From NCBI GenBank assembly GCA_036567785.1, contig DATCTV010000034.1, positions 228,468-292,467 of the forward strand: a DNA stretch of 64,000 bases, written 5' to 3'. Shown one piece after another: positions 1 to 64,000 of the stretch. Position 1 is the stretch's first letter; the number at the start of each line of letters is the position of its first letter. The stretch is from Desulfomonilia bacterium. GTDB lineage: Bacteria; Desulfobacterota; Desulfomonilia; UBA1062. The notes under the pieces were generated by a model. It worked only from the letters and a program-made list of their open reading frames with translations. It was not told where the DNA came from and did not search any database. A program made the position numbers and the translations under genes.

Positions 1-326
1 CGGAAGGCACCAGATCGCCGAAGGGAGAGCTGCTCAAGTTCAGATCAGGGGCCTTCAAGATTGCCAGGGCGGCAGGTGTACCGATACAGCCTGTTCTTAT
101 AAAAAACATTCCCCCATTCATGCCCAAAGAAGACAAATGGTATTACCCGCCGTATGAAAAATCCTGCTTTGAAGCCGAGTTCCTTGATCCGATAGCACCC
201 CCCGAAGCAGGAAGCGAAGTACAGGCTGCAAAAGAGCTGGAAATGATGTTCAGGGAACATCTCGGTCTTGCGCCTGATAACAGGCCTGCAAATAAATCAT
301 GCTCAGGAGCCGTATATGACAAATGA
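1..326 (+). CDS. 1-acylglycerol-3-phosphate O-acyltransferase (PlsC family), C-terminal part, 5' truncated by window
   Basis: The reading frame is open from base 3 to the TGA at 324-326, giving about 107 residues. It begins inside the acyltransferase motif E-G-T-R-S, followed by a basic Phe-Lys-Ile-Ala-Arg segment and V-P-I-Q-P-V. These are motifs III and IV of the PlsC/lysophospholipid acyltransferase family, which transfer acyl groups from acyl-ACP or acyl-CoA at the membrane. The catalytic HX4D motif lies outside the window. The stop overlaps the start of the ketosynthase gene, so the two are probably co-transcribed, and an acyltransferase of this type is a common member of aryl-polyene-like clusters. 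The acceptor substrate cannot be told from this fragment. Confidence 0.8.
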   Translation, partial: EGTRSPKGELLKFRSGAFKIARAAGVPIQPVLIKNIPPFMPKEDKWYYPPYEKSCFEAEFLDPIAPPEAGSEVQAAKELEMMFREHLGLAPDNRPANKSCSGAVYDK

Positions 327-1548
327 TGTACGCGTCGTTGTTACCGGCATAGGATTCCGTTCGCCGATAGGCCATACCATGAATGAGCTCAGGACATCGC
401 TTCAGGAAGGCAGGAGCGGGATCAGATATATCCCCGAATGGGAAAAGGTAGGACATATGCGGACCCGCCTTTCAGGTGTATGCGACGGTATCGATGAAAA
501 GATAATCCCGAGGCCGGTAAGAAGGAGCATGGGACGGCTGTCGGTGCTGGCCGCCCTTTCGGTGATGGACGCCGTCAGGGATTCCGGGCTCACGGAAGAT
601 TTCATCAGTTCCGGGAAATGCGGTGTCTCCTACGGTTCGACGGAAGGCAGTTCGCAGGCAATGGAAGATTTCACCAAAGATTATGCCAGAAACAACAGCC
701 TCCTCGGACTCGAATCATCCACATACCTCAAATTCATGAGCCATACATGTGCTGCAAATATTTCCATGATGTTTCACACCAGAGGGCCTTTGATCGCCTC
801 CTGTACGGCATGCGTTTCGGGCTCTCAGGGAATCGGTTTCGGGTATGAAGCAATCAAGGCGGGAAAGGCAACCGTAATGCTATCAGGCGGCGCAGAAGAA
901 ATGCACTTTTACAATGCGGCCATATTCGAGCTTCTCAGGGCGACTTCCGTAAAATACAACGACTGCCCTGATAAAACACCCCGGCCGTTTGATGAGAAAC
1001 GTGACGGGCTGGTGGTCGGGGAAGGTTCCGGCTGCCTCGTGCTTGAGGAATATACGCAGGCAAAAGAACGCGGGGCCAGGATTTATGCCGAAATCGCAGG
1101 GTATGCAACAAATTGCGACGGCGCGCATCTTACCAATCCGAGCGCAGACGGCATGGCAGGCGTTATGATGCTCGCCCTAAAAGATGCCGGTCTCTCCCCT
1201 GATGAAATCGGACATGTCAATGCCCATGCCACAGCCACTGATGTTGGAGATGCAGCCGAGGCTGAAGCAGTGTTCAGGGTGTTCGGAGATAAAACCCCGG
1301 TAAGCGCATTCAAGGGATATATCGGTCACACCCTGGGTGCATGCGGCGCCATCGAATCAATAATTACCATCTGCATGATGAATGAAGGCTTTATGGCTCA
1401 TACAAAAAACCTGGATAAACCGGACCCCGCGTTTCCGAAGCTCAACCACATCATGAAAGAAGCCGTTCATAAATCTTTTGATATCGGCATGAACAACAAT
1501 TTTGCATTCGGCGGCATAAACACCTCTCTTATTTTTAAAAAAATATAA
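316..1548 (+). CDS. beta-ketoacyl-ACP synthase (FabF-like ketosynthase)
   Basis: The 411-residue protein is a complete condensing enzyme for Claisen extension of an ACP-bound acyl chain. The catalytic triad is visible: Cys166 in T-A-C-V-S-G, His304 in N-A-H-A-T-A-T, and His338 in K-G-Y-I-G-H-T-L-G-A, with the usual Lys333. The glycine-rich end (F-A-F-G-G-I-N-T-S-L) is also intact. The start at 316 fits the family N-terminus (V-V-V-T-G-I-G) and overlaps the previous stop by 11 bases; an upstream in-frame ATG at 268 would add residues that do not match the fold. It is more diverged than housekeeping FabF and sits with an acyltransferase and a small membrane protein, which suggests specialised acyl or polyene chain synthesis. 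Confidence 0.88.
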   Translation: MTNDVRVVVTGIGFRSPIGHTMNELRTSLQEGRSGIRYIPEWEKVGHMRTRLSGVCDGIDEKIIPRPVRRSMGRLSVLAALSVMDAVRDSGLTEDFISSGKCGVSYGSTEGSSQAMEDFTKDYARNNSLLGLESSTYLKFMSHTCAANISMMFHTRGPLIASCTACVSGSQGIGFGYEAIKAGKATVMLSGGAEEMHFYNAAIFELLRATSVKYNDCPDKTPRPFDEKRDGLVVGEGSGCLVLEEYTQAKERGARIYAEIAGYATNCDGAHLTNPSADGMAGVMMLALKDAGLSPDEIGHVNAHATATDVGDAAEAEAVFRVFGDKTPVSAFKGYIGHTLGACGAIESIITICMMNEGFMAHTKNLDKPDPAFPKLNHIMKEAVHKSFDIGMNNNFAFGGINTSLIFKKI

Positions 1549-1562
1549 AAATAAGGTTCATT

Positions 1563-1952
1563 ATGCCCATTCTAAACAGGCTGGCTGACAGGATTGCGGC
1601 GACAAAATACGGCCGTAAAGCCCTGAATGAACCTGCCGATCTCGGATATTTCAAACAAAGACCGTCCCTCAGGCTGGTAATTGGACTGCTCCTGCTTGTT
1701 CTCAGCTATATCATATGCTGGCCGGTTATTGCGCTTCTTGCGTTTGCAGCCGCGTACTATCGAAACCCCCTGATAATTGTAATCGGCGGCCCTTTGGCAT
1801 ACGGGCTGTCGTGGGCGGTATTCGGCCTGTCCATGCTGCTTCTGGGTATACACAGTTACTATGGTGCAGAAGTCATAGGCCATTATTTTACAAGACAATT
1901 TTTAGAAAAATATTCCTCAAAAATCCAGGTTAAAGACCCTTATAAAGATTGA
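1563..1952 (+). CDS. small integral membrane protein of unknown function
   Basis: The 129-residue protein has a basic, soluble N-terminus of about 35 residues, then about three hydrophobic segments (roughly 38-57, 58-76 and 80-101) and a polar, Lys-rich tail. I do not recognise a family. It starts 14 bases after the ketosynthase stop, so it is probably translated from the same mRNA. A role in localising the biosynthetic enzymes or handling the lipid product is possible, but this rests on position only. It ends six bases from the 3' end of the convergent glycosidase gene. Confidence 0.65.
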   Translation: MPILNRLADRIAATKYGRKALNEPADLGYFKQRPSLRLVIGLLLLVLSYIICWPVIALLAFAAAYYRNPLIIVIGGPLAYGLSWAVFGLSMLLLGIHSYYGAEVIGHYFTRQFLEKYSSKIQVKDPYKD

Positions 1953-1958
1953 ACGATC

Positions 1959-4778
1959 TCACGGATTATTTTTTTTAGCAGCTGACAGTGACCATTTTCC
2001 GGGTGTTATAATGAACTGCAAATATCCGCTGCCGGCGGTTTTCAATTCTTCAAAAACCTCTCCTGAACTGCCGGTGATTTTTATATCACCTGAAAATTCT
2101 GAGGGAATTCCTGCAACACATTTTGTGCCTTCCGGAGATTTTATATTCATACTGAACGTTTTTTCGTCTTTTTTTATATCGAGTTCTATCGGGCCCTTAA
2201 CAGAAGGCACCGTGCACTTGAGAAAAGCAAGGCCGCCCATTTGCGGCATTACTTCGAATTCGTCATATCCGGGTTTGACCGGGCGGATCCCGGCTGCATA
2301 CATCGATAGAAGCGTCAGCGGCCCCCCGCTCCAGGCATGGTTGTAAGTGCCACCGCCGTATTCAAGACTTCCTATTTCCCAGCCCTCCCAAAGTGTTGAA
2401 TAAGGGCTTTGAACCATTTCGGCATAGCGTTTTTTCATACGGCTCAGGGCACACTCTTCAAAGCCCATTAAAAACAGAGCTTCAAGGACATATTTTTCCA
2501 TATACGGACTTGCATGAAAAGCGGTTGAAAGTATTCTTTTGATATCGGCATAATCTTTTATATCTGCCAGGCCCGCCACCACCGCCAGGGCATTGGCGCG
2601 ATCATCGGTGCCGCGTTTATAGCCCGGAAACCGGTAGGCATTATACCTGGTGTTCCAGAAGTTTTTCCTGAAATTCTCTCTTATAAGCCGCATCTTTTCT
2701 TCGTAATCTTTGGCCTCCTCGGGCCTGTCCGCGACATCGGCCATTGCCCCGAGTCCTTTAAGGGCCAGGTAATACCATTCGGCCTCCAGAAGTCTCACAT
2801 CCGCATTTTCTCCCCAGTCGCCCCAGTCCCATTTTGTCTTGCGGTGACTAATCTTTCCTTCTGAATTTACCTGCCACAGATCAATGTATCTTTTCACTTT
2901 AGGGTAGACCGTCGTTATCGTTTGTTTATCACCTGTATTCAGGTAATAGTTCCAGATGCCGAACCACCCGATACCCGCAAGGCTCTGCAGTGACAGTTCA
3001 ATATTCCAGTTGCCTGACGGGACAGGGGAATAGAGCGAGCCGTCTTTTTTCTGCCATCCGCAAAGTTCATGTATGGCCTTTTTTGCAAGCATATGACTGG
3101 ACGGGTCAAGGGCATAAAATGATTCTCCGATCTCAATGACGGCATCTCCCCACCATTGGGCGCGCTCCCTGTCGGGACAGTCCATATAGTTGTCGCGCAT
3201 TGTCACATAAAGCGTACGGCGCGCCTTTTGCCACAGCTTGTTCAAAAAAGGATCGCTGCATTCAAATTTTCCGGCAAAGTCAGTATCAAATCCGGTTTCA
3301 CGGAATTTGAGAGAAAGAATCCGAATACCTTCGGGAAACGAGTATATAACCTTATGTCCGTTCATCCATGCAGGACATTCAAAGGTCTGTTGACCTGCCC
3401 TTGTAATGTAGCAAGTCCGTATGCCATATTCCCCGCCGCCCTGATAATCATCCGTCCTGATGTCCACAAATAAACCTGCCTGTGCTTCGATTTCAAAATA
3501 TGGCTGCACCTGTGCGTTATACGGAAGCAGGCATTCAATACTTTTGCCGTCGGAAACAACCGGAAATATTCGTGAGTTCACATATTCTTTCAATCCATAA
3601 TCTTTCCACATGGGGATCGGCCTGGGTATAAGGTTGTTCCATGGTGATACGGGAGGCCTTCCTTCAAGTCTGACTGGTTTGAACAATTCGCCGCTGATAT
3701 CTCCGGAAGTCCATCCAGGAATGTCCTTGTTTGCATCAAATAAGACATTAGATTCCGCCAGGCGGAAGTTGGGTTTAGGACCACCTGTTGTCTGAAATGC
3801 AGGATGAATTGCGGCAGTCCATGACGAATCCGAGATAAGACAGATTTCCTGGGAAATGGCATTGAATATGAAACCGGCCTGACCGCTATTCTTGTGAGAA
3901 AAAGAATTCCTGCCGAAATGCCAGACCAGAACCGCTATCAGGTTTCTCCCTTTTTTCAAAAAGGGGGCGATATCGATTGTATCATAATAAGTATCATACG
4001 GGTTGGGGCCGCGCTTTAGTCCTCCCTCTGCGACAACCTTATCACCGTTGACCCATAACCAGTATTTGCTGTCCGCTGCTATATCGGCATATAAATGCCC
4101 GGGGATGTTTTCCATATCGAATGTTTTTCTATAGCATATCCAGATATTCGATTCTGACATATCCGCCTTTGTGTCAGGGAGAATCCATTGGGCATTCCAT
4201 CCGGTATGGGGTTTCTTATCTGGCACATGCCACCTGCCGGCCTCTTCCCTTTTTGCAGAGTTTACCTGAAAAATTGAATAGATGGCCGCAGCAAGCAGTA
4301 TGAGTGATAATACTAAAGCGGAAGTCCTGTTATAAATAACCGAAACCGGATCAAGATCTGTAATTGCAATCCCTGACAACACGACTGCAATGCAGCAGAT
4401 GAAAAAAACCTCAAGTACCCGGTAAAACTTCGCAGCTGTAATAATGCTGAAAAGGGAAAGCCTGATCTGATTAACAAGGATTATAAAAATGGAGAAGAAA
4501 ATAGTCAGCACAAACATGGCTGATATTGCAATAGGGCCGTTTGTTTTTTTCATGTTCAGATGCAAAAAAAATGTTGTAAAAAAAAACACGGAGAGAAACA
4601 GGATAAGCAAAAAGACAGTCAATACCCATTTAATCTTAAGCCCGGTTGCCTTGCATATGAATTTGTTGATTTCCTCCCACAGGGGCCTGATTACCAAGAG
4701 CAAGACATCAAAGAAAGCCAGAAAGAACCCTGTAAGGCCCAGAATAAAAGATTGCATATTGCTTTGAATGATTCCCAT
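1959..4778 (-). CDS. membrane-anchored GH78-like glycosidase (alpha-L-rhamnosidase family)
   Basis: The 939-residue protein has two parts. Residues 1 to about 172 contain five hydrophobic helices (roughly 9-32, 48-72, 82-102, 118-140, 153-170). The rest resembles bacterial alpha-L-rhamnosidases: a jelly-roll N-domain with W-x-x-Y-R-K-T-F (about 185-345), an (alpha/alpha)6 barrel (about 480-830) and a C-terminal beta domain. The barrel has M-D-C-P-D-R-E-R-A-Q-W-W-G-D-A, which matches the GH78 signature region with acidic catalytic residues. Secreted GH78 enzymes normally have a signal peptide, so the polytopic anchor is unusual. An odd helix number with the N-terminus inside would place the catalytic part in the periplasm. 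The sugar specificity cannot be predicted. It lies inside the acyl-chain locus, in antisense orientation to the ketosynthase arm. Confidence 0.75.
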   Translation of the reverse strand: MGIIQSNMQSFILGLTGFFLAFFDVLLLVIRPLWEEINKFICKATGLKIKWVLTVFLLILFLSVFFFTTFFLHLNMKKTNGPIAISAMFVLTIFFSIFIILVNQIRLSLFSIITAAKFYRVLEVFFICCIAVVLSGIAITDLDPVSVIYNRTSALVLSLILLAAAIYSIFQVNSAKREEAGRWHVPDKKPHTGWNAQWILPDTKADMSESNIWICYRKTFDMENIPGHLYADIAADSKYWLWVNGDKVVAEGGLKRGPNPYDTYYDTIDIAPFLKKGRNLIAVLVWHFGRNSFSHKNSGQAGFIFNAISQEICLISDSSWTAAIHPAFQTTGGPKPNFRLAESNVLFDANKDIPGWTSGDISGELFKPVRLEGRPPVSPWNNLIPRPIPMWKDYGLKEYVNSRIFPVVSDGKSIECLLPYNAQVQPYFEIEAQAGLFVDIRTDDYQGGGEYGIRTCYITRAGQQTFECPAWMNGHKVIYSFPEGIRILSLKFRETGFDTDFAGKFECSDPFLNKLWQKARRTLYVTMRDNYMDCPDRERAQWWGDAVIEIGESFYALDPSSHMLAKKAIHELCGWQKKDGSLYSPVPSGNWNIELSLQSLAGIGWFGIWNYYLNTGDKQTITTVYPKVKRYIDLWQVNSEGKISHRKTKWDWGDWGENADVRLLEAEWYYLALKGLGAMADVADRPEEAKDYEEKMRLIRENFRKNFWNTRYNAYRFPGYKRGTDDRANALAVVAGLADIKDYADIKRILSTAFHASPYMEKYVLEALFLMGFEECALSRMKKRYAEMVQSPYSTLWEGWEIGSLEYGGGTYNHAWSGGPLTLLSMYAAGIRPVKPGYDEFEVMPQMGGLAFLKCTVPSVKGPIELDIKKDEKTFSMNIKSPEGTKCVAGIPSEFSGDIKITGSSGEVFEELKTAGSGYLQFIITPGKWSLSAAKKNNP

Positions 4779-4881
4779 ATCCTTTATAAGGATAATTTAT
4801 CCGGTGATGTTTTCAAAGGGAAATTCCATCAAATAACTTTGCGCTATTAACCGGAATCATTTCAAAATTTTGTTTCCGGGG

Positions 4882-4909
4882 TTGATTGAAAAAAATAATC
4901 GATTAAAAT
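4882..4909 (+). promoter_or_regulatory. candidate sigma-70 promoter for the 33-residue ORF
   Basis: A -35 box TTGATT (4882-4887) and a -10 box TAAAAT (4904-4909) are separated by 16 bases in an AT-rich stretch. Transcription would begin near 4916, about 38 bases before the small ORF. The spacing and the match to consensus are reasonable, but this has not been tested. Confidence 0.45.
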
Positions 4910-4953
4910 ATGCATATATCGAGTACCAATGAAAAATGGCAAAGGAGGAAATT

Positions 4954-5055
4954 ATGTCCAAGAGTCAGGATATCAAAAAAGACGTGAAAAAGAAGCCCAC
5001 CAAATCCTTGAAAGAAAAGAGGCTTGAAAAGGCGGCGAAAAAGGCTGGCAAATAG
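4954..5055 (+). CDS. small Lys-rich protein, 33 residues
   Basis: An ATG at 4954 follows an almost perfect ribosome-binding site, AAAGGAGG, and opens 33 codons ending in TAG. About 40% of the residues are Lys or Arg (pattern K-K-D-V-K-K-K-P and K-E-K-R-L-E-K-A-A-K-K). The composition points to a disordered or helical nucleic-acid-, membrane- or ACP-binding peptide. No family is recognised with certainty. It has its own candidate promoter upstream and a strong hairpin terminator downstream, so it forms a self-contained transcription unit between the glycosidase and ligase genes. Confidence 0.65.
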   Translation: MSKSQDIKKDVKKKPTKSLKEKRLEKAAKKAGK

Positions 5056-5075
5056 CAAAACCTGAGATTGGAGCC

Positions 5076-5114
5076 ATATTATATCCGGGAATGCATGCCC
5101 GGTATAATATTTTA
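5076..5114 (+). terminator. intrinsic terminator, probably bidirectional
   Basis: A long inverted repeat (ATATTATAT-CCGGG at 5076-5089, CCCGG-TATAATAT at 5098-5110, with an 8-base loop) is followed by TTTAT on the + strand. It lies 20 bases after the small ORF and touches the 3' end of the convergent ligase gene, so it can serve both. Confidence 0.7.
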
Positions 5115-6479
5115 TCCCCGCAGCAATCCAAGCGCCGCCTGCCTGTCTTTTTTCCCGGCAGGTGTTACGGGGATGGAGTCTACTTTTAATATATGACGAG
5201 GCATTTCAATCGGGCTCAGTATCTTCCTGAAAAGTTTTTTCAGTTCTTTTATATCCAGGCTCGATTCAACAATGGCGGCAACCTCGTTATCACGCCCCTG
5301 TTTTGCGTTTACCTGAAATATGAAAATATCCTTTACGGCTTTAATTGACCTGAGTTTCTGTTCCACCGCATCGAGTTCTACACGGTTTCCTCCCACCTTG
5401 ACAACACTGTCCACCCTGCCCAGGAGTTCGAAGCCTTCTTCCGAAAGAATCGCCCTGTCACCGGTCAAAAAATAGTCTTCGTCGTCAAGAGGAAGGCCTG
5501 GGGATATGAATGGGGACTTGACCAGAAGCCTCTCCTTTTCGATCTTCCATGACACGGGAGGAAAGGCCTTGAACCCTGTTTCGTCACGCATGCGGCTTCT
5601 GTGGGCAATTCCTCCCGTTTCGGTTGACCCGTACACCTCCTCGACCGGCGTACCGGTTGCCCTTGAAAATGCCAGACTGTGGGCCTTTTCCAGAAAACCT
5701 CCTGACGAAAAGGCAAGTTTGATACAATCTGGCACTGATCCTCCAACGGCAAGGGCTTTATAATGAAGTGGCGCCCCGATATAAACAGTAGCCCTGCTTG
5801 ATGATACCCTCTCGATAATCTCAGCCGGGAACACCGGGGAACCCTTAATGATACGGGCCCGGGCGACAAACGGAAGCAGGACTGAAAAAAGCAGCCCGTA
5901 GATATGCCTTGGAGACACAGAGGCCAGAATGATATCATCGGGTGTAATCTTAAAATACTCCCTTAGAAAAACAGTTTCTGCAAACAGGTTTAAAGGTGTC
6001 TTGGGCCATATTATCGGCCTTCCGGTGGAGCCTCCAGAATAAAGCCACAAAAAGGGGGCATCGAAAGCCTTAGTTATGCTCAGGCTTTTTGAAAAATGTT
6101 CCTTTTCCAAGGGGATTATCTGCAGCAGGCTGTCAGGGAGCGCCTGCTTTTTTTCTGATATCACGGTTCCGGTTTTTTTCGCCATGCAGGCATCAATAAT
6201 GACCTTCTCCGTCAGCACATGAGGAAATATCAGCTCAGGCCCTCCTGACAAAGAGGCCAGGATGGAGGCCATTATAAAACTTCTGTCTTCGCTGCAAACA
6301 CAGACCGAGCTTTCATCAGGAGCTTTCCTTTTAACCGTCTCTCTTATGATTGCGGTCTTTTCAAGCAGTCCGGGGCCTTTTTCTCCGTCCGGGTCATGTT
6401 CTAAATCAGCACCGGCAGCAAGATCATCAATAAGGCATGCCAGCTCTTTTTCCATATCTTTTTTTATATTTTTCTTCAT
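5112..6479 (-). CDS. AMP-binding acyl/aryl adenylating ligase
   Basis: The 455-residue member of the ANL superfamily activates a carboxylic acid as acyl-AMP and passes it to CoA or an ACP. Visible motifs are Y-S-G-G-S-T-G-R-P (P-loop, near residue 150), E-V-Y-G-S-T-E-T-G-G (A5), Y-F-L-T-G-D-R (A7), G-R-V-D-S-V-V-K-V-G-G-N-R-V-E (A8) and P-A-G-K-K-D-R (A10 Lys). It is shorter than typical acyl-CoA synthetases, like the starter-unit ligases of aryl polyene clusters. The start at 6479 overlaps the radical SAM stop as ATGA; an upstream GTG at 6497 is possible. It is the last gene of the four-gene operon. The substrate is unknown; loading of the neighbouring ACP is a reasonable inference. Confidence 0.82.
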   Translation of the reverse strand: MKKNIKKDMEKELACLIDDLAAGADLEHDPDGEKGPGLLEKTAIIRETVKRKAPDESSVCVCSEDRSFIMASILASLSGGPELIFPHVLTEKVIIDACMAKKTGTVISEKKQALPDSLLQIIPLEKEHFSKSLSITKAFDAPFLWLYSGGSTGRPIIWPKTPLNLFAETVFLREYFKITPDDIILASVSPRHIYGLLFSVLLPFVARARIIKGSPVFPAEIIERVSSSRATVYIGAPLHYKALAVGGSVPDCIKLAFSSGGFLEKAHSLAFSRATGTPVEEVYGSTETGGIAHRSRMRDETGFKAFPPVSWKIEKERLLVKSPFISPGLPLDDEDYFLTGDRAILSEEGFELLGRVDSVVKVGGNRVELDAVEQKLRSIKAVKDIFIFQVNAKQGRDNEVAAIVESSLDIKELKKLFRKILSPIEMPRHILKVDSIPVTPAGKKDRQAALGLLRG

Positions 6480-7825
6480 CCGATCAGTTTTTCCCACAAA
6501 GGTCCGACCCTTCCCCTTGAATAGAGCCTTGCCATGATCCTGTTCATTTCGCTGCCGCCCGAACCTATGACCCAGTTCCTTCTTCCGGCGGCCTTACTGA
6601 CAATCATTTCCTCAATCTCTTCTGGTGATATCCCGTCGGAAAGGTAAAAAACAGGTTTGAGCAGATCTTCATCCGGTGAAATTCTTCCTTCTGCGAGCGC
6701 CATATTATAAAGCCCGGTACCCGGATATATCCTTATCCCGCAGAAAAAGAAAAATGCAGCAGATTCCAACTTTTCCGCATTTTCAAGCGTTTCCTTTATG
6801 CTCTCAATGTTTTCACCAGGGCCTCCCAGCAGGAAATAGTGACAGACATGAAGGCCTGCCCTTATGGCTGATTCGTGAGCGCTCATTACATCACCGACAC
6901 TGAATGGTTTCCGGTATGTCAGGAGCATCTTCCCGGACAGCGATTCGGTGCCGAATTCGCAATGAGTGAGCCCTGATAATTTGAGTTTCTGATAAAGCCC
7001 TTCCTGGTCTTTGAGCGGAGAGAAAAAACCTCCCCACGGGATATCAAGACCTGCCTTTTCAAACTCTTCGGCGACCTTCAGACAATGTTCATAATCCGAA
7101 TTGAAAACGCTGTCTGCAATATAGATATATTTTGCGCCCTTTTCTTTGAGGCTGACAGCCGTTTTTGCGCAAAGAGCAGGGTCGGCCCTGCGGATAGCCG
7201 CACCTTCAATAACAGGGTACGTGCAATATATGCAGTTAAACGGGCATCCGCGTTTTGTCTGCATGTTGAGCATGCCGGAGTTTTGAACGTAAAATTCGTT
7301 TGATGAGGCATTTTCAGGCAATTCCCTTCTGATGTCTCCTTCCCAGGGCGCAGGCCGTACAAAACCCTTTTGTCTGCAAACAACACCGGGAATGTCTTCT
7401 GGAGCGCTGCCTTTTTTAAGGGCATCCAGAAGAAGATTCAGGCGCTCGCCCTCTCCGGCAATACCATAGTCTGCCCCCAGTTCCCGGAAAAGGCTTTCCG
7501 GAAACAGGGAAAAACCAGCCCCGCCAAGTATCAGGGGAGCGCAAGTAGAATCACGTATGATTCTGGCAATCTCCCTGTATTCTTCTATATAGCTTATGGA
7601 ATCCGTCGCCTCGCTGTTGTCTATGTTGCGAATTGAAAGGCCAACGCAATCAGGCTGGAACTCTTTTATCTCAAGAGGAATTGCTGAAAGGGCGTCCTTG
7701 TCGATAAGATCAAGCACTCTGACGGCATGTCCCGGCTTTAGCGCGCCTGCAAGATAATCAAGTCCTATCGGATATACCGGAAAAGGTGCGCGTACTTTAT
7801 TTGCTGAAATCAGAAGAATTTTCAT
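6476..7825 (-). CDS. B12-binding-domain radical SAM enzyme (second of two)
   Basis: The 449-residue protein has an N-terminal cobalamin-binding-type Rossmann domain (about 1-150, with L-I-L-G-G-A-G-F-S-L and a G-E-G-E-R-L turn) and a radical SAM domain with the [4Fe-4S] motif C-x3-C-x2-C at Cys194, Cys198 and Cys201. The downstream G-G-P-G-E loop near 340 fits SAM binding. Cobalamin radical SAM enzymes often methylate unactivated carbons or make C-C bonds, and relatives lie in lipid-type clusters with FabF-like ketosynthases. It starts nine bases after the ketosynthase fusion gene and overlaps the ligase gene by four bases, so it is part of a tight operon. The reaction cannot be predicted from sequence. 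Confidence 0.85.
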   Translation of the reverse strand: MKILLISANKVRAPFPVYPIGLDYLAGALKPGHAVRVLDLIDKDALSAIPLEIKEFQPDCVGLSIRNIDNSEATDSISYIEEYREIARIIRDSTCAPLILGGAGFSLFPESLFRELGADYGIAGEGERLNLLLDALKKGSAPEDIPGVVCRQKGFVRPAPWEGDIRRELPENASSNEFYVQNSGMLNMQTKRGCPFNCIYCTYPVIEGAAIRRADPALCAKTAVSLKEKGAKYIYIADSVFNSDYEHCLKVAEEFEKAGLDIPWGGFFSPLKDQEGLYQKLKLSGLTHCEFGTESLSGKMLLTYRKPFSVGDVMSAHESAIRAGLHVCHYFLLGGPGENIESIKETLENAEKLESAAFFFFCGIRIYPGTGLYNMALAEGRISPDEDLLKPVFYLSDGISPEEIEEMIVSKAAGRRNWVIGSGGSEMNRIMARLYSRGRVGPLWEKLIG

Positions 7826-7834
7826 TTCAAGTTA

Positions 7835-9985
7835 TTAAGGATTTATTTCTATGGCGCTCAATACACTGCCAAGTCCTAGTAGAAGAATTCCTCTACTGGC
7901 AAGTTCCGATTGGCCGCCGGAAACAATAAAGGGCAGCGTCCCTTTCTCCAGACAGGCTAAAGCATATGCGGCAGCTACTGCGCTAGATGTTGCAAACTGG
8001 CCGAAGAACTTTCTGTAATCGAATACTGCTCCTTGAAATGTCGTGCCTGTTATAACTTCTTCAATCTGAGATTCTGCATTTTGTTTTTCATTGGATGGAA
8101 TTCCAGCAAAGATCGCGGCAAAGCGTTCGTTGATCCCTATGCTCTTGAGCTTTTCAATAAGGCCCTTCAAATGTTCCCTGGAATTTCTTTCATAAAAAAG
8201 CAGGGTTAATGAAGGACCGGCCAGAGCCGCTCCGCCGCTTACCAGAAAAGCCGCTCCGCCGTCCGCGTTGTCGAGTGAAATACCGGAGGAGGCATCGAGA
8301 AGGGGGGTCATCTCTTCGTGGAATTCATCGGCACCGATTAGCAGGGACTGCCTTCCCGTTTCATTTAGCAACTGCGCCATAAAGAGTGCCTGCTCGAAAC
8401 TTGAATCTCCTGATGTGGCTGTGACATTGGCGCCTTTTGCACTGAAAAACAGGGCTGCCTGGCCTGCAGGGGCATTGTGGACCGAGCCCACAAAATCCGT
8501 CGGGCTTCCGTATTTGCCGCCTGTCTCGAAAATTTTACTTAAAAAATCACTTGTTTCGCTGAGTGCTCCCCATCCGGTTCCGAAAAAAACAGCCTCCGGT
8601 TTTTCAGAAGAACCGCCGGCCTTATATGCGGAATCACACAGTGCCAGGACTATCTGAGAGAGCCTGCCCAGCCTTCTGACAAGACGCGGGGGTAGATCTT
8701 TTGCAATAGAGTCAATATCCAGCCTGCCAGCACAGGGTTTCCCTTCCTCCAATGCTGTCATGATCTCTGCTGTATGGCCTGCGCCTGTTATCATTGAAAA
8801 ACCTTTAACTTTAAGGCTTCTGATTTTTTTCTCCCGGATCATACCTGTTTCAGCCGGTTTTGAAATTATGAGCGATGCATTGTTGCCGCCAAAGCCGAAT
8901 GAATTCGAGAGTACCGTATCAACACGGGTGTCCAACGTGTCAGAGACAGGAACAATTCCCAGTGTTTCATCTATCCGGTCAAGGCCCGTATTTGGCGGGA
9001 TGAAATCATGCTTTACTGCAAGGCAGGCATAGCCCGCTTCGATAGCTCCGGCCGCTGCCAGGGGATGACCTGCAAGGCCTTTTGTAGAAGAAAGCAGGGG
9101 CGGTGTTTCACCGAACACATTCAATACAGCCTTTGCTTCAGCTGCGTCGTTATCCGGTGTGCCGGTGCCGTGAAGGTTTATATAACTAACTTCCTCCGGT
9201 TTAACGCCCGCATCTCTAAGGCAGGCGTTCATTGCCGCGATTGCGCCCTCACCTTCGGGATGCGGTTTTGTTGCATGATAGGCGTCGCAGCTGAGCCCGC
9301 CTCCCTTGAGTTCGGCAATTGCATTTGCAGGGGATATGTCTGCCGCTTCAAGGAGCAGCATGCCCGCACCTTCGCCCACAGTCATTCCGAGTCTGTTCTT
9401 ATCCAGCGGCCTGGCCCCTGTTGGGTCGATAAGCTGCAACGTATAAAACCCGTAGCAGGTTAGCCTGCACAGGGCATCCACTCCGCCTGCGAGTATCTTC
9501 CTTGCAATGCCAGCACGTATCATTTCCAGGGCTGCTTTGAGGGCCAGGGCGCCGCTTGAACAGGCAGTGGAAACAGTGAACGCAGGACCGTTGCAGCCGA
9601 GCTCATGTGCAAGATATTCAGCAACCGTTCCTGTGCCATGATATTTATATGCTGAAGGGTTTCTAATCTTATCTTTCAGAAGTTCTTCAGACAGAGGCAT
9701 TCCGCCGGTTGTGCTGCCTATTACCACCGCATCGGGCGGACCAGAATTTTTCATGGCCTCTCTTGCGGCCATTAAGGCCAGCGTATGCGTTCTGGGAAGC
9801 CCCGGTGATTCATTGACGGGAAATGCAATTTCTCCTGCCGGTGGCGCATTTTCGGCAGCCTCGAAATTAAAAAGGGTAAGCTTTTTTATGAACGTTTTAT
9901 TGGCGCTCAGCGAAATAAGGTGTTCATCGGCATTCGAGCCAGCAGGCGAAATAAGACCTAAACCGGTTACAAATGCCCTCGGCAT
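7835..9985 (-). CDS. ketosynthase fused to a chain-length-factor-like ketosynthase domain
   Basis: The 716-residue protein contains two thiolase-fold halves. The first (about 1-378) is an active ketosynthase: Cys142 in S-T-A-C-S-S-G, His272 in L-H-G-T-G-T, His307 in T-K-G-L-A-G-H-P-L-A-A-A-G. The second (about 390-716) has the fold signatures (S-V-H-N-A-P-A-G near 501-508), but where the catalytic Cys should be it reads T-A-T-S-G-D-S-S-F-E-Q-A (521-532). It therefore looks like the Cys-less partner (chain length factor/ApeC-like). In aryl polyene and type II PKS systems these partners are normally separate proteins forming a heterodimer. The start at 9985 has a GGAG site and lies two bases after the radical SAM stop; an upstream ATG at 10120 lies inside that gene and is rejected. 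Confidence 0.85.
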   Translation of the reverse strand: MPRAFVTGLGLISPAGSNADEHLISLSANKTFIKKLTLFNFEAAENAPPAGEIAFPVNESPGLPRTHTLALMAAREAMKNSGPPDAVVIGSTTGGMPLSEELLKDKIRNPSAYKYHGTGTVAEYLAHELGCNGPAFTVSTACSSGALALKAALEMIRAGIARKILAGGVDALCRLTCYGFYTLQLIDPTGARPLDKNRLGMTVGEGAGMLLLEAADISPANAIAELKGGGLSCDAYHATKPHPEGEGAIAAMNACLRDAGVKPEEVSYINLHGTGTPDNDAAEAKAVLNVFGETPPLLSSTKGLAGHPLAAAGAIEAGYACLAVKHDFIPPNTGLDRIDETLGIVPVSDTLDTRVDTVLSNSFGFGGNNASLIISKPAETGMIREKKIRSLKVKGFSMITGAGHTAEIMTALEEGKPCAGRLDIDSIAKDLPPRLVRRLGRLSQIVLALCDSAYKAGGSSEKPEAVFFGTGWGALSETSDFLSKIFETGGKYGSPTDFVGSVHNAPAGQAALFFSAKGANVTATSGDSSFEQALFMAQLLNETGRQSLLIGADEFHEEMTPLLDASSGISLDNADGGAAFLVSGGAALAGPSLTLLFYERNSREHLKGLIEKLKSIGINERFAAIFAGIPSNEKQNAESQIEEVITGTTFQGAVFDYRKFFGQFATSSAVAAAYALACLEKGTLPFIVSGGQSELASRGILLLGLGSVLSAIEINP

Positions 9986-9987
9986 GC

Positions 9988-11232
9988 TCAATCTCCAGAG
10001 ACAGATTTTTTTTCGGGATTTATGCTCATTCGTTCCTTCCTGCGCTTTTCCCTGAGAAGATTTGCTATGAGCCTTGTCATTTTTACGCTTTGCGGCTGCT
10101 CGCGGTAAAAGGAATCCCATGCATAATCATAGAGTTCCTGGAGTTTTTCAGGGCTCATCTGAAGGGGCTTGAATACAACGTTTCCGGCATTATATCTGGC
10201 CCAGTTCGTATCGATTATACGGCCCTGAGAACTAAGCTCATCCCAGACCTGGGTTTTCGGGAAGGGCGTCAGCACAGTGAATTCGGCAAGGTCGAGATCT
10301 ATTTCCAGAAGGAAATCCACAAAGCGCTTGAGAAAATCTTCGGTATGATCATCCATGCCCAGAAGGATTGTGCCTTCAACCCCTATGCCGTGATCGTGGT
10401 AAAGTTTGATCCTGTCCTTTATCTTATCTGATATTGTGTATACGGCATGATAGACATACCAGCAGCCCGCATCTTTGGCCAGTTTGAGGATTTCCGGCTC
10501 AGCCGAAACCGGATGCGCCACCCAGTCCTTGCCCATGCCTTTCATTGCCGTGAATAGTTCTTTCTGCCAGGACACACTCTGCTCAAGAGAGTTGTCCACA
10601 ATAAAAAGCCTGTCCGAGGCTGCTTCGATATCCTTAAGGACGTGATCTATCGGCCTGGTGCGATGTATGCGCCCGCCCAGGTACGGTACACAGCACGGGT
10701 AGCAGTTGAACCGGCACCCTCTCGATGTCTGGACCAGATCGACAAGTTCCCAGCCCTTGTGGGTATAGTGTTTTTTCTTGTCATAGAGGTCGCGCCTGGG
10801 GTTGGGGATATTATTGATATCAGGAAAGTCTTTCATTATGTAAGAGGGTTTGAGGCCTCCTTCCTGAAAGTCGAAGAGCATCTGTTCTATCAGACCCTCG
10901 CCCTCACCGACCACGATTGAATCCGCATGAAGGGCCGCCTCTTCCGGACAGAGCGCCACATGAAGCCCTCCCATGACAACCTTTTTACCTCTTTTCCTGA
11001 ATTCAGCCGAAAGTTCATAGGCCCTGGGCGCCTGACAGGTAAGCATGCAGCCTATCCCGACCAGGTCGCAATCCCTGTCCATATCTATATTTTCAACATT
11101 TTCATCTGTGACAAAAACATTTATCCCATCCGGGACGGAAGCAGCCGCAGTGATGACGCCCAGGGGCGGCAGGTTGAATTCGGTCTGATATTTAAGCTTC
11201 GGCCATCTCGGATATATTATATGGAATTTCAA
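9988..11232 (-). CDS. B12-binding-domain radical SAM enzyme (first of two)
   Basis: The protein has 414 residues from the TTG at 11232, which follows GGAGG with a seven-base spacer; the TTG and ATG further upstream (11250, 11247) would put that GGAGG inside the coding sequence. An N-terminal cobalamin-binding-type domain (about 1-130, V-V-M-G-G-L-H-V and V-V-G-E-G-E-G) precedes the radical SAM core, with C-x3-C-x2-C at Cys173, Cys177 and Cys180 plus an extra Cys181. The C-terminal 70 residues are basic. It is the first gene of the operon reading left. It is clearly distinct from the second radical SAM protein, so the two are probably not redundant. The substrate is unknown; an ACP-bound or finished lipid chain is plausible given the neighbours. 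Confidence 0.85.
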   Translation of the reverse strand: MKFHIIYPRWPKLKYQTEFNLPPLGVITAAASVPDGINVFVTDENVENIDMDRDCDLVGIGCMLTCQAPRAYELSAEFRKRGKKVVMGGLHVALCPEEAALHADSIVVGEGEGLIEQMLFDFQEGGLKPSYIMKDFPDINNIPNPRRDLYDKKKHYTHKGWELVDLVQTSRGCRFNCYPCCVPYLGGRIHRTRPIDHVLKDIEAASDRLFIVDNSLEQSVSWQKELFTAMKGMGKDWVAHPVSAEPEILKLAKDAGCWYVYHAVYTISDKIKDRIKLYHDHGIGVEGTILLGMDDHTEDFLKRFVDFLLEIDLDLAEFTVLTPFPKTQVWDELSSQGRIIDTNWARYNAGNVVFKPLQMSPEKLQELYDYAWDSFYREQPQSVKMTRLIANLLREKRRKERMSINPEKKSVSGD

Positions 11233-11252
11233 ATGGTTGCCCTCCATCAAAA

Positions 11253-11294
11253 ACTATAACGGTTGACTGAAAACCGGTTTTCAATTTATATATT
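11253..11294. promoter_or_regulatory. divergent promoter region with a 16-bp perfect palindrome
   Basis: The palindrome TGAAAACC-GGTTTTCA occupies 11268-11283, between the radical SAM operon and the ACP gene. On the + strand a -35 box TTGACT (11263-11268) is followed after 20 bases by TATATT (11289-11294). On the - strand TTGAAA (11284-11279) is followed after 20 bases by TATAGT (11258-11253). The palindrome therefore lies in the long spacer of both candidate promoters, as with operators of MerR-type activators, but any dimeric regulator could bind. No regulator gene is seen nearby. Confidence 0.5.
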
Positions 11295-11346
11295 AAGCCT
11301 TGCTGGTAGTAAAGCAGATTACAATACATTTGACAGGCGGGTGTTG

Positions 11347-11604
11347 ATGAACAATCTGATGGAAGAGCTCAAGCTTAAAGTTCTGGAAAGGCTTAATATC
11401 AAAGACATAACTCCGGAAGAAATCAACGCAGAAACCCCAATGATCGGAGAAGGGCTCGGGATCGATTCAATCGACATACTTGAGCTTGTGATAATGATAG
11501 AAGAAGATTACGGCATCAAGATCGACAACAAGGAACTCGGGGCCAAGGTGTTCAGAACATTCGGAACAATGGTCGAATATATTTCAGCCAACAGGAAAAA
11601 ATAG
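11347..11604 (+). CDS. acyl carrier protein
   Basis: The 85-residue acidic, all-helical protein has the phosphopantetheine attachment motif G-I-D-S-I-D-I-L-E-L, with Ser41 as the modified residue. Length and motif fit a discrete type II acyl carrier protein. The start at 11347 follows GGCGGG; an in-frame ATG 12 bases later is possible, and the longer frame from 11263 runs through the promoter. It is transcribed away from the radical SAM/ketosynthase/ligase operon and is the obvious carrier for chains made by those enzymes. It differs from housekeeping AcpP, which usually sits beside fabF/fabG. Confidence 0.88.
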   Translation: MNNLMEELKLKVLERLNIKDITPEEINAETPMIGEGLGIDSIDILELVIMIEEDYGIKIDNKELGAKVFRTFGTMVEYISANRKK

Positions 11605-11620
11605 CTTTTCAGATAAGACA

Positions 11621-11651
11621 GCCCCTTATGAATTTTATTGGGGCCTTTACC
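11621..11651 (+). terminator. weak bidirectional hairpin terminator
   Basis: GCCCC (11621-11625) and GGGGC (11640-11644) form a five-pair stem with a 14-base AT-rich loop between the convergent ACP and purine nucleoside phosphorylase genes. The downstream T-tract is poor in both directions, so termination may be inefficient. Confidence 0.4.
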
Positions 11652-11675
11652 TTTCACATGGTTTTATTCCGAGCT

Positions 11676-12488
11676 TTAATCACTTGAGATTGAATTAAGG
11701 ACATCTTTGAATATCGCCGCAATTTTTGGTCCGGCCTCTTCCGCCATCGAGATTATATAATCAAGGGACGCCCCTTTATAGTCATCCGGGTTATTGTTGT
11801 TCGTTACGGCCGAAATCCCCAGGACATCCATCCCGCAATGAACGGCCTCTATGACTTCCATAACGGTTGACATGCCGACAGCATCCGCGCCAAGCCTCTG
11901 TATCATGCGTGTCTCGGCGGCTGTTTCCATTGAAGGGCCCAGAAGCTGAATGTAAACTCCTTCATGCAGCTTTATTCCCAGCCTGTTCGCCGATATCCTT
12001 GCCCGGTTCATAAGCTGAGGAGCATACGGCCTGTCCATCTCGGGAAACCGCGGGCCCAGCTCGTCATTGTTGGGACCAACAAGCGGATTTCTGCCTGTAA
12101 AATTTATATGATCCCTTATCATCATGACAGAACCCGGTGTAAGATCGGGCCTTAACCCGCCCGCCGCATTTGAAATGAAAAGTCTCTTTACGCCCATGAG
12201 TTTGAAAACTCGGACAGGAAAGGTTACTTCAACCGGGGTATAACCTTCAAAAAGATGGAATCTCCCGCTCATCGCGATGACCGGCACATCGCCGAGCCTG
12301 CCGAATATCATCCTGCCTGAATGATGCGGGGCGGTTGATCTGGGAAATCCCGGAATATCCCCGTATGGATAGACCTTTTCAATTGCAATGGCTTCTTCCA
12401 TGATCCCGAGTCCTGTTCCGAGAATAATCGCTGTATCGGGTTTTGAAGCATGCGCCAGAAAGAAGGCGGCCTTTTTTTCAATTTCCAT
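11676..12488 (-). CDS. purine nucleoside phosphorylase (PNP-I family, trimeric type)
   Basis: The 270-residue enzyme cleaves purine nucleosides with phosphate to give base and ribose 1-phosphate. Visible motifs are I-L-G-T-G-L-G (phosphate loop), H-H-S-G-R (near 55), G-R-F-H-L-F-E-G-Y (near 85), I-S-N-A-A-G-G-L and G-M-S-T-V-M-E-V (Met/Glu region). An Asn-rich T-N-N-N-N near the base-binding position favours 6-oxopurines over methylthioadenosine, whose phosphorylases carry Asp there. It ends the polyamine operon, and its start overlaps the Trm112-like gene; the GAGGA site favours 12488 over 12506. Salvage of purine from spermidine synthase by-products is an inference from context. Confidence 0.85.
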   Translation of the reverse strand: MEIEKKAAFFLAHASKPDTAIILGTGLGIMEEAIAIEKVYPYGDIPGFPRSTAPHHSGRMIFGRLGDVPVIAMSGRFHLFEGYTPVEVTFPVRVFKLMGVKRLFISNAAGGLRPDLTPGSVMMIRDHINFTGRNPLVGPNNDELGPRFPEMDRPYAPQLMNRARISANRLGIKLHEGVYIQLLGPSMETAAETRMIQRLGADAVGMSTVMEVIEAVHCGMDVLGISAVTNNNNPDDYKGASLDYIISMAEEAGPKIAAIFKDVLNSISSD

Positions 12489-12669
12489 TCGCCGGGTTCC
12501 TCGCAAGGTCTATCGCCTCGTCTATGAGCATGATAGGGATTTCATCTTCTATTTTGTATTTGAGCATGCAGGCATTGCAGATGAGTCCGGATTGATCGTT
12601 TTCAAGAACCAGTTTCCCTTTGCATTTCGGACATGCAAGGATGTCAAGCAACTCCTTTTCCACAGGCAT
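12478..12669 (-). CDS. Trm112-like zinc-ribbon protein (YcaR/UPF0434 type)
   Basis: The 63-residue protein has two cysteine pairs, C-P-K-C and C-N-A-C, typical of a zinc ribbon, and the family ending I-P-I-M-L-I-D-E-A. Trm112 activates several SAM-dependent methyltransferases in eukaryotes and archaea; bacterial YcaR-type proteins are less well understood. A clear AGGAGG-like site precedes the start. It sits between agmatinase and the nucleoside phosphorylase within the polyamine operon. Confidence 0.8.
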   Translation of the reverse strand: MPVEKELLDILACPKCKGKLVLENDQSGLICNACMLKYKIEDEIPIMLIDEAIDLARNPANGN

Positions 12670-12679
12670 GATTTACCTC

Positions 12680-13492
12680 CTAAACCTTTCTTCCGATTGC
12701 TATCAGGCATTCTCTTACCAGTTTTGCAGCCACAACGGAAGAGGTTCCGGTAAGATCGCACATCGGGCAAAGTTCCACCATGTCGATAGCGGCAATATTC
12801 AAAGAGTTTATCAATTTAAGAAGTATTCCGGAAAGCTCATTAAAGGTTATTCCGCCGGGTTCAGGAGTGCCTGTTCCGGGAAAGATGGAAGGATCCAGTA
12901 TATCAAGATCACAGGTCAAATAGATCGGGCTATTATGAGCCCATTTTATGATTTCCTCAGGGGTTGAGGATAATTTTGCTGCAAGTTCAGCCTCGGATCG
13001 GTCTGACGACCTGACGCCTATTTGTTTTATGCGATCAAAGCCTACTGTTTCCGAAATGCGCCTTATTACCGTGGCATGCGAAAACCTGGAGCCAAGGTAT
13101 TCCTCCCTTAAATCCGCATGTGCATCGAGATGAACAAGCCTGATGTCACGATAATGTCTTTCAACCGCTTTAAAAGTACCGAGGGTTACCAGATGCTCTC
13201 CTCCCGTGAGAAAAGGGATTGCGCCGGATGACAGGATGTTGGAGCTTTTTTCTTCAATCATAAGAAGGGCTTGAGCGGGATCTCCGAAAGGCAGTTCCAA
13301 ATCTCCGGCATCGATAAAGGAAATGTCTTGAAGGTCCATTTTCTGAACCGGCGAATATGTCTCCAGTCCGTGAGAGGCCTCCCTTATCGCCTGAGGCCCG
13401 AATCTGGAACCTGGTCTGAAACTAGAGGTCGAATCAAAAGGCGCACCGAAAAGACATATCGCTCCTTTTTCCTTCGACGCAATGAATCTCAT
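12680..13492 (-). CDS. speB: agmatinase (ureohydrolase family)
   Basis: The 270-residue enzyme converts agmatine to putrescine and urea with a Mn2+ pair. Metal ligands are visible: G-G-E-H, D-A-H-A-D and D-L-D-I-L-D-P, in the order and spacing of the family. Agmatinase is favoured over arginase because the operon also encodes a pyruvoyl arginine decarboxylase and spermidine synthase. The start codon overlaps the spermidine synthase stop (TAATG), so translation is coupled. The protein is slightly shorter than E. coli SpeB, as is common in anaerobes and archaea. Confidence 0.88.
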   Translation of the reverse strand: MRFIASKEKGAICLFGAPFDSTSSFRPGSRFGPQAIREASHGLETYSPVQKMDLQDISFIDAGDLELPFGDPAQALLMIEEKSSNILSSGAIPFLTGGEHLVTLGTFKAVERHYRDIRLVHLDAHADLREEYLGSRFSHATVIRRISETVGFDRIKQIGVRSSDRSEAELAAKLSSTPEEIIKWAHNSPIYLTCDLDILDPSIFPGTGTPEPGGITFNELSGILLKLINSLNIAAIDMVELCPMCDLTGTSSVVAAKLVRECLIAIGRKV

Positions 13493-14334
13493 TAAAGGGC
13501 CTTTTTTACATAATTAGGCAGTGCGAACGCAGCCCTGTGCATTTCAGAATTGTAGTACATGCAGTTTTCAGCAACTGTTTCAGCCTTTTTTTCATCGAAA
13601 ACCAGAGGATTGCCAGCATCCTTGAATCCCAGAGCAAAAGACCAGAGTCCGGAAGGGTAGCACGGTATCGGGCAAAGATAGAGGTATCCATTTCCGAAAG
13701 CTTTCCTGATATTCCCCATGATACCCGCAACATCACCCATTCGCCATGCGGGTGATTCTGTCTGTGCTCCCATAGTTCCGCCTTTCTTCAAGGCATTACG
13801 GACATTTTTGTAAAATCCGTGAGTAAATAATCCTGTTGCAGGGCCTACAGGATCGGTGGAATCGATAAGGACACAGTCGAATTCATTGGCATGCGCCTTG
13901 ACATATTCTATGCCGTCTCCGATGAAAATCTCCACCCGGCTGTCATTCAGAGATGAGGACAATGTCGGGAAATAATCCTTTGCTGCCTTTATTACCATCT
14001 CGTCAATCTCGCACAATACGATATGTTTGACTTCTTCATGTTTTAAAACTTCCCTTACCGAGCCTCCGTCGCCGCCACCGATAATAAGGACCGATTCGGG
14101 ATTTCCAGCACACATCATAGGGACATGAACAAGCATCTCGTGGTAATAAAATTCATCCTTTTCCGTCAGCATCACAAGGTCATCAAGAAGCAGGACATTC
14201 CCGAAAAAGGGGTTGTTTAAAACCTTGACTTCCTGAAACCGGCTTTTCCCTTCAAAGAGCACATCGAAGACCCTGAAACTTGCAGCACCGACCGTTCCCT
14301 TGTATTCCTCAATGAACCAGCTGTCTAAAATCAT
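13492..14334 (-). CDS. speE: spermidine synthase (polyamine aminopropyltransferase)
   Basis: The 280-residue cytosolic enzyme transfers an aminopropyl group from decarboxylated SAM to putrescine. The N-terminal W-F-x-E and F-Q-E-V segments, the G-G-G-D-G-G nucleotide loop (about 86-91) and the D-S-T-D-P-V-G-P active-site loop are present. It lies six bases after pdaD and overlaps speB, in the middle of the polyamine operon. No unusual insertions are seen. Confidence 0.93.
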   Translation of the reverse strand: MILDSWFIEEYKGTVGAASFRVFDVLFEGKSRFQEVKVLNNPFFGNVLLLDDLVMLTEKDEFYYHEMLVHVPMMCAGNPESVLIIGGGDGGSVREVLKHEEVKHIVLCEIDEMVIKAAKDYFPTLSSSLNDSRVEIFIGDGIEYVKAHANEFDCVLIDSTDPVGPATGLFTHGFYKNVRNALKKGGTMGAQTESPAWRMGDVAGIMGNIRKAFGNGYLYLCPIPCYPSGLWSFALGFKDAGNPLVFDEKKAETVAENCMYYNSEMHRAAFALPNYVKKAL

Positions 14335-14340
14335 GGCCTG

Positions 14341-14808
14341 CTACTCCCAGAGAACAACTGCGGCGAATGCGCAGCCGCATTTATTGACCCGGTGCTCTGC
14401 GGCAACACTCTTGATCTCGCGGATGGCCTTGCCTCGCATTTTCATACCTTCTTCTGCCATTTTCCTTACTTTCTTTTCGACAATGCTTCTCGATTCATGG
14501 GAGGAATATTCCATTATAAGACCGGCATGGTCTTCATCGTCAGGAAATGCAATGGCAACACCTGCCGCAATTATTTCACCCGCGCTTTCCGATGTGATTT
14601 CCGCATATGCCACAGGTACGAGCGAACCGTGAGGAATGTCCACTTTTTCAACTTCAGTGCAGTACGGTGGACATATGCTGCTCATCTTGACGAGATTTGT
14701 GTTTCCAATCCCGGCATTCATCAGCGCCCCGTCAAATGCATTGAGCGTCGTATAGCCTTCTGATATCCCCGTTGTCATAAAATATTTTACCGGTGTTTTT
14801 ATGATCAT
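14341..14808 (-). CDS. pdaD: pyruvoyl-dependent arginine decarboxylase
   Basis: The 155-residue proenzyme cleaves itself at the Ser43-Ser44 bond (K-M-S-S-I-C-P-P) to form a pyruvoyl group, then decarboxylates arginine to agmatine. The family landmarks G-I-G-N-T-N-L-V and S-L-V-P-V-A-Y-A-E are present. This enzyme type is typical of archaea and some anaerobic bacteria, in contrast to PLP-dependent SpeA. It starts one base after the speH stop, with the AGGAGG site embedded in the last codons of speH. With speB it supplies putrescine. Confidence 0.92.
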   Translation of the reverse strand: MIIKTPVKYFMTTGISEGYTTLNAFDGALMNAGIGNTNLVKMSSICPPYCTEVEKVDIPHGSLVPVAYAEITSESAGEIIAAGVAIAFPDDEDHAGLIMEYSSHESRSIVEKKVRKMAEEGMKMRGKAIREIKSVAAEHRVNKCGCAFAAVVLWE

Positions 14809-14809
14809 C

Positions 14810-15214
14810 TCATATACCTCCTGCCGAAACCACGGCTGGCTTGTGTCTGAGTTCCTGGCCGACCACCTGAATCTGTCCTCTTTTCATTTCCATTGTCGAA
14901 AAGTGGCTGCTTTGAAGCTTGTCCCTTAGAAATACAAATGCCTTCCAGGGGTCTACGGTGTCACCACAAGTGAATATATCGACAGCCGCATAACCGTATT
15001 CGGGCCATGTGTGAATTGACAGATGGCTTTCGGCAATCACTATCACCCCGCTTACACCGAACGGGTTGAATGTGTGGAAGGCGCTTTTCACTATTGTTGC
15101 CCCTGCTTCGAGTGCGGCCCTGTTCATATATTTTTCTATCAAAATCTCGCTGTTAAGCAGGTTTCTGTCGCAATTGTAATATTCCGCAAGAATTTGTATC
15201 CCAAGCGCATTCAT
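14810..15214 (-). CDS. speH: S-adenosylmethionine decarboxylase proenzyme (class 1B)
   Basis: The 134-residue proenzyme is processed at Ser63 in [11 protein letters not shown] to give a pyruvoyl enzyme that makes decarboxylated SAM. Ser63, His68 and Cys83 occupy the same positions as the functional residues described for short bacterial AdoMetDC. The start at 15214 has a good GGGAGG site; the frame is open back to 15298, but the extra residues are Lys-rich and overlap the regulator gene. It is the first enzyme gene of the polyamine operon. Confidence 0.92.
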
Positions 15215-15270
15215 TTTCCGCCCTCCCGATATACCGGATTTTTTTGCCTTTTTTTCATTACACATCTCCT

Positions 15271-15807
15271 CTAAAAGCTCGGCGGAGATGATATCCACAA
15301 TACCTTGGCTTCGGTCTTTGACCTGTTTTCAAGCCAGTGCTGTTTGTTCGCCTCGTAATAAAAGGCATCTCCTTTTTCGGCCTTGTATGTTTCCCTGCCC
15401 GCTACAATCCATACCGATCCTTCCAGGACAAGCCCGCATTCATCTCCACTGTGCGATCGTTCTTTAGGTGTTGCCGACCCCGGAGCAAGGGTCACTATGA
15501 TCATGTCCATTTCCCGTCCCTGAGCTCCAGCTATCGGCACCTCGGTTATCATTCCGTTCTCATTGTCTATCACCACACGTTTTTCTTTTGGAAAAACAAC
15601 ATTCACAGCCTCCTCGTCTTCGAAAAACTCCGCCAAAGACGTATCCAGGGCATTTAGAATAAGTTCCAGCGTATCCAATGACGGCGATGTGAGATCGCGC
15701 TCGAGCATGGATATGAACCCCTTTGTCAGGTCTGCACGATCCGCCAGATCCTCTTGTGTAAGCTCTTGTGCAAGCCGTAAATTCTTGACTTTCTCGCCGA
15801 TCTTCAT
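15271..15807 (-). CDS. XRE-family regulator with C-terminal cupin domain
   Basis: The 178-residue protein has an N-terminal helix-turn-helix (about 5-60, L-T-Q-E-D-L-A and G-F-I-S-M-L-E-R) and a cupin beta-barrel (about 105-175, with [12 protein letters not shown] and G-D-A-F-Y-Y). This architecture is shared with PuuR-like regulators, which respond to small amines or amino acids. It is the first gene of the operon, with speH starting 56 bases downstream, so it most likely controls its own transcription and polyamine synthesis. Two matching inverted repeats lie upstream. Confidence 0.88.
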
Positions 15808-15840
15808 TCAATCCTCTTATACATATAATAGTTATAGAAA

Positions 15841-15856
15841 GTTTAATATACTAAAC
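15841..15856. promoter_or_regulatory. putative operator 1 of the polyamine operon
   Basis: This near-perfect inverted repeat reads GTTTAATATACTAAAC. It lies about 33 bases before the regulator start codon and just downstream of the expected transcription start, so a bound repressor would block transcription. On the opposite strand it matches a second site 65 bases away (shared core TATATTAAA). Confidence 0.5.
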
Positions 15857-15869
15857 CATAGGTTCGCAT

Positions 15870-15898
15870 TTTTAATTTATTATGTGGCATAATGTCAA
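15870..15898 (-). promoter_or_regulatory. candidate promoter of the polyamine operon
   Basis: A perfect -35 box TTGACA (15898-15893) is followed after 17 bases by the weak -10 TTAAAA (15875-15870). The two inverted repeats flank it, one upstream and one downstream. The weak -10 makes this tentative. Confidence 0.4.
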
Positions 15899-15905
15899 GA
15901 AAAAT

Positions 15906-15921
15906 ATTTAATATATTGAAC
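15906..15921. promoter_or_regulatory. putative operator 2 of the polyamine operon
   Basis: This imperfect inverted repeat reads ATTTAATATATTGAAC. Aligned in reverse complement with operator 1 it shares 13 of 16 positions. Its start is 65 bases (about six helical turns) from that of operator 1, a distance that allows cooperative binding or looping. The rest of the 15808-16139 gene-free interval is AT-rich, with no further gene or RNA that I can support. Confidence 0.45.
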
Positions 15922-16139
15922 AAATAGTTTTATACAGAAAAATACCACCAGAGGAACCTTAAAAATATGCCTTATTAATGAAATGATTTAACCATAAAAG
16001 GGGTAAAAAATTTCACTTTAAAATTCTCTTCTTAATAATATCAGGATGTTGTATTAGGCATATACATTGCTTAGGCTATTAGTGAAGACCTTCCTCGCTT
16101 CATATGAGGAATTAAACGGGCACTCGAAAGGAGATAAAA

Positions 16140-17249
16140 ATGAAAAAAGGAAAGCAGATTTTCTTTATAATGATTTTTTCCATATTGCTCTTTAGCGCAT
16201 GCGGAGGCGGAGGAGGCGGTGGTGGAGGGTCTTCTGACGAAGGCACTCCGGATGATACAGTTGATGTAAGCGCAGAACGGGCTCAGACTGAAGACGTATT
16301 GTATGCAGCCTTCGCGGGTTCAGCGGATGATGGGGTTACATTTCCCTTATATGAGATAATGGTAAACGGTTTCATTAATATGAGCACCTCTCTTGTCTAT
16401 GATATTTTAGGAGAAGTGGATTTATCAAATCCCTTTGGAACGCATACCTTTACAATTACAAAAGATGCCTATACAGCGGTTTTGACATTAAAAGTTCCTA
16501 TTGGTTTAACCTTCCCTGTTAAATTTGAGGGAACTTTAAATGTGGACATGAACAGTAATGGATATCAACCTTCATCCGGATTATGTACATATAAAGGAAC
16601 GAAAAATGGAGATGAATTAGTTATAATTTTTAACGGTTATATTGACAGTGAATTCAATCCTTATATTCGGACGCTTAATATAACCGCTACAAATCAACTG
16701 CTGGCATTGTACGGAACCAAAACCGCCAAATATGACAATTGGAACATAGCCATGAATATATTTTACGGCAGCGAAGACCCCTATGCCGGAAAAAATGATC
16801 CAATAACAGAAAAAACGGTCAGCTCGACCAAAACTACCAACTTCAGTTTTTTAAGCGGTAGCATGACAAATGAAACAAGAGATTTTACGGTAGGAGGATC
16901 ATTCATTCTTGCTGAAGGGACATACACTTTCACAAGCGGTTTCAAATATATCCAGTCTCTTGATACTACAGGAAAGCTGCTGCTTACTTCCGCAAACGGC
17001 AAAATAAAAGTCCCCGGCATGGCCAGCACTGCAACAATAAAAAGTTCTTTCAGCACCTCGAATCCAACGGGTAACAAAACTATTGCTTCCGCAGCCGATT
17101 CTTATTTATGGGATTCCGGTCAGATGACGATAACCGGCCAATCAGGAAGCATTATCGCAACTTTTGATAACGGTACTGTAAATTTCAGCGGTGATTTGGG
17201 CAAATGGTCATTAGCCGGCTGGCAGCTTTTACTTGATCCTTTGGCATAG
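16140..17249 (+). CDS. Gly-rich N-terminal lipoprotein of unknown function
   Basis: The 369-residue protein has a lipoprotein signal peptide (basic start, hydrophobic segment, lipobox L-F-S-A-C at about 17-21), followed by a run of nine glycines and a Ser/Asp/Glu-rich linker. The rest is rich in Thr, Ser, Asn and aromatic residues, with alternating polar/hydrophobic stretches suggesting beta structure. I recognise no family. A GAAAGGAG site precedes the start, and the gene is monocistronic with its own terminator. It is probably attached to the outer or inner membrane and exposed to the periplasm or surface. Confidence 0.75.
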   Translation: MKKGKQIFFIMIFSILLFSACGGGGGGGGGSSDEGTPDDTVDVSAERAQTEDVLYAAFAGSADDGVTFPLYEIMVNGFINMSTSLVYDILGEVDLSNPFGTHTFTITKDAYTAVLTLKVPIGLTFPVKFEGTLNVDMNSNGYQPSSGLCTYKGTKNGDELVIIFNGYIDSEFNPYIRTLNITATNQLLALYGTKTAKYDNWNIAMNIFYGSEDPYAGKNDPITEKTVSSTKTTNFSFLSGSMTNETRDFTVGGSFILAEGTYTFTSGFKYIQSLDTTGKLLLTSANGKIKVPGMASTATIKSSFSTSNPTGNKTIASAADSYLWDSGQMTITGQSGSIIATFDNGTVNFSGDLGKWSLAGWQLLLDPLA

Positions 17250-17290
17250 CGTTACAAGAGGACTTCGGTTTTACTTAATGCCTGGAAAAT

Positions 17291-17325
17291 AGGGCCACGT
17301 TATAGTGTGGCCTTATTCTTTTTTT
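17291..17325 (+). terminator. intrinsic terminator after the lipoprotein gene
   Basis: GGCCAC (17293-17298) pairs with GTGGCC (17307-17312) around an eight-base loop, followed by TTATTC and a run of seven T. Confidence 0.8.
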
Positions 17326-17408
17326 GATTCATCCAACAAAATCAAAGCCCTCGTTTTAGACATTTAACCGATTGACTCTTAAAGGCATCCCGTCATATAA
17401 AAATCGTC

Positions 17409-17726
17409 ATGGAAATCAATCTTACTGAAATCATGAAACAGGTGCAGAACATCCAATCACAGGTAAAGGACGTTCAGGATAAGCTTTCCCGGCTCACGGT
17501 TACGTCTGAAAGCGGCGGCGGCATGGTGAGCGTAACTGTTACCGGAAGACAGGAAATAAAGGACATAAAGCTGGATCCGATCTGTGTCGATCCCAGGGAT
17601 GTCCCCATGCTTGAGGCCCTTATAATCGCCGCCGTCAACCAGGGAATTAAGAAATCAAAAGAACTCTCCTCCGATGAAATGAAAAAGCTGACCGGAGGAA
17701 TTCCGCTCCCTATCGACTTGAGCTAA
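17409..17726 (+). CDS. ybaB: YbaB/EbfC family nucleoid-associated protein
   Basis: The 105-residue protein has an N-terminal coiled helix (M-K-Q-V-Q-N-I-Q-S-Q-V-K-D-V-Q), then the conserved V-S-V-T-V-T-G-R-Q-E-I-K-D-I-K-L-D-P and L-I-I-A-A-V-N-Q segments and a short Gly/Pro tail. It is a small dimeric DNA-binding protein that usually lies between dnaX and recR. Here recR follows after three bases, but dnaX is not immediately upstream. No clear ribosome-binding site precedes the ATG. Confidence 0.9.
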   Translation: MEINLTEIMKQVQNIQSQVKDVQDKLSRLTVTSESGGGMVSVTVTGRQEIKDIKLDPICVDPRDVPMLEALIIAAVNQGIKKSKELSSDEMKKLTGGIPLPIDLS

Positions 17727-17729
17727 GGT

Positions 17730-18329
17730 ATGGACCCTTACCCGAAACCGCTAAGAAATCTTATACGGGAACTGAAAAGGCTGCCGGGAATCGGGGAAAA
17801 ATCAGCAACCCGACTGGCTCTTTATATACTGGGAGACAAAAAAATGCTTAGAGAAGGGCTTGTCGCTGCGTTGGAAGATATTCGCCAGATTCAGCTCTGT
17901 CCCATATGCTTTAACCTGACAGATAATGATAAATGCCCATTTTGCACGAACCCTTCACGTGATGCATCTCTTATATGCGTGGTGGAAGAGCCCGGGGATA
18001 TTCTCTCGCTTGAGACATCAGGAGAATTCCGGGGCACATATCATGTCCTTCACGGCCTTATTTCACCGATGAACGGTGTAGGTCCCGGAGATATCCGCAT
18101 AAATGAGCTTATTGAAAGATTGACACCTGAAATTAAAGAAGTGGTGACTGCGCTCAGCCCTTCTGTTGAAGGAGATGTAACTGCACAATATATCTCAAAA
18201 CAGATAACATCGTCCGGACGCAATATTAATGTTACAAGGCTTGCCTCTGGAATACCGATGGGAGGGGAACTCAGATATATGGATCAGGTGACAATAGCGA
18301 GCGCAATCCGTTACAGAAGGGCTTTATAG
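17730..18329 (+). CDS. recR: recombination mediator protein RecR
   Basis: The 199-residue protein has all RecR parts: helix-hairpin-helix near residues 10-28 (L-P-G-I-G-E-K-S-A), a four-Cys zinc finger (C-P-I-C and C-P-F-C), a TOPRIM domain (I-C-V-V-E-E-P-G-D) and a C-terminal Walker-B-like tail. With RecF/RecO it loads RecA at gapped DNA. Its last six bases overlap the 3' end of the convergent M16 peptidase gene. Confidence 0.95.
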   Translation: MDPYPKPLRNLIRELKRLPGIGEKSATRLALYILGDKKMLREGLVAALEDIRQIQLCPICFNLTDNDKCPFCTNPSRDASLICVVEEPGDILSLETSGEFRGTYHVLHGLISPMNGVGPGDIRINELIERLTPEIKEVVTALSPSVEGDVTAQYISKQITSSGRNINVTRLASGIPMGGELRYMDQVTIASAIRYRRAL

Positions 18330-19583
18330 CTGAAGAACCGAAGGTAGTTTCTGCTGTTCCTCAACATCTCGGCCAAGTGTTACAAGCGTAAGATTTTCTT
18401 CGGTAAATATGTTTCCCGCCAGTTCAATCAATTCTTCCTCGCTTACCGCATTTATCTTTTCTATGATCTCTTCAACCGGGATTTCTCGCTGAAAGAACAT
18501 CTCGTTTTTAGCAATAGATGACATCCTGTGTTCGGTAATTTCCTGTGAAAGAAGGATATGCCCCCTCATCTGGGCCTTTACTTCATCAAGCTTGATCCCG
18601 CCGAAGTCTCCTTTTTTAAGTTTTCTCATCTGTTCGGAAAGGACTTCAAGCGTTTTTACCATATTTTCCGAGGTGGTTGCGGCATTGACGGCCAGAACCC
18701 CACAGTCTTCATATATGTTGAGGTATGAATATATGGAATATACCAATCCCAGCTTTTCCCTGATTTCCTGGAACAGCATCGAACTCATGCTTCCGCCCAG
18801 AATGGAATTGAGAACCGAATATACCCAGCGCTTTTCTTCCCTCATAGAAGGTCCCCTGACGCCCAGCGTGAAATGAATCTGTTCAAGATCCCTTTCGTAT
18901 GCCTTGTGATTCAGCCCTCTGGGTTTGATTACAGGAGAAGTGCTTCTCGTCATGCTTTTGACGGTTTCGAATTTATTCCCTGCTATACCAAGCAGCCCTT
19001 CATGTTCAAGGTTTCCGGCCCCTGCAACAATAATGGAATCAGCATCGTAACAGGAGTTTATGTGATCCATCATATCGTTTCTGAGAATTGACCCGATTGA
19101 ATCTGCATCTCCTAAAATCGGTTTTCCCAGGGAGGTGTCCTCGAATATCGCATCGGCAAACATCTCGGAAATAAGATCTTCAGGAGAATCTTCAACCATG
19201 TGAATCTCCTGAAGCACAACCTTTTTCTCCTTCTCAATCTCCAGGGGATCCAGTTCTGAATTGAGAAAAATATCAAATAAAACTTCTGATGCCTTCTGAA
19301 GGTGTTCATCCAGGACTTTGATATAATAGACCGTGTATTCCTTGCCTGTAGAGGCATTCATGATTCCGCCAAGGGCATCGATTTCTTTGGCAATCTGCAG
19401 CGCGCTTCTGGTTGTCGTCCCCTTAAAGAGCATGTGCTCGATAAAATGCGCGATCCCTGTTTTTTTTGCCGGATCATGACGGCTTCCCGTTTTAACCCAG
19501 ACACCGAGAGAAACCGACCGGACCTGAGGAATGGTCTCGGTCAGTATTCGCACACCATTGGACAGGCGTGTCGATTGAGGCAT
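18324..19583 (-). CDS. M16-family zinc peptidase (processing-peptidase-like)
   Basis: The 419-residue protein has the inverted zinc motif H-F-I-E-H (H-x-x-E-H, about 47-51) and the downstream Glu-rich E-K-E-K-K-V-V-L-Q-E-I that supplies the third ligand. The C-terminal half is the catalytically inactive M16 repeat (about 170-410, with L-G-L-V-Y-S-I-Y-S-Y). Members of this family are commonly encoded just downstream of pnp, as here with a three-base gap. It has no signal peptide, so it is probably cytosolic. The physiological substrate is not known. Confidence 0.88.
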   Translation of the reverse strand: MPQSTRLSNGVRILTETIPQVRSVSLGVWVKTGSRHDPAKKTGIAHFIEHMLFKGTTTRSALQIAKEIDALGGIMNASTGKEYTVYYIKVLDEHLQKASEVLFDIFLNSELDPLEIEKEKKVVLQEIHMVEDSPEDLISEMFADAIFEDTSLGKPILGDADSIGSILRNDMMDHINSCYDADSIIVAGAGNLEHEGLLGIAGNKFETVKSMTRSTSPVIKPRGLNHKAYERDLEQIHFTLGVRGPSMREEKRWVYSVLNSILGGSMSSMLFQEIREKLGLVYSIYSYLNIYEDCGVLAVNAATTSENMVKTLEVLSEQMRKLKKGDFGGIKLDEVKAQMRGHILLSQEITEHRMSSIAKNEMFFQREIPVEEIIEKINAVSEEELIELAGNIFTEENLTLVTLGRDVEEQQKLPSVLQL

Positions 19584-19586
19584 ATT

Positions 19587-21674
19587 TTATTTCCCTTCGG
19601 TCTGTTTAAGGGCTTCCTTGCGGCTCAGCCTAATCTTGCCGTTTTTGTCTATTCCGATTACCTTGACCACTACTTCGTCGCCCTCGCTGACAACATCTCG
19701 CACGTTCTGCACTTTTTCATTGGCAAGCTGAGATATGTGTATAAGGCCTGAGTCTCCGGAAGGGAAATCCACAAACGCACCGAAATCCATTATCTTAACA
19801 ACTTTGCCCACGTATACCTTATCGATTTCGAGCTCCTCTGTCAGGTTGTTTATAATATCAACAGCCATGCGGGCATGTTCTTCGTCCGGCGAAAAAACAT
19901 TTACAGTTCCGGAATCGTCGATCTCGATTTTTGTTCCCGTGCGGGCGGTGATGTCTTTTATTACTTTACCCCCTGGACCAATGACATCCCTTATTTTTTC
20001 CGGATTGATCTGTATGGTGAATATCCTGGGGGCATACTGGGATATCATCTCGGAAGGTCTGTCGATAGTTTTTGACATTATATCCAGAATTTTGAGTCTG
20101 CCAATTCTGGCTTTTTCCAACGCATCTTCCAGAACATTTTCCGGAATTCCTTCGATCTTTATATCCATTTGTAGTGCCGTGACCCCATCTTTCGTACCGG
20201 CAACCTTGAAATCCATATCGCCCAGGTGATCTTCATCACCCAGGATATCGGTCAATACGATATAATCCCCTGCTTCACGGATAAGACCCATCGCTATTCC
20301 GGCAACTGGTTTTTCGATAGGCACACCAGCCGCCATAAGTGACATTGATCCGCCGCATACGGTGGCCATGGAAGAGCTGCCGTTTGACTCTAGGATTTCC
20401 GATACAAGCCTTATTGTATATGGAAATTTGCCTATGTCCGGCAGTACCTGTTTCAACGCTCTTTCCGCCAGATGGCCATGCCCGATTTCACGTCTGCTGG
20501 GACCTCTTAATGGTTTTACCTCGCCGACTGAAAATGGCGGGAAGGAATAATGCACCATGAAGGTCTTTGAGGTTTCGCCAAGAAGGTTTTCCAGCTTCTG
20601 TTCATCACGGGGTGTTCCTAATGTCGTTATTGCCAGAGCCTGTGTTTCTCCCCGTGTAAAAAGCGCTGATCCGTGAGTCCTTGGCAGAATCCCCGTTTTG
20701 CATTCAATTTTCCTTATCTCGTCAAATTTCCTGCCGTCAACACGGATCTTTTTTTCATGCATCAAAGACCTTACAACTTCACGCTCCAGTCTTTCAATGC
20801 AGGCCTTTACCAGAGAGATCCTTTCTTCATCCTGGTCTGCATACTTTTCTAGCACCTTCTGCCAGATGGCAGCTGCCCCATCTCTGCGCCCCTGCTTTGT
20901 TGATCCCGGCACAAAAACCTTGTCCAACCCATCGGCAACAAGCTTTTTAATTTCATTATAAAGGGCCTCGTCGCTTGCCGGTGGTGCAACCTTCATCTTG
21001 GGCTTGCCGGATAAGTTTCGAAGCTCTTCCTGTGCTTCAATAATTTCACGAATACGCAAATGGGCAAACATGATTGCATCAAGGATTACCTTTTCTGGAA
21101 GCTCTTTTGCCTCACCTTCGACCATTACTATTGCATCTTTTGTCCCTACTACCACCAGCTCCATGTCACCTTCTTCAGTCTGGCTGTAAGTCGGGTCAAT
21201 TAAAAACTCGCCGTTAACACGGCCAATCCTGACGCCGCCTATGGGTCCTTCGAACGGGATGCTCGACACATGAAGCGCAGCTGAAGCTCCGTTTATGGCC
21301 ATTACATCAGGGTTTACCTGGGGATCGGCGGAAAGAACATTGGCGACGATCTGAAGCTCATTGTAAAAACCATCAGGAAACAGCGGCCTTATGGGCCTGT
21401 CAATGAATCTTGCAGTCAATATTTCCTGGTCTGAAGGTCTCCCCTCTCTTTTAATGAATCCACCCGGAATTCTTCCCGCAGCATAAGACATTTCCTGATA
21501 ATCGACTACAAGAGGCAGAAAATCCGTGCCCTTTCTTACATCTTTTGAAACCGTTGCCGTTACAAGAACAACACTGTCTCCCTGATAGACCAAGACCGAG
21601 CCATCAGCTTGCCTGGCAACCGTACCCACATCAAAGATGAGGGGTTTAACAGAACCTTTAGTTTGAACCTGCAT
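19587..21674 (-). CDS. pnp: polyribonucleotide nucleotidyltransferase (PNPase)
   Basis: The 695-residue protein contains two RNase PH domains (about 10-220 and 315-540) joined by a helical linker, then KH (I-G-P-G-G-K-V-I-K-D-I, about 560-620) and S1 domains (V-Y-V-G-K-V-V-K-I-M-D-F-G-A-F, about 622-690). It degrades RNA from the 3' end with phosphate and is part of the degradosome in many bacteria. It follows rpsO by six bases, the classical order, and has no visible defects. Confidence 0.96.
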   Translation of the reverse strand: MQVQTKGSVKPLIFDVGTVARQADGSVLVYQGDSVVLVTATVSKDVRKGTDFLPLVVDYQEMSYAAGRIPGGFIKREGRPSDQEILTARFIDRPIRPLFPDGFYNELQIVANVLSADPQVNPDVMAINGASAALHVSSIPFEGPIGGVRIGRVNGEFLIDPTYSQTEEGDMELVVVGTKDAIVMVEGEAKELPEKVILDAIMFAHLRIREIIEAQEELRNLSGKPKMKVAPPASDEALYNEIKKLVADGLDKVFVPGSTKQGRRDGAAAIWQKVLEKYADQDEERISLVKACIERLEREVVRSLMHEKKIRVDGRKFDEIRKIECKTGILPRTHGSALFTRGETQALAITTLGTPRDEQKLENLLGETSKTFMVHYSFPPFSVGEVKPLRGPSRREIGHGHLAERALKQVLPDIGKFPYTIRLVSEILESNGSSSMATVCGGSMSLMAAGVPIEKPVAGIAMGLIREAGDYIVLTDILGDEDHLGDMDFKVAGTKDGVTALQMDIKIEGIPENVLEDALEKARIGRLKILDIMSKTIDRPSEMISQYAPRIFTIQINPEKIRDVIGPGGKVIKDITARTGTKIEIDDSGTVNVFSPDEEHARMAVDIINNLTEELEIDKVYVGKVVKIMDFGAFVDFPSGDSGLIHISQLANEKVQNVRDVVSEGDEVVVKVIGIDKNGKIRLSRKEALKQTEGK

Positions 21675-21680
21675 AATGTC

Positions 21681-21950
21681 CTACTTACGCAACTTCAGTG
21701 CTTTGGCCAATGACCTGTATCTCTTTATGTCTTTTTCCTTGAGATAATTCAAAAGTCGTTTGCGCCGACCAACCAGCATGAGAAGGCCTCTTCTTGAATG
21801 ATGGTCTTTTTTGTGCGCTTTGAAATGATCGGTAAGAGAATTTATCCTGGTTGTCAGAAGGGCAACCTGCACTTCCGGTGATCCGGTATCACTCTCATGA
21901 GTCCTGAAATTTTCGATTACTTCTTTTTTTACCTGTAGATCTAATCCCAC
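21681..21950 (-). CDS. rpsO: 30S ribosomal protein S15
   Basis: The 89-residue protein contains the S15 signature [14 protein letters not shown] and the [18 protein letters not shown] segment. The start is GTG at 21950, six bases after AGGAGG. S15 binds 16S rRNA helices 20-22 and, in other bacteria, its own mRNA leader; the 103-base interval before it could hold such an element, but no pseudoknot can be claimed by eye. Confidence 0.97.
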
Positions 21951-22053
21951 TTTTTTCCTCCTGAAATTTCTTTCTTCGCCTTTGTTAGAGCGAAACGTTT
22001 AGCATGCCTTAAATACGCTGTAAATAGTTAATATGCCTTCATCCCGAGGATTA

Positions 22054-22950
22054 TTAAAAGAATCCTCTTTCAATATATCCGAATATTCCGCCTGAACGTT
22101 TTACCCTTGCCATACACAGCAGATTATCTTCTTCATCCTTAATTGCCACAAAAGATTCCTCCTCTGCGCTCACATCATTAAGCATTGTTGAAATCTGAAC
22201 CGGCTTCCCTTTGAGAATGGCTTCTTTCCCTGCGGCATTCACCTTTGCAACTGGCAGTTTTATAGCTTCAAGCAGTGGTACCAGGATGTCCTTCCCGTTT
22301 TCGATTTTCTGTTTTATTTCATCTATTGTTAATGCATCTTTGATTGAAAAGCCCTCGCTTTCAAGTCTTCTCAATTCTCTTAAATACCCGCCGCATCCAA
22401 TATGCTCTCCCATGTTCCTGGCCAGAGACCTTATATAAGTCCCCCTGGAGCATACAATCTTCATTTCTACTGACGAATCATCGATTGAAATCACTTCCAT
22501 ACTATGAATGATAACTTTTTTTGCCCTCGGGCTGACTTCCTTGTTCTGGCGTTTAAGTCTGTATAGCGGTTTTCCGTTAAGTTTCTGGGCACAATATACA
22601 GGCGGCATCTGAATTATTTCTCCTGAATTGATGGTTAACCATTCCTCGAACTTTTCCCTGTCAAAGTTTATCTTCCCAAACGCTTTCTCAACATTACCCG
22701 TAATGTCATCGGTATCTGTAAACATCTCCAGACCCACAGTTGCGATATAAGCCTTAATATTGTCTTCCATATAAGGCAAAAGCTTTGTTCCATTGCCGAT
22801 CCCGATACATAATAAACCCGTTGCAAATGGGTCCAGGCTGCCGAAATGACCGCCTTTTTTTTCACCAAGTGATTTTAATACTATATCAACCGCTTTTCTG
22901 GACGTAATGCCTTTGGGCTTGTCCAGCAGGACCACCCCGCTTAAACCCAT
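22054..22950 (-). CDS. truB: tRNA pseudouridine(55) synthase TruB
   Basis: The 298-residue protein makes pseudouridine-55 in the tRNA T-loop. The catalytic Asp lies in G-S-L-D-P-F-A-T-G-L-L (about 37-47), preceded by D-K-P-K-G-I-T-S. The R-G-T-Y-I-R-S-L-A segment and a C-terminal PUA-like region are present. It overlaps nrnA by 10 bases. An inverted repeat (22046-22067) spans the truB stop codon on the way to rpsO. Confidence 0.94.
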   Translation of the reverse strand: MGLSGVVLLDKPKGITSRKAVDIVLKSLGEKKGGHFGSLDPFATGLLCIGIGNGTKLLPYMEDNIKAYIATVGLEMFTDTDDITGNVEKAFGKINFDREKFEEWLTINSGEIIQMPPVYCAQKLNGKPLYRLKRQNKEVSPRAKKVIIHSMEVISIDDSSVEMKIVCSRGTYIRSLARNMGEHIGCGGYLRELRRLESEGFSIKDALTIDEIKQKIENGKDILVPLLEAIKLPVAKVNAAGKEAILKGKPVQISTMLNDVSAEEESFVAIKDEEDNLLCMARVKRSGGIFGYIERGFF

Positions 22951-23858
22951 TTTGATCCCTCTTCCATTACCCTGTTCAACAGCAATGAAGCCTTTCCCTT
23001 GACAGAGAAACCTGCTGCACGCTCATGTCCGCCGCCTCCAAAAGCCAATGCCGTCATCAAGGCTGCAGGTCCGGTCCTGCTTCTCATGGAACAGCGGACC
23101 ATGCCATCTTCAGCATCCCTTAAAAAAATGCAAAGTTCCGAACCTCCTATTGATGAAATTTCTTCGACAATTCCTGAGGCGTCCAACGGAGTGGCCCCAA
23201 CTCTATTCAAATCATCATTCGTAATATATGTGCCGAAAACGGTGTCTCTGATCGTAAGCCTTTCCATGGCATTACATAGAAGCTTATAGTACCAGATGGT
23301 TTTGCTCCTCTTTAATTTAAGAGCTATGGAATATGCATCCGCCCCTGATTTTGTCAGGTCATGAACGATCTCGAAAATCCTCGGCTTTATATTCGTATGT
23401 GTGAATCCCCCGGTATCCCCGAAAATTCCCATGTAAAGGTTGGACGCTATGGCCGGAGTGATTCTGGTAAACCCATGCAGAAGATCATAGATCATCTCAC
23501 AGGTTGATGAATATCTGGGGTTGACCCAGCTGATATCCCCATAACCGTTGTTTGATTTATGGTGGTCTATTACTGCTATCATGCCTTTAGGTTTTATATT
23601 GCCAAGCATCTCCATATCTGAAACATCCAGGAGAAAGGACACTTCGGGAGACTCGCACAAATAATCCTTGTGGGCAGGTTGTATTGTATATTGTTCAGCA
23701 ATGGCAGTGGTATATATGCGCCCGGCTTTTTTCCCTAATCCGGAAAGGGCGAGCGCCAGCGCCGATGTCGATCCAACGGCGTCTTCATCAGGAAGTTCGT
23801 GAGTCAGAATCTCAAAAGTATGCTTGCTTTGAATTAATTCAATTATTTTATCTTTCAT
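22941..23858 (-). CDS. nrnA: DHH/DHHA1 phosphoesterase, NrnA-like oligoribonuclease/pAp phosphatase
   Basis: The 305-residue protein has the DHH domain motifs D-E-D-A-V-G-S and V-I-D-H-H-K-S-N, and the C-terminal DHHA1 motif G-G-G-H-E-R-A-A-G-F. NrnA-type enzymes degrade nano-RNAs and dephosphorylate pAp in bacteria without Orn or CysQ. The position between rbfA and truB is conserved in many Gram-positives and deltaproteobacteria. It overlaps both neighbours by about 10 bases. Confidence 0.88.
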   Translation of the reverse strand: MKDKIIELIQSKHTFEILTHELPDEDAVGSTSALALALSGLGKKAGRIYTTAIAEQYTIQPAHKDYLCESPEVSFLLDVSDMEMLGNIKPKGMIAVIDHHKSNNGYGDISWVNPRYSSTCEMIYDLLHGFTRITPAIASNLYMGIFGDTGGFTHTNIKPRIFEIVHDLTKSGADAYSIALKLKRSKTIWYYKLLCNAMERLTIRDTVFGTYITNDDLNRVGATPLDASGIVEEISSIGGSELCIFLRDAEDGMVRCSMRSRTGPAALMTALAFGGGGHERAAGFSVKGKASLLLNRVMEEGSKWV

Positions 23859-24201
23859 CTACATGTATCTTGTTGAGCAATTCATCTATGTGTGATCCAT
23901 AATCGAATGAGCTGTCATATATAAAATTGAGTTCCGGGATGCGTCTCAAATCCAGTGATCCCAGCATTTCATGCCTTAAAAACCCAGCTGCACTTTCCAG
24001 CCCCGCCAGAGTTTCTTCTTTTATTGCGTTGCCATGAACGCAGAAAAAAACATTGGCCTTCCTTAAATCGGCACTTACCTCCACACCGGTAATTGTAAGA
24101 TCATGTACTCGCGGATCTTTCACTTTTCTTAAAAGAACTTCAGTTATGGTTTCCTTCAACAGGTCTGAAACTCTTGCCTGTCTTAATCTTCCCTGTTTCA
24201 T
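23848..24201 (-). CDS. rbfA: ribosome-binding factor A
   Basis: The 117-residue KH-like protein has the family features: a basic N-terminus (R-L-R-Q-A-R-V-S-D-L-L-K-E), the V-K-D-P-R-V-H-D-L-T-I-T-G-V-E core and I-P-E-L-N-F-I-Y-D near the end. It helps late maturation of the 30S subunit. It overlaps ylxP by four bases. Confidence 0.93.
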   Translation of the reverse strand: MKQGRLRQARVSDLLKETITEVLLRKVKDPRVHDLTITGVEVSADLRKANVFFCVHGNAIKEETLAGLESAAGFLRHEMLGSLDLRRIPELNFIYDSSFDYGSHIDELLNKIHVDER

Positions 24202-24482
24202 AGATGAATGATCTCCATATTGCTGCCGATTACTTCCACATTCATGTTATTATTAATATTCTGAATGAATTTATCCATCATGGAATTTACATGGGCAGCA
24301 TCATTGCTTACAAAAGCAGCTCCTAATGTAGCGGCCTGCCACAGGTCATTATCATCAACCTCGGCCACAGACGCGTTCATAGCCATTGCCTTGTCTTTGA
24401 TGGATTTTAAAACCTTACGTTTTTCCTTCAGCGATCCGGCACCTTCAATAAGCAGTCTTACTTTGAGAGCTCCTATTATCAC
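24198..24482 (-). CDS. ylxP: DUF503 (YlxP-like) protein
   Basis: This 94-residue protein has a ferredoxin-like pattern and the DUF503 signature S-L-K-E-K-R-K-V-L-K-S-I. YlxP is found in the infB-rbfA operons of many bacteria and has been linked to ribosome assembly, but the exact role is unclear. It overlaps infB and rbfA by four bases each. Confidence 0.88.
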   Translation of the reverse strand: MIIGALKVRLLIEGAGSLKEKRKVLKSIKDKAMAMNASVAEVDDNDLWQAATLGAAFVSNDAAHVNSMMDKFIQNINNNMNVEVIGSNMEIIHL

Positions 24483-27091
24483 AATAAAGACTGCTCCTGT
24501 TTTTCTTTTGTAAAGGCCTGGATGATGTCCCCTTCCTGAAGATCATTAAAGCCTTCGAGAGATATCCCGCACTCATAACCGCTCGTAACTTCTTTCACAT
24601 CGTCTTTGAAGCGCTTCAGCGATGCAAAACGGCCCTCCCATATAGTATCTTTTGCACGAAGAAGCTTTACCTGTGCCGTCCGCTGGATTTTGCCATCTAT
24701 AACCATACAGCCGGCAATTGTTCCTATTCTGGAAATTTTAAATACATTGCGGACTTCAGCGCTTCCCTGAAGCACATCTTCATAAACAGGCTCAAGCATG
24801 CCTTGAAGCGCCTGTTTAATGTCGTCCAGAAGCTCGTATATTACCGTATATAACTTGATATCTATTCCATAGTTTTTTGCCAGATTTTTTACCTTCGTTT
24901 CCGGTTTGATATTAAATCCAATGATAACAGCCTGACTAGTAGAAGCTAACATGATATCATTTTCCGTTATGCTTCCGACACCTGAATGTACAACATTAAT
25001 CCTGATGCTTTCACCCGTTTCGACACCTTTAATGGCGCCGGTGATAGCTTCAACTGTTCCGTGAACATCTCCTTTGATAATCACATTCAAGGCCTTTAAT
25101 CTGCCTTCCATAACCTGGCTGTAAAGATCTTCAAGTGTTACCTGCGTCTTCTGCTCTACCACATTTTTCTGTTTAATCTTCAAATCCAGATATTCAATGA
25201 TCTCTCTGGCTTTTTTATCATTAGGCACTACAAAGAATGTGTCCCCTGCAGAAGGTGGACTTGTGAGTCCTATTATTTCTACCGGCGTACTTGGTAATGC
25301 ACTGTTTAAAGACGCACCCTTGAAATCATACATGGCCCTGACCTTGCCCCATGTCATTCCGGCAACAAAGGTATCTCCCTGCTTCAGTTCACCTGACTGG
25401 ACAATAATCGTTGACATGGGCCCTTTGTTTCTATCAAGTTTGGATTCCAACACGGTTCCTCTTGCCGCACCCTTGGAATACGCCTTGAGATCAAGCATTT
25501 CTGCCTGCAGAAGTATCATCTCGAGGAGTTCATCTATACCGATATGCTTTTTGGCAGACACCTCCACAAAAACAGTATCTCCGCCCCAATCTTCCGGTAC
25601 GAGACCCTGGTCTGCAAGCTGCTCTTTCACCCTTTGAGGGTTTGCATTCGGTTTGTCTATTTTATTTACGGCTACAATTATTGGTATATTTGCTGCCCTT
25701 GCATGGCTTATCGCTTCTTTTGTCTGTTCCATTACACCATCGTCCGCTGCAACAACAAGTACTACAAAATCAGTAACCTGCGCCCCCCTTGCCCTCATGG
25801 CAGTAAATGCCTGATGGCCAGGCGTATCAATAAAAGTTATCAGTTTATCTTTGCATCTTGCCTGATATGCACCAACATGCTGGGTGATTCCGCCAAATTC
25901 GCTCTCTGTAACGTTTTCTGACCTTATAGCGTCCAGAAGCGATGTTTTTCCATGATCGACATGTCCCATTACAGTAACAACCGGCGATCTGCTGACAAGT
26001 TCCTCTTCCGGATGTTTAGGGGGAGTCAGATAGTCTTCCAGTATATCATCTCTTGTTTCTTCGATTTCATAACCCATTTCGGCAGCAGCCAGAACGGCCT
26101 CGTCAGATGTTATGTAATCGTTTTCCCTTACAATCATTCCAAGCATGCCAAGCACTCTGATAACTTCTGAAACCTTGACTCCCATTTCTCTTGCAAGCCC
26201 AAGCACGGATATATCCTTGCCGATGCGGATTTTTCTCTTTTTTGCAGGAATCGGGATATGAAGCTTTTTGTCTTTATGTCTATGGGGTTTTTTTGAAAAT
26301 GCTGGCTTGATGTCATAAATTTCAACCTGAGGAAATATTTCTGTTTTCGGTATTTTTACTCCTGTTCTTATATTCTTTAAATCTACAATCTCGAGATCCG
26401 AGTCATCAGTAATAACATCAACGACTTTCCCCTTCTTTTTGGGCTTTTTCTTCTCACGTTTCTTTTCTTCTTCTTCTATTAATTTTCTTGCCTCTTCTTT
26501 GATTGGCGGTTTTTCCTGCTGTCCCGCCACTTTCTTTTCCGGCTTAACTTCTTTTACCGGAATCGGCGGCTGTTCTTCTTTCTGAGCTGCTGCCGGACGA
26601 ACCGGGATTTTTGTTTCCTTTTGGACAATTTTCTTTTCAGGTTCGGCGGTTAATTCTTTTTTCTCCTGCAATGAAGCTTTCACATGAGTCTGTTTAGCTT
26701 CTTCTTTCTTGTGTTCAGGTGTTCGTATTTCGGATTTTGCTTCAGCTTCCACCGGTTTATGCTCAATAATTTCCGGAGTTTGTATTGTCTGGGTTTCTTC
26801 ATGATCCGTTACGGGCTTAACCTCTTCAACTTCAGCCGTTGTAATTTTAGCCCTTCGTCTGATAATTTTTGAACTTACGCGTTCTTCATCAAAGGATTCA
26901 GTCTTTGTTTCATCCTGTTGTTTATCGGATGATTTTTCAAGTCGTTTTTTTATTCTATCGATATCGTGAGGATCAACCTGACTCATCTTGTTTTCCGCTG
27001 AAATAGCGAGATCTTTACATATTTTCATGAGCTCTTTTTCATCTATTGAAAATTTCTGCGCTAATTCAAAAATCCTCATTTTTTTTATCAT
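24479..27091 (-). CDS. infB: translation initiation factor IF-2
   Basis: The 870-residue GTPase has an N-terminal IF2N domain, a long Lys/Glu/Pro-rich charged linker (about 60-290), then the G domain with [14 protein letters not shown] and N-K-I-D-K, and domains II-IV. It brings initiator tRNA to the 30S subunit. The start overlaps the ylxR stop (ATGA); a second in-frame ATG lies 12 bases on. Confidence 0.97.
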
Positions 27092-27693
27092 AAAACAGCA
27101 CCTCTAGAAGAAAGGCTTTGTATTCTTTCCAGATCCCTTTGCATTTTTTTCTGCAATGGCCAGCTACCTTTTATTATTGCAGTTTCAACAAACATATCCT
27201 TGCAATTTTCTTGAAGATTATAGATTTTAACACCTAGACTTCTGGCTTTTTCAAGTAATTTCTCAGATCCTGATATATTATCATTACCTGCTATTAAATA
27301 ATCTTTAGAATCAATGGGTTGTTCCGCATTTTTTTGCATATAGCCCATTTTGCTGCATAATCTGATATATCTTAATATTTCATAAATAATCTTTTTTTCT
27401 ATTTCTTCTTTAAGTCCTACAAGTGTTTCTTTGGAAAAACCCAACAGGGACTTTTTGCCATTTATGATTTTTTCTAAACATCCTGTTTCAGGGCAAATGT
27501 ATATACCTCTGCCATTCATTCTAGAAGAATGATCATACAAGGTATTTCCTCTTGGTGGTTTGATCAACCTCATTAATTTATCCTTTGGCTGCACTTTTTT
27601 ACACACGCAGCACCGTCTGAGAGGTCCGCTCTCTTTAACTGCCGACAATCTTTTTTGCCTTTTTAAGGATGAGTTTAGCCGTTTCTTCATCAA
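27088..27693 (-). CDS. ylxR: YlxR (DUF448) protein with a C-terminal L7Ae-like extension
   Basis: The N-terminal part has the YlxR signature: R-R-C-C-V-C, D-K-L-M-R-L and G-R-G-I-Y-I-C-P-E. The C-terminal half (about 115-200) looks like the L7Ae-type RNA-binding fold that lies next to YlxR in many operons, here apparently fused. The start is uncertain: ATG at 27693 has AAGGA upstream but overlaps nusA by 59 bases, while a TTG at 27648 would overlap by 14 and give an N-terminus closer to the family. YlxR is thought to be an RNA-binding or nucleoid-associated regulator. Confidence 0.85.
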   Translation of the reverse strand: MMKKRLNSSLKRQKRLSAVKESGPLRRCCVCKKVQPKDKLMRLIKPPRGNTLYDHSSRMNGRGIYICPETGCLEKIINGKKSLLGFSKETLVGLKEEIEKKIIYEILRYIRLCSKMGYMQKNAEQPIDSKDYLIAGNDNISGSEKLLEKARSLGVKIYNLQENCKDMFVETAIIKGSWPLQKKMQRDLERIQSLSSRGAVL

Positions 27694-28870
27694 TTCCTTC
27701 TAATTCAATCAAATCGTCCTCTGTCGCTTTTACGATGTCATGAAGGGTTTTGTAACCGGCTGATGTCAGTTCTTCTGCTATAAAATCATCAATTTCCTTG
27801 ATTCTTGTAAGGGCATATTTGTCTTCGGAAGAAACCACTTCTTCCATTCCATCCGACCTTACATCGATTTTCCATCCAGTAAGTTTTGCCACCAGTCTTA
27901 CGTTTTGTCCGCGTCTACCTATAGCCAGGCTGAGCTGATCATCTGCGACAACTACATCCATGGCTTTATTTGTTTTATCCACGATAACTTTTGAAACACG
28001 AGCTGGTGCAAGGGCATTGCATACAAATTTAACAGGGTCTTCCGACCATACGACAATGTCCTGCCTTTCCCCTCTGAGTTCCTGAATAACATTCTGAACA
28101 CGTGCGCCTTTAACACCGACACATGTACCTACCGGGTCGACATTTGGATCATGGCTTCTTACGGCAATCTTCGCCCTTATACCGGGATCTCTGGCCACTG
28201 CTACTATTTCCACAATTCCTTCTGCAATTTCTGGTACTTCCATTTCAAAAAGCTTTTCAAGGAACTTCGGATGCGTCCTGGAAAGTTCAACTTGTGGAAT
28301 CTTAAGAGATCTTGTTACGTCAAGTATATATGCCTGCACTCTGTCGCTTCTTCTGAAAAGCTCACCTGGTATCTGCTCCTTTTCCCTGAGAATGGCTTCT
28401 GCCTTGCCTAAATTAATTATAGCATCTTTTCTTTCAAATCTTTGAATAAAGCCGGATATTATTTCTCCCTTGCGTTCAATAAATTCTTTGTAAACAACAT
28501 CCCTTTCAACTTCTTTAACTTTTTGCATCATAACTTGTTTTGCGTTCTGAGCTGCAATTCTGCCAAGTTTGCTGGCATCAAGCTTTTCACCAATTTCATC
28601 GCCTACCTCGCAGCCTGGATCAAGGATTTTTGCATCTTCAATCGCAATTTCCATGGATGGATCAAAAACATCTTCAGCAACCACTTTGAATTGAAACACT
28701 TCTACTTCATCGGCGTCTGCATTATATTGCGCCTCGATATTTGGATAATCCCCATATACTTTTTTTGCAGCACTTAGAATCGCCGCCTCAATTACACTTA
28801 TGAGGTCGTCCTGTTTTAAACCCTTTTCCTTTGCTATCTGCTCCAATGTTTTTGATAAATTCAAGCTCAT
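27635..28870 (-). CDS. nusA: transcription termination/antitermination protein NusA
   Basis: The 411-residue protein has the N-terminal RNA polymerase-binding domain (about 1-130), S1 (about 135-200), two KH domains (about 230-345, with A-I-G-R-R-G-Q-N-V) and one helix-hairpin-helix repeat at the C-terminus (L-E-G-I-D-E-E-T-A). E. coli NusA has two acidic repeats here and is longer. The start at 28870 sits seven bases after GGGAG; an ATG two codons upstream is too close to it. Confidence 0.95.
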   Translation of the reverse strand: MSLNLSKTLEQIAKEKGLKQDDLISVIEAAILSAAKKVYGDYPNIEAQYNADADEVEVFQFKVVAEDVFDPSMEIAIEDAKILDPGCEVGDEIGEKLDASKLGRIAAQNAKQVMMQKVKEVERDVVYKEFIERKGEIISGFIQRFERKDAIINLGKAEAILREKEQIPGELFRRSDRVQAYILDVTRSLKIPQVELSRTHPKFLEKLFEMEVPEIAEGIVEIVAVARDPGIRAKIAVRSHDPNVDPVGTCVGVKGARVQNVIQELRGERQDIVVWSEDPVKFVCNALAPARVSKVIVDKTNKAMDVVVADDQLSLAIGRRGQNVRLVAKLTGWKIDVRSDGMEEVVSSEDKYALTRIKEIDDFIAEELTSAGYKTLHDIVKATEDDLIELEGIDEETAKLILKKAKKIVGS

Positions 28871-28887
28871 ACGCATACTCCCTAAAA

Positions 28888-29337
28888 CTAATAATCTAGA
28901 TTGGCCTTAATTATCTCTTTCAATAAAAATTCATGTACAATCTTTCCAGTATCTATAAAAATATTTATTCCATCCGTTCCCTTTAGTATGCCCTGTATCA
29001 TCCCCTGTTCTGTATGAATCTTAACTTTCCTCCCTGTAAAATGTTCATAGTCCTTTATTGATGTCAGCCTCCTGGTAAGTCCGGGAGAAGATACTTCCAG
29101 TCTGTAACGACCTTCTATCACGTCTATAGCATCAAGCAAAAGACCAACACGTCTGTTTACATTTACACAGTCGTCCAGTGTTACGCCCTCAGGTTTATCT
29201 ATGGTCAGCTTTAATACACCCCTAACAAAACTGATATCCAGCAAATCCAGCCCCAAAGGCGCCATTTCTTTTTCAATTTCTTTTTGTATTTTTTCTAATA
29301 ATTCATTTTCTTTCATGTTAAATAAAAAAGTGGGCAT
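28888..29337 (-). CDS. rimP: ribosome maturation factor RimP
   Basis: The protein (149 residues from 29337) has the RimP signatures V-R-G-V-L-K-L-T-I-D-K-P-E-G-V-T-L-D-D-C and Y-R-L-E-V-S-S-P-G-L-T-R. The start at 29337 is chosen because GGAGG lies 11 bases upstream; a second ATG at 29316 has no such site. The frame stays open further upstream, but those residues are the translation of the tRNA-Gly gene and are not protein. The 29337 start codon lies in the loop of a terminator-like hairpin. Confidence 0.88.
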   Translation of the reverse strand: MPTFLFNMKENELLEKIQKEIEKEMAPLGLDLLDISFVRGVLKLTIDKPEGVTLDDCVNVNRRVGLLLDAIDVIEGRYRLEVSSPGLTRRLTSIKDYEHFTGRKVKIHTEQGMIQGILKGTDGINIFIDTGKIVHEFLLKEIIKANLDY

Positions 29338-29346
29338 AAGCCCACT
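29321..29346 (-). terminator. terminator-like hairpin between tRNA-Gly and rimP
   Basis: In the direction of transcription, AGTGGGC, loop TTAT, GCCCACT is followed by TTTTTTATTT. It looks like an intrinsic terminator for the tRNA, yet it includes the rimP start codon, so it may act as an attenuator rather than a full stop. Confidence 0.65.
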
Positions 29347-29369
29347 TTCCTCCCCTAGCCATCGCTTTC

Positions 29370-29445
29370 TGGAGCGGGCAACGGGGTTCGAACCCGCGAC
29401 ATTCAGCTTGGGAAGCTGACACTCTACCAACTGAGCTATGCCCGC
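29370..29445 (-). tRNA. tRNA-Gly (anticodon CCC)
   Basis: The 76-base gene folds as a cloverleaf: acceptor stem GCGGGCA/TGCCCGC, D-arm with A-G-C-T-C-A-G-T-T-G-G-T, anticodon stem TCAGC/GCTGA with loop TTCCCAA (anticodon CCC), and T-arm GTTCGAAC. The 3' CCA is encoded. It reads GGG glycine codons. It is the first gene of the rimP-nusA-infB operon, the position held by metY in E. coli. Confidence 0.95.
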
Positions 29446-29457
29446 ACGAATATTATT

Positions 29458-29485
29458 AATAGAATATGAATAATCCTATTGTCAA
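29458..29485 (-). promoter_or_regulatory. promoter of the tRNA-Gly/rimP-nusA-infB operon
   Basis: A perfect TTGACA (29485-29480) is followed after 16 bases by TCTATT (29463-29458). Transcription would start about six bases before the mature tRNA 5' end, as expected for a stable-RNA promoter. Confidence 0.6.
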
Positions 29486-29562
29486 CAAATCTTTCAGCCG
29501 GAATCTTTATATGCGGGTGTTTTTAAATACTATCAAGCCCCATTTCTTTGAATTAGATGTGA

Positions 29563-29961
29563 TTAATTTGGAATTATCTTTACCAATACAGATCGTTGTC
29601 TGGGCCCGTCAAATTCAGCAAGGTATATACCCTGCCAGGTACCCAAGACCAGAGTTGAACTCTCTGCAAAAACTGTTACGCTCGACCCTATAAGGCTCGC
29701 TTTTATATGTGCGTGAGAATTTCCTTCTATGTGACGGTAATGGCTGTCCTTTGGCACAAGTTTTTCCATTGTTTCCTTAATATCCTCCTTAACATCCGGG
29801 TCGGCATTTTCATTAATAGTAATCCCGCATGTTGTATGGGGAACATAAATTACAACAATACCGGAAGAAACTGCCTCTGTTTTGATGATGGATTTAATAT
29901 GAGATGTTATGTCGATAAATTGGCATGCGCTGGTCGTTTTAACTTCTATTCGTTTTATCAT
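29563..29961 (-). CDS. yjbQ: YjbQ/UPF0047 family protein
   Basis: This 132-residue protein has the family core V-P-H-T-T-C-G-I-T-I-N-E-N-A-D-P-D-V and the H-x-x-G-N-S-H-A-H-I and G-T-W-Q-G-I segments. Some members have weak thiamine-phosphate synthase activity, but the true role is unresolved. It overlaps tatD by one base and probably shares its mRNA with tatD and suhB. Confidence 0.9.
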   Translation of the reverse strand: MIKRIEVKTTSACQFIDITSHIKSIIKTEAVSSGIVVIYVPHTTCGITINENADPDVKEDIKETMEKLVPKDSHYRHIEGNSHAHIKASLIGSSVTVFAESSTLVLGTWQGIYLAEFDGPRQRSVLVKIIPN

Positions 29962-30755
29962 TATATCCTCTCTTTCCTCTTTGGTGCATTATTTGAAAGA
30001 AAAAGTTTTTCAAAATTAGAAAAAGTTATTTCTGATAATTCTTCCATACCCATCTTTTTAATTTCTGACAACATTTTAAGAACCTCAATCAGATATGCAG
30101 GTTCGTTCATTTTCCCTCTATATGGGACAGGAGACAGGTAAGGCGCGTCTGTTTCAATAAGCAGCCTGTCCAGAGGAGTCACCTTGGCAACCTCTCTTAA
30201 TATGTCAGCTGATTTATAAGTAATCACTCCGGTAATTGATAAATAAAAACCTTTTGAAAGGATATATGCGGCAAAATCCGTGTCACCAGAAAAGCAGTGC
30301 ATTACCCCTCCCATGGACCATCCATCATTTTCATCAAGAACGCGGATGGTTTCCTTATGGGCTTCCCTGTCATGTATGACAAGGGGGAGCGCATAGTCCT
30401 TCGACAATTTTATATGGGCCTTGAATATCTGTTCCTGTTCAATATAGGAAGCGGGTGCTCGAAAAAAATCAAACCCGGTTTCCCCCACCGCTACTACCTT
30501 TTCATCTATTTGTCTGGATAAGTTATATACATCTTCTGTTGAATATTTTACGGCCATTTGGGGGTGAATCCCGACCGTGCTGTAAAATCCCTTATATCTT
30601 TCAGAAAAAATCTTGGCCTTCATGCTGTCATCAGGATCAATTCCAACTAGAAGAAATTTTTCAATCCCGGCACTAAAAGATCTATTTATAATATCATCAA
30701 GGTTTTTTCTACATTCATCAAAGTGCAAGTGATTATGTGAGTCAGCGATCTTCAT
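29961..30755 (-). CDS. tatD: TatD-family metal-dependent hydrolase (DNase)
   Basis: The 264-residue TIM-barrel enzyme has the metal-binding motifs D-S-H-N-H-L-H (N-terminus), G-E-T-G-F-D, H-D-R-E-A-H, M-H-C-F-S-G and E-T-D-A-P-Y-L-S-P. TatD proteins act as 3'-5' exonucleases or phosphoesterases. It ends one base into yjbQ and starts two bases after suhB. Confidence 0.92.
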   Translation of the reverse strand: MKIADSHNHLHFDECRKNLDDIINRSFSAGIEKFLLVGIDPDDSMKAKIFSERYKGFYSTVGIHPQMAVKYSTEDVYNLSRQIDEKVVAVGETGFDFFRAPASYIEQEQIFKAHIKLSKDYALPLVIHDREAHKETIRVLDENDGWSMGGVMHCFSGDTDFAAYILSKGFYLSITGVITYKSADILREVAKVTPLDRLLIETDAPYLSPVPYRGKMNEPAYLIEVLKMLSEIKKMGMEELSEITFSNFEKLFLSNNAPKRKERI

Positions 30756-30757
30756 AT

Positions 30758-31510
30758 TTACATGATCTTCAAAAAATCATCATGAATAATTTTATTGGTT
30801 GCAACAATATCTCCTTTATGGAGATCAAAATCAGCTCCATTCATACCGGTGATTTTCCCGCCGGCTTCATTAAGAATCAAAACCCCCGCTGCCATATCCC
30901 AGGGTTTCAGCCCCATCTCCCAGAAAGCATCAAATCTCCCGCATGCCACATAGCATAGATCAAGTGCGGCTGAACCGAATCTTCTTATTCCTTGGACATT
31001 TCCAACGACATTGAAGAAGCATTGTATGATTTTATCCATATTTTCGCTTTTATATGGAAACCCTGTAGCAACTAACGAATCGAGAAGATTTTCGGTCCTG
31101 GAAACATATATTGGCATTCCATTAAGGAAAGCCCCTTTGCCTTTTTCAGCATGAAATGTTTCACGAGTTGAAGGATTGTGGCAGACACCAATTACCGGTG
31201 ATGCATCTTTGTATAGTGCTATAGAAACACAAAACATAGGTACTCCGTGTACGAAATTGGTAGTACCATCTATCGGGTCAATATACCAGGCAAACCCATC
31301 TTTTCCCTGCTTATCATATCCTTCCTCTGCTATAATGGCATGATCGGGAAATTTTTCCACAATACTTTTAATAATCATTCCCTGAGAAGCCTTATCTGCA
31401 TTGGTAACAAGATCAATGCGGCCTTTATGTTCAACGAGAATCTCTTCGCTTGACTGATTTAATATGTATTCGCCAGCCTCTTTTGAGAGATTAATTAAAA
31501 ATTCGAGCAT
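30758..31510 (-). CDS. suhB: inositol-1-monophosphatase family protein
   Basis: The 250-residue Mg-dependent phosphatase has the two family signatures: W-Y-I-D-P-I-D-G-T-T-N-F near 79-90 and W-D-M-A-A-G-V-L-I-L-N-E-A-G-G near 210. Substrates in this family range from inositol phosphate to pAp or FBP, and SuhB also affects rRNA transcription in E. coli. A perfect TATAAT lies 16 bases upstream (31531-31526), which may be its -10. Confidence 0.88.
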   Translation of the reverse strand: MLEFLINLSKEAGEYILNQSSEEILVEHKGRIDLVTNADKASQGMIIKSIVEKFPDHAIIAEEGYDKQGKDGFAWYIDPIDGTTNFVHGVPMFCVSIALYKDASPVIGVCHNPSTRETFHAEKGKGAFLNGMPIYVSRTENLLDSLVATGFPYKSENMDKIIQCFFNVVGNVQGIRRFGSAALDLCYVACGRFDAFWEMGLKPWDMAAGVLILNEAGGKITGMNGADFDLHKGDIVATNKIIHDDFLKIM

Positions 31511-31555
31511 ATAACCCCTTGCTAAATTATAAATAATTGATATAGCATAGAGAAC

Positions 31556-32065
31556 ATGGAGAAGGTTTACAAGATAAAAAACAGTCTGAGAATACCCATG
31601 ATGATTGCAATCATCCTTTCAATCCCTGTATTTATTGATTTGTTCAGCAAGGGAATAGCAAGACAGCATATAGTTATTGTGAGTATACTGGTCCTTGTTT
31701 TTATAATTTTTGCCTTTAATAATCTTTTAAGAAAAATATGTATTTTCGATGACAGGATATCTATTTTCAGTATTGCCGGCAAAAAAATCATCCCCTTTAA
31801 CGAAATCACCTCTGTCGATGGCATTTCATTGGGCAGAAGACAATACATATCAATAGTGCATAAAAAAAAGACGACTCTTGTTCCGAACAGCTTTCGTGAT
31901 TTTCAGAGTATACTCGTTTCTATCAAAAATATTGTTCCGGAAGATATTATCGGGCAAGGACTTAAAGATATTGAGAGTTACCCCCTTTCCCGAACAGGAG
32001 ACACGATAGGCGCCTGGATCACGGTAATTATTCTCGCTGTAATCCTTGCAACCCGCTTGGGATGA
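31556..32065 (+). CDS. small membrane protein with a PH-like central region
   Basis: This 169-residue protein has two hydrophobic helices near the N-terminus (about 14-32 and 38-59), a soluble middle with D-D-R-I-S-I-F-S-I-A-G-K-K-I-I-P-F-N-E-I (a beta pattern like bacterial PH domains) and a final helix (about 151-168). I cannot assign a function. It diverges from suhB with only 45 bases between, and precedes parS and parA. Confidence 0.6.
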   Translation: MEKVYKIKNSLRIPMMIAIILSIPVFIDLFSKGIARQHIVIVSILVLVFIIFAFNNLLRKICIFDDRISIFSIAGKKIIPFNEITSVDGISLGRRQYISIVHKKKTTLVPNSFRDFQSILVSIKNIVPEDIIGQGLKDIESYPLSRTGDTIGAWITVIILAVILATRLG

Positions 32066-32124
32066 TTATTTAGTTCCGGTCTTTACATCATTTGAAATTG
32101 GTTATTCCATCGCTTTTTTTAAAA

Positions 32125-32140
32125 TGTTTCACGTGAAACT
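32125..32140. promoter_or_regulatory. parS centromere-like site
   Basis: TGTTTCACGTGAAACT matches the bacterial parS consensus (TGTTTCACGTGAAACA) at 15 of 16 positions. It is 41 bases before parA, where ParB is expected to nucleate and spread. This places the window near the chromosome origin. Confidence 0.93.
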
Positions 32141-32180
32141 TTTTGTTTTTTTATATTTTTTTTTATGCTAATTTTCTCTT

Positions 32181-32951
32181 GTGACGGCAAAAATTATCAG
32201 TATTTCAAATCAAAAAGGCGGGGTCGGAAAAACAACCACGGCTGTCAATTTAAGCGCTTCTCTTTCATTGCTTGGTTGTCGTGTTTTGCTTGTAGATTTT
32301 GATCCTCAATCTAATACCTCTTCGGGCATTGGGGTTGTCCTGGGGGGGGATGATAAGCATATATATCATTCTTTGATTGGAAGTTGTCCATTCAATGAAA
32401 TTATTAGGGAAACCCGCGTTAAAAATCTTTTTCTTGCCCCGAGCAACAACAGTCTTATCGGTTCTGAAATAGAGCTTCTGGAAATCGATTCAAGGGAGTC
32501 TGTTCTCTCTGATATATTGAAAGAACAGGTTGAAAATTACGATTATATTATTATCGATTGTCCTCCTTCCTTGGGTTTGCTGACTTTAAATGCCCTTACT
32601 GCCTGTGATTCCCTTCTTGTTCCTGTGCAGTGTGAGTATTTTGCCCTGGAGGGGCTTAAAAGTCTTCTGGGAACCTTTGATCTTGTAAAGAAGCGTTTGA
32701 ATCCATCTATAATTATAGAAGGTTTTTTGCTAACGATGTTTGACTCCAGGACTAGGTTAAGCCATGATATTTCAGAAAATGTCCGTCACCATTTTGGCGA
32801 CAGGGTTTTCAATACGGTTATTCCTAGAAATATTAAGCTCTGCGAAGCTCCCAGTTATGGACTTCCCATTTGCCTTTATGATATTTCTTCAAAGGGTGCC
32901 CAGCACTACCTTATGCTGGCACGCGAAATTAATGAGAGGTATAGCAAATGA
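32181..32951 (+). CDS. parA: chromosome partitioning ATPase ParA (Soj)
   Basis: The 256-residue protein has the deviant Walker A motif K-G-G-V-G-K-T-T, then D-F-D-P-Q-S-N and I-I-I-D-C-P-P-S-L. It forms nucleoid-bound ATP dimers that move ParB-parS complexes. The start is GTG with no clear ribosome-binding site. Its end overlaps the parB start by four bases. Confidence 0.95.
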   Translation: MTAKIISISNQKGGVGKTTTAVNLSASLSLLGCRVLLVDFDPQSNTSSGIGVVLGGDDKHIYHSLIGSCPFNEIIRETRVKNLFLAPSNNSLIGSEIELLEIDSRESVLSDILKEQVENYDYIIIDCPPSLGLLTLNALTACDSLLVPVQCEYFALEGLKSLLGTFDLVKKRLNPSIIIEGFLLTMFDSRTRLSHDISENVRHHFGDRVFNTVIPRNIKLCEAPSYGLPICLYDISSKGAQHYLMLAREINERYSK

Positions 32952-33799
32952 AACCAAAACAGCGGTTGGGACGCGGAATAGATGCTTTATTCAGTAATAC
33001 GACTATATCCACCAGCTCCGATATTGTTGATCTTCCCGTGAAAGATGTTTTGCCCAATCCAACACAGCCCAGGAAAAACTTTGATGATGATAAACTGGTC
33101 GAACTTTCGGAGTCTATCAAAAAAAATGGTTTATTATCACCTCTTCTCGTAAGGAGAAGCGGTTCAAAATTCGAGATAATTGCCGGAGAAAGGCGTTATC
33201 GGGCTGCTTTAATGGCCGGTATGGAAAAAATTCCATCTATTATTCATGATGTATCTGACAGCGATTCTTTCAGGCTTTCAATAATTGAAAATGTTCAGAG
33301 GGAAGATCTAAATCCAATGGAAGAAGCCGAGGCTTATTATGCGTTGAATAAACATTTCCATCAAACTCACAATGAAATTGCTGCGGCTGTTTCAAAAGAT
33401 CGTTCCACCATCTCTAACGCTCTGAGATTGATTTCCCTCCCTGAGCCGGTAAAAGAATCGTTGAGGTCCGGAGAAATAACAACCGGTCATGCCAGGGCGA
33501 TTCTCATGCTTTCCGGCTTTCCCGAACAGATATCCCTTTATAAAACCGTTATTTCAAAAAAGCTGAGCGTCAGGGAGACGGAAACATTGGCATCAAAAAA
33601 CAATAGAAAAAAAACTTCTTCCAAAAAAGGAGGGTCCTCCGATCTTGAGCGGCTTTCTCATATTCTGTCCGAAAAACTCTCGACAAAGGTTGTGTGTTCC
33701 TGGACAAAGAAAAAAGGGAAGATTCTTATAGAAATTCTTTCCAGAGAAGATTTTGAAAGAATAGCTTCTCTTTTTTCTTTAAATGAAAAGCCTTTATGA
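32948..33799 (+). CDS. parB: chromosome partitioning protein ParB (Spo0J)
   Basis: The 283-residue protein has the N-terminal CTPase/sulfiredoxin-like domain with G-E-R-R-Y-R-A-A and E-N-V-Q-R-E-D-L-N-P-M-E-E-A, a central helix-turn-helix (about 130-200) that recognises parS, and a C-terminal dimerisation segment. The Lys/Ser-rich linker near residues 215-225 is typical. The parS site lies just upstream of parA. Confidence 0.95.
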   Translation: MKPKQRLGRGIDALFSNTTISTSSDIVDLPVKDVLPNPTQPRKNFDDDKLVELSESIKKNGLLSPLLVRRSGSKFEIIAGERRYRAALMAGMEKIPSIIHDVSDSDSFRLSIIENVQREDLNPMEEAEAYYALNKHFHQTHNEIAAAVSKDRSTISNALRLISLPEPVKESLRSGEITTGHARAILMLSGFPEQISLYKTVISKKLSVRETETLASKNNRKKTSSKKGGSSDLERLSHILSEKLSTKVVCSWTKKKGKILIEILSREDFERIASLFSLNEKPL

Positions 33800-33810
33800 A
33801 TATAAACATT

Positions 33811-33819
33811 TTATCTACA
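33811..33819 (+). other. DnaA-box-like nonamer in the AT-rich parB-dnaN interval
   Basis: TTATCTACA differs from the DnaA box TTATCCACA at one position. It is the only good match in the 169-base, strongly AT-rich interval 33800-33968. One box is not enough to call an origin. Confidence 0.3.
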
Positions 33820-33968
33820 AATAAACAGAATTCAGATACCAGAAAATACTTTTTCGGTTTTTTTCTTTGTTCAGTCTTGAATTTTTCCAAAATAATTAAA
33901 TGCTTATATAAGATATCGACATATCAACATCAGTATTTATATTTTTATTTAAAACAGGGAGAATTTAT

Positions 33969-37483
<3,515 letters not shown>

Positions 37484-37507
37484 TTTTTTAAAACAGGGGA
37501 AAAATAA

Positions 37508-39934
37508 ATGCCTATCAATAATATAGCCATAGATCAGGAAATGCGTAAATCCTACCTTGATTACGCCATGAGCGTAATTATCGGGAGGGCTATACCCGAC
37601 GTAAGAGACGGACTGAAGCCGGTTCACAGGCGGATTCTTTACGCCATGCATGAAGCGGGCAACACCCACAACAGGGCATATAGAAAATCGGCACGCTGCG
37701 TAGGTGATGTCATAGGTAAATATCATCCGCATGGCGACCAGGCGGTTTATGATTCCATCGTTAGAATGGCACAGACATTTTCTTTGAGATACATGCTTAT
37801 CGACGGACAGGGCAACTTCGGATCAGTGGATGGTGATCCTGCAGCCGCAATGCGATACACGGAAATCCGCATGTCCAGAATAGCCGACGAAATGCTCTCC
37901 GATATAGAAAAAGAAACGGTGGACTTCAGTCCCAACTATGATGAAAGCCTGCTTGAGCCACAGGTTCTTCCTGCAAAAATTCCGGCACTCCTGCTCAACG
38001 GATCATCTGGTATTGCCGTTGGAATGGCGACAAGCATTCCGCCGCATAATCTAGGAGAACTGATTAATGCCCTTATTGCAATAATCGACAATCCTGCCAT
38101 AACCGTTCATGATGTTATGAAGCTCGTTCCGGGTCCGGATTTTCCGACTGGAGGCATTGTATATGCAGGCAGCGAACTTGATAAAAGCTATTCAACCGGC
38201 AGAGGCGTAATTACCATACGGGGCAAGACACATATAGAGGAAGAAAAAGGCGGAAAGGAAAAAATAATAATTGATGAGCTCCCGTACGCGGTAAACAAGG
38301 CGGAGCTGATAGAAAAGATAGCGCTTCTTGCCCAGGAAAAGAAAATCGAAGACATTACAGCTGTCCGGGATGAAAGCGACAAGGACGGCATGCGGGTCGT
38401 CATCGAACTTAAAAAAGGCGCTCAGGCCGGAATCATAGAAAATCTTCTGTATAAGCTCACAAATCTTCAATCGTCGTTCTCAATGAATTTTCTTTCAATT
38501 CACAACAACCGTCCGCGGGTGATGAACCTGCTTGAGCTATTAAGCGCCTTCCTCGATTTCAGGGAAGAGGTAGTAACAAGACGATCCCAGTTTGAACTCG
38601 CAAAAGCAAAAGCAAGGGTTCACATATTGGAAGGCCTTCTCAAGGCCCTTGATCATATTGATGAAATAGTGGCATTGATCAAGGCTTCTGCAACACCGAA
38701 AGATGCGTTGGATGCCCTGATGAATGCATTCGGATTCTCCGAGATTCAATCTCAGGCGATCCTGGATATGCGCCTTCAGAGGCTTACTGGCCTTGAAAGG
38801 GATAAGCTGGCCGATGAGCACGCATCGCTTATTAAAGAAATTGCACGCCTGGAAAAAATCCTTGCGGACCGGAATGAATTGTTCAAAGTAATCAGGGCGG
38901 AGCTTGTTGATATCAAGAACAGATATTCTGACCCGAGAAGAACCGAGATAGTATATGGAGAGCTCGGAGATTTCCACATCATTGATCTGATACCGGATGA
39001 GAAAATGGTGGTAACCATAACACGAAGGGGATACATCAAAAGGAGCGAGCTTGATAAATACCGGACCCAGAACAGAGGAGGGGTTGGAGTCAAGGCAGGG
39101 GCAACCGGGGAAGACGATTTTATAGAGCATGTCTTTACGGCAAACAACCATGCTTCAATCCTGTATTTTACAAACAAGGGACGTGTCTACCATACGAGGG
39201 TTTATGAAATACCAGAGAGAGACCGGGCACTTAAGGGCGTACCCTTGAACAATATAAGACCAATCCATAAGGATGAGAGGATCTGTGCCGTTCTCGTTGC
39301 CCCGGATATCACAATGGCCGCCAATGTAATAATGGTGACGGCCAAAGCCAATTGCAAGAGAGTAAATCTTAAAGATTTCAGTAACATACAGAAAACCGGT
39401 ATAATCGCCTGCACTCTCGACGCAGGAGATGAAGTGATTTCTGCAAGGCTTACCTATGGCAGTTCAAATGTGGTTGTCGCGTCAAGCGCCGGCAAGGCGA
39501 TTATCTTCCCTGAAGATGATGTAAGGGTTATGGGCAGGCAGGCTCAGGGGGTTAGGGCAATAAGGCTTGATGAAAATGAAACCGTTGTGGGTATGGATGT
39601 CGTTCACTCAGAAGATGAGTTCATTATAAATCTCACTGCAAACGGTTACGGTAAAAAGACATCAGTGTCTAAATATCCTGTTCAAGCGAGAGCGGGCAAA
39701 GGCGTTCTTACAGTGGAAATTACGGAAAAAACCGGCTCACTCGTTGGCGTCAGGGTCGTCAGGGCCACTGACGAACTTATCGTGATTTCTTCATCAGGAC
39801 AGATTATCAGGGTGCCTGTATCCCAGATCAGGACAACGGGAAGGTCTGCGCAGGGAGTAAAGACGATCAGCCTAAAGGACGATGAAAAAATTATGGATTT
39901 CACCCTTTATGTTGAGGATGAACCGGTAGAATAG
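37508..39934 (+). CDS. gyrA: DNA gyrase subunit A
   Basis: The 808-residue protein has the breakage-reunion domain ([13 protein letters not shown] near the start, catalytic Tyr in A-A-M-R-Y-T-E), a coiled-coil tower and a six-bladed C-terminal DNA-wrapping domain. The GyrA box, usually QRRGGKG, reads Q-N-R-G-G-V-G here (about residue 520), so wrapping could be altered. It follows gyrB by 24 bases. ParC/ParE are not in the window, so the enzyme may also decatenate; that is inference. Confidence 0.94.
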
Positions 39935-39942
39935 CGATTAAA

Positions 39943-39966
39943 AGGGGCTAAAAAGGCCCCTGTAAT
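39943..39966. terminator. bidirectional terminator between gyrA and ddl
   Basis: GGGGC (39944-39948) pairs with GCCCC (39956-39960). On the + strand TGTAATTT follows; on the - strand TTTTAATC follows. It serves both convergent genes. Confidence 0.65.
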
Positions 39967-41073
39967 TTAAACTCCAAGCGCTTTTTCCAGGACAATAGTT
40001 TTAATGAGGGATTCATCTTCTTCAAAACGCTGTAAAGCCAGTTCTATCAATCTGGTAATGAGCTCGGTATACCCGATCCCTGTTGCCTCCCATAGTTTCG
40101 GGTACATGGAAATGCTTGTGAAGCCAGGCAGAGTGTTGATCTCGTTTATGTATGCCTGATCACCTGATACCAGAAAATCAATACGTGCAATTCCTGTCCC
40201 GCCAATAGCCAAAAAGGATTCTCTCGCCAGAAGCATCACTTTTTCAGACAACGAATTGGAAATTCTGGCTGGAATTATAAGCTGCGCTGAATCGTCAATA
40301 TATTTGGCATTAAAATCATAAAACTCACCTGCTGGTATTATCTGCCCGGGAATGGATGCCCTGGGGTCGTGATTTCCCAGAATGGCGACTTCAACTTCGA
40401 GCGGATCAGTTATTGCCTGTTCAACAAGGACTTTGTGCGAATATGAAAATCCATTATCAAGTGCGGCTGCGGTTTCATCGAGCGTTTTTGCCTTAACGAT
40501 GCCTATACTTGAGCCCATCGTTGAAGGTTTGACGAAAACAGGGAATTCAGTAGTCTCCTTAATTTTCCTGAGTATTTCTTCACGCGCTCTTTTCCATTCA
40601 TGCAGAGCGATACATGTGCCATAAACCACCGGAAGCCCCTTTTGTTTAAGAAGTCGTTTGGTAAGGTCCTTGTCCATGGCAATAGCAGAAGCGGCTGTTC
40701 CGCAGCCTACATATGCGAGACCGGCCAGGTCCATCATGCCTTGTATAGTCCCGTCTTCACCTCTTGGTCCGTGAAGAACCGGAAAAATGACATCGGTATG
40801 AAAAATCGTCCCGTCATTCAGGCTTAAAAAGCCCTTTTTATCAGGATCGGTTGATAAGATGACGTTATGGAGTCCCTCACGGTCGCCTGTTTTAAGATAA
40901 TTGAAAGCGGACTGCCCTAGATACCACCCGCCTGATTTGTCGATAGCAACGAAAATGGGATCAAAAAGATTTTTATCTATTGCCTTTGCGATGGAAGATG
41001 CTGAAATTATGGATACATCATGCTCGGTCGACTGGCCGCCAAATATTATTGCGATCTTTTTTTTAGAGTTCAA
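39967..41073 (-). CDS. ddl: D-alanine-D-alanine ligase
   Basis: The 368-residue ATP-grasp enzyme makes D-Ala-D-Ala for peptidoglycan. It has E-H-D-V-S-I-I-S-A near the start, K-P-S-T-M-G-S-S-I-G, and E-I-N-T-L-P-G-F-T-S-I-S-M-Y-P at the metal and substrate site. The S-M-Y-P residues fit D-Ala-D-Ala rather than D-Ala-D-Lac specificity. It overlaps the upstream phosphoesterase gene by 11 bases. Confidence 0.95.
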   Translation of the reverse strand: MNSKKKIAIIFGGQSTEHDVSIISASSIAKAIDKNLFDPIFVAIDKSGGWYLGQSAFNYLKTGDREGLHNVILSTDPDKKGFLSLNDGTIFHTDVIFPVLHGPRGEDGTIQGMMDLAGLAYVGCGTAASAIAMDKDLTKRLLKQKGLPVVYGTCIALHEWKRAREEILRKIKETTEFPVFVKPSTMGSSIGIVKAKTLDETAAALDNGFSYSHKVLVEQAITDPLEVEVAILGNHDPRASIPGQIIPAGEFYDFNAKYIDDSAQLIIPARISNSLSEKVMLLARESFLAIGGTGIARIDFLVSGDQAYINEINTLPGFTSISMYPKLWEATGIGYTELITRLIELALQRFEEDESLIKTIVLEKALGV

Positions 41074-41533
41074 TCACTTCCGCCTTTCCTGTTTCGGTTT
41101 CAAATATAACAAACGATTTCACCTTAACCAATACCCCCGAAACAGTACCGGGATTGATTATCTTCATAGGTGTTCTTTCGTCAATCATCAGCTTGTGCGT
41201 GTGTCCGAAGATTAGAATATCCACCCTTTCCGGGTCAATATAATCATTTATAAACGGTTCATGGAAAACAACTATGCTCGTTCCTTCTGCTTCGATGTGT
41301 CTCGGTGACGGTTTGATATCGACAGTCTGTGCAAGATGTATCTTGTCCCCGTCATTATTACCGAAAACGCAGTAGGCGGGAATGCCGGTTTCACGGAGAC
41401 TCCTTGCTATAAACGGTGAACATAAATCTCCAGCATGAATGATCATCCGGCAATCTCTGGCCTTTGCAATCTCCAGCGCCTTTCCGGTTGCATGGGTATC
41501 GTCATGGGTGTCAGACATAATAGCGATCTTCAC
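41063..41533 (-). CDS. YfcE-like metallophosphoesterase
   Basis: This 156-residue calcineurin-fold protein has M-S-D-T-H-D-D, H-A-G-D-L, G-N-N-D-G-D and G-H-T-H-K, the full set of dinuclear metal ligands for small YfcE/MJ0936-type phosphodiesterases. The substrate is not predictable. It lies between apgM and ddl with four bases to apgM and an overlap into ddl. Confidence 0.9.
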   Translation of the reverse strand: MKIAIMSDTHDDTHATGKALEIAKARDCRMIIHAGDLCSPFIARSLRETGIPAYCVFGNNDGDKIHLAQTVDIKPSPRHIEAEGTSIVVFHEPFINDYIDPERVDILIFGHTHKLMIDERTPMKIINPGTVSGVLVKVKSFVIFETETGKAEVIEL

Positions 41534-41536
41534 TGT

Positions 41537-42745
41537 TTATGCCCCGTATTTTGTCAGCTTTTCTGCGTATGCCATTGCAAGCGGCATGATATCGACATGT
41601 CTTATATGGCCAAGACCTCCGGCCTGACAGGCCCTTTCGCCAAAAGAAGTGCAGGCATCGGTTAAAATGTTGTCCGAATGCAGGAGAAAGGGAAGTTCAT
41701 GCCAGGAATGCGACTTCAATTCGGCAGGAGTTGAATGATCTCCTGTAACTATTATAACGTCCGGGTTAAGACCCAGAATATCAGGCAGAACCTTGTCTGT
41801 ATTTTCTATGACCTTTATCTTTGCATCAAAGTTGCCGTCTTCACCGGCGGAATCGGTTTTTTTAACATGGAAAAAGAAAAAGTCATGGTCTGACCAGTTT
41901 TTTTTCAATGCCTCAACTTCATCTTCGATAGTGTCACAACCGTCAATTATCTTCATGCCCACAAGCTTTGCCAGTCCTTTATACATGGGGTATGTGGCTA
42001 TGGCGCATGCATTAAGCCCGTAGACTTCTTTAAAACCGGGCAGCCCTGGGTCTTTTGCAATACCTCTCAGTGTACAACTGTTCGCCCGGGGTTCATCCTT
42101 GAGAATTTCAAATGCTTTTTGAAGCCATTGATTGAGCAGACGCGCACTTTTTTCAGCGGAAGGATTAAGGGCCTTTACCGTAAGCGGTTTTAATCCTACC
42201 TTTTGCGGATCTGTTTCAGACAGTCCCTCCTCCAGTCCGGCACCCTCAAGGACCAGGGCAAACCTGTAGTCTTTCACGGGTTTTATTATTACGTCCACGT
42301 CTTCTATTTTTTTTATAGCGGCGAGCCGTTCTACAACCCTTTCGCATTCCGATGTTGGAATGCGACCAGCCCTCCGGTCTGTAATAAGTCCGGAAGACAG
42401 GTCCATTGTGCAGAAATTGCCCCTGACCGCCAGACTGGTAGGCTTTAAAACGAGACCGATTCCCAGGGCCTCGAGAACGCCCCTGCCGATTTTGTATTCA
42501 AGGGGATCATATCCGAAAAGACCAAGGTGTCCCGGACCGCTTCCCGGTGTTATGCCAGGGGAAACCGCAGTCGAAAGCCCGAGAATGGATTTTTTTGCCA
42601 ATTCGTCAAGATTAGGTGTCGATGCTGACTCCAGTTCGGTTTTTCCGGTTTTGTTCGGAATGCCGCCGAGACCGTCCATTACAACGAGGACAATTTTTTT
42701 ATCGGAAATTACATGAAGCGTTTTCATTAATTCGAGCTGGTTCAT
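41537..42745 (-). CDS. apgM: 2,3-bisphosphoglycerate-independent phosphoglycerate mutase, archaeal type
   Basis: The 402-residue alkaline-phosphatase-superfamily enzyme interconverts 3- and 2-phosphoglycerate. It has V-M-D-G-L-G-G (metal Asp), S-A-S-T-P-N-L-D, G-S-G-P-G-H-L-G-L-F-G-Y-D-P and G-D-H-S-T-P-A near the C-terminus. This ApgM type is distinct from the longer bacterial GpmI. A GGAGG site lies nine bases before the ATG. Confidence 0.93.
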   Translation of the reverse strand: MNQLELMKTLHVISDKKIVLVVMDGLGGIPNKTGKTELESASTPNLDELAKKSILGLSTAVSPGITPGSGPGHLGLFGYDPLEYKIGRGVLEALGIGLVLKPTSLAVRGNFCTMDLSSGLITDRRAGRIPTSECERVVERLAAIKKIEDVDVIIKPVKDYRFALVLEGAGLEEGLSETDPQKVGLKPLTVKALNPSAEKSARLLNQWLQKAFEILKDEPRANSCTLRGIAKDPGLPGFKEVYGLNACAIATYPMYKGLAKLVGMKIIDGCDTIEDEVEALKKNWSDHDFFFFHVKKTDSAGEDGNFDAKIKVIENTDKVLPDILGLNPDVIIVTGDHSTPAELKSHSWHELPFLLHSDNILTDACTSFGERACQAGGLGHIRHVDIMPLAMAYAEKLTKYGA

Positions 42746-42831
42746 TATGGAAAACCTCCAGTGTTTTTATATTAAGGTATGTTCTCTTTATCGGTTTTTT
42801 GGCAAACAAAACATGAGCGAAAGAATAAAGA

Positions 42832-43779
42832 TCAACTCATGCCCTCCAGGAAGGCTTCATTTATCTGTCTTCGCATATCGTTAATGCCCGGACCTTTGAT
42901 TGTCTTGACAAAATGATGTCCGAACCTAAGGTTTTGAGAAAGCCAGGGCAAGGCCAGCTTAAACCGCTTTGTTGCGATTTCCGGAGGAAACCAAGCCTCG
43001 ATACCCTCACATAAAGCCAAGATGACTTCCTTGGTGGAAGGGGGATTAGAAATCGTGTTCCCGGAAAGGAGCTCACGGATTTCCCTGAATATCCATGGTC
43101 TGATGATGGCACCACGGCCGATCATCACGCCGTCACAGCCTGTTTCATCAAACATCCGTACCGCGTCTGACGCGGATAGTACATCACCGTTTCCGACAAC
43201 GGGAATTTTAAGTTCTTGTTTAAGTTTAGAGATATATTCCCACCTGGCCGGCCGGGTTAAGCCGTCCGGTTCAGTCCGGGCATGAAGAACCACGAAGTCG
43301 GCTCCGGCGGATTCAATCATTCTGCTGAACTGGAGCAGATATGAAAGATCATGTTTCTGGCCGATTCTTATTTTGACTGAAAGTGGTCTTGCGGTGGCTT
43401 TTCTGGCTGCAGAAATGACCTTTTCGGCTATAAGAATATCCTTCATCATAGCCGCACCCCAGCCGTGGCACGTTATTTTTTTAAGATAGCAGCCCATATT
43501 AATGTCGATTCCACGGGGGGAAAAGCCATCAACCCGTTCTGTTGACAGCCGAATTTTATCAGGGTCGTTTCCGATAAGCTGGATTATTAAATCATCTGTT
43601 TTTTTAAATCTGAGATATGGCGAAAAGTCAGGATTTTCATTGGGAACCATCCGCGAATTGAGCATTTCGGAATAGAACAGGTCACAGCCCCCGAAACTGC
43701 GCACGAGTTCTCTGTACGGCTCATGGCTTAAGTCAACCATGGGCGCCATGAACAGCGCCCTTCCTGGAATAACAGGCAT
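42832..43779 (-). CDS. dus: tRNA-dihydrouridine synthase
   Basis: The 315-residue flavoprotein reduces uridines in tRNA D-loops with FMN. It has the N-terminal F-M-A-P-M-V-D-L-S, the catalytic Cys in D-I-N-M-G-C, K-I-R-I-G and V-V-G-N-G-D-V and G-V-M-I-G-R-G-A. After the catalytic Cys the sequence is Y-L-K-K where relatives have P-A/V-K-K. It starts two bases after the ATP-grasp gene. The exact Dus subclass is not certain. Confidence 0.88.
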   Translation of the reverse strand: MPVIPGRALFMAPMVDLSHEPYRELVRSFGGCDLFYSEMLNSRMVPNENPDFSPYLRFKKTDDLIIQLIGNDPDKIRLSTERVDGFSPRGIDINMGCYLKKITCHGWGAAMMKDILIAEKVISAARKATARPLSVKIRIGQKHDLSYLLQFSRMIESAGADFVVLHARTEPDGLTRPARWEYISKLKQELKIPVVGNGDVLSASDAVRMFDETGCDGVMIGRGAIIRPWIFREIRELLSGNTISNPPSTKEVILALCEGIEAWFPPEIATKRFKLALPWLSQNLRFGHHFVKTIKGPGINDMRRQINEAFLEGMS

Positions 43780-43781
43780 TT

Positions 43782-44456
43782 CTATTTTTTCTTTAGAACC
43801 ACCAGGGCATCAACGGCAACAGGGGTGTCGCCTTTTATGATAAGAGGGTTAATATCAATTTCTGCAATATCGTCATTCTCTATGCCGATATTTCCAAGGT
43901 TTACAAGTATCGATGCAAGCACATCCCTGTTGACTGCAGGCTTGCCCCTGAATGCATCAAGAAGTTTCTTTGATTTTATCTCATCCATCATTTCAAGGGC
44001 ATCTCTCTTTTCCAGCGGGGCGACACGAAATGTTACGTCCTTCAGAACCTCTGTGAAGATGCCGCCTAGACCGAACATGACACACGGGCCAAACTGCGGA
44101 TCTCGGACAAGCCCGGCAACAAGCTCGCGCTCCCCCTTCACCATTTCCTGTACGAGAATTCCCTCAAGTTCCCCCTGACCTCTTTCTTCCAGGGCCTTGA
44201 ATGCCTTGACAAGCTGATCATCATCACCGATGTTGAGCTCGATCATGTTTTTTTCCGTCTTATGGGCCAGCGTTTTTGAATGGCCCTTCAATACGACAGG
44301 ATAACCGATTTGAGAGGCATAGGATTTAGCCTCATCGATTGTTTTGGCAATTAATTCTTTTGTTACTGGAATTGAGTATGCCTGCAGAACTTTTTTTGAA
44401 TCGTATTCACTTAAATTTTTGTCTCCTCTTGCGATGGCTTCTTCGACTATTTTCAT
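43782..44456 (-). CDS. ATP-grasp (beta) subunit of ADP-forming acyl-CoA synthetase
   Basis: This 224-residue protein matches the beta subunit of NDP-forming acetyl-CoA synthetase: an N-terminal L-S-E-Y-D-S-K-K-V-L segment, V-L-K-G-H-S-K-T-L-A-H-K-T-E, V-Q-E-M-V-K-G-E-R-E-L and E-I-D-I-N-P-L-I. These enzymes make ATP while releasing acids from acyl-CoA (or the reverse). The matching alpha-type protein is encoded at 56751-58148, 12 kb away. A GGAGG site precedes the start. Confidence 0.88.
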   Translation of the reverse strand: MKIVEEAIARGDKNLSEYDSKKVLQAYSIPVTKELIAKTIDEAKSYASQIGYPVVLKGHSKTLAHKTEKNMIELNIGDDDQLVKAFKALEERGQGELEGILVQEMVKGERELVAGLVRDPQFGPCVMFGLGGIFTEVLKDVTFRVAPLEKRDALEMMDEIKSKKLLDAFRGKPAVNRDVLASILVNLGNIGIENDDIAEIDINPLIIKGDTPVAVDALVVLKKK

Positions 44457-44593
44457 TATGTTACCTCCGATTCGGGCTTGAATTCCATCCCTTTAGCAGA
44501 TTTAATCATATATGAAAATGGCCTTTTGGTGAACGCTAAAGTTGAAGACGTCTTGCATATTGCTGGTTATTCAATATCAAATGATGTATAAGG

Positions 44594-44614
44594 CTCCTAT
44601 TACAAATTTAGGAG
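44594..44614 (+). promoter_or_regulatory. hairpin sequestering the RRM gene ribosome-binding site
   Basis: CTCCTA (44594-44599) pairs with TAGGAG (44609-44614) around a nine-base loop. The right arm is the GGAG ribosome-binding site of the TTG start at 44622. The rest of the 165-base leader (44457-44593) holds no other feature I can support. Confidence 0.5.
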
Positions 44615-44621
44615 AAATAAT

Positions 44622-44945
44622 TTGAAGATTTATGTAGGAAATTTAGCGTATCAGGTGACAGATGAAGATTTAAAACAGGCATTTGGGGCTTTTGGACAGG
44701 TCGAGTCGGCAAATATCATCAAAGATAAATACTCGCAGCAGTCAAAAGGTTTCGGGTTTGTTGAAATGCCCGCCAGTTCTGAGGCCCAGGAGGCGATAAC
44801 GGGTCTTAACGGACAGGAATTAAAAGGAAGGGCCATTAAAGTCAATGAAGCAAAGCCCAGGCCTGAAGGCGGCGGCAGCCGGGGTGGCTTTCGCAGTGGC
44901 GGCGGAAACCGCGGCGGAGGTGGCGGCGGCGGAAGACGCTACTAA
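44622..44945 (+). CDS. RRM-domain RNA-binding protein, Gly/Arg-rich tail
   Basis: The 107-residue protein has one RRM (residues 1-75) with RNP2 I-Y-V-G-N-L and RNP1 K-G-F-G-F-V-E-M, then a Gly/Arg-rich disordered tail (R-G-G, G-G-G-G-R-R). Bacterial proteins of this type are often cold- or stress-induced RNA chaperones. The start is TTG with GGAG seven bases upstream, and that site lies in a hairpin. It is monocistronic with its own terminator. Confidence 0.93.
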   Translation: MKIYVGNLAYQVTDEDLKQAFGAFGQVESANIIKDKYSQQSKGFGFVEMPASSEAQEAITGLNGQELKGRAIKVNEAKPRPEGGGSRGGFRSGGGNRGGGGGGGRRY

Positions 44946-44960
44946 ATAATTGTTCATCAA

Positions 44961-44997
44961 TATTGGGGCAATATAAAAGTTGCCCCAATATTTTTTG
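44961..44997 (+). terminator. strong intrinsic terminator after the RRM gene
   Basis: TATTGGGGCAA (44961-44971) pairs with TTGCCCCAATA (44980-44990) around an eight-base loop, followed by six T. Confidence 0.9.
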
Positions 44998-45101
44998 TCA
45001 TTTTCTGCAGATGTATTCTTGAAACATTTTTTGGGTTGAAAATCGTGTTTAAATCGTTTTTCTATCTAGATACTTTCATTAAAAAATAATGGGAGGAAAT
45101 A

Positions 45102-45866
45102 ATGGAATATTCAAATGTCATTGTTGAAAGAAAAGGTCATTCAGGTATTCTCACAATCAATCACCCACCCGCCAATGCTATCAATGTTGCTACACTGGAA
45201 GATATAAACAAGGCGCTGGACGATCTTGAAGAAGATAAAAATGTAAGGGTTATTGTATTTACCGGTTCAGGTGAAAAGGCATTCTGTGCGGGATTTGATG
45301 TAACAGATGCCGGAAAGGCGGATATAGCGCTGCAGACAGGACAGGGCACATGGACAAGAATCGACAGATTAACCAAACCGACAATCGCTGCAATAAACGG
45401 CTTTGCGCTCGGAGGCGGATGCGAGCTGGCGCTGGCCTGTCATTTCCGCATAATGTCTGATAACCCCAAAGCGGTAATAGGTCTTACCGAGCTTAACCTT
45501 GGAATTATTCCGGGCTGGGGCGGAACAGTCAGGATGACAAAATTGCTCGGCCGCTCAAAAGCCCTCAACCTTATTCTGTTCAGCAAAAAAGTTGGTGCGG
45601 CCGAAGCTCTTGAAATCGGGCTTATCGATAAGGTTTCCTCCGATGTAATGAAGGATGCGATGGAGCTGGCTGAACTGATAGCTGAAAGACCACCTGTAGC
45701 CGTATCGTGTGTGCTCAAAGCAATGGACAGTCTGAATTATGGCGGGCTGAACGAAGGTCTGAAATTGGAGAGGGACGGGGTGAAAACAGCAGGCCGAAGC
45801 GCTGACGCACGTGAAGGCTTTGCCGCCTTTTTTGAACGCCGCAAACCCGTGTTCAAAGGCGAGTAA
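45102..45866 (+). CDS. enoyl-CoA hydratase/isomerase family protein
   Basis: The 254-residue crotonase-fold protein has A-F-C-A-G-F-D (oxyanion loop), N-G-F-A-L-G-G-G-C-E-L-A-L-A-C and the catalytic Glu region E-L-N-L-G-I-I-P-G-W-G-G-T. These residues fit a hydratase acting on short- to medium-chain enoyl-CoA in beta-oxidation or its reverse. A GGGAGGAAATA site precedes the ATG. No acyl-CoA dehydrogenase or thiolase lies next to it. Confidence 0.88.
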   Translation: MEYSNVIVERKGHSGILTINHPPANAINVATLEDINKALDDLEEDKNVRVIVFTGSGEKAFCAGFDVTDAGKADIALQTGQGTWTRIDRLTKPTIAAINGFALGGGCELALACHFRIMSDNPKAVIGLTELNLGIIPGWGGTVRMTKLLGRSKALNLILFSKKVGAAEALEIGLIDKVSSDVMKDAMELAELIAERPPVAVSCVLKAMDSLNYGGLNEGLKLERDGVKTAGRSADAREGFAAFFERRKPVFKGE

Positions 45867-45872
45867 GTTTTT

Positions 45873-46787
45873 TCAGAGAACAATCCTGCCTTTTTCCATG
45901 CACAGGTAAGCTGCGCCCAGGACACCTGCATAATCCGGGAAGGTGGAACAGACCACTCCCTTTGGAGGAAACATATAGGGTCTGGTGCTCAGCATCTCTC
46001 TGAGCTTTTCTATGGCCCTGCTCAGAAAAAGCCCGGATGATCTTGAAAGTCCGCCGGCAATGATAATAACTTCGGGATTCAGGATAATAGTATAATTGTA
46101 TAATGCAATTCCCAGATAGGATGAGTATTTTTCCATGATCTTCAAGGCCAGGGCATCTCCCGAAGAAGCGAGCATGCAGACATCTTTTGCGGATTTAATA
46201 TCGAGCCCGTCAGAAACTGCTATTTTGGCAAGGGCCGTTGCCGAGCAGAATGTTTCGATGCAGCCCGAGTTGCCGCACCCGCATTTGTAGACGCTTTCTA
46301 AACCCATTGCAATATGGCCCCATTCGCAACCCAGGTTAAGGCCACCGTGCAGGACTTTGTTGTGCAGAACAGCACCTGTCCCTACACCTGTGCCGAGTGT
46401 TACCGTTATGAAGGTTGACGAGGAAGCGGCCATTCCTACCCAGCCTTCAGCCAGGGCGGCGCCAACCGCATCGTTTTCGCAGAATAAAACCAGCCCGGTT
46501 TTTTCCTGAAGGATTTCAACAACAGGGACTTCGGTGAGGCCCTTTATATTGACCGGATAGAGCAGCAGGCCTCGCTTTCTGTCCACCTGGCCGGCAGAAA
46601 CAAGTCCGGCTCTTTTAACTTCCGGATATTTCTCCTTTAACCCTAGAACTGTTTCAACGATAGCCCCCATGACCTCATCGCATTCCCCTTTTGAATAAGG
46701 CCTTGCAATGTAGTCCAGGATATTGCCTTCATTATCTACAACACCTGCATGAATATTGGTTCCGCCAAGATCTATCCCTATTACCAT
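45873..46787 (-). CDS. ROK-family sugar kinase (glucokinase-like)
   Basis: The 304-residue kinase has D-L-G-G-T-N-I (phosphate loop), the sugar-binding E-W-G-H-I-A and the zinc motif C-G-C-G-N-S-G-C-I-E. ROK kinases phosphorylate glucose, N-acetylglucosamine or similar sugars; the exact substrate is not clear. It overlaps the LysM gene by seven bases and ends the cell-wall-related operon. Confidence 0.9.
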   Translation of the reverse strand: MVIGIDLGGTNIHAGVVDNEGNILDYIARPYSKGECDEVMGAIVETVLGLKEKYPEVKRAGLVSAGQVDRKRGLLLYPVNIKGLTEVPVVEILQEKTGLVLFCENDAVGAALAEGWVGMAASSSTFITVTLGTGVGTGAVLHNKVLHGGLNLGCEWGHIAMGLESVYKCGCGNSGCIETFCSATALAKIAVSDGLDIKSAKDVCMLASSGDALALKIMEKYSSYLGIALYNYTIILNPEVIIIAGGLSRSSGLFLSRAIEKLREMLSTRPYMFPPKGVVCSTFPDYAGVLGAAYLCMEKGRIVL

Positions 46788-48604
46788 ATCAACACCTGAG
46801 CCCCTGTAGATGAAAGGTATTTTATGATGTCTTTATCGATATTTTTTTCAAGAATTATATATTTGCCTACCTTTATTCCCGGCACTTCAATTTCCGTCCG
46901 TGTGTCGGCCACACTTATTTTTAAGGGAGGTCCGCTGTGCTCAAGCTCGACCGCATCGATAATTTCATAAACTGAGGCGGTATTTGAATCTATAATTTTA
47001 TAACCTTTTTTTATCAGCATTTCCTTTATGTCATCATCAACATGCGATGGTGTGATGATGATTTTTCCTGCCAGGACAGGGGCATTATATGAGACATTGA
47101 CAGTCTCATCTTCCATGAGGACTATTTCTTTGTCTTTTTTGTATTTCACATCCAGGAAGTCAAAAAGGACCTTGTATGAATGGTTCATCTCTTTAGGCTC
47201 TTTTGTCAAAAAACCGGATCCGGAGTCCTTTCCGCCGATGTCGATGATATCAAGGCCGAATCGTGAGGCATACCCCGTGATAGTCTTTGGAGTTCGTATC
47301 TGGTTATCATTCAGGATGTTTATCACATAGACATTGCTTCTGGTAAAATCCTTGTAGACAATCCACTTGCCAGAAAGTTTGACCTTTTCGTCCAGACCTA
47401 CGATAATCGGATCGCCATCCTTGTTTATTGAAAAGTAACCGGAAACATTTAAAACCTTATCCATTACGGTCTCTAGTTCTGTTCCCGGTTCGCTGATTAT
47501 CCTGCAATCAGGGAAGGTTTTTTCGATAAGAGAAGTCACCTTTGGAGAGAGCTTTCCATTGAAATCAATTATTATCTTTTTCCCGTTATCGAGTTCAAGC
47601 ACAGGGATTTCCTGTGTGTTGATAGCGACATTGCCTCCGGAAACGGGCATATAATATTTTCCGTCTTCCCTGCTGGAAGCTCCCATCTGTTTGAATGCCG
47701 GAATAAGAGAATTTTTGATTATCCTGCCCGCTTTTGCCCTGTTTACGGCTACGGTATCGATTTTAATGTCCTCAGCGGGTTTTGCCGCAGGTGAAGAAGG
47801 TGGGGCACTGTTCTGCTGAGAGAGAACGTTTTCCTTCTGATTTGAAATCCTTGTTTCTTTGTTAGGAACTGCCACTGCAGGCGGCTTTTGTTCAACAGGA
47901 GTCTGCCTGGGAAGCTCTGTCTTAATTTCAGGCTGCGGGGCTTTTATTGCCGCCTCGGGCAGAACAACGGGTGTCTGCGTTTTAGTATCAGCCGTAACAG
48001 ACAGGGCAGGAAGCTCTTTTTTCTGCATCTGGACAGGCGCAGGCTCTTTTGCGGTGTTGGCAGGTTTTATATCAGCCGGGGATTTTTCTACAAGCTGTCT
48101 GGGCATTTTTATGCGCTGACCCGGAACTACATGGTTAAGGTTTTTTATTTCAGGATTGAGTTCAGATATGGCCTTCAGATATTCTTTCTGAATGTCTTCG
48201 TCGGAGAGTTTGTAAACCCTTTTTAAAATCTTAATGAGATGCTCATTCTGCTTGATTGTATAATATTCTTTGCCAACCTCCTGCATTTCGACAGATTGCG
48301 AAGAAGGTTTTTTTCTGTTTAATGCCGGCAGAACAACCTTTTTGTCGGGCTGAATTATGTTTAAATTCTTGATCCCGGGATTCAACAGTTTGAATTGATG
48401 ATAAAGATACGGCATCTCTTCCGGCTTGGCCCCGAGCGATCCGGCAAGGATTTTATATAAAGTGTCATTGGGCTTGATGGTGTAAGATGACGTCTCCTCA
48501 ACGATGGGGGCAGATCTTCTCGCATGTTTGATGAGGGTTATGTCATCGGCATAGGCGGAACAGAAAACAGAAATCACCAGGAATGGAAGAAGCCCTTTTT
48601 TCAT
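46781..48604 (-). CDS. secreted LysM-repeat protein
   Basis: The 607-residue protein has a signal peptide (about 1-19, ending F-C-S-A-Y-A), two LysM domains (about 41-93 and 112-168, each with Y-T-I-K-x-N and L-N-P-x-I-K-N-L-N), a long Pro/Lys/Ala linker (about 170-285) and a C-terminal globular region of unknown type. LysM domains bind peptidoglycan. It starts right after the PBP1A stop, so the two are probably used together in wall remodelling, though the C-terminal domain is unassigned. Confidence 0.85.
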   Translation of the reverse strand: MKKGLLPFLVISVFCSAYADDITLIKHARRSAPIVEETSSYTIKPNDTLYKILAGSLGAKPEEMPYLYHQFKLLNPGIKNLNIIQPDKKVVLPALNRKKPSSQSVEMQEVGKEYYTIKQNEHLIKILKRVYKLSDEDIQKEYLKAISELNPEIKNLNHVVPGQRIKMPRQLVEKSPADIKPANTAKEPAPVQMQKKELPALSVTADTKTQTPVVLPEAAIKAPQPEIKTELPRQTPVEQKPPAVAVPNKETRISNQKENVLSQQNSAPPSSPAAKPAEDIKIDTVAVNRAKAGRIIKNSLIPAFKQMGASSREDGKYYMPVSGGNVAINTQEIPVLELDNGKKIIIDFNGKLSPKVTSLIEKTFPDCRIISEPGTELETVMDKVLNVSGYFSINKDGDPIIVGLDEKVKLSGKWIVYKDFTRSNVYVINILNDNQIRTPKTITGYASRFGLDIIDIGGKDSGSGFLTKEPKEMNHSYKVLFDFLDVKYKKDKEIVLMEDETVNVSYNAPVLAGKIIITPSHVDDDIKEMLIKKGYKIIDSNTASVYEIIDAVELEHSGPPLKISVADTRTEIEVPGIKVGKYIILEKNIDKDIIKYLSSTGAQVLIW

Positions 48605-51058
48605 CTAAAAAACCTCCTTCATCAAGGTGTCTTCGGCTACCGGGACTTCATCCTCTTTTTTGGGCAGGGTGCCTTCTTTATAACATTCAAACCTTGAACC
48701 GGGTACGGGATTCGATGTAACAAGACCGGTTTTCGGGTTTATCTGGGCAAAGACTATGCCAGAAGGCACCTTGAATCCGGCGGCTGATTTTCCCTGTTCC
48801 GCCACACGCATGAAATCAAGAAATATCGGTGCAGCAGCCCTTCCCCCGGCCTCTTTTTCCCCAAGCGACTGCATGTCGTCATATCCGACCCAGACCCCGC
48901 ATAGAATGCCAGGCGTATAACCGATAAACCAGGCATCCTTGAAGTCGTCGCTGGTGCCCGTTTTGCCTGCGACCGGTCTGCCCAGGGCCTTGACCCTCGT
49001 GGCTGTACCATACTGGACTGCATCGATGAGCATGTTGGTGATTATGTAGGCGGTCTGCGGTGAAATGATCCCCGGTTCTTCATACTCCTGCATGTCAGTG
49101 GCAGCTTCTGCATCGACACTGTCTTCTTCAGAAGAAACGGGTTCTTCTTCCGAGGTTGCAGTATCTGGGGGATTTTCTTTCTCTGGCGGGTTAAAACCGG
49201 CTTCTGCTTTTTGTTCCGCCGGATGCTGAGGCATGATTCCGGAGGATGTATAAATTGCCGCACCTGTCTGCGGCGCAGTATATATTGATGTTCCGCTTGC
49301 CTCCAGGATGCTGTCTATGACGGTCGGATCAAAAGGCCTGCCGCCGTCTGCAAAGACCGCAAATCCTTTTGTAAGATTATACGGAGTGACAACCCCGGTT
49401 CCCAGGGCGAGAGAAAGATCCCTGGGAAATGCCCCTTCCATCCCGAATTTTTTCAGATAGTCGAGCGCATAGCCTATACCGATGTCCCTGAGAATCTTTA
49501 CAGTAACGACATTCCTTGACATGACAAGGCCCGTCCTCAGTGTCGTGGCCCCGTAATATTTTCTTTCATAGTTCTGGGGATTGTAACCCGTATCCAGCTC
49601 GTCTTTCTTGAATGTTTCCGGGGCATCTATAATAATGGTTGTTGTAGTGTATCCCTTATCGATCGCCGCCGCATAGATAAACGGCTTTATTGAAGAGCCG
49701 CTCTGCCTTTTGGCGCTTACAGCCCTGTTGAACTGGCTTTTTGAGTAATCAACCCCGCCTACAATTGCAATAAGCTTGCTGCCCGATAAATCGAAGGCAA
49801 CGAGTGCAGATTGAATGAGGGGGTCCTGTGTGAGAATAAAATCCTTACCGGTACTGAGTACCCTAATGAGATCGCCGGGCTTAAGCATGCCTGCAGGGTC
49901 CCATTTCTTGACAGGCGTTATCCACTCATAGGATTTTGGTGGAAGGTCAATAATCTTTGTCCCCAGATTGACTTTAAGCGGTGAAACCGAAATGACCTCT
50001 CCATAGTAAAGCTCGTAATTTATGATACCTTCCCATTCGATGCGATTTTTCTGGAAGGCCATAATATCCTCGATTTGTGTTTTATCCAGACCCTTAACGG
50101 GGCCCCGGTAGGCACCCTGTCGCATTTCAAGCTCTATGACCCCTTTTTTGACCGCCATTTCCGCTGCATCCTGCAGATCGGGAATGATGGAAGTCCTTAT
50201 AGTGATACCGGTATTGAATATTTCAACCCCGTATTTCTGGCTTACAAGCTGGTGAACATAGTCGGTTACATACGGATATCGTGTGAACATTGCGTAATTC
50301 TTTCCTGTAATCCGCAAAGGTTCCTGATATGCTTTTGCGGCCTCCTCCTGGGAGATGTATCTTTCTTCAGCCATTCGTGAAAGGACATACTGCTGTCTTT
50401 TCTTGGCGGAAGGCAGGCTGTTGAGAGGCGAGTATCTTGCGGGAGCAGGCGCAAGACCCGCAATAAGAGACATTTCCGCAAGTGTAAGCTCTTTGCATTC
50501 CTTGTTGAAATATCTGAGCGACGCGGCCCCCACTCCGCTTGCACCGCTTCCAAGGTAGACCCGGTTGAGATACAGGTTAAGTATCTGGTCTTTTGTAAGC
50601 GAGCGCTCGATTCTTATGGCAAGAACCGATTCACGGATCTTTCTGTAAATTGTCTTTTCCCTGCCGAGCAGGTATGTTCTGACAACCTGCTGTGTTATGG
50701 TTGAGGCGCCCTGTGAATATGAAGCCGCTCTGATGTCGGTGATGATTGCGGCGATGATGCGCCTGTAATCAAGCCCAGCATGAGAATAAAAGGTTGCATC
50801 TTCTGCGGAAATAAAGGCTTTTTTGAGCATTTCCGGGATATCCTTGTCGTCGAGGATAACCATGCCTCCCGGGGGATAATATCCTATGACCGAACCGTCT
50901 GCTGCCAGTACCCTGCTTACAAGGGTTGCCTGAGGTTCCTTGAGCTCCTGAATGGATGGAAGCCCCTGCATCATAAAAAGCCAGAGGCCGGCTGCAAAAA
51001 TTATTATTGCACAGAAAAGCCCTAATAGAATTACGGGAATCCACCTGACTTTTTTCAT
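48605..51058 (-). CDS. class A penicillin-binding protein (PBP1A-type)
   Basis: The 817-residue protein has one N-terminal membrane helix (about 6-28), a glycosyltransferase domain (E-D-A-T-F-Y-S-H-A-G-L-D, Q-G-A-S-T-I-T-Q-Q) and a transpeptidase domain with S-G-S-S-I-K-P-F, S-R-N and K-T-G-T-S. Near residue 640 there is a Glu/Ser/Asp-rich acidic insertion. It polymerises and cross-links peptidoglycan in the periplasm. It sits between ubiE and the LysM gene. Confidence 0.93.
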   Translation of the reverse strand: MKKVRWIPVILLGLFCAIIIFAAGLWLFMMQGLPSIQELKEPQATLVSRVLAADGSVIGYYPPGGMVILDDKDIPEMLKKAFISAEDATFYSHAGLDYRRIIAAIITDIRAASYSQGASTITQQVVRTYLLGREKTIYRKIRESVLAIRIERSLTKDQILNLYLNRVYLGSGASGVGAASLRYFNKECKELTLAEMSLIAGLAPAPARYSPLNSLPSAKKRQQYVLSRMAEERYISQEEAAKAYQEPLRITGKNYAMFTRYPYVTDYVHQLVSQKYGVEIFNTGITIRTSIIPDLQDAAEMAVKKGVIELEMRQGAYRGPVKGLDKTQIEDIMAFQKNRIEWEGIINYELYYGEVISVSPLKVNLGTKIIDLPPKSYEWITPVKKWDPAGMLKPGDLIRVLSTGKDFILTQDPLIQSALVAFDLSGSKLIAIVGGVDYSKSQFNRAVSAKRQSGSSIKPFIYAAAIDKGYTTTTIIIDAPETFKKDELDTGYNPQNYERKYYGATTLRTGLVMSRNVVTVKILRDIGIGYALDYLKKFGMEGAFPRDLSLALGTGVVTPYNLTKGFAVFADGGRPFDPTVIDSILEASGTSIYTAPQTGAAIYTSSGIMPQHPAEQKAEAGFNPPEKENPPDTATSEEEPVSSEEDSVDAEAATDMQEYEEPGIISPQTAYIITNMLIDAVQYGTATRVKALGRPVAGKTGTSDDFKDAWFIGYTPGILCGVWVGYDDMQSLGEKEAGGRAAAPIFLDFMRVAEQGKSAAGFKVPSGIVFAQINPKTGLVTSNPVPGSRFECYKEGTLPKKEDEVPVAEDTLMKEVF

Positions 51059-51116
51059 GAAAGAAGAATAAATGCAACATGGCCAAGATTCAAGGATAAA
51101 TAACGGGATTCTGCCA

Positions 51117-51839
51117 TTATAATAAAGATTTTTTTATAAGGTAAAGATAAGAGGCGCCGAAAAATGCAGGTGATTTTTCAAGAACGTCAAAACCGCAGTC
51201 TTTCATTATGGCGGCAAGACTGGCAGGCGCTGGAAAACCTATGACGGAATCTCTGAGATAGCGATATGAAGCAAAATCGCCTGATATAAGCCCCCCCAGG
51301 TAAGGAAGAATGAAACGGAAATAGACAAGATAAACACATCTGATAAAAAAGTTTTGAGGGATTGATAGTTCCAGTATGGACATAAGGCCTTCGGGCTTGA
51401 GTACCTTATGGCATTCTTTTAAAAAAGCTGCAGTGTCAGGGATATTCCGTATGCCGAAGCATATCAGCATCTTTTCAAAACTGTTATCAGGAAACGGCAT
51501 AAAAAGGGCGTCAGCTTTAACAGGGTGGAATTTACCATTATTTCTGTACTTATTGAGGCGGGTTTTCGCCCCGGCCAGCATGCCCGTTGAAAGGTCCAGC
51601 CCGATAACCGTACATCGGGCCCGCCTGAAGGCCTCAAGAGCCGACATGCCTGTCCCCGTCGCAATATCAAGAACAATATCGCCGTCTTTAATATTGAGGG
51701 CATTGACGGCCTTAATACGCCACAACCTGTCGATGCCAAGGGAGAGCACCGTGTTTATGAGGTCATAGGACGAAGCGATACTGTCAAAGAGCCTGCCTAT
51801 TCTGCCGGCGGATTTGTCCAGAAATTTTTCATTTCCCAT
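51117..51839 (-). CDS. UbiE/MenG-type C-methyltransferase
   Basis: The 240-residue SAM-dependent enzyme has V-L-D-I-A-T-G-T-G, G-L-D-L-S-T-G-M-L and the family signatures F-G-I-R-N-I-P-D and R-Y-L-R-D-S-V-I-G-F-P. It probably methylates demethylmenaquinone. It is first in a leftward series with PBP1A, LysM and ROK genes. Confidence 0.85.
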   Translation of the reverse strand: MGNEKFLDKSAGRIGRLFDSIASSYDLINTVLSLGIDRLWRIKAVNALNIKDGDIVLDIATGTGMSALEAFRRARCTVIGLDLSTGMLAGAKTRLNKYRNNGKFHPVKADALFMPFPDNSFEKMLICFGIRNIPDTAAFLKECHKVLKPEGLMSILELSIPQNFFIRCVYLVYFRFILPYLGGLISGDFASYRYLRDSVIGFPAPASLAAIMKDCGFDVLEKSPAFFGASYLYLIKKSLL

Positions 51840-51996
51840 TTTTTAACCATATATATAAGCAAGATCAAAGGAAACAAGATTTCTTATTCTGATGGTATTT
51901 CGGTTTGTTGTGACTGGACAAGCCCCTGTTTGAGGCACATAATCCTTTATAAGAGATCAGGCAGGCACGGGAGTGCCCCGATTGCAGGAGGAAGGC

Positions 51997-53619
51997 GTGA
52001 AAGACAAGCTCTTCATTAACGGCCGGATTTACAGCATGGACAAAGAGGGTGAATTATTCAATGCGATGCATGTGAAAAACGGCCGCATACACAAGATGTT
52101 CTCATCATCAACAGATGCGATGGTGGAAAGCGGCAGATATGAAATAGTCAATCTTCAGGGAAAAACGGTTATCCCGGGTATGATCGACACTCATGCGCAT
52201 TTCGTCATGACGGTCGCTTCCGTTGCCATGGGAGAAAGGGTTTCGGAAGTGACGTCAACTGGTCTTGTCCCGACAGACCTGAAAGGGGTTCAGGAAAAAC
52301 TTATCGCCGTTGCAGGCAAAAAAAATAAAAACCAGCCCCTGCTTTTTTACAACTATGTAATCCCTTCCATTGCTGAAACGAGGCTCCCTGAAAAAGCGGA
52401 GATCGACAGATGGCTTCCGGGCCGGATCGTTATAATCATTTCCATGGACGGCCACAGCAGTTCATATTCAACTTTGGCATTGAAGGCGATTGGGCTTGAA
52501 GACCCTTACGGAAACGGCATTCTTACAGGTGAGGCACATGAGTTCAACATGGGCAGGGTCAATTCTTATGTGCAGTCGAAACTCTCGCCCTGGATGCTGC
52601 TTAAAGGGCTTATTGCCGTTACCAATGATGCCGCGGCGCACGGATTGACATCCATTCACTGCCTTGACGGCTTTGACGATGATCCGAAGGATATGACAAT
52701 CTGGTTTATAACTCGTATTGCCTCGGTGCTCCCTCTAAGGCTCAGGACATATATACAGTATCTTGATCCGAAAAAAATCGGACGTCATTTGAAATATCTC
52801 AAAATGGGCCGCATAGGCGGCTGTGCGGCCTGGGAGATGGACGGCTCGGTCTCGTCTCAGACCGCGGCCTTTTATGATGAATACAGAAGCAAGCCCGGCT
52901 ATACGGGCGAATGCTATTACACGGCCGAAAAGGTTGAAAGCCTTGTTGAAAGGGCGCATGACGCAGGGTTTCAGATAACATCACATGCCTTGGGTCCCAG
53001 GGCAATTGAAACCCTTTTGAGCTCATATGAAAAGGTGCTTGCGAAAAAGGGCGATAAGGAAAACAGACGGCGCCACAGGATAGACCATTTTGAATTTCCG
53101 ACAGACGACCAGGTAAAGCGCGCGGTGGCAAGCGGGATTCTCCTTGCGGTACAGCCGGGCTTTTCATGGTTCGATGAAAAATATCAGAAAGGTTACCGCA
53201 AGTTCCTGAGCGACAAGGTCTTTGAAATGCAGGTACCCTTAAAAAAGGTCGTGTCCCTGGGCGGGATGCTTCTGGGCGGTTCGGACAGTCCCGTTCAGCA
53301 TTTCAACCCGTTCCTCCAGATACAGGGCATGGTGAGTTTTCCGCTTCCCGAGCAGAGGCTGAGTGTTTATGAGGCGCTCAGGACGTATACCTGTAACGCC
53401 GCTTATTCGACCTTCGAAGAGAACGAACGCGGAACGCTCAAAGAAGGCAAAATCGCTGACTTTGCAGTTCTTGACAAAAATCCCTTTGAGATCGAAACCG
53501 AAGAAATACAAACCGTTAAAGTCCTCGATACCTATATGAACGGACAGGTCTGCAAGCCTATTACAAGTCCCTGGAGTCTTGTTTTAAAGGCGCTTCTCGG
53601 ACGCAGGTCAAAAGCATGA
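51997..53619 (+). CDS. YtcJ-like amidohydrolase (amidohydrolase family 3)
   Basis: The 540-residue protein has the metal-binding D-T-H-A-H-F, a long substrate domain, H-A-L-G-P-R-A-I-E, H-R-I-D-H-F-E-F and the final Asp in G-G-S-D-S-P-V. These are the ligands of the binuclear amidohydrolase fold, with the composite beta-sandwich formed by both ends. The substrate is unknown; members act on N-acyl or imide compounds. The start is GTG at 51997, after AGGAGG; an upstream GTG at 51973 would place that site inside the gene. It overlaps the frame leading into the dehydrogenase. Confidence 0.87.
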   Translation: MKDKLFINGRIYSMDKEGELFNAMHVKNGRIHKMFSSSTDAMVESGRYEIVNLQGKTVIPGMIDTHAHFVMTVASVAMGERVSEVTSTGLVPTDLKGVQEKLIAVAGKKNKNQPLLFYNYVIPSIAETRLPEKAEIDRWLPGRIVIIISMDGHSSSYSTLALKAIGLEDPYGNGILTGEAHEFNMGRVNSYVQSKLSPWMLLKGLIAVTNDAAAHGLTSIHCLDGFDDDPKDMTIWFITRIASVLPLRLRTYIQYLDPKKIGRHLKYLKMGRIGGCAAWEMDGSVSSQTAAFYDEYRSKPGYTGECYYTAEKVESLVERAHDAGFQITSHALGPRAIETLLSSYEKVLAKKGDKENRRRHRIDHFEFPTDDQVKRAVASGILLAVQPGFSWFDEKYQKGYRKFLSDKVFEMQVPLKKVVSLGGMLLGGSDSPVQHFNPFLQIQGMVSFPLPEQRLSVYEALRTYTCNAAYSTFEENERGTLKEGKIADFAVLDKNPFEIETEEIQTVKVLDTYMNGQVCKPITSPWSLVLKALLGRRSKA

Positions 53620-53642
53620 GAAAAAATGGAAAGGATAAAACC

Positions 53643-54845
53643 ATGAAAGCACTCTATTTTGATAACAGTCTTTTAAAGATCGTTATGATGCAGGCCGCTT
53701 CCATTTTTTATCATGATGCAGCGCTTACGACCATATCGCCGACTCGCTACGCAGAGGTGCCGGAGCCGCAAATCCCCAACCCCAGGTGGCTCAAGGTAAA
53801 GAACAAAGCGTGCGGGCTGTGCGGGTCGGACATACATTTCATATTCATGGAGATGGACCCGAAAAGTTTTCCCGCGGCAACCCCCGGGGTTTCAAGGAAA
53901 TATCTTGGACATGAGCTTCTGGGCGAGGTTATCGAAACAGGCGATGAAGCAGGTGACTTTAAAAAAGGCGACAGGGTATGTCTGCGCATAGACTGGCCTT
54001 CATGCTATCAGATGGAGATAGACCCGATGTGCCCGCAGTGCCAGAAGGGCGATTACATGATGTGCCGGAACCTGGGCGCAAAAAAGCCTCCGCTTATTGA
54101 TGTCGGGGGAGGCTTTTCTCCTTATATGGTGATGCACCGCTCACAGCCTTTCAAAGTGCCCGCCGAGCTCAGCGATGATGAAGCGCTGCTCATCGAGCCT
54201 GTGGCCTGCGCCGTGCATGGCGTCGGAAAGCGCATGCCGGAAAAGGGGGAGCGCGTGCTGGTTCTCGGGTGCGGCGCAATTGGCCTTTTAACTGTTGCGG
54301 TTGCTAAGGCGATGCAGCCGGATGCAGAGGTGTTTGCGCTGGCCAGGTATCCATTCCAGGCCGAAATGGCAAAAAAAATGGGTGCCGACGGCGTAATCAT
54401 CAGGGAAATAAATCCTTACAAACGCATAGCCGAAATAACCGGGGCAAAATACTTCGAGGGGTATTTCGGGAACAGGATACTGCTCGGAGGATTTGACGTC
54501 ATTTACGATACCATAGGTAATGACGGCAGCATAAATGATGCACTCAGGTGGGTAAAGAGCAGGGGGAGTGTCGTAATAATCGGCATCAATTTCAAACCGG
54601 GAAAGATAGATTATTCACCCATATGGCATCAGGAAATAAATGTAACCGGGATCAACTGCCATGCAAACGAAGGGGCGGACCTTACTTCATTTGATATAGC
54701 GGCAGGACTGCTGGTGAACAAACATATACCTACAGACGGCTTTATCACTCACAGGTTTCCCATGCAGAACTATCGTGATGCCATAAAAACGTTTTTTTCA
54801 AAAGGAGACGAAAAAGCCGTCAAGATCGTACTAGAACACGGATAA
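53643..54845 (+). CDS. zinc-dependent alcohol dehydrogenase (MDR family)
   Basis: The 400-residue enzyme has the catalytic zinc Cys in A-C-G-L-C-G-S-D, H-E-L-L-G, the structural-zinc C-P-Q-C...C-R cluster, and the NAD(P) motif L-G-C-G-A-I-G-L-L. It is longer than typical members, with an insertion near 250-270. A GGAAAGGA site precedes the ATG, 24 bases after the amidohydrolase stop, so the two probably form an operon. The substrate cannot be predicted. Confidence 0.87.
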   Translation: MKALYFDNSLLKIVMMQAASIFYHDAALTTISPTRYAEVPEPQIPNPRWLKVKNKACGLCGSDIHFIFMEMDPKSFPAATPGVSRKYLGHELLGEVIETGDEAGDFKKGDRVCLRIDWPSCYQMEIDPMCPQCQKGDYMMCRNLGAKKPPLIDVGGGFSPYMVMHRSQPFKVPAELSDDEALLIEPVACAVHGVGKRMPEKGERVLVLGCGAIGLLTVAVAKAMQPDAEVFALARYPFQAEMAKKMGADGVIIREINPYKRIAEITGAKYFEGYFGNRILLGGFDVIYDTIGNDGSINDALRWVKSRGSVVIIGINFKPGKIDYSPIWHQEINVTGINCHANEGADLTSFDIAAGLLVNKHIPTDGFITHRFPMQNYRDAIKTFFSKGDEKAVKIVLEHG

Positions 54846-54912
54846 TCAGCCTCTTTCCAAAACCTTTTGGTGAAGGCAGGGAGTGAAAGTTTCATAAGTT
54901 CCACTCCAGTTA

Positions 54913-55752
54913 TTATGACGGCTTCCTTGCATAAAGTTTTATGCTCGTAACCGTTGAATTTAGCCTCTTTAATTCAGCCTTATCAAGATTCAAAGAACCG
55001 GCGGCTTCCTTTACGACAGGATCGCTTTCGATGAGATCAAAGGGGAAGCTCGTTTCGTCCATTATCTTTATATCAATGAAACCAGCCTGTTCGACCGCCT
55101 TGAGATAATCATCCTTGAGCATTGCACCCGCAACACAGCCTGCATAGGCTTCTATGGAATTCCTGACAACCTCAGGAAGTTCTTCCAGAAGTACCATATC
55201 CGACACCATGAGTCTGCCGCCCGGCTTGAGGACCCTGAAGGCCTCTCTGAATACCTGGGGCTTGTCGGTCGAAAGGTTTATGACGCAGTTTGAAATGATA
55301 ATATCGCCTGTGGCGTCTGCAACCGGCAGATGCTCGATCTCGCCAAGCCGGAATTCGACATTTTTATATCCGCCGGTGGCTGCGTTGTTTCGCGCCTTTT
55401 CCAGCATCTCGGCCGTCATGTCGATGCCGATGACTCTCCCGGTATTACCTACCTTGGCCGAAGCAAGAAAACAGTCGAACCCCGCGCCTGAGCCGAGGTC
55501 GATAACGGTCTCGCCTTCTTTGAGCGAAGCAAGGGCCACCGGGTTTCCGCAGCCCAGCCCGAGATTGGCGCCTTGAGGAACGGAATCCATGTCTTCACTG
55601 GTGTATCCGATTCTAGAGCTTACGGTTTCCGCAGTTAACGTTCCCTGGCAACAGGACGATGCCGAGCAGCATGATGCCTGTTTCCCGGCTGATTTGGCTA
55701 TGGCGCCGTATTTCTCCCTGACTACCCTTTTGATTTCCTGATCGTTATTCAT
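54913..55752 (-). CDS. arsM: arsenite S-adenosylmethionine methyltransferase
   Basis: The 279-residue protein has the ArsM pattern: an N-terminal Cys-rich segment (S-C-C-S-A-S-S-C-C), a SAM fold with D-L-G-S-G-A-G-F-D, and the two As(III)-binding Cys in S-N-C-V-I-N-L and Y-A-G-C-V-A-G-A. Arsenite is bound by three cysteines and methylated. It is 16 bases after the Cys-rich AbrB-like gene, with a good AGGAGA site. Confidence 0.92.
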
Positions 55753-55768
55753 GTTTTATTCTCCTTGA

Positions 55769-56041
55769 TTATTTGGCAAAATTTCCCATGACCGGACCCA
55801 GAAAGTTCTGAACATGCTCAGCCAGATTGTCTGCCTTCATTAAAGCCAGGCAGCAGACCTCACCATCCTTTTGAAAACTTATGAGGGCAAGCTTGTCGCC
55901 AGCCTTTATGCCGGCCCTTTCCCTAAGCTCCTTTGGAAGGACCATCTGACCGCGCTCATCGACAGGCAAAAGGGACTCGACCCTGCAGCAGCTTTGTTCC
56001 CCCTGGCCGCAACAGCCTGAACCAGTTTTTGATTTCGCCAT
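55769..56041 (-). CDS. Cys-rich AbrB/SpoVT-fold protein, HgcAB-associated type
   Basis: This 90-residue protein has a Cys-rich N-terminus (G-S-G-C-C-G-Q-G and Q-S-C-C-R-V), then the AbrB-like core L-L-P-V-D-E-R-G-Q-M-V-L-P-K-E-L-R-E-R-A-G-I-K-x-G-D. It resembles short proteins annotated as HgcAB-associated; no hgcA or hgcB is in the window. It may be a metal-responsive transcription factor for arsM, but that is inference. The start at 56041 has AAAGGAG; 20 extra upstream codons are open but lack support. Confidence 0.78.
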   Translation of the reverse strand: MAKSKTGSGCCGQGEQSCCRVESLLPVDERGQMVLPKELRERAGIKAGDKLALISFQKDGEVCCLALMKADNLAEHVQNFLGPVMGNFAK

Positions 56042-56072
56042 GACAAAACTCCTTTCATAATTTCCTATTATT

Positions 56073-56101
56073 CTGATAAGACTGATATAACTGATTGTCA
56101 A
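56073..56101 (-). promoter_or_regulatory. promoter of the arsM operon with repeated TATCAG motifs
   Basis: TTGACA (56101-56096) and TATCAG (56078-56073) are separated by 17 bases. Three TATCAG copies and an AGACT/AGTCT inverted repeat surround the boxes, a likely operator. The upstream stretch 56102-56350 holds no gene I can support. Confidence 0.5.
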
Positions 56102-56350
56102 GGCTAGTCTGATAATAAAATTTTACTAAGGGAAGAAGTATGAGGACTTTTTTCTTGGCAAATTTGAGTAATTGTCTAGGAAAGGGCCTGACGCAAATTA
56201 TTCCTACAGGCTTTTGCTGCAAACGTATTCCAGCCGCAAATAAAGCGTTCATAAGGTCTCAAACAGGATACTCAAGAAAAAAACAACCTGATTGATGAAT
56301 CTTTTGCCTGCGTGAACAAAAGAGCAATGCTTTTAGAGGTTATCCTGCTT

Positions 56351-56662
56351 TCAACAGCTGCAAGTATCTCCGCAACCGCCTCCAGACGGCAGAGCCGATG
56401 TGAGCTGAAAGCCGGACCCTTCGGGAGTATCGATAAACTCGATTTTTATGGGGTTGGCTTTTTGATACAGTTCGGCGTCTATGACAAATTTTATGTCCTG
56501 CTCGATTAAAATAACATCCAGTTCTTGCGGCTCATCCAGAGCCATGCCCAGTCTGGGCCCGCCTCAACCGGCCTGAAGATACAATCTGATGGCCAGGGGT
56601 TCCTTCTGTTTTTTTAAAAAATCCTTGATCATGTTGCCTGCAATTTCCGTAACTTCTAGCAT
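56351..56662 (-). CDS. HesB/IscA-like selenoprotein with in-frame UGA
   Basis: The 103-codon gene starts at ATG 56662 with GGAGGAAAT just upstream. It reads L-E-V-T-E-I-A-G-N-M, then I-R-L-Y-L-Q-A-G, then UGA (56566-56564), then G-G-P-R-L-G-M-A-L-D-E and a C-terminal G-G-G-C-G-D-T-C-S-C. IscA/HesB proteins have Cys at the UGA position, so the UGA almost certainly encodes selenocysteine, as in the known HesB-like selenoproteins of deltaproteobacteria. A conventional call sees only the 64 codons after the UGA. It follows the acyl-CoA synthetase gene by 88 bases; a TATAAT lies in that gap. A role in Fe-S or metal handling is likely. Confidence 0.87.
56529..56543 (-). promoter_or_regulatory. candidate bacterial SECIS stem-loop
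   Basis: In mRNA orientation the hairpin is GGCUC, loop UGGAU, GAGCC, beginning 21 bases after the UGA. The loop has G at its second position, as bacterial SECIS elements require. A second possible hairpin (GCCCA/UGGGC) lies between it and the UGA. Confidence 0.55.
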
Positions 56663-56750
56663 ATTTCCTCCGAAGATGGTTTTCCTGATTCTGTTTAAAA
56701 TTATTATATGCCTGTGCTTTATCTATAGACTCAAAATCGGCTGGTCTATA

Positions 56751-58148
56751 TCAGCAATCAAGGTTGAGCCCCTCGGGCAGGTCTTCTTTCCTCTTCAGGA
56801 AACAGAACTGCCTGTAGGAGACTTCAAGCGCACGTACCGCCTCTTCAGGAGATTCGAACAGCGGCACATTGTATGTATTCCTGTAGTTCATGGTTTTTTC
56901 CGCCGAATTGGGTGTATAGATCGCCGCAGGTTTGCCATATTTCCGGCACTTGGCCACAAGGTCCTTGATTGCTTCAATCACCATAGGGTGCCACAGGCTC
57001 GGCACTGCAAGCAGGCCGTCGACCTCATCGCAGGATAGCAGGATGTCGAAGATTTCCTGGAAGGTGCTCATGGATATGGCGGGGCCGAGGTCTATGGGGT
57101 TGGTGACATTGAAAAGCTGACCGGTTTTGCTGAGCTTTTCCCGTGTTTCTTCCGAGAGCTCGGCCATTTCCAGTCCGGCCTCGACAAGCAGATCAGCCGT
57201 TATGCCGCCAAAGGCCCCTGAGTTGGTGAACACCGCAATTTTTTTACCCTTGAGAAGGGGCATGGACGTGAATATCTTGGGCAGGGAATGGAGTTCGGTT
57301 ATGCTTTTCAACCGGATTATACCCGCCTGGCTGCATGCCTTTTCAAAAACAGTATCATTATTAGCCATGCCTGCGGTGTGCGACATGGCGGCCCTTGCTC
57401 CTTCGCCAGTGCGGCCCACCTTGAAGGCCAGCATGGGCTTTTCAACCTTTGAGGCCACATCGATCAGCTTGCGGCCGTTTTTAACGTTTTCAAGGTACAG
57501 CCCGATAACCTCGGTCGTATTGTCCCTGCTGTAGTATTCAAGCATATCGGCCTCATCGATGTCTGATTTGTTGCCGATGCTGACAATCTTGTTAACCTTC
57601 ACGATGTCCTTGCTGAAGGATTCAAGGATTATGACGACTATTCCGCCGCTCTGGATAATGTACGAGATGCTCCCTTTGCTGTGTGCGAATGCATCGAAAT
57701 CTTCCTGCGTTATCCCGTAGAAACAGCAGAATTTGTTCTGCGTATTGAGAACCCCCAGGCAGTTTGGCCCCATGATGCGTATGCCGTGTTCTTTAGCCGT
57801 TTTACTGATTTCTTCCTGGTATGACTGACCGGCAGTCCCGCCCTCTGAAAACCCAGAGCTCTCAATTATTATATGCTTGATACCCTTGGCTGCGCACTGC
57901 CTTACGAATTCGGGAACGGTGGCTGCAGGGGATATTATCACTGCAAGTTCAACATCCCCGGGTATATCGGTAACTCTTACATAGCCGCTGCACCCGTGAA
58001 CGCTTTCGCCTTTGCGGTTAACGGCATAGACATCACCGGTGAACAGGGAATAAACCTTGACCGTCTGGATAATGGTGGCCCCGAGGTTGAAAAGGGAATT
58101 CGAAGCGCCTATCACAACAACCGATTTCGGATTGAAGAATACTTCCAT
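56751..58148 (-). CDS. CoA-binding (alpha-type) acyl-CoA synthetase, NDP-forming
   Basis: The 465-residue protein has an N-terminal CoA-binding Rossmann domain (V-V-I-G-A-S-N), then succinyl-CoA-synthetase-like domains with I-M-G-P-N-C-L-G and the catalytic-His loop S-H-T-A-G-M-A. It is an alpha-type part without its own ATP-grasp domain. The beta-type ATP-grasp protein at 43782-44456 is the likely partner. Together they would interconvert acyl-CoA plus ADP and acid plus ATP. The IscA-like selenoprotein gene lies just downstream. Confidence 0.88.
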   Translation of the reverse strand: MEVFFNPKSVVVIGASNSLFNLGATIIQTVKVYSLFTGDVYAVNRKGESVHGCSGYVRVTDIPGDVELAVIISPAATVPEFVRQCAAKGIKHIIIESSGFSEGGTAGQSYQEEISKTAKEHGIRIMGPNCLGVLNTQNKFCCFYGITQEDFDAFAHSKGSISYIIQSGGIVVIILESFSKDIVKVNKIVSIGNKSDIDEADMLEYYSRDNTTEVIGLYLENVKNGRKLIDVASKVEKPMLAFKVGRTGEGARAAMSHTAGMANNDTVFEKACSQAGIIRLKSITELHSLPKIFTSMPLLKGKKIAVFTNSGAFGGITADLLVEAGLEMAELSEETREKLSKTGQLFNVTNPIDLGPAISMSTFQEIFDILLSCDEVDGLLAVPSLWHPMVIEAIKDLVAKCRKYGKPAAIYTPNSAEKTMNYRNTYNVPLFESPEEAVRALEVSYRQFCFLKRKEDLPEGLNLDC

Positions 58149-58335
58149 GGCTGAAAAAGTCCTTTTAACGGGTCAGTTACAATCGCGAGCAAAAAATGTC
58201 AATTATTCTTGCCATCTCAAAAGGGTTCATACGTTTGATTTTTAAAAGACGTTGGTTTATAAGCATAGACTTGAAATCCGCAACAGATAAGGCTTGATAA
58301 AGTTCAGAAAGATAAAACAAGAGGAGGGATTGATC

Positions 58336-58935
58336 TTGAAAAGAACTGTTATCGCACTGATAGTCATGGTTGCATTCACCTGCAGCGCTTATGCCGCCAA
58401 GGCCCCCAAGACATCCAAACCGGAAGGAAAAAATCCCATCGTTCTGTTAAGTACCAGCATGGGGGATATAAAACTGGAGCTGTTCGAAAAAGAAGCGCCC
58501 ATAAGCGTGAAAAATTTTCTAGGTTATGTGAATTCGGGTTTTTATTCAGACACCATCTTTCACAGGGTGATCCCCAACTTCATGATACAGGGCGGCGGCT
58601 TCACAAAGGATTTTGTTGAAAAGCCTACCAATGCGCCCATAAAGAACGAGGCCGGAAACGGCCTTAGAAACGAGCGCGGCACACTGGCCATGGCCCGTAC
58701 ATTTATTATCGACTCGGCCACGGCGCAGTTCTTCATAAATGTTAAAGACAATACTTTCCTGAACCACAGCAGCAATACCATGCAGGGATTCGGCTATGCC
58801 GTATTCGGAAAGGTGATCGAGGGCATGGATGTGGTGGACAGGATTGCAGCGGTTCCGACAGGAAACAGAGGTGAATTTTCCGATGTCCCGGTGAAAGAAG
58901 TTGTTATCAAATCAATGAAGGTTATTAAGAAATAA
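58336..58935 (+). CDS. secreted peptidyl-prolyl isomerase (cyclophilin)
   Basis: The protein has 199 residues from a TTG at 58336, seven bases after AGGAGGG. It has a signal peptide (about 1-20, ending C-S-A-Y-A) and a cyclophilin domain with [29 protein letters not shown] and [12 protein letters not shown] longer frame from 58294 has no ribosome-binding site. It assists folding in the periplasm. Confidence 0.9.
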
Positions 58936-58963
58936 ATAAAGGCTTTAGCAAATTAAACACAGG

Positions 58964-59007
58964 CACCGCCGGAGATGGAAGGGTCTTCTTAGGCGGTGTT
59001 CTTTTAT
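58964..59007 (+). terminator. intrinsic terminator after the cyclophilin gene
   Basis: CACCGCC (58964-58970) pairs with GGCGGTG (58992-58998), followed by TTCTTTT. The rest of the 58936-59241 interval has no feature I can support beyond a possible prfC leader. Confidence 0.75.
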
Positions 59008-59241
59008 CTTGCAATTTACTGTAATTTGGTGCTATGCGCCCCGCTATGAAAAATCCATCGCCATATTATATGAAGAAACATTCAACAGGCTGGATTAATT
59101 CCGGAAATACTCCGCCCTGAAATCAATAGTCCTTTCGTTTATCTGAAGAATAATCCTTTTATTACAGGAATGTTCCTTGAAGGTTTATTGAATCGGACTG
59201 ATAACGGGCGAAAACAAAAGCAGCAGGAAAGGTAAAATATT

Positions 59242-60858
59242 ATGAACGGCATGAATAACGAGATCGGAAGGCGCAGGACACTGGCAATCGTCTCTCACCC
59301 TGATGCGGGCAAAACGACCCTTACGGAAAAGCTGCTTCTCTACGGCGGAGCCGTTCAGCTGGCGGGGTCCGTCAAGGCCAGGAAAAATCAGCGCTCCACC
59401 ACTTCGGACTGGATGGAACTCGAACGCCAGCGCGGCATTTCCATAAGCTCGACCGTGCTTTCTTTCGAATATAACGGACATCTGATAAACCTGCTCGATA
59501 CACCCGGGCACAAGGACTTTTCCGAAGATACATACCGTGTGCTTACCGCAGTCGATGCGGCAATCATGGTAATAGACGCAGGCAAGGGCATCGAGAGCCA
59601 GACAAAAAAACTCTTTGAAGTCTGCAGGATGCGGGGCATCCCCATATTCACGTTCATGAACAAGATGGACAGACCTTCCCGGGAACCTCTGGAACTGCTG
59701 GACGAGCTTGAGAGCGTCCTTGGCATAGGGGCCTATCCCATAAACTGGCCGCTGGGCACTGGGCCTCAGTTCAAGGGAATCTGGGACAGGCGGACCAAGC
59801 TGGCACATTTTTACGAGCGCACCCCGGGAGGCTCTTTTCGTGCACCTGTTTCCAGCTTCGGCCTGACTGACCCGGTCGTCAGAGACCAGCTGGACGAAGC
59901 CACCTATAAGAACGTATGCGAGGAAGTTGAAATGCTTGACGGGGCCGGTGCGGATTACAGCCGGGCCGAGGTCCTTGCCGGCAAAATAACACCTGTTTTT
60001 TTCGGGAGCGCATCGAATAATTTCGGTGTGCAGCTCCTGCTTGACGGATTCATAGAGCAGTCTGCGCCACCCATGCCGCGCATGAGCCGGGGCTTGCCGG
60101 TCAAGCCCGAAAACAGCGCGTTCTCCGGTTTTGTTTTCAAGATTCACGCGAACATGGACCCGAACCACCGTGACCGGATAGTATTCATCCGGGTCGTATC
60201 GGGCCGTTTCACCCGTGATATGACGGTCACTCATGTGCCGAGCGGAAAGAAGCTGAGACTTTCAAATTCAAATAAGATATTCGGCCGCGACAGGGAAACC
60301 GTCGACGAGGCATATCCCGGCGATGTCATCGGGATTGCAGGGGCTAAAACCCTTTCCATAGGTGACACGCTAACCGAAGACCCCAACGTGCTCTTTAACG
60401 AGATTCCACGATTCCCTCCGGAGTGCTTCGCCTTTATCCACAATGAAATCCCGTCCAACTATAAGCGGTTCTATGACGGGTTGAATCAGCTGCTGGCCGA
60501 AGGGGTTGTGCATGCCTTCGAGCTGCCTGATGCCGCACAAAGGGTGCCTCTGCTGGCGGCTGTCGGACCCTTGCAGTTCGAAATCGTCAAGTACCGTCTG
60601 GAATCGGAATACGGTGCGCCTTCCCGCCTCGAAATTGCGGACTGGACTCTTGCCAGGTGGTTCAAGGATCCCGGAGTAAATACGGAAAAGCTGATGCTTC
60701 CCACAGGGGCGAAAATCGCAAGAGACAGGACCGGCCAGAACCTGATCCTTTTCCCGACCGAATGGAACCTGAGGTATTTTATCCAGAACAACAAAGACTG
60801 CGAGTTGAGCGAATATCCGGCAATGGCGCCTGAAGACTTATTGCAGCGCGTTGCCTGA
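59242..60858 (+). CDS. prfC: peptide chain release factor 3
   Basis: The 538-residue GTPase has H-P-D-A-G-K-T-T-L-T-E-K, G-I-S-I-S-S-T-V, D-T-P-G-H-K-D-F-S-E-D-T and N-K-M-D-R, and the RF3-specific C-terminal domain (N-L-I-L-F-P-T-E-W-N-L-R). It recycles RF1/RF2 after termination. A GGAAAGG site lies about 10 bases before the ATG. A 349-codon antisense frame overlaps it but is a shadow. Confidence 0.96.
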   Translation: MNGMNNEIGRRRTLAIVSHPDAGKTTLTEKLLLYGGAVQLAGSVKARKNQRSTTSDWMELERQRGISISSTVLSFEYNGHLINLLDTPGHKDFSEDTYRVLTAVDAAIMVIDAGKGIESQTKKLFEVCRMRGIPIFTFMNKMDRPSREPLELLDELESVLGIGAYPINWPLGTGPQFKGIWDRRTKLAHFYERTPGGSFRAPVSSFGLTDPVVRDQLDEATYKNVCEEVEMLDGAGADYSRAEVLAGKITPVFFGSASNNFGVQLLLDGFIEQSAPPMPRMSRGLPVKPENSAFSGFVFKIHANMDPNHRDRIVFIRVVSGRFTRDMTVTHVPSGKKLRLSNSNKIFGRDRETVDEAYPGDVIGIAGAKTLSIGDTLTEDPNVLFNEIPRFPPECFAFIHNEIPSNYKRFYDGLNQLLAEGVVHAFELPDAAQRVPLLAAVGPLQFEIVKYRLESEYGAPSRLEIADWTLARWFKDPGVNTEKLMLPTGAKIARDRTGQNLILFPTEWNLRYFIQNNKDCELSEYPAMAPEDLLQRVA

Positions 60859-60874
60859 AAGTAATTTGCCCGGA

Positions 60875-61717
60875 TTATTTTAAAGGCTTTATGCCGAGAA
60901 TTTTCCGGGCCTCTTCGGGTGTAGCCACTTCACGCCCGATTTCGCGTGCGAGACGCACCACCCTTTCGGCAAGCTGGGCATTGCTTTTTGCGAGCTCTCC
61001 TTTTTTATAATAGATATTGTCTTCAAGGCCGATCCTGACGTTTCCGCCCATAATCAATGACGCCACGTTCATTTCCATCTGAAAGCGCCCTATCCCCGAA
61101 ACATTGAAAATAGAGCCTTCGGGCAGGAGGTCTATCATGGTCAGCAGGTTCTTTGTCGTTCCTGCATATCCGCCCATGCCGTCCACACCCATTACACAGT
61201 TGATGTAATAGGGCTTCTTGATGAGGTTTTTTCTGATGAGGTTTTCGACCTCACCGAACATGGACGGGTTGTAGACTTCCATTTCGGGCTTTATATCCAG
61301 TTCGATCATCTTTGCGGCGAATGCTTCAATTTCGCTCCTGAGGTTCGTGAACGGGCTTTCCTTTTTTTCCTTACCGACAAAGAACACGACGGTGCCCATA
61401 TTGAGGGAAGCGGATTCGGGCCCGGCGTTAAGGCTTAGAACTCTTTCGTTTATCGGTATGCCCACGCCCCCTGTCGTATTCTGTATAATGACAGGGCATT
61501 TCGCCCTTATGCCCGCGTTGATCTCTTTGAAAATTTCAGCGTTTCCAATGCTTCGGCCTTGCTTATCCCTGGCATGCAGGTGAACGATTGAAACGCCTGC
61601 ATTGTAACAGTCGTATGCGTCATTTATGATCTCGTCAGGCTGCTCCGGCAGGTTCGGGTTTGCCTCCTTGCCCTGCATCGCCCCTGTAAGCGCCGCTGTT
61701 ATGATAAGTTTTTCCAT
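60875..61717 (-). CDS. beta-keto acid cleavage enzyme (BKACE/DUF849)
   Basis: The 280-residue Zn enzyme has the metal motif V-H-L-H-A-R-D near 45-51, N-T-T-G-G and the C-terminal I-R-I-G-L-E-D. Family members cleave beta-keto acids with acetyl-CoA, as in lysine (Kce) or carnitine breakdown; the substrate here is not clear. The start at 61717 lies six bases after AGGAGG, and the ten extra upstream codons are unlikely to be translated. Confidence 0.9.
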   Translation of the reverse strand: MEKLIITAALTGAMQGKEANPNLPEQPDEIINDAYDCYNAGVSIVHLHARDKQGRSIGNAEIFKEINAGIRAKCPVIIQNTTGGVGIPINERVLSLNAGPESASLNMGTVVFFVGKEKKESPFTNLRSEIEAFAAKMIELDIKPEMEVYNPSMFGEVENLIRKNLIKKPYYINCVMGVDGMGGYAGTTKNLLTMIDLLPEGSIFNVSGIGRFQMEMNVASLIMGGNVRIGLEDNIYYKKGELAKSNAQLAERVVRLAREIGREVATPEEARKILGIKPLK

Positions 61718-61836
61718 TAGCTGCCTCCTGTCGTTTTTCCTGATCATTCAAGGCCTTTTATCTCCGATGTTTTTTCAGTATTTGTCAAGATGAAGTGATA
61801 AAAAAGGATATAGAGATGATGTTTTTTCACTGACCT

Positions 61837-63408
61837 TCAGGCGTTTCCTGACAGAATTGCATCAGCCGCCCTTATACCGTCCACTGCCGAGCTTACAATG
61901 CCTCCTGCATAGCCTGCACCTTCACCCACCGGATATAGACCTGGAATTGAAACAGACTGCATATCTTCGCCCCGCAGTATGCGAACAGGTGATGATGTTC
62001 TTGTCTCAACCCCTATAAACAGGGCCTCTTCGGTTATGTATCCTTTCATCTTTTTTTCGAAAATTCTCAATGCGAGCCTTATCTCTGAGACTATCCATCC
62101 CGGAAGATATGCATGGTCGGAAGGATTGAGGCCGGGCATGAAAGAGGATTCAGGGAGCGTGGAGTCTTTCCTGTCTGCCAGAAAAGAGGTGATACGCTGC
62201 GCAGGGGCATTGAAACCGCCACCGCCGGCCGAGAAGGCCCCCCTTTCAAGAAGACGCTGAAAATCGATGCCAGCAAGCGCATCACCCGGAATATCCTCAG
62301 GCATTATGGTTACCACTATGGCGGCATTAGAAAAACTGCCGCATCTTTTAGAGTAACTCATGCCGTTTATGCAGAGCATACCTCTTTCCGATGAAGAATT
62401 GATAACCTCTCCTCCCGGGCACATGCAGAAGGAATATGTTCCCCGGCCGGTTGATCTGTTGTTGAATGTGAGGACATATTCCGCTGCGGGAAGCACGCCT
62501 TTGTCCGCGAAAGTGCCGTACTGTATGCGGTTGATGAGGGCCGCCGGATGTTCAGCCCTGAGCCCAGCTGCAAAACCTTTTTTCTCCAGGATGACACCGG
62601 TATTCTTAAGCATTTCATATGTGTCGCGCGCGGAATGTCCGCAGGCAAGCACCACCGCGTCTGCCGTATATTCGTTGCCTGTTTGCGTAATAAGACCCGT
62701 TGCCCGGGATTCATGAAGAATAAGAGAGCATGCCTTTTCGAAAAATTTTATCTGCGAACCCGAACTGAGAATGCATTGCCTGATGTTTTTTATTATGTCT
62801 TTCAGCCTGTCCGTACCCAGGTGCGGCTTCTGTTCATAACGGATGCTTAAAGGGGCGCCCATTTCAATAAGCTTATCGAGCATCCAGTTGATTTCGGGCC
62901 TGCGTATCCGGGTCGTAAGTTTGCCGTCCGAATATGTCCCGGCTCCGCCTTCTCCAAAGAGGACATTGCTTTCCTCATTGAGAACCCCGCCTTTTTTCAG
63001 GAGCTCGATATCCGCCATGCGTTCTTCTACGGGTTTACCTCGCTCAATTACAGTGACCGCCGCGCCCCGTTCAATGAGTCTGAGCGCACAAAATAGCCCT
63101 GCAGGTCCTGCTCCTACAATAATTACGTTAAGAGGTTTCAATAAGTTTCCGGCTGGTAAATAAACAGGGACTTCCATGGCAGGGCTTGTTCCGGGCATCT
63201 TAAGCAAATTCCCGGCGGCATTATCCGGGACATCCGCTTCTATCCTGTACCGCCATACGATTGCGGCCTTGTCGCGGGCATCAAGCGATTTTCTGAGAAC
63301 CTTGAACGGGGTGTTTACCGGCAGGCCGTAAAGGGCTGTGAGCTTTAAAGAAAGGTCTTCTTCTTTTTCAAATGGCGAAAGTTCGATGGAGTCAAAAACG
63401 AGTTTCAT
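61837..63408 (-). CDS. COG2509-type FAD/NAD-dependent dehydrogenase
   Basis: The 523-residue flavoprotein has G-A-G-P-A-G-L-F (FAD loop near 100), the family-specific L-F-G-E-G-G-A-G-T-Y-S-D-G-K-L-T and C-M-C-P-G-G-E-V-I, and G-E-G-A-G-Y-A-G-G-I at the C-terminus. The role of this family is not established. The start at 63408 overlaps the acetyltransferase stop (ATGA); the longer frame to 63570 is inside that gene. Confidence 0.87.
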   Translation of the reverse strand: MKLVFDSIELSPFEKEEDLSLKLTALYGLPVNTPFKVLRKSLDARDKAAIVWRYRIEADVPDNAAGNLLKMPGTSPAMEVPVYLPAGNLLKPLNVIIVGAGPAGLFCALRLIERGAAVTVIERGKPVEERMADIELLKKGGVLNEESNVLFGEGGAGTYSDGKLTTRIRRPEINWMLDKLIEMGAPLSIRYEQKPHLGTDRLKDIIKNIRQCILSSGSQIKFFEKACSLILHESRATGLITQTGNEYTADAVVLACGHSARDTYEMLKNTGVILEKKGFAAGLRAEHPAALINRIQYGTFADKGVLPAAEYVLTFNNRSTGRGTYSFCMCPGGEVINSSSERGMLCINGMSYSKRCGSFSNAAIVVTIMPEDIPGDALAGIDFQRLLERGAFSAGGGGFNAPAQRITSFLADRKDSTLPESSFMPGLNPSDHAYLPGWIVSEIRLALRIFEKKMKGYITEEALFIGVETRTSSPVRILRGEDMQSVSIPGLYPVGEGAGYAGGIVSSAVDGIRAADAILSGNA

Positions 63409-63914
63409 TCCTGATCCGGTATAAGCGCCTTTACATAAATGATTTTTCCGTCTCCTGGCGTGTAGTAATCCTTGAGGAAGGCCTCTTTTTTGTAGCCGCA
63501 TCTCTTGTAGAACTTCTGAGTTGGCGCGTATTGGTCCCTTGCCGAGGTCTCGATATATATGCGTCTGCATCCCATTTTCGATGCGATTTGTTCAGTCTCA
63601 TAGAGGAGGAATTCCCCGATGCCTTTTCTCTGAAAATCGGGATGCACTGCTATCCAGTAAAGGTCGAAGCTGCCAAAGGTGCAGGGTATCTCGCCGAAGC
63701 ATGTATATCCTGCAACGCGGCCTGAAACATCTGCAAAAAGGAAGCTGTATCCGCTTTCCGCACCATATTTGAGTCTGTTAAGCGCAAGATCCACTCCGAT
63801 CTCTATTTCTTCTCGATAAAAAAAGCCTGTAGCAGTGAGGATATCATGAATCGATACGATATCCTCTTTGCAGATAACCTGCCTGAAAACAGGCTTGGTC
63901 AGTAATCCAGACAT
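63405..63914 (-). CDS. GNAT-family N-acetyltransferase
   Basis: The 169-residue protein has the acetyl-CoA loop V-H-P-D-F-Q-R-K-G-I-G and F-Y-K-R-C-G-Y near the C-terminus. RimI-like GNATs act on protein N-termini or small amines; the substrate is not known. It overlaps the flavoprotein gene by four bases and starts one base after the stop of an upstream gene. Confidence 0.87.
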   Translation of the reverse strand: MSGLLTKPVFRQVICKEDIVSIHDILTATGFFYREEIEIGVDLALNRLKYGAESGYSFLFADVSGRVAGYTCFGEIPCTFGSFDLYWIAVHPDFQRKGIGEFLLYETEQIASKMGCRRIYIETSARDQYAPTQKFYKRCGYKKEAFLKDYYTPGDGKIIYVKALIPDQE

Positions 63915-64000
63915 TTAATGGCAGGCGGATGAAATTATCTGGCCGATTGTCTGGGCGTAACTCAGGCCTGTCTCCTGTGCTGCCGCAGCCAGTCCGCTCT
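63915..64000 (-). CDS. C-terminal end of an unidentified protein, truncated by window
   Basis: The frame is open from the right edge to a TAA at 63917-63915 and gives 27 residues, ending I-S-S-A-C-H. It abuts the acetyltransferase start, so it is probably the preceding gene of the same operon. The fragment is too short to name. Confidence 0.55.
   Translation of the reverse strand, partial: SGLAAAAQETGLSYAQTIGQIISSACH

Follow-up and report, generated by a model that had tools for sequence, protein, structure and literature searches.

A probable split pathway of aryl-polyene type, with B12 radical SAM enzymes, for an aromatic polyene lipid in bacteria that avoid oxygen

The window, a 64,000-nucleotide stretch of Desulfomonilia DNA, opens with one half of what looks like a route to an aromatic polyene lipid, present in bacteria that avoid oxygen. 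Specifically, positions 1 to 11,604 hold every gene named in a preliminary description of this DNA: an acyltransferase end, a ketosynthase (KS), a ketosynthase-chain-length factor (KS-CLF) fusion, a ligase, an acyl carrier protein (ACP) and two B12 radical SAM genes (Table 1). The combination of an aryl-polyene (APE)-like set with B12 radical SAM enzymes proposed there was confirmed at the level of gene families. As also stated there, the cluster is cut by the window edge; it continues left to about C34:222860, and the full acyltransferase gene (C34:227981-228793) begins 487 bases before the first position of the window. Our preferred reading, which we consider probable, is that the window carries the first half, truncated on its left, of a pathway of aryl-polyene type that is split in two and whose product would be a lyase-primed aryl-polyene acid that is modified by B12 radical SAM chemistry and attached to a membrane lipid.

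Table 1. Genes of the cluster in the window and its left flank. Positions prefixed C34 refer to the contig; all others refer to the window.
Feature	Position	Strand	Basis or remark
ACL1, PaaK-like ligase	C34:222860-224269		outside window, left
Aromatic ammonia-lyase	C34:224278-225837		outside window, left
4HBT thioesterase	left of acyltransferase gene		outside window
FakA-FakB (fatty-acid kinase) fusion	C34:226251-227978		PF02734, PF21645 and PF02645 over cut-offs
Lysophospholipid-type acyltransferase (ApeD-like), C-terminal part	1..326 (reading part 3-326)	+	PF01553 83 bits; ApeD 53 bits
KS1, ApeR-type ketosynthase	316..1548	+	PDB matches, E. coli ApeR score, tree
129-aa membrane protein	1563..1952	+	no Pfam or NCBIfam match
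Alpha-L-rhamnosidase-like protein	1959-4778	-	between the cluster's two halves within the window
ACL2, AMP-forming ligase, ApeH-like	5112..6497	-	PF00501; 85 bits to E. coli ApeH; start codon uncertain
rSAM-A, B12-binding radical SAM enzyme	6476..7825	-	PF02310 and PF04055; TIGR04072
KS-CLF fusion, ApeO-like ketosynthase and ApeC-like chain-length factor	7835..9985	-	catalytic residues, tree, model
rSAM-B, second B12-binding radical SAM enzyme	9988..11247	-	PF02310 above cut-off; CxxxCxxC present
ACP, ApeE-like	11347..11604	+	PF00550; 55 bits to E. coli ApeE

Two ketosynthase trees were built, one of 64 rows and one of 46 rows, the latter omitting the 16 C-terminal halves, ApeC and a further long row. 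KS1 grouped with Escherichia coli ApeR (support 100/100), apart from FabF/FabB, and the fusion's KS half grouped with ApeO (99/97, and 99/96 once the CLF rows were removed). The genome's own FabF was placed with E. coli FabF. Both trees thus rule out a housekeeping FabF/FabB identity for KS1 and the KS half, so that the first of the two refuting outcomes named in the preliminary description did not occur. With ketosynthases of aryl-polyene type, the kind of chain, given in that description as a modified polyene or fatty chain, is no longer open; its suggestion of a cyclised or cross-linked product gained no support from the results. In the 64-row tree, the C-terminal half of the fusion joined ApeC at 100/99, on a long branch and with an ApeC score of 18 bits. 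The catalytic cysteine column held Cys in all 16 N-terminal halves and in none of the 16 C-terminal halves, and Cys142, His272 and His307 were invariant in 37/37 aligned fusions (the window's protein and 36 of the 47 listed). By sequence, the PDB entry matched first by the fusion was 9s5h, and the scores for FabF 1j3n (201 bits) and ApeO 6qsp (198 bits) do not part ApeO from FabF. Its structure model (pLDDT 94.2) had as best whole-length PDB match the PfaC KS-CLF 6riw, PfaC being a PUFA-synthase KS-CLF. KS1 scored 361 bits against E. coli ApeR, and its best PDB matches were 7f27 (394 bits), which we take to be A. baumannii ApeR, and 4ewg (381 bits); the next chain reached 253 bits. The 4ewg chain is an ApeR homologue (PMC8358021).

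The same contig carries a second locus, some 79 kb to the left of the cluster, that encodes another ACP, dehydratases, a ketoreductase, LolA, an MMPL exporter, a glycosyltransferase and PlsY; the domains of its LolA, MMPL exporter and acyl/glycosyltransferases (PF03548, PF03176, PF03279 and PF00535) were over their cut-offs. The leftward search proposed in the preliminary description thus located the thioesterase in the left flank and the ketoreductase, dehydratases and exporter at this distance, which refutes our earlier candidate reading of a pathway without a reductase or dehydratase. The ketoreductase scored 212 bits to ApeQ, was above the cut-off of a FabG model (315 bits against 273) and below that of FlxB (317 against 340). 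The dehydratases scored 22 bits to E. coli ApeI and 38 bits to ApeP and fell just below the Pfam gathering scores (ApeI, 27.1 versus 28.5; ApeP, 26.0 versus 27.0), the first, ApeI-like one lying above the FabA gathering score. Together, the two loci match ApeD, E, F, H, I, K, L, M, O, P, Q and R, ApeC weakly, and ApeJ through two separate genes; counterparts of ApeA, ApeB and ApeG were not seen in them, nor was a phytoene-desaturase-like gene. A methyltransferase domain is fused to the MMPL protein, which removes the argument that, for want of any other methyltransferase, rSAM-A must replace ApeB. The label ApeN/DUF3261 for the lipoprotein-like gene beside LolA was also rejected (no Pfam match; hhalign probability 5.4% with a 39-sequence profile). 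We infer that the two loci act jointly as a nearly complete, split APE-type pathway.

Compared with the APE cluster of E. coli CFT073, the pathway shares the ApeR- and ApeO-type ketosynthases, chain-length factor, two ACPs, ApeH-like ligase, ApeI- and ApeP-like dehydratases, ApeQ-like ketoreductase, thioesterase, acyltransferase, LolA, MMPL protein and glycosyltransferase. It differs in that KS and CLF are fused, the genes occupy two loci rather than one cluster, ApeN has no match and a methyltransferase domain sits on the exporter. Its additions are the ammonia-lyase, PaaK-like ligase, FakA-FakB, PlsY, a polysaccharide deacetylase and the two B12 radical SAM enzymes. The earlier statement that such enzymes are not normally part of APE clusters holds for CFT073, the one cluster compared, but not for the present group.

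In the left flank, the ammonia-lyase has the MIO triad Ala-Ser-Gly, with ASGDL and NQDKVS present in the genome's protein and in 9/9 locus orthologues examined. NQED marks histidine lyases, and the PAL/TAL-type signature is NQD. The protein aligned gap-free at the signature with a PDB chain that we take to be R. sphaeroides TAL, and has Tyr-His where that chain has His-Leu. It fell below the curated cut-offs of BagA/FevV (433 of 1000 bits), hutH (420 of 539) and FlxA (329 of 700). The lyase shares one run with the KS1 gene both here and in the relative locus L126. In the FakA-FakB protein, D-x-D-T-G is kept, as it is in 20/20 locus orthologues (21/21 in all), and DegV occupies the place of the C-terminal part of FakA. 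The protein scored below the FakA equivalog (91 bits, cut-off 975), and the FakB1 cut-off was also missed widely. The only Dak2 and PlsY matches of the genome fall within the two loci.

rSAM-A scored 391.2 bits against TIGR04072, 'rSAM_ladder_B12' (curated cut-off 360), which bears out the parallel to ladderane loci drawn in the preliminary description. The closest solved fold to its AlphaFold2 model (pLDDT 93.2) was that of TsrM, a tryptophan C2-methyltransferase (E 1.4e-30, TM 0.89 by query length). An alignment of 62 rows kept the TsrM Arg69 position in every row; besides the window's protein it contained 52 of the 82 orthologues listed, together with 9 proteins of greater distance. In contrast, the position of Glu273, the ligand of the unique iron in TsrM, held Glu in 0/62 rows and small residues in 62/62, which means that rSAM-A does not hold SAM away from the iron as TsrM does. 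For rSAM-B, PF04055 scored 27.1 bits in one search and 29.7 for the whole frame (cut-off 29.5). This protein reached no named family (best NCBIfam model, 66 bits of the 251 needed), and its best PDB match, AprD4, was weak (28 bits).

A scan with rSAM-A returned at least 80 loci with an orthologue at 46-53% identity. Both rSAM-A and KS-CLF were seen in 46 of these loci, and in 41 of them the KS-CLF gene shared the strand of rSAM-A and lay no more than 2 kb upstream. The preliminary description had proposed to check this gene order and named a lack of conservation as its second refuting outcome, which did not occur either; because the neighbourhood is conserved in relatives, the gene set is not a chance one. 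The lyase and FakA-FakB were sought in 48 genomes, drawn from 50 of the 80 loci, without L074 and L078. Lyase orthologues (53-61% identity) were found in 20, each followed on the same strand by the FakA-FakB gene (20/20; gap 37-597 bases). A close lyase orthologue was absent from the other 28, which means that this lyase does not supply an aryl starter throughout the group. L078, from Desulfobulbus rhabdoformis DSM 8777, carries a large share of the set, and no lyase appears in its 21 kb. FakA-FakB matched in 45/48, 41 of them nearly full length. In a sample of the phylum, it matched in 29/395 genomes: 23/23 with rSAM-A at 46% identity or more versus 6/372 others (Fisher p 4e-32, uncorrected for kinship). 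An APE-type export and tailoring set accompanies the KS genes in several relatives. Some relatives carry a second KS pair, absent from the window genome, beside two more radical SAM genes and a dehydratase-phosphopantetheinyl-transferase fusion, and in some a phytoene-desaturase-like gene occurs together with additional radical SAM genes.

Based on these gene families, the ammonia-lyase would deaminate tyrosine or phenylalanine to a cinnamate, its class being given by family and signature. By analogy with ApeH and FlxY, ACL2, the PaaK-like ACL1 or both would load the cinnamate on an ACP. KS1 and KS-CLF would extend it with malonyl units, the ketoreductase and two dehydratases of the second locus leaving one double bond per round. 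rSAM-A, and perhaps rSAM-B, would then modify the aryl group or chain using B12 and SAM; the TsrM-like fold suggests C-methylation as the most likely chemistry. The thioesterase is predicted to release the polyene acid, FakA-FakB to convert it to an acyl phosphate, and PlsY or the lysophospholipid acyltransferase to attach it to a glycerolipid, perhaps through the acyl phosphate. As in APE systems, the MMPL, LolA and glycosyltransferase set may mature the lipid and move it to the outer membrane.

Similar loci were described as ladderane-like in Kuenenia, Desulfotalea, Geobacter and Pelobacter, and polyunsaturated hydrocarbons, but not ladderanes, were found in Desulfotalea (Rattray et al. 2009, PMC2649909). 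Likened by description, the Kuenenia and Desulfotalea clusters share with the window a B12 radical SAM gene (TIGR04072 by name) beside FabF-like genes and an ACP, and a PaaK-type ligase; with some relatives they share the phytoene-desaturase-like and further radical SAM genes. They differ from the window genome, which lacks the second KS pair and, in the two loci, the phytoene-desaturase-like gene. The 2009 proposal for these clusters, the Desulfotalea hydrocarbons, the TIGR04072 score, the 28/48 genomes without a close lyase and the PfaC-like whole-length fold of KS-CLF would all suit an anaerobic pathway to polyunsaturated fatty acids or ladderane precursors. The KS and B12 radical SAM enzymes would then build an ordinary fatty chain and desaturate or cyclise it, and the lyase would serve elsewhere. 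We consider this unlikely, given that ApeR and ApeO are the tree partners of KS1 and the KS half, away from the genome's FabF, that an APE-type export and tailoring set occurs in several relatives and in this genome's second locus, and that the lyase shares its run with KS1 here and in L126.

Two further alternatives accept the aryl polyene and concern its attachment. FakA-FakB and PlsY could serve ordinary membrane lipids, with the ApeD-like acyltransferase alone attaching the polyene, in line with the proposal for E. coli; that acyltransferase adjoins KS1, and the second-locus gene is the genome's sole PlsY match. The match of FakA-FakB in 23/23 phylum genomes with a close rSAM-A, its lack in 366/372 others and its position after the lyase make this improbable. 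Still less probable is a flexirubin-like ester, in which the aryl polyene sits on a resorcinol or similar head. The lyase, the PaaK-family ligase (FlxY, 95 bits, cut-off 520) and the ketoreductase, whose best model is FlxB, recall flexirubin initiation by FlxA, FlxY and FlxB (PMC3992019), all three below the curated cut-offs. However, KS1 scored only 18 bits with DarB (cut-off 550), and a glycerolipid is what FakA-FakB and PlsY suggest.

What is new relative to the 2009 description of similar loci is their assignment to aryl polyenes. Judging from the shared family name and phyla, relatives of the cluster may be the 'ladderane' clusters of genome surveys outside anammox bacteria. In one survey, antiSMASH 'ladderane' clusters occur in many phyla without known ladderanes and their function is left open (PMC9902471); a similar statement is made elsewhere (PMC11968836). 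Among the papers and passages listed from a library that includes a minority of subscription papers, none linked TIGR04072 loci to aryl polyenes or a fatty-acid kinase. Taken with the lyase-kinase run and the APE-type export set, the ketosynthase tree provides such loci with a definite candidate product and with a few assays, some of them possible in cultured relatives. As a tentative and rather doubtful extension, ladderane-like loci of Desulfobacterota and of genomes labelled Spirochaetes and Myxococcales might make a new class of lipid: aryl-polyene chains modified by cobalamin radical SAM enzymes on the ACP of a fused KS-CLF, activated by a dedicated fatty-acid kinase and passed to glycerol as acyl phosphates. 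On that view, aryl-polyene biochemistry would include anammox ladderane synthesis as one of its branches.

Several observations stand beside these results. Six phylum genomes match FakA-FakB without a close rSAM-A, and the genome's only PlsY may be a housekeeping enzyme; both points count against our preferred reading, as do the distance between the two loci, the dehydratase, ketoreductase, lyase and kinase scores, the FabF-like PDB score of the fusion, the long ApeC branch, the missing ApeN and the 28 genomes without a close lyase. Recent transfer was judged by base composition and left no sign: G+C was 48.0% in positions 1-11,604, 47.9% in the left flank and 45.1% in the remaining window sequence (39.9-49.1% per 8-kb block). 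Even so, 11 same-family genomes were listed without a match, and in another search of 23 such genomes the highest score was 340 bits, short of the family cut-off. The rhamnosidase-like protein, queried against the neighbourhoods of relatives, was seen in none and was left out of later queries. The 129-aa membrane protein had no match in Pfam or NCBIfam; a homologue adjoins KS1 in L126, with gene order kept.

This cluster is one part of a split aryl-polyene (APE)-type pathway, which includes a fatty-acid-kinase (FakA-FakB) fusion as well as a B12 radical SAM enzyme of the ladderane type. The pathway is real and conserved. The types of its genes are established; what it makes, in which order its reactions run and what the B12 enzymes contribute are inferred. 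The assembly comprises 3.96 Mb in 64 contigs, with the window at G000:C34:228468-292467 (G000, this genome; C34, the contig). All features named in the preliminary description were found in the window and, as it had stated, the cluster is cut by the left edge: the + strand run starts at C34:222860, and its acyltransferase gene is split. In the window, a + strand run faces a - strand run, the latter with intergenic gaps of 2 and 9 bases and one overlap. The kinase was recognized as a FakA-FakB fusion because Dak2, FakA-middle and DegV domains occur in one protein. The rhamnosidase-like protein seemingly carries membrane segments at its N terminus; queried against the relatives' loci, it had no homologue there. 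Between its gene and the ligase gene sits a tiny lysine-rich reading frame with a good upstream ribosome-binding sequence. Read by eye, the genes from 11676 on look like other pathways, with apparent products including a nucleoside phosphorylase, agmatinase and spermidine synthase; those at 11676-15807 resemble polyamine metabolism.

Features of the two loci. Bare positions are those of the window; L156 is the second locus.
Feature	Position	Strand	Remarks
PaaK-like ligase	begins C34:222860	+	BagE/FevW (150 bits) and FlxY (95 bits) cut-offs missed
Aromatic ammonia-lyase	second in left run	+	PF00221, 515 bits
4HBT thioesterase	after lyase	+	
FakA-FakB fusion	after thioesterase, before acyltransferase	+	
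Acyltransferase	cut by window edge	+	
KS1 (ketosynthase)	316-1548	+	
Small membrane protein	after KS1	+	
Alpha-L-rhamnosidase-like protein	1959-4778	-	939 residues; between the two runs
Lysine-rich reading frame	4954-5055	+	33 codons + stop
ACL2 (AMP-forming ligase)	5112-6497	-	
rSAM-A (B12 radical SAM)	6476-7825	-	
KS-CLF (ketosynthase-chain-length factor fusion)	7835-9985	-	
rSAM-B (B12 radical SAM)	9988-11247	-	
ACP	after - strand run	+	
L156	C34:134485-144139		
ACP, ApeI-like and ApeP-like dehydratases, PlsY, small gene without Pfam match	L156	+	
Lipoprotein-like gene, LolA, ketoreductase, polysaccharide deacetylase, lipid A-type acyltransferase, MMPL protein, family 2 glycosyltransferase	L156	-	
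MMPL-methyltransferase protein	L156:15314-18421 = G000:C34:140313-143420	-	1036 residues; methyltransferase domain C-terminal, 855-1011

Searches of the genome for short-chain dehydrogenases (28) and FabA/FabZ-like proteins (one match) revealed L156, which lies to the left: its right end is ~79 kb from the first cluster and ~84 kb from the window. The gene types that the preliminary description proposed to look for on the left were found: the thioesterase in the first cluster, and the ketoreductase, dehydratases and MMPL-family exporter in L156. The ketoreductase missed the FlxB cut-off (317 bits; cut-off 340) and passed that of FabG (315 bits; cut-off 273); by score alone, it is thus not of the polyene type. 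The lipoprotein-like gene occupies the place of ApeN in E. coli, the APE genes and roles of which were taken from PMC8253772; its product gave no significant match to ApeN, even as a profile of 39 such proteins. The only Dak2 and only PlsY matches of the genome (97% complete) are those of the two loci, so PlsY may be a housekeeping enzyme. The polysaccharide deacetylase is unfused here; in a Spirochaetes relative, a gene next to rSAM-A (L054:11329-12801) joins such a deacetylase domain to a methyltransferase domain.

A ketosynthase phylogeny, as proposed in the preliminary description, placed KS1 and the KS-CLF N half with APE enzymes and apart from FabF. Few ketosynthases were found in the genome: FabF (C34:366451), KS1 and both KS-CLF halves, plus two matches on other contigs that were short and weak. 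In a 64-row tree, KS1 grouped with E. coli ApeR (100/100), the KS-CLF N half with ApeO (99/97) and FabF with E. coli FabF (98/93). The C half grouped with ApeC (100/99), but weakly so because of its long branch. The ApeR (100/100) and ApeO (99/96) groups persisted, each recovered in all 200 bootstrap trees, when ApeC, the C halves and a further long row were removed; ApeO then sat on a long branch. The top PDB matches of KS1 were 7f27 (394 bits), which we take to be A. baumannii ApeR, and 4ewg (381 bits); the next chain scored 253. The 4ewg structure is described as an ApeR homologue (PMC8358021). Scores for KS-CLF did not separate types (9s5h, 206 bits; FabF 1j3n, 201; ApeO 6qsp, 198). The Cys-His-His residues were kept in 37 of 37 aligned fusions. 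The catalytic column held Cys in all 16 N halves, Asp (14), Asn or His in the 16 C halves, and Arg in ApeC. The best whole-length match of the KS-CLF AlphaFold2 model (pLDDT 94.2) was the PfaC KS-CLF (6riw; TM 0.82 by query length), so such a fusion is already known; FabF chains followed, and ApeO 6qsp was absent among the 50 structure matches listed.

rSAM-A passed TIGR04072, 'rSAM_ladder_B12' (391 bits; cut-off 360). The nearest fold to its predicted model (pLDDT 93.2) was TsrM (6wtf; E 1.4e-30, TM 0.89 by query length), also the top sequence match (204 bits, profile), followed by MgmA and AprD4. In TsrM, Arg69 shields the lower cobalamin face, and Glu273 occupies the iron to which SAM would otherwise bind; radical SAM enzymes often have a Glu close to that position (PMC8992657, PMC13331322). 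Counted along the sequence alignment, Arg69 corresponds to Arg66 of rSAM-A, a position held by Arg in all 62 aligned rows. In contrast, Glu273 has no counterpart: it maps to Val240, a position with Glu in 0 of 62 rows (A 28, V 20, T 6, S 3, I 3, L 2). From these two positions, rSAM-A would pair a cobalamin site resembling that of TsrM with an iron accessible to SAM. It may therefore be a radical enzyme and possibly a methylase, although AprD4 and OxsB, whose folds are related to that of the model, catalyze other reactions.

Kuenenia, Desulfotalea, Geobacter and Pelobacter carry similar loci, for which anaerobic PUFA synthesis was proposed (Rattray et al. 2009, PMC2649909). Their genes encode SAM radical enzymes and FabF paralogues together with phytoene-desaturase-like proteins and a phenylacetyl-CoA ligase. 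antiSMASH 'ladderane' clusters occur in Desulfobacterota and other phyla, their function left open in PMC9902471. Further context is found in PMC9821293, PMC6562949 and PMC11968836.

The kinase and lyase genes frequently lie away from the rSAM-A locus, elsewhere in the same genome. The FakA-FakB query matched 45 of 48 searched rSAM-A genomes, 41 nearly at full length and four (G063, G086, G090, G101) partially or in pieces; five of the 45 contained one in-frame stop. The lyase was present at 53-61% identity in 20 of the 48 (one with an in-frame stop) and more weakly (28-45%) in ten; 18 gave no match at E 1e-40. In all 20, the kinase gene was downstream of the lyase on the same strand (gap 37-597 bases); in 17, the gap exceeded 400 bases, room for a thioesterase gene. 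The kinase D-x-D was kept in 21 of 21 proteins, and the lyase Ala-Ser-Gly and NQDKVS in this genome's protein and nine examined orthologues. This region aligned without gaps with 2o6y, presumably the R. sphaeroides TAL, with Tyr-His for its His-Leu. This motif does not settle the lyase type, since FlxA of flexirubin synthesis is a proven tyrosine lyase yet has HAL-like residues there (PMC3992019).

The phylum is taken to be Desulfobacterota, since the same-phylum genomes G331, G389 and G360 carry rSAM-A at contig positions identical to those in G064, G072 and G073, which hold loci L038 (Syntrophaceae), L048 (Smithella) and L050 (Desulfobulbus). Among 395 genomes of the phylum, 83 had an rSAM-A match at E 1e-80: 23, including this genome, at ≥46% identity and 60 at 34-41%. 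At this threshold, 29 genomes matched the kinase query, a few of them incompletely. These included all 23 genomes with a close rSAM-A and six others (G050, G170, G217, G379, G432, G442). The Fisher p of 4e-32 for co-occurrence overstates the association, as kinship was ignored.

Relatives' loci were found by scanning genome contigs with an rSAM-A alignment; the best 80 (46-53% identity) were labelled Syntrophaceae, Smithella, Desulfobulbaceae, Desulfobacterales, Spirochaetes, Myxococcales and others, and many end at contig ends. Gene order across these loci kept rSAM-A next to KS-CLF in many relatives. Using phmmer (E 1e-4, weak matches included), KS-CLF was detected near rSAM-A in 49 of the best 80 loci (23 of the 30 whose two flanks each reach 8 kb or more, missing from seven), ACP in 57 (27), an ApeI/P-like dehydratase in 64 (27), the rSAM-B class in 28 (18), a second KS pair in 45 (24), FakA-FakB in 9 (6) and the lyase in 2 (1). 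KS-CLF frames spanned at least 690 residues in 42 of 49. L126 shares the order lyase, thioesterase, kinase, acyltransferase, KS1 and membrane protein; in L135, from a Syntrophaceae genome, KS and CLF are seemingly unfused, near a lyase. Many relatives carry a second module (L054:12976-20787; counterparts in L078, L089, L122 and L138) of two FabF-like ketosynthases, two more radical SAM genes, a thioesterase and a dehydratase-phosphopantetheinyl transferase fusion. No such pair occurs in this genome's ketosynthase list; the product of the relatives' module may be a second chain.

What the first reader, a model, noticed from the sequence alone, without database searches (positions are those of the whole stretch)
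56351..56662. IscA/HesB-like selenoprotein gene that automatic callers would truncate
An in-frame UGA at 56566-56564 occupies the position of the first conserved Cys of the IscA family, with matching sequence on both sides, a strong ribosome-binding site at the real start and a SECIS-like hairpin downstream. HesB-like selenoproteins are known, so this is a member of a rare class; the genome should encode SelA/B/C/D.
Basis: partly seen in the sequence, partly recalled or inferred. Interest (0 to 1): 0.65.

Follow-up and report, generated by a model that had tools for sequence, protein, structure and literature searches.

The report
HesB-like selenoprotein gene with covarying SECIS
This is a genuine gene for a small selenium-containing protein of the iron-sulfur carrier (IscA/HesB) fold, read through an in-frame stop codon; it is a new member of a well-known family that is common in the bacterial phylum it comes from.

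Summary
The minus-strand gene 56662-56351 encodes 103 residues with UGA as codon 33. It passes the curated NCBIfam model for IscA/HesB selenoproteins (NF038090, 95.8 bits, cut-off 85). The genome carries selC (UCA anticodon), selA, selB and a selD that is itself Sec-encoded. Of 150 related gene copies with a Sec or Cys motif, 115 have UGA at this codon and 35 have Cys. The SECIS is the hairpin GGCUC-UGGAU-GAGCC at 56543-56529, 25 nt after the UGA. It covaries (GGUUC/GAACC, GGUCC/GGACC, GGCCC/GGGCC), pairs fully in 112 of 115 Sec genes but 1 of 35 Cys genes, and far exceeds a synonymous-codon null. A second nearby hairpin is not conserved. The predicted fold is IscA. The family is already described and common (167 of 395 sampled genomes of the phylum pass the cut-off), so the gene is ordinary as a finding; its biochemical function is unknown. 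One lead: in several relatives the gene sits beside arsenic genes (arsR, a Sec-containing arsM, acr3, arsC), and here arsM lies 604 bp away. The linkage recurs but only in a minority of loci.

The parts
56351..56662 (-). HesB-like selenoprotein gene, 103 residues plus TGA stop
   Evidence: NF038090 95.8 bits over cut-off 85; homologues read through the same TGA
56564..56566 (-). in-frame UGA, selenocysteine codon 33 (motif UGGP)
   Evidence: 115 Sec and 35 Cys homologues at this codon
56529..56543 (-). SECIS hairpin GGCUC-UGGAU-GAGCC, loop at 56538-56534
   Evidence: pairs in 112 of 115 Sec genes and 1 of 35 Cys genes, compensatory changes, codon null 4.5 against 90 observed; MFE -9.1 kcal/mol
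56663..56673 (-). ribosome-binding site region TCGGAGGAAAT before the ATG
   Evidence: read directly
55769..56101 (-). neighbour: AbrB-type protein matching the HgcC model
   Evidence: NF040962 120.6 bits, cut-off 70; the genome has no HgcA match
54913..55752 (-). neighbour: arsenite methyltransferase ArsM, Cys form
   Evidence: NF008823 363 bits, cut-off 263; 604 bp from the selenoprotein gene

Best explanation
The gene encodes a HesB-like selenoprotein. UGA codon 33 is decoded as selenocysteine by SelB and tRNA-Sec, directed by the hairpin GGCUC-UGGAU-GAGCC 25 nt downstream, which lies inside the coding sequence for Met-Ala-Leu-Asp-Glu-Pro. The product has the IscA/SufA (A-type carrier) fold, with Sec where these proteins have their first ligand Cys and a flexible C-terminal CGxxCxC tail. 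Supported by computation: the recoding signal, the machinery, the family and the predicted fold. Inferred: Sec33 and the tail cysteines together bind a thiophilic ligand (an Fe-S cluster, iron or a metalloid) or form a selenenylsulfide in a redox or carrier role. The actual substrate is not known for the family.
For: Curated family match; selA, selB, selC and a Sec-encoded selD in the genome; 115 homologues with the same UGA; SECIS covariation specific to Sec genes that meets published bacterial SECIS constraints; IscA/SufA as best structural and sequence matches in the PDB; invariant residue 33, C97, C101, C103.
Against: No expression, protein or selenium data. The Cys tail is modelled with low confidence (pLDDT below 50), so its closeness to Sec33 is not shown. 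The protein is below the cut-offs of TIGR01911 and of the general IscA models.
Confidence: 0.96

Rival explanations
1. The selenoprotein belongs to an arsenic or metalloid handling module in this lineage, with Sec33 and the Cys tail binding As(III) or methylated arsenic. This is a functional refinement of the best explanation and not an alternative to selenocysteine insertion.
For: Ars-type genes within about 6 kb in 10 of 67 neighbourhoods, including an ArsR next to the gene and a Sec-containing ArsM in two members of the same taxonomic family, and acr3, thioredoxin and CcdA (arsC in one) in the two closest named relatives. arsM plus acr3 without the window genome: 5 seen, 0.26 expected.
Against: 57 of 67 neighbourhoods have no such gene. 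The counted copies are not all independent: one genome gives two, and one acr3 is cut by the edge of the stretch. No published HesB-arsenic link was found in the held library.
Confidence: 0.2
2. The TGA is a sequencing error or a pseudogene mutation in an ordinary Cys-type HesB protein.
For: Cys homologues exist (35 of 150).
Against: The same TGA with the same conserved hairpin occurs in 115 distinct homologues, and Cys genes lack the hairpin. The frame is under coding constraint on both sides of the TGA.
Confidence: 0.01
3. The real gene is the short 64-residue ORF from the ATG at 56545, or a truncated 32-residue peptide is the product.
For: A table 11 ORF list gives the 64-aa ORF.
Against: The start, RBS and residues 1-32 are conserved in all aligned homologues, and the fold needs the N-terminal helix and first strands.
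Confidence: 0.02

Closest known systems
IscA/HesB family selenoprotein, NCBIfam NF038090 (related model TIGR01911, HesB-like)
   Same: Whole-length match over the curated cut-off, Sec at the same position, UxGP motif as listed for the HesB-like family in PMC13188914.
   Different: Nothing of substance; TIGR01911 is matched only below its cut-off (40.7 against 66.35 bits).
A-type Fe-S carriers IscA, SufA, ErpA
   Same: Predicted fold and position of the first ligand residue.
   Different: Sec for Cys; tail CGDTCSC; far below the equivalog cut-offs (23-35 bits against 117-181).
HesB-like selenoprotein of Methanococcus maripaludis
   Same: Named as the same family and distantly related to IscA; shown by 75Se labelling and mutagenesis in work cited by PMC11097638.
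   Different: Archaeal, so a different SECIS system; no sequence comparison was made here.

Membership tests
HesB-like selenoprotein (NF038090) | Score over the curated cut-off | tested here: met
   95.8 bits, cut-off 85
HesB-like selenoprotein (NF038090) | In-frame UGA at the first conserved Cys, UxGP motif | tested here: met
   UGGP at residue 33; motif listed in PMC13188914
HesB-like selenoprotein (NF038090) | Bacterial SECIS: loop 3-9 nt, stem 4-16 bp, G in the first two loop positions, spacing 16-37 nt, MFE at most -7.5 | tested here: met
   5 nt, 5 bp, G at position 2, 25 nt, -9.1 kcal/mol; covariation
HesB-like selenoprotein (NF038090) | Host encodes SelA, SelB, tRNA-Sec and SelD | tested here: met
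HesB-like selenoprotein (NF038090) | Selenium present in the protein | not testable with these tools
   needs 75Se labelling or mass spectrometry
IscA / SufA / ErpA Fe-S carrier | Equivalog model cut-offs | tested here: not met
   23-35 bits against cut-offs of 117-181
IscA / SufA / ErpA Fe-S carrier | A-type carrier fold | tested here: met
   best PDB matches IscA and SufA, TM 0.66-0.77
IscA / SufA / ErpA Fe-S carrier | Binds and transfers an Fe-S cluster | not testable with these tools
   needs purified protein

The most novel reading that the evidence does not exclude
In this lineage the HesB-like selenoprotein is part of an arsenic (or related metalloid) handling module with ArsR, ArsM (itself sometimes a selenoprotein) and ACR3. 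That would give this orphan selenoprotein family a first testable function, with Sec33 and the Cys tail as metalloid ligands.
Probability: 0.2. Interest if true: 0.5.

Novelty: new member of a known kind. Interest (0 to 1): 0.25.

Why it matters
The gene adds a well-supported member to a known selenoprotein family and pins down its SECIS by covariation, so that the hairpin can be recognised and tested. The recurring arsenic-gene neighbours offer a concrete hypothesis for a family whose function is still unknown.

Tried and rejected
Sequencing error or pseudogene: rejected by 115 homologues with the same TGA. The upstream GCCCA/UGGGC hairpin as SECIS: pairs in only 13 of 115 and lies too close to the UGA (10 nt). 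The Rfam scan of the window found only a tRNA-Gly. A link to mercury methylation through the neighbouring HgcC-like protein: no HgcA in the genome. Read-through of the terminal TGA: no support, since homologues end at or near this Cys tail with no conserved sequence after it. The plasmid search gave only weak 31-32% matches in Priestia. The careful phylogeny did not finish; only a quick tree was used.

Full report
What is there. The minus-strand frame 56662-56351 starts with ATG behind TCGGAGGAAAT and encodes 103 residues with TGA as codon 33, followed by a TGA stop. A conventional ORF list shows only the 64 residues from the ATG at 56545. The protein matches NF038090 (IscA_HesB_Se) at 95.8 bits, cut-off 85. 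It falls below the cut-offs of TIGR01911, TIGR00049, ErpA, IscA and SufA. Pfam-A gives no match at E 0.01.

Machinery. The genome (3.96 Mb, 97% complete) has a tRNA-Sec with UCA anticodon, selB, selA and a selD with an in-frame UGA in the motif GAGUACKI. A second, divergent HesB-like gene with its own TGA lies on another contig.

Relatives. Of 148 related genomes 78 have a homologue. Of 395 genomes sampled across the phylum 213 have a match to NF038090 at E 1e-8, and 167 pass its cut-off. Among 150 distinct copies with a recognisable Sec or Cys motif, 115 have TGA and 35 a Cys codon; 16 further copies did not fit the motif and were left out of the counts, most of them Sec and five with Trp. 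In a quick tree the Sec and non-Sec states are intermixed, with at least 11 changes forced by well-supported branches. This agrees with the Sec/Cys exchange described for the family (PMC1794560).

SECIS. The MFE fold of the region shows two hairpins. Only the second, GGCUC-UGGAU-GAGCC at 56543-56529, is conserved. It pairs fully in 112 of 115 Sec genes (90 by Watson-Crick pairs alone) and in 1 of 35 Cys genes. With amino acids kept and codons redrawn from the same genes, 4.5 of 115 are expected (maximum 13 in 500 draws). The first hairpin pairs in 13 of 115. Where the protein has Val for Ala (GTT), the partner Glu codon is GAA; where the stem reads GGTCC or GGCCC, the partner is GGACC or GGGCC. 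In a 19-row subset four of five pairs change on both sides, and 0 of 500 shuffles reach the observed covariation score. I chose that subset to cover the stem variants, so the full-set counts are the unbiased ones. The hairpin meets the published bacterial SECIS constraints (PMC13188914): loop 5 nt, stem 5 bp, G at loop position 2, spacing 25 nt, MFE -9.1 kcal/mol.

Fold. AlphaFold2 on 46 homologues gives pLDDT 85 and pTM 0.74, with the last nine residues below 50. The best PDB matches are IscA and SufA, and a profile search finds the same family. Invariant columns include residue 33, G35, P36, C97, C101 and C103. A ligand-binding or redox role for Sec33 with the tail cysteines is an inference from this.

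Neighbourhood. Downstream on the same strand are an AbrB-type protein that matches the HgcC model and an ArsM; the genome has no HgcA match. Of 67 neighbourhoods compared, ten have ars-type neighbours. L051 and L052 have acr3, a SaoE/SO_0444-like permease below cut-off, a thioredoxin and a CcdA-like protein, and L051 also an ArsC-like protein below cut-off ('CcdA-like' is my reading of the sequence, since NCBIfam gave no match). L201 and L208 have a permease, ArsR and ArsM, and this ArsM carries an in-frame UGA at its UISG/UIAG site. L202, L210 and L211 have an ArsR-type regulator just upstream; L194 and L197 have acr3. In 59 genomes there are 43 arsM and 40 acr3 copies, so 0.26 copies are expected in the sampled stretches without the window genome, against 5 seen. 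The p value printed there is optimistic, because one genome gives two copies and one acr3 is cut by the edge of the stretch. Most neighbourhoods (57 of 67) show no such gene, so the link is a lead and not a general property of the family. Literature searches found no HesB-arsenic link in the held library. [quoted passage not shown]

Verdict. The family is known and common; what is added is a new member, a covariation-supported SECIS and the arsenic-gene lead.

Noticed in passing
L106, L107, L109, L119, L125 (L106 minus strand, codon TGG in GGATGGAGAGGT): A well-supported clade of five homologues (f2 genomes) has Trp (TGG) in place of Sec and sits inside a Sec clade in the quick tree; in L106 the SECIS stem and the Cys tail are both changed. 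It looks like loss of Sec by TGA to TGG.
   Followed up: partly
L201, L208: ArsM beside the HesB-like gene is itself a selenoprotein (UISG/UIAG site), whereas the window ArsM has Cys (CVAG).
   Followed up: partly
L046/L098, L105, L126, L129, L133, L134, L138, L140, L143, L144, L189: Several genomes carry a Sec and a Cys copy of the HesB-like gene close together.
   Followed up: no
L062; G000:C7:11345-11629 (-): The window genome has a second, divergent HesB-like gene with an in-frame TGA (32% identity), below the NF038090 cut-off (58 against 85 bits).
   Followed up: partly
window 55769-56101 (-): HgcC-like (HgcAB-associated) AbrB protein next to arsM in a genome without an HgcA match.
   Followed up: partly
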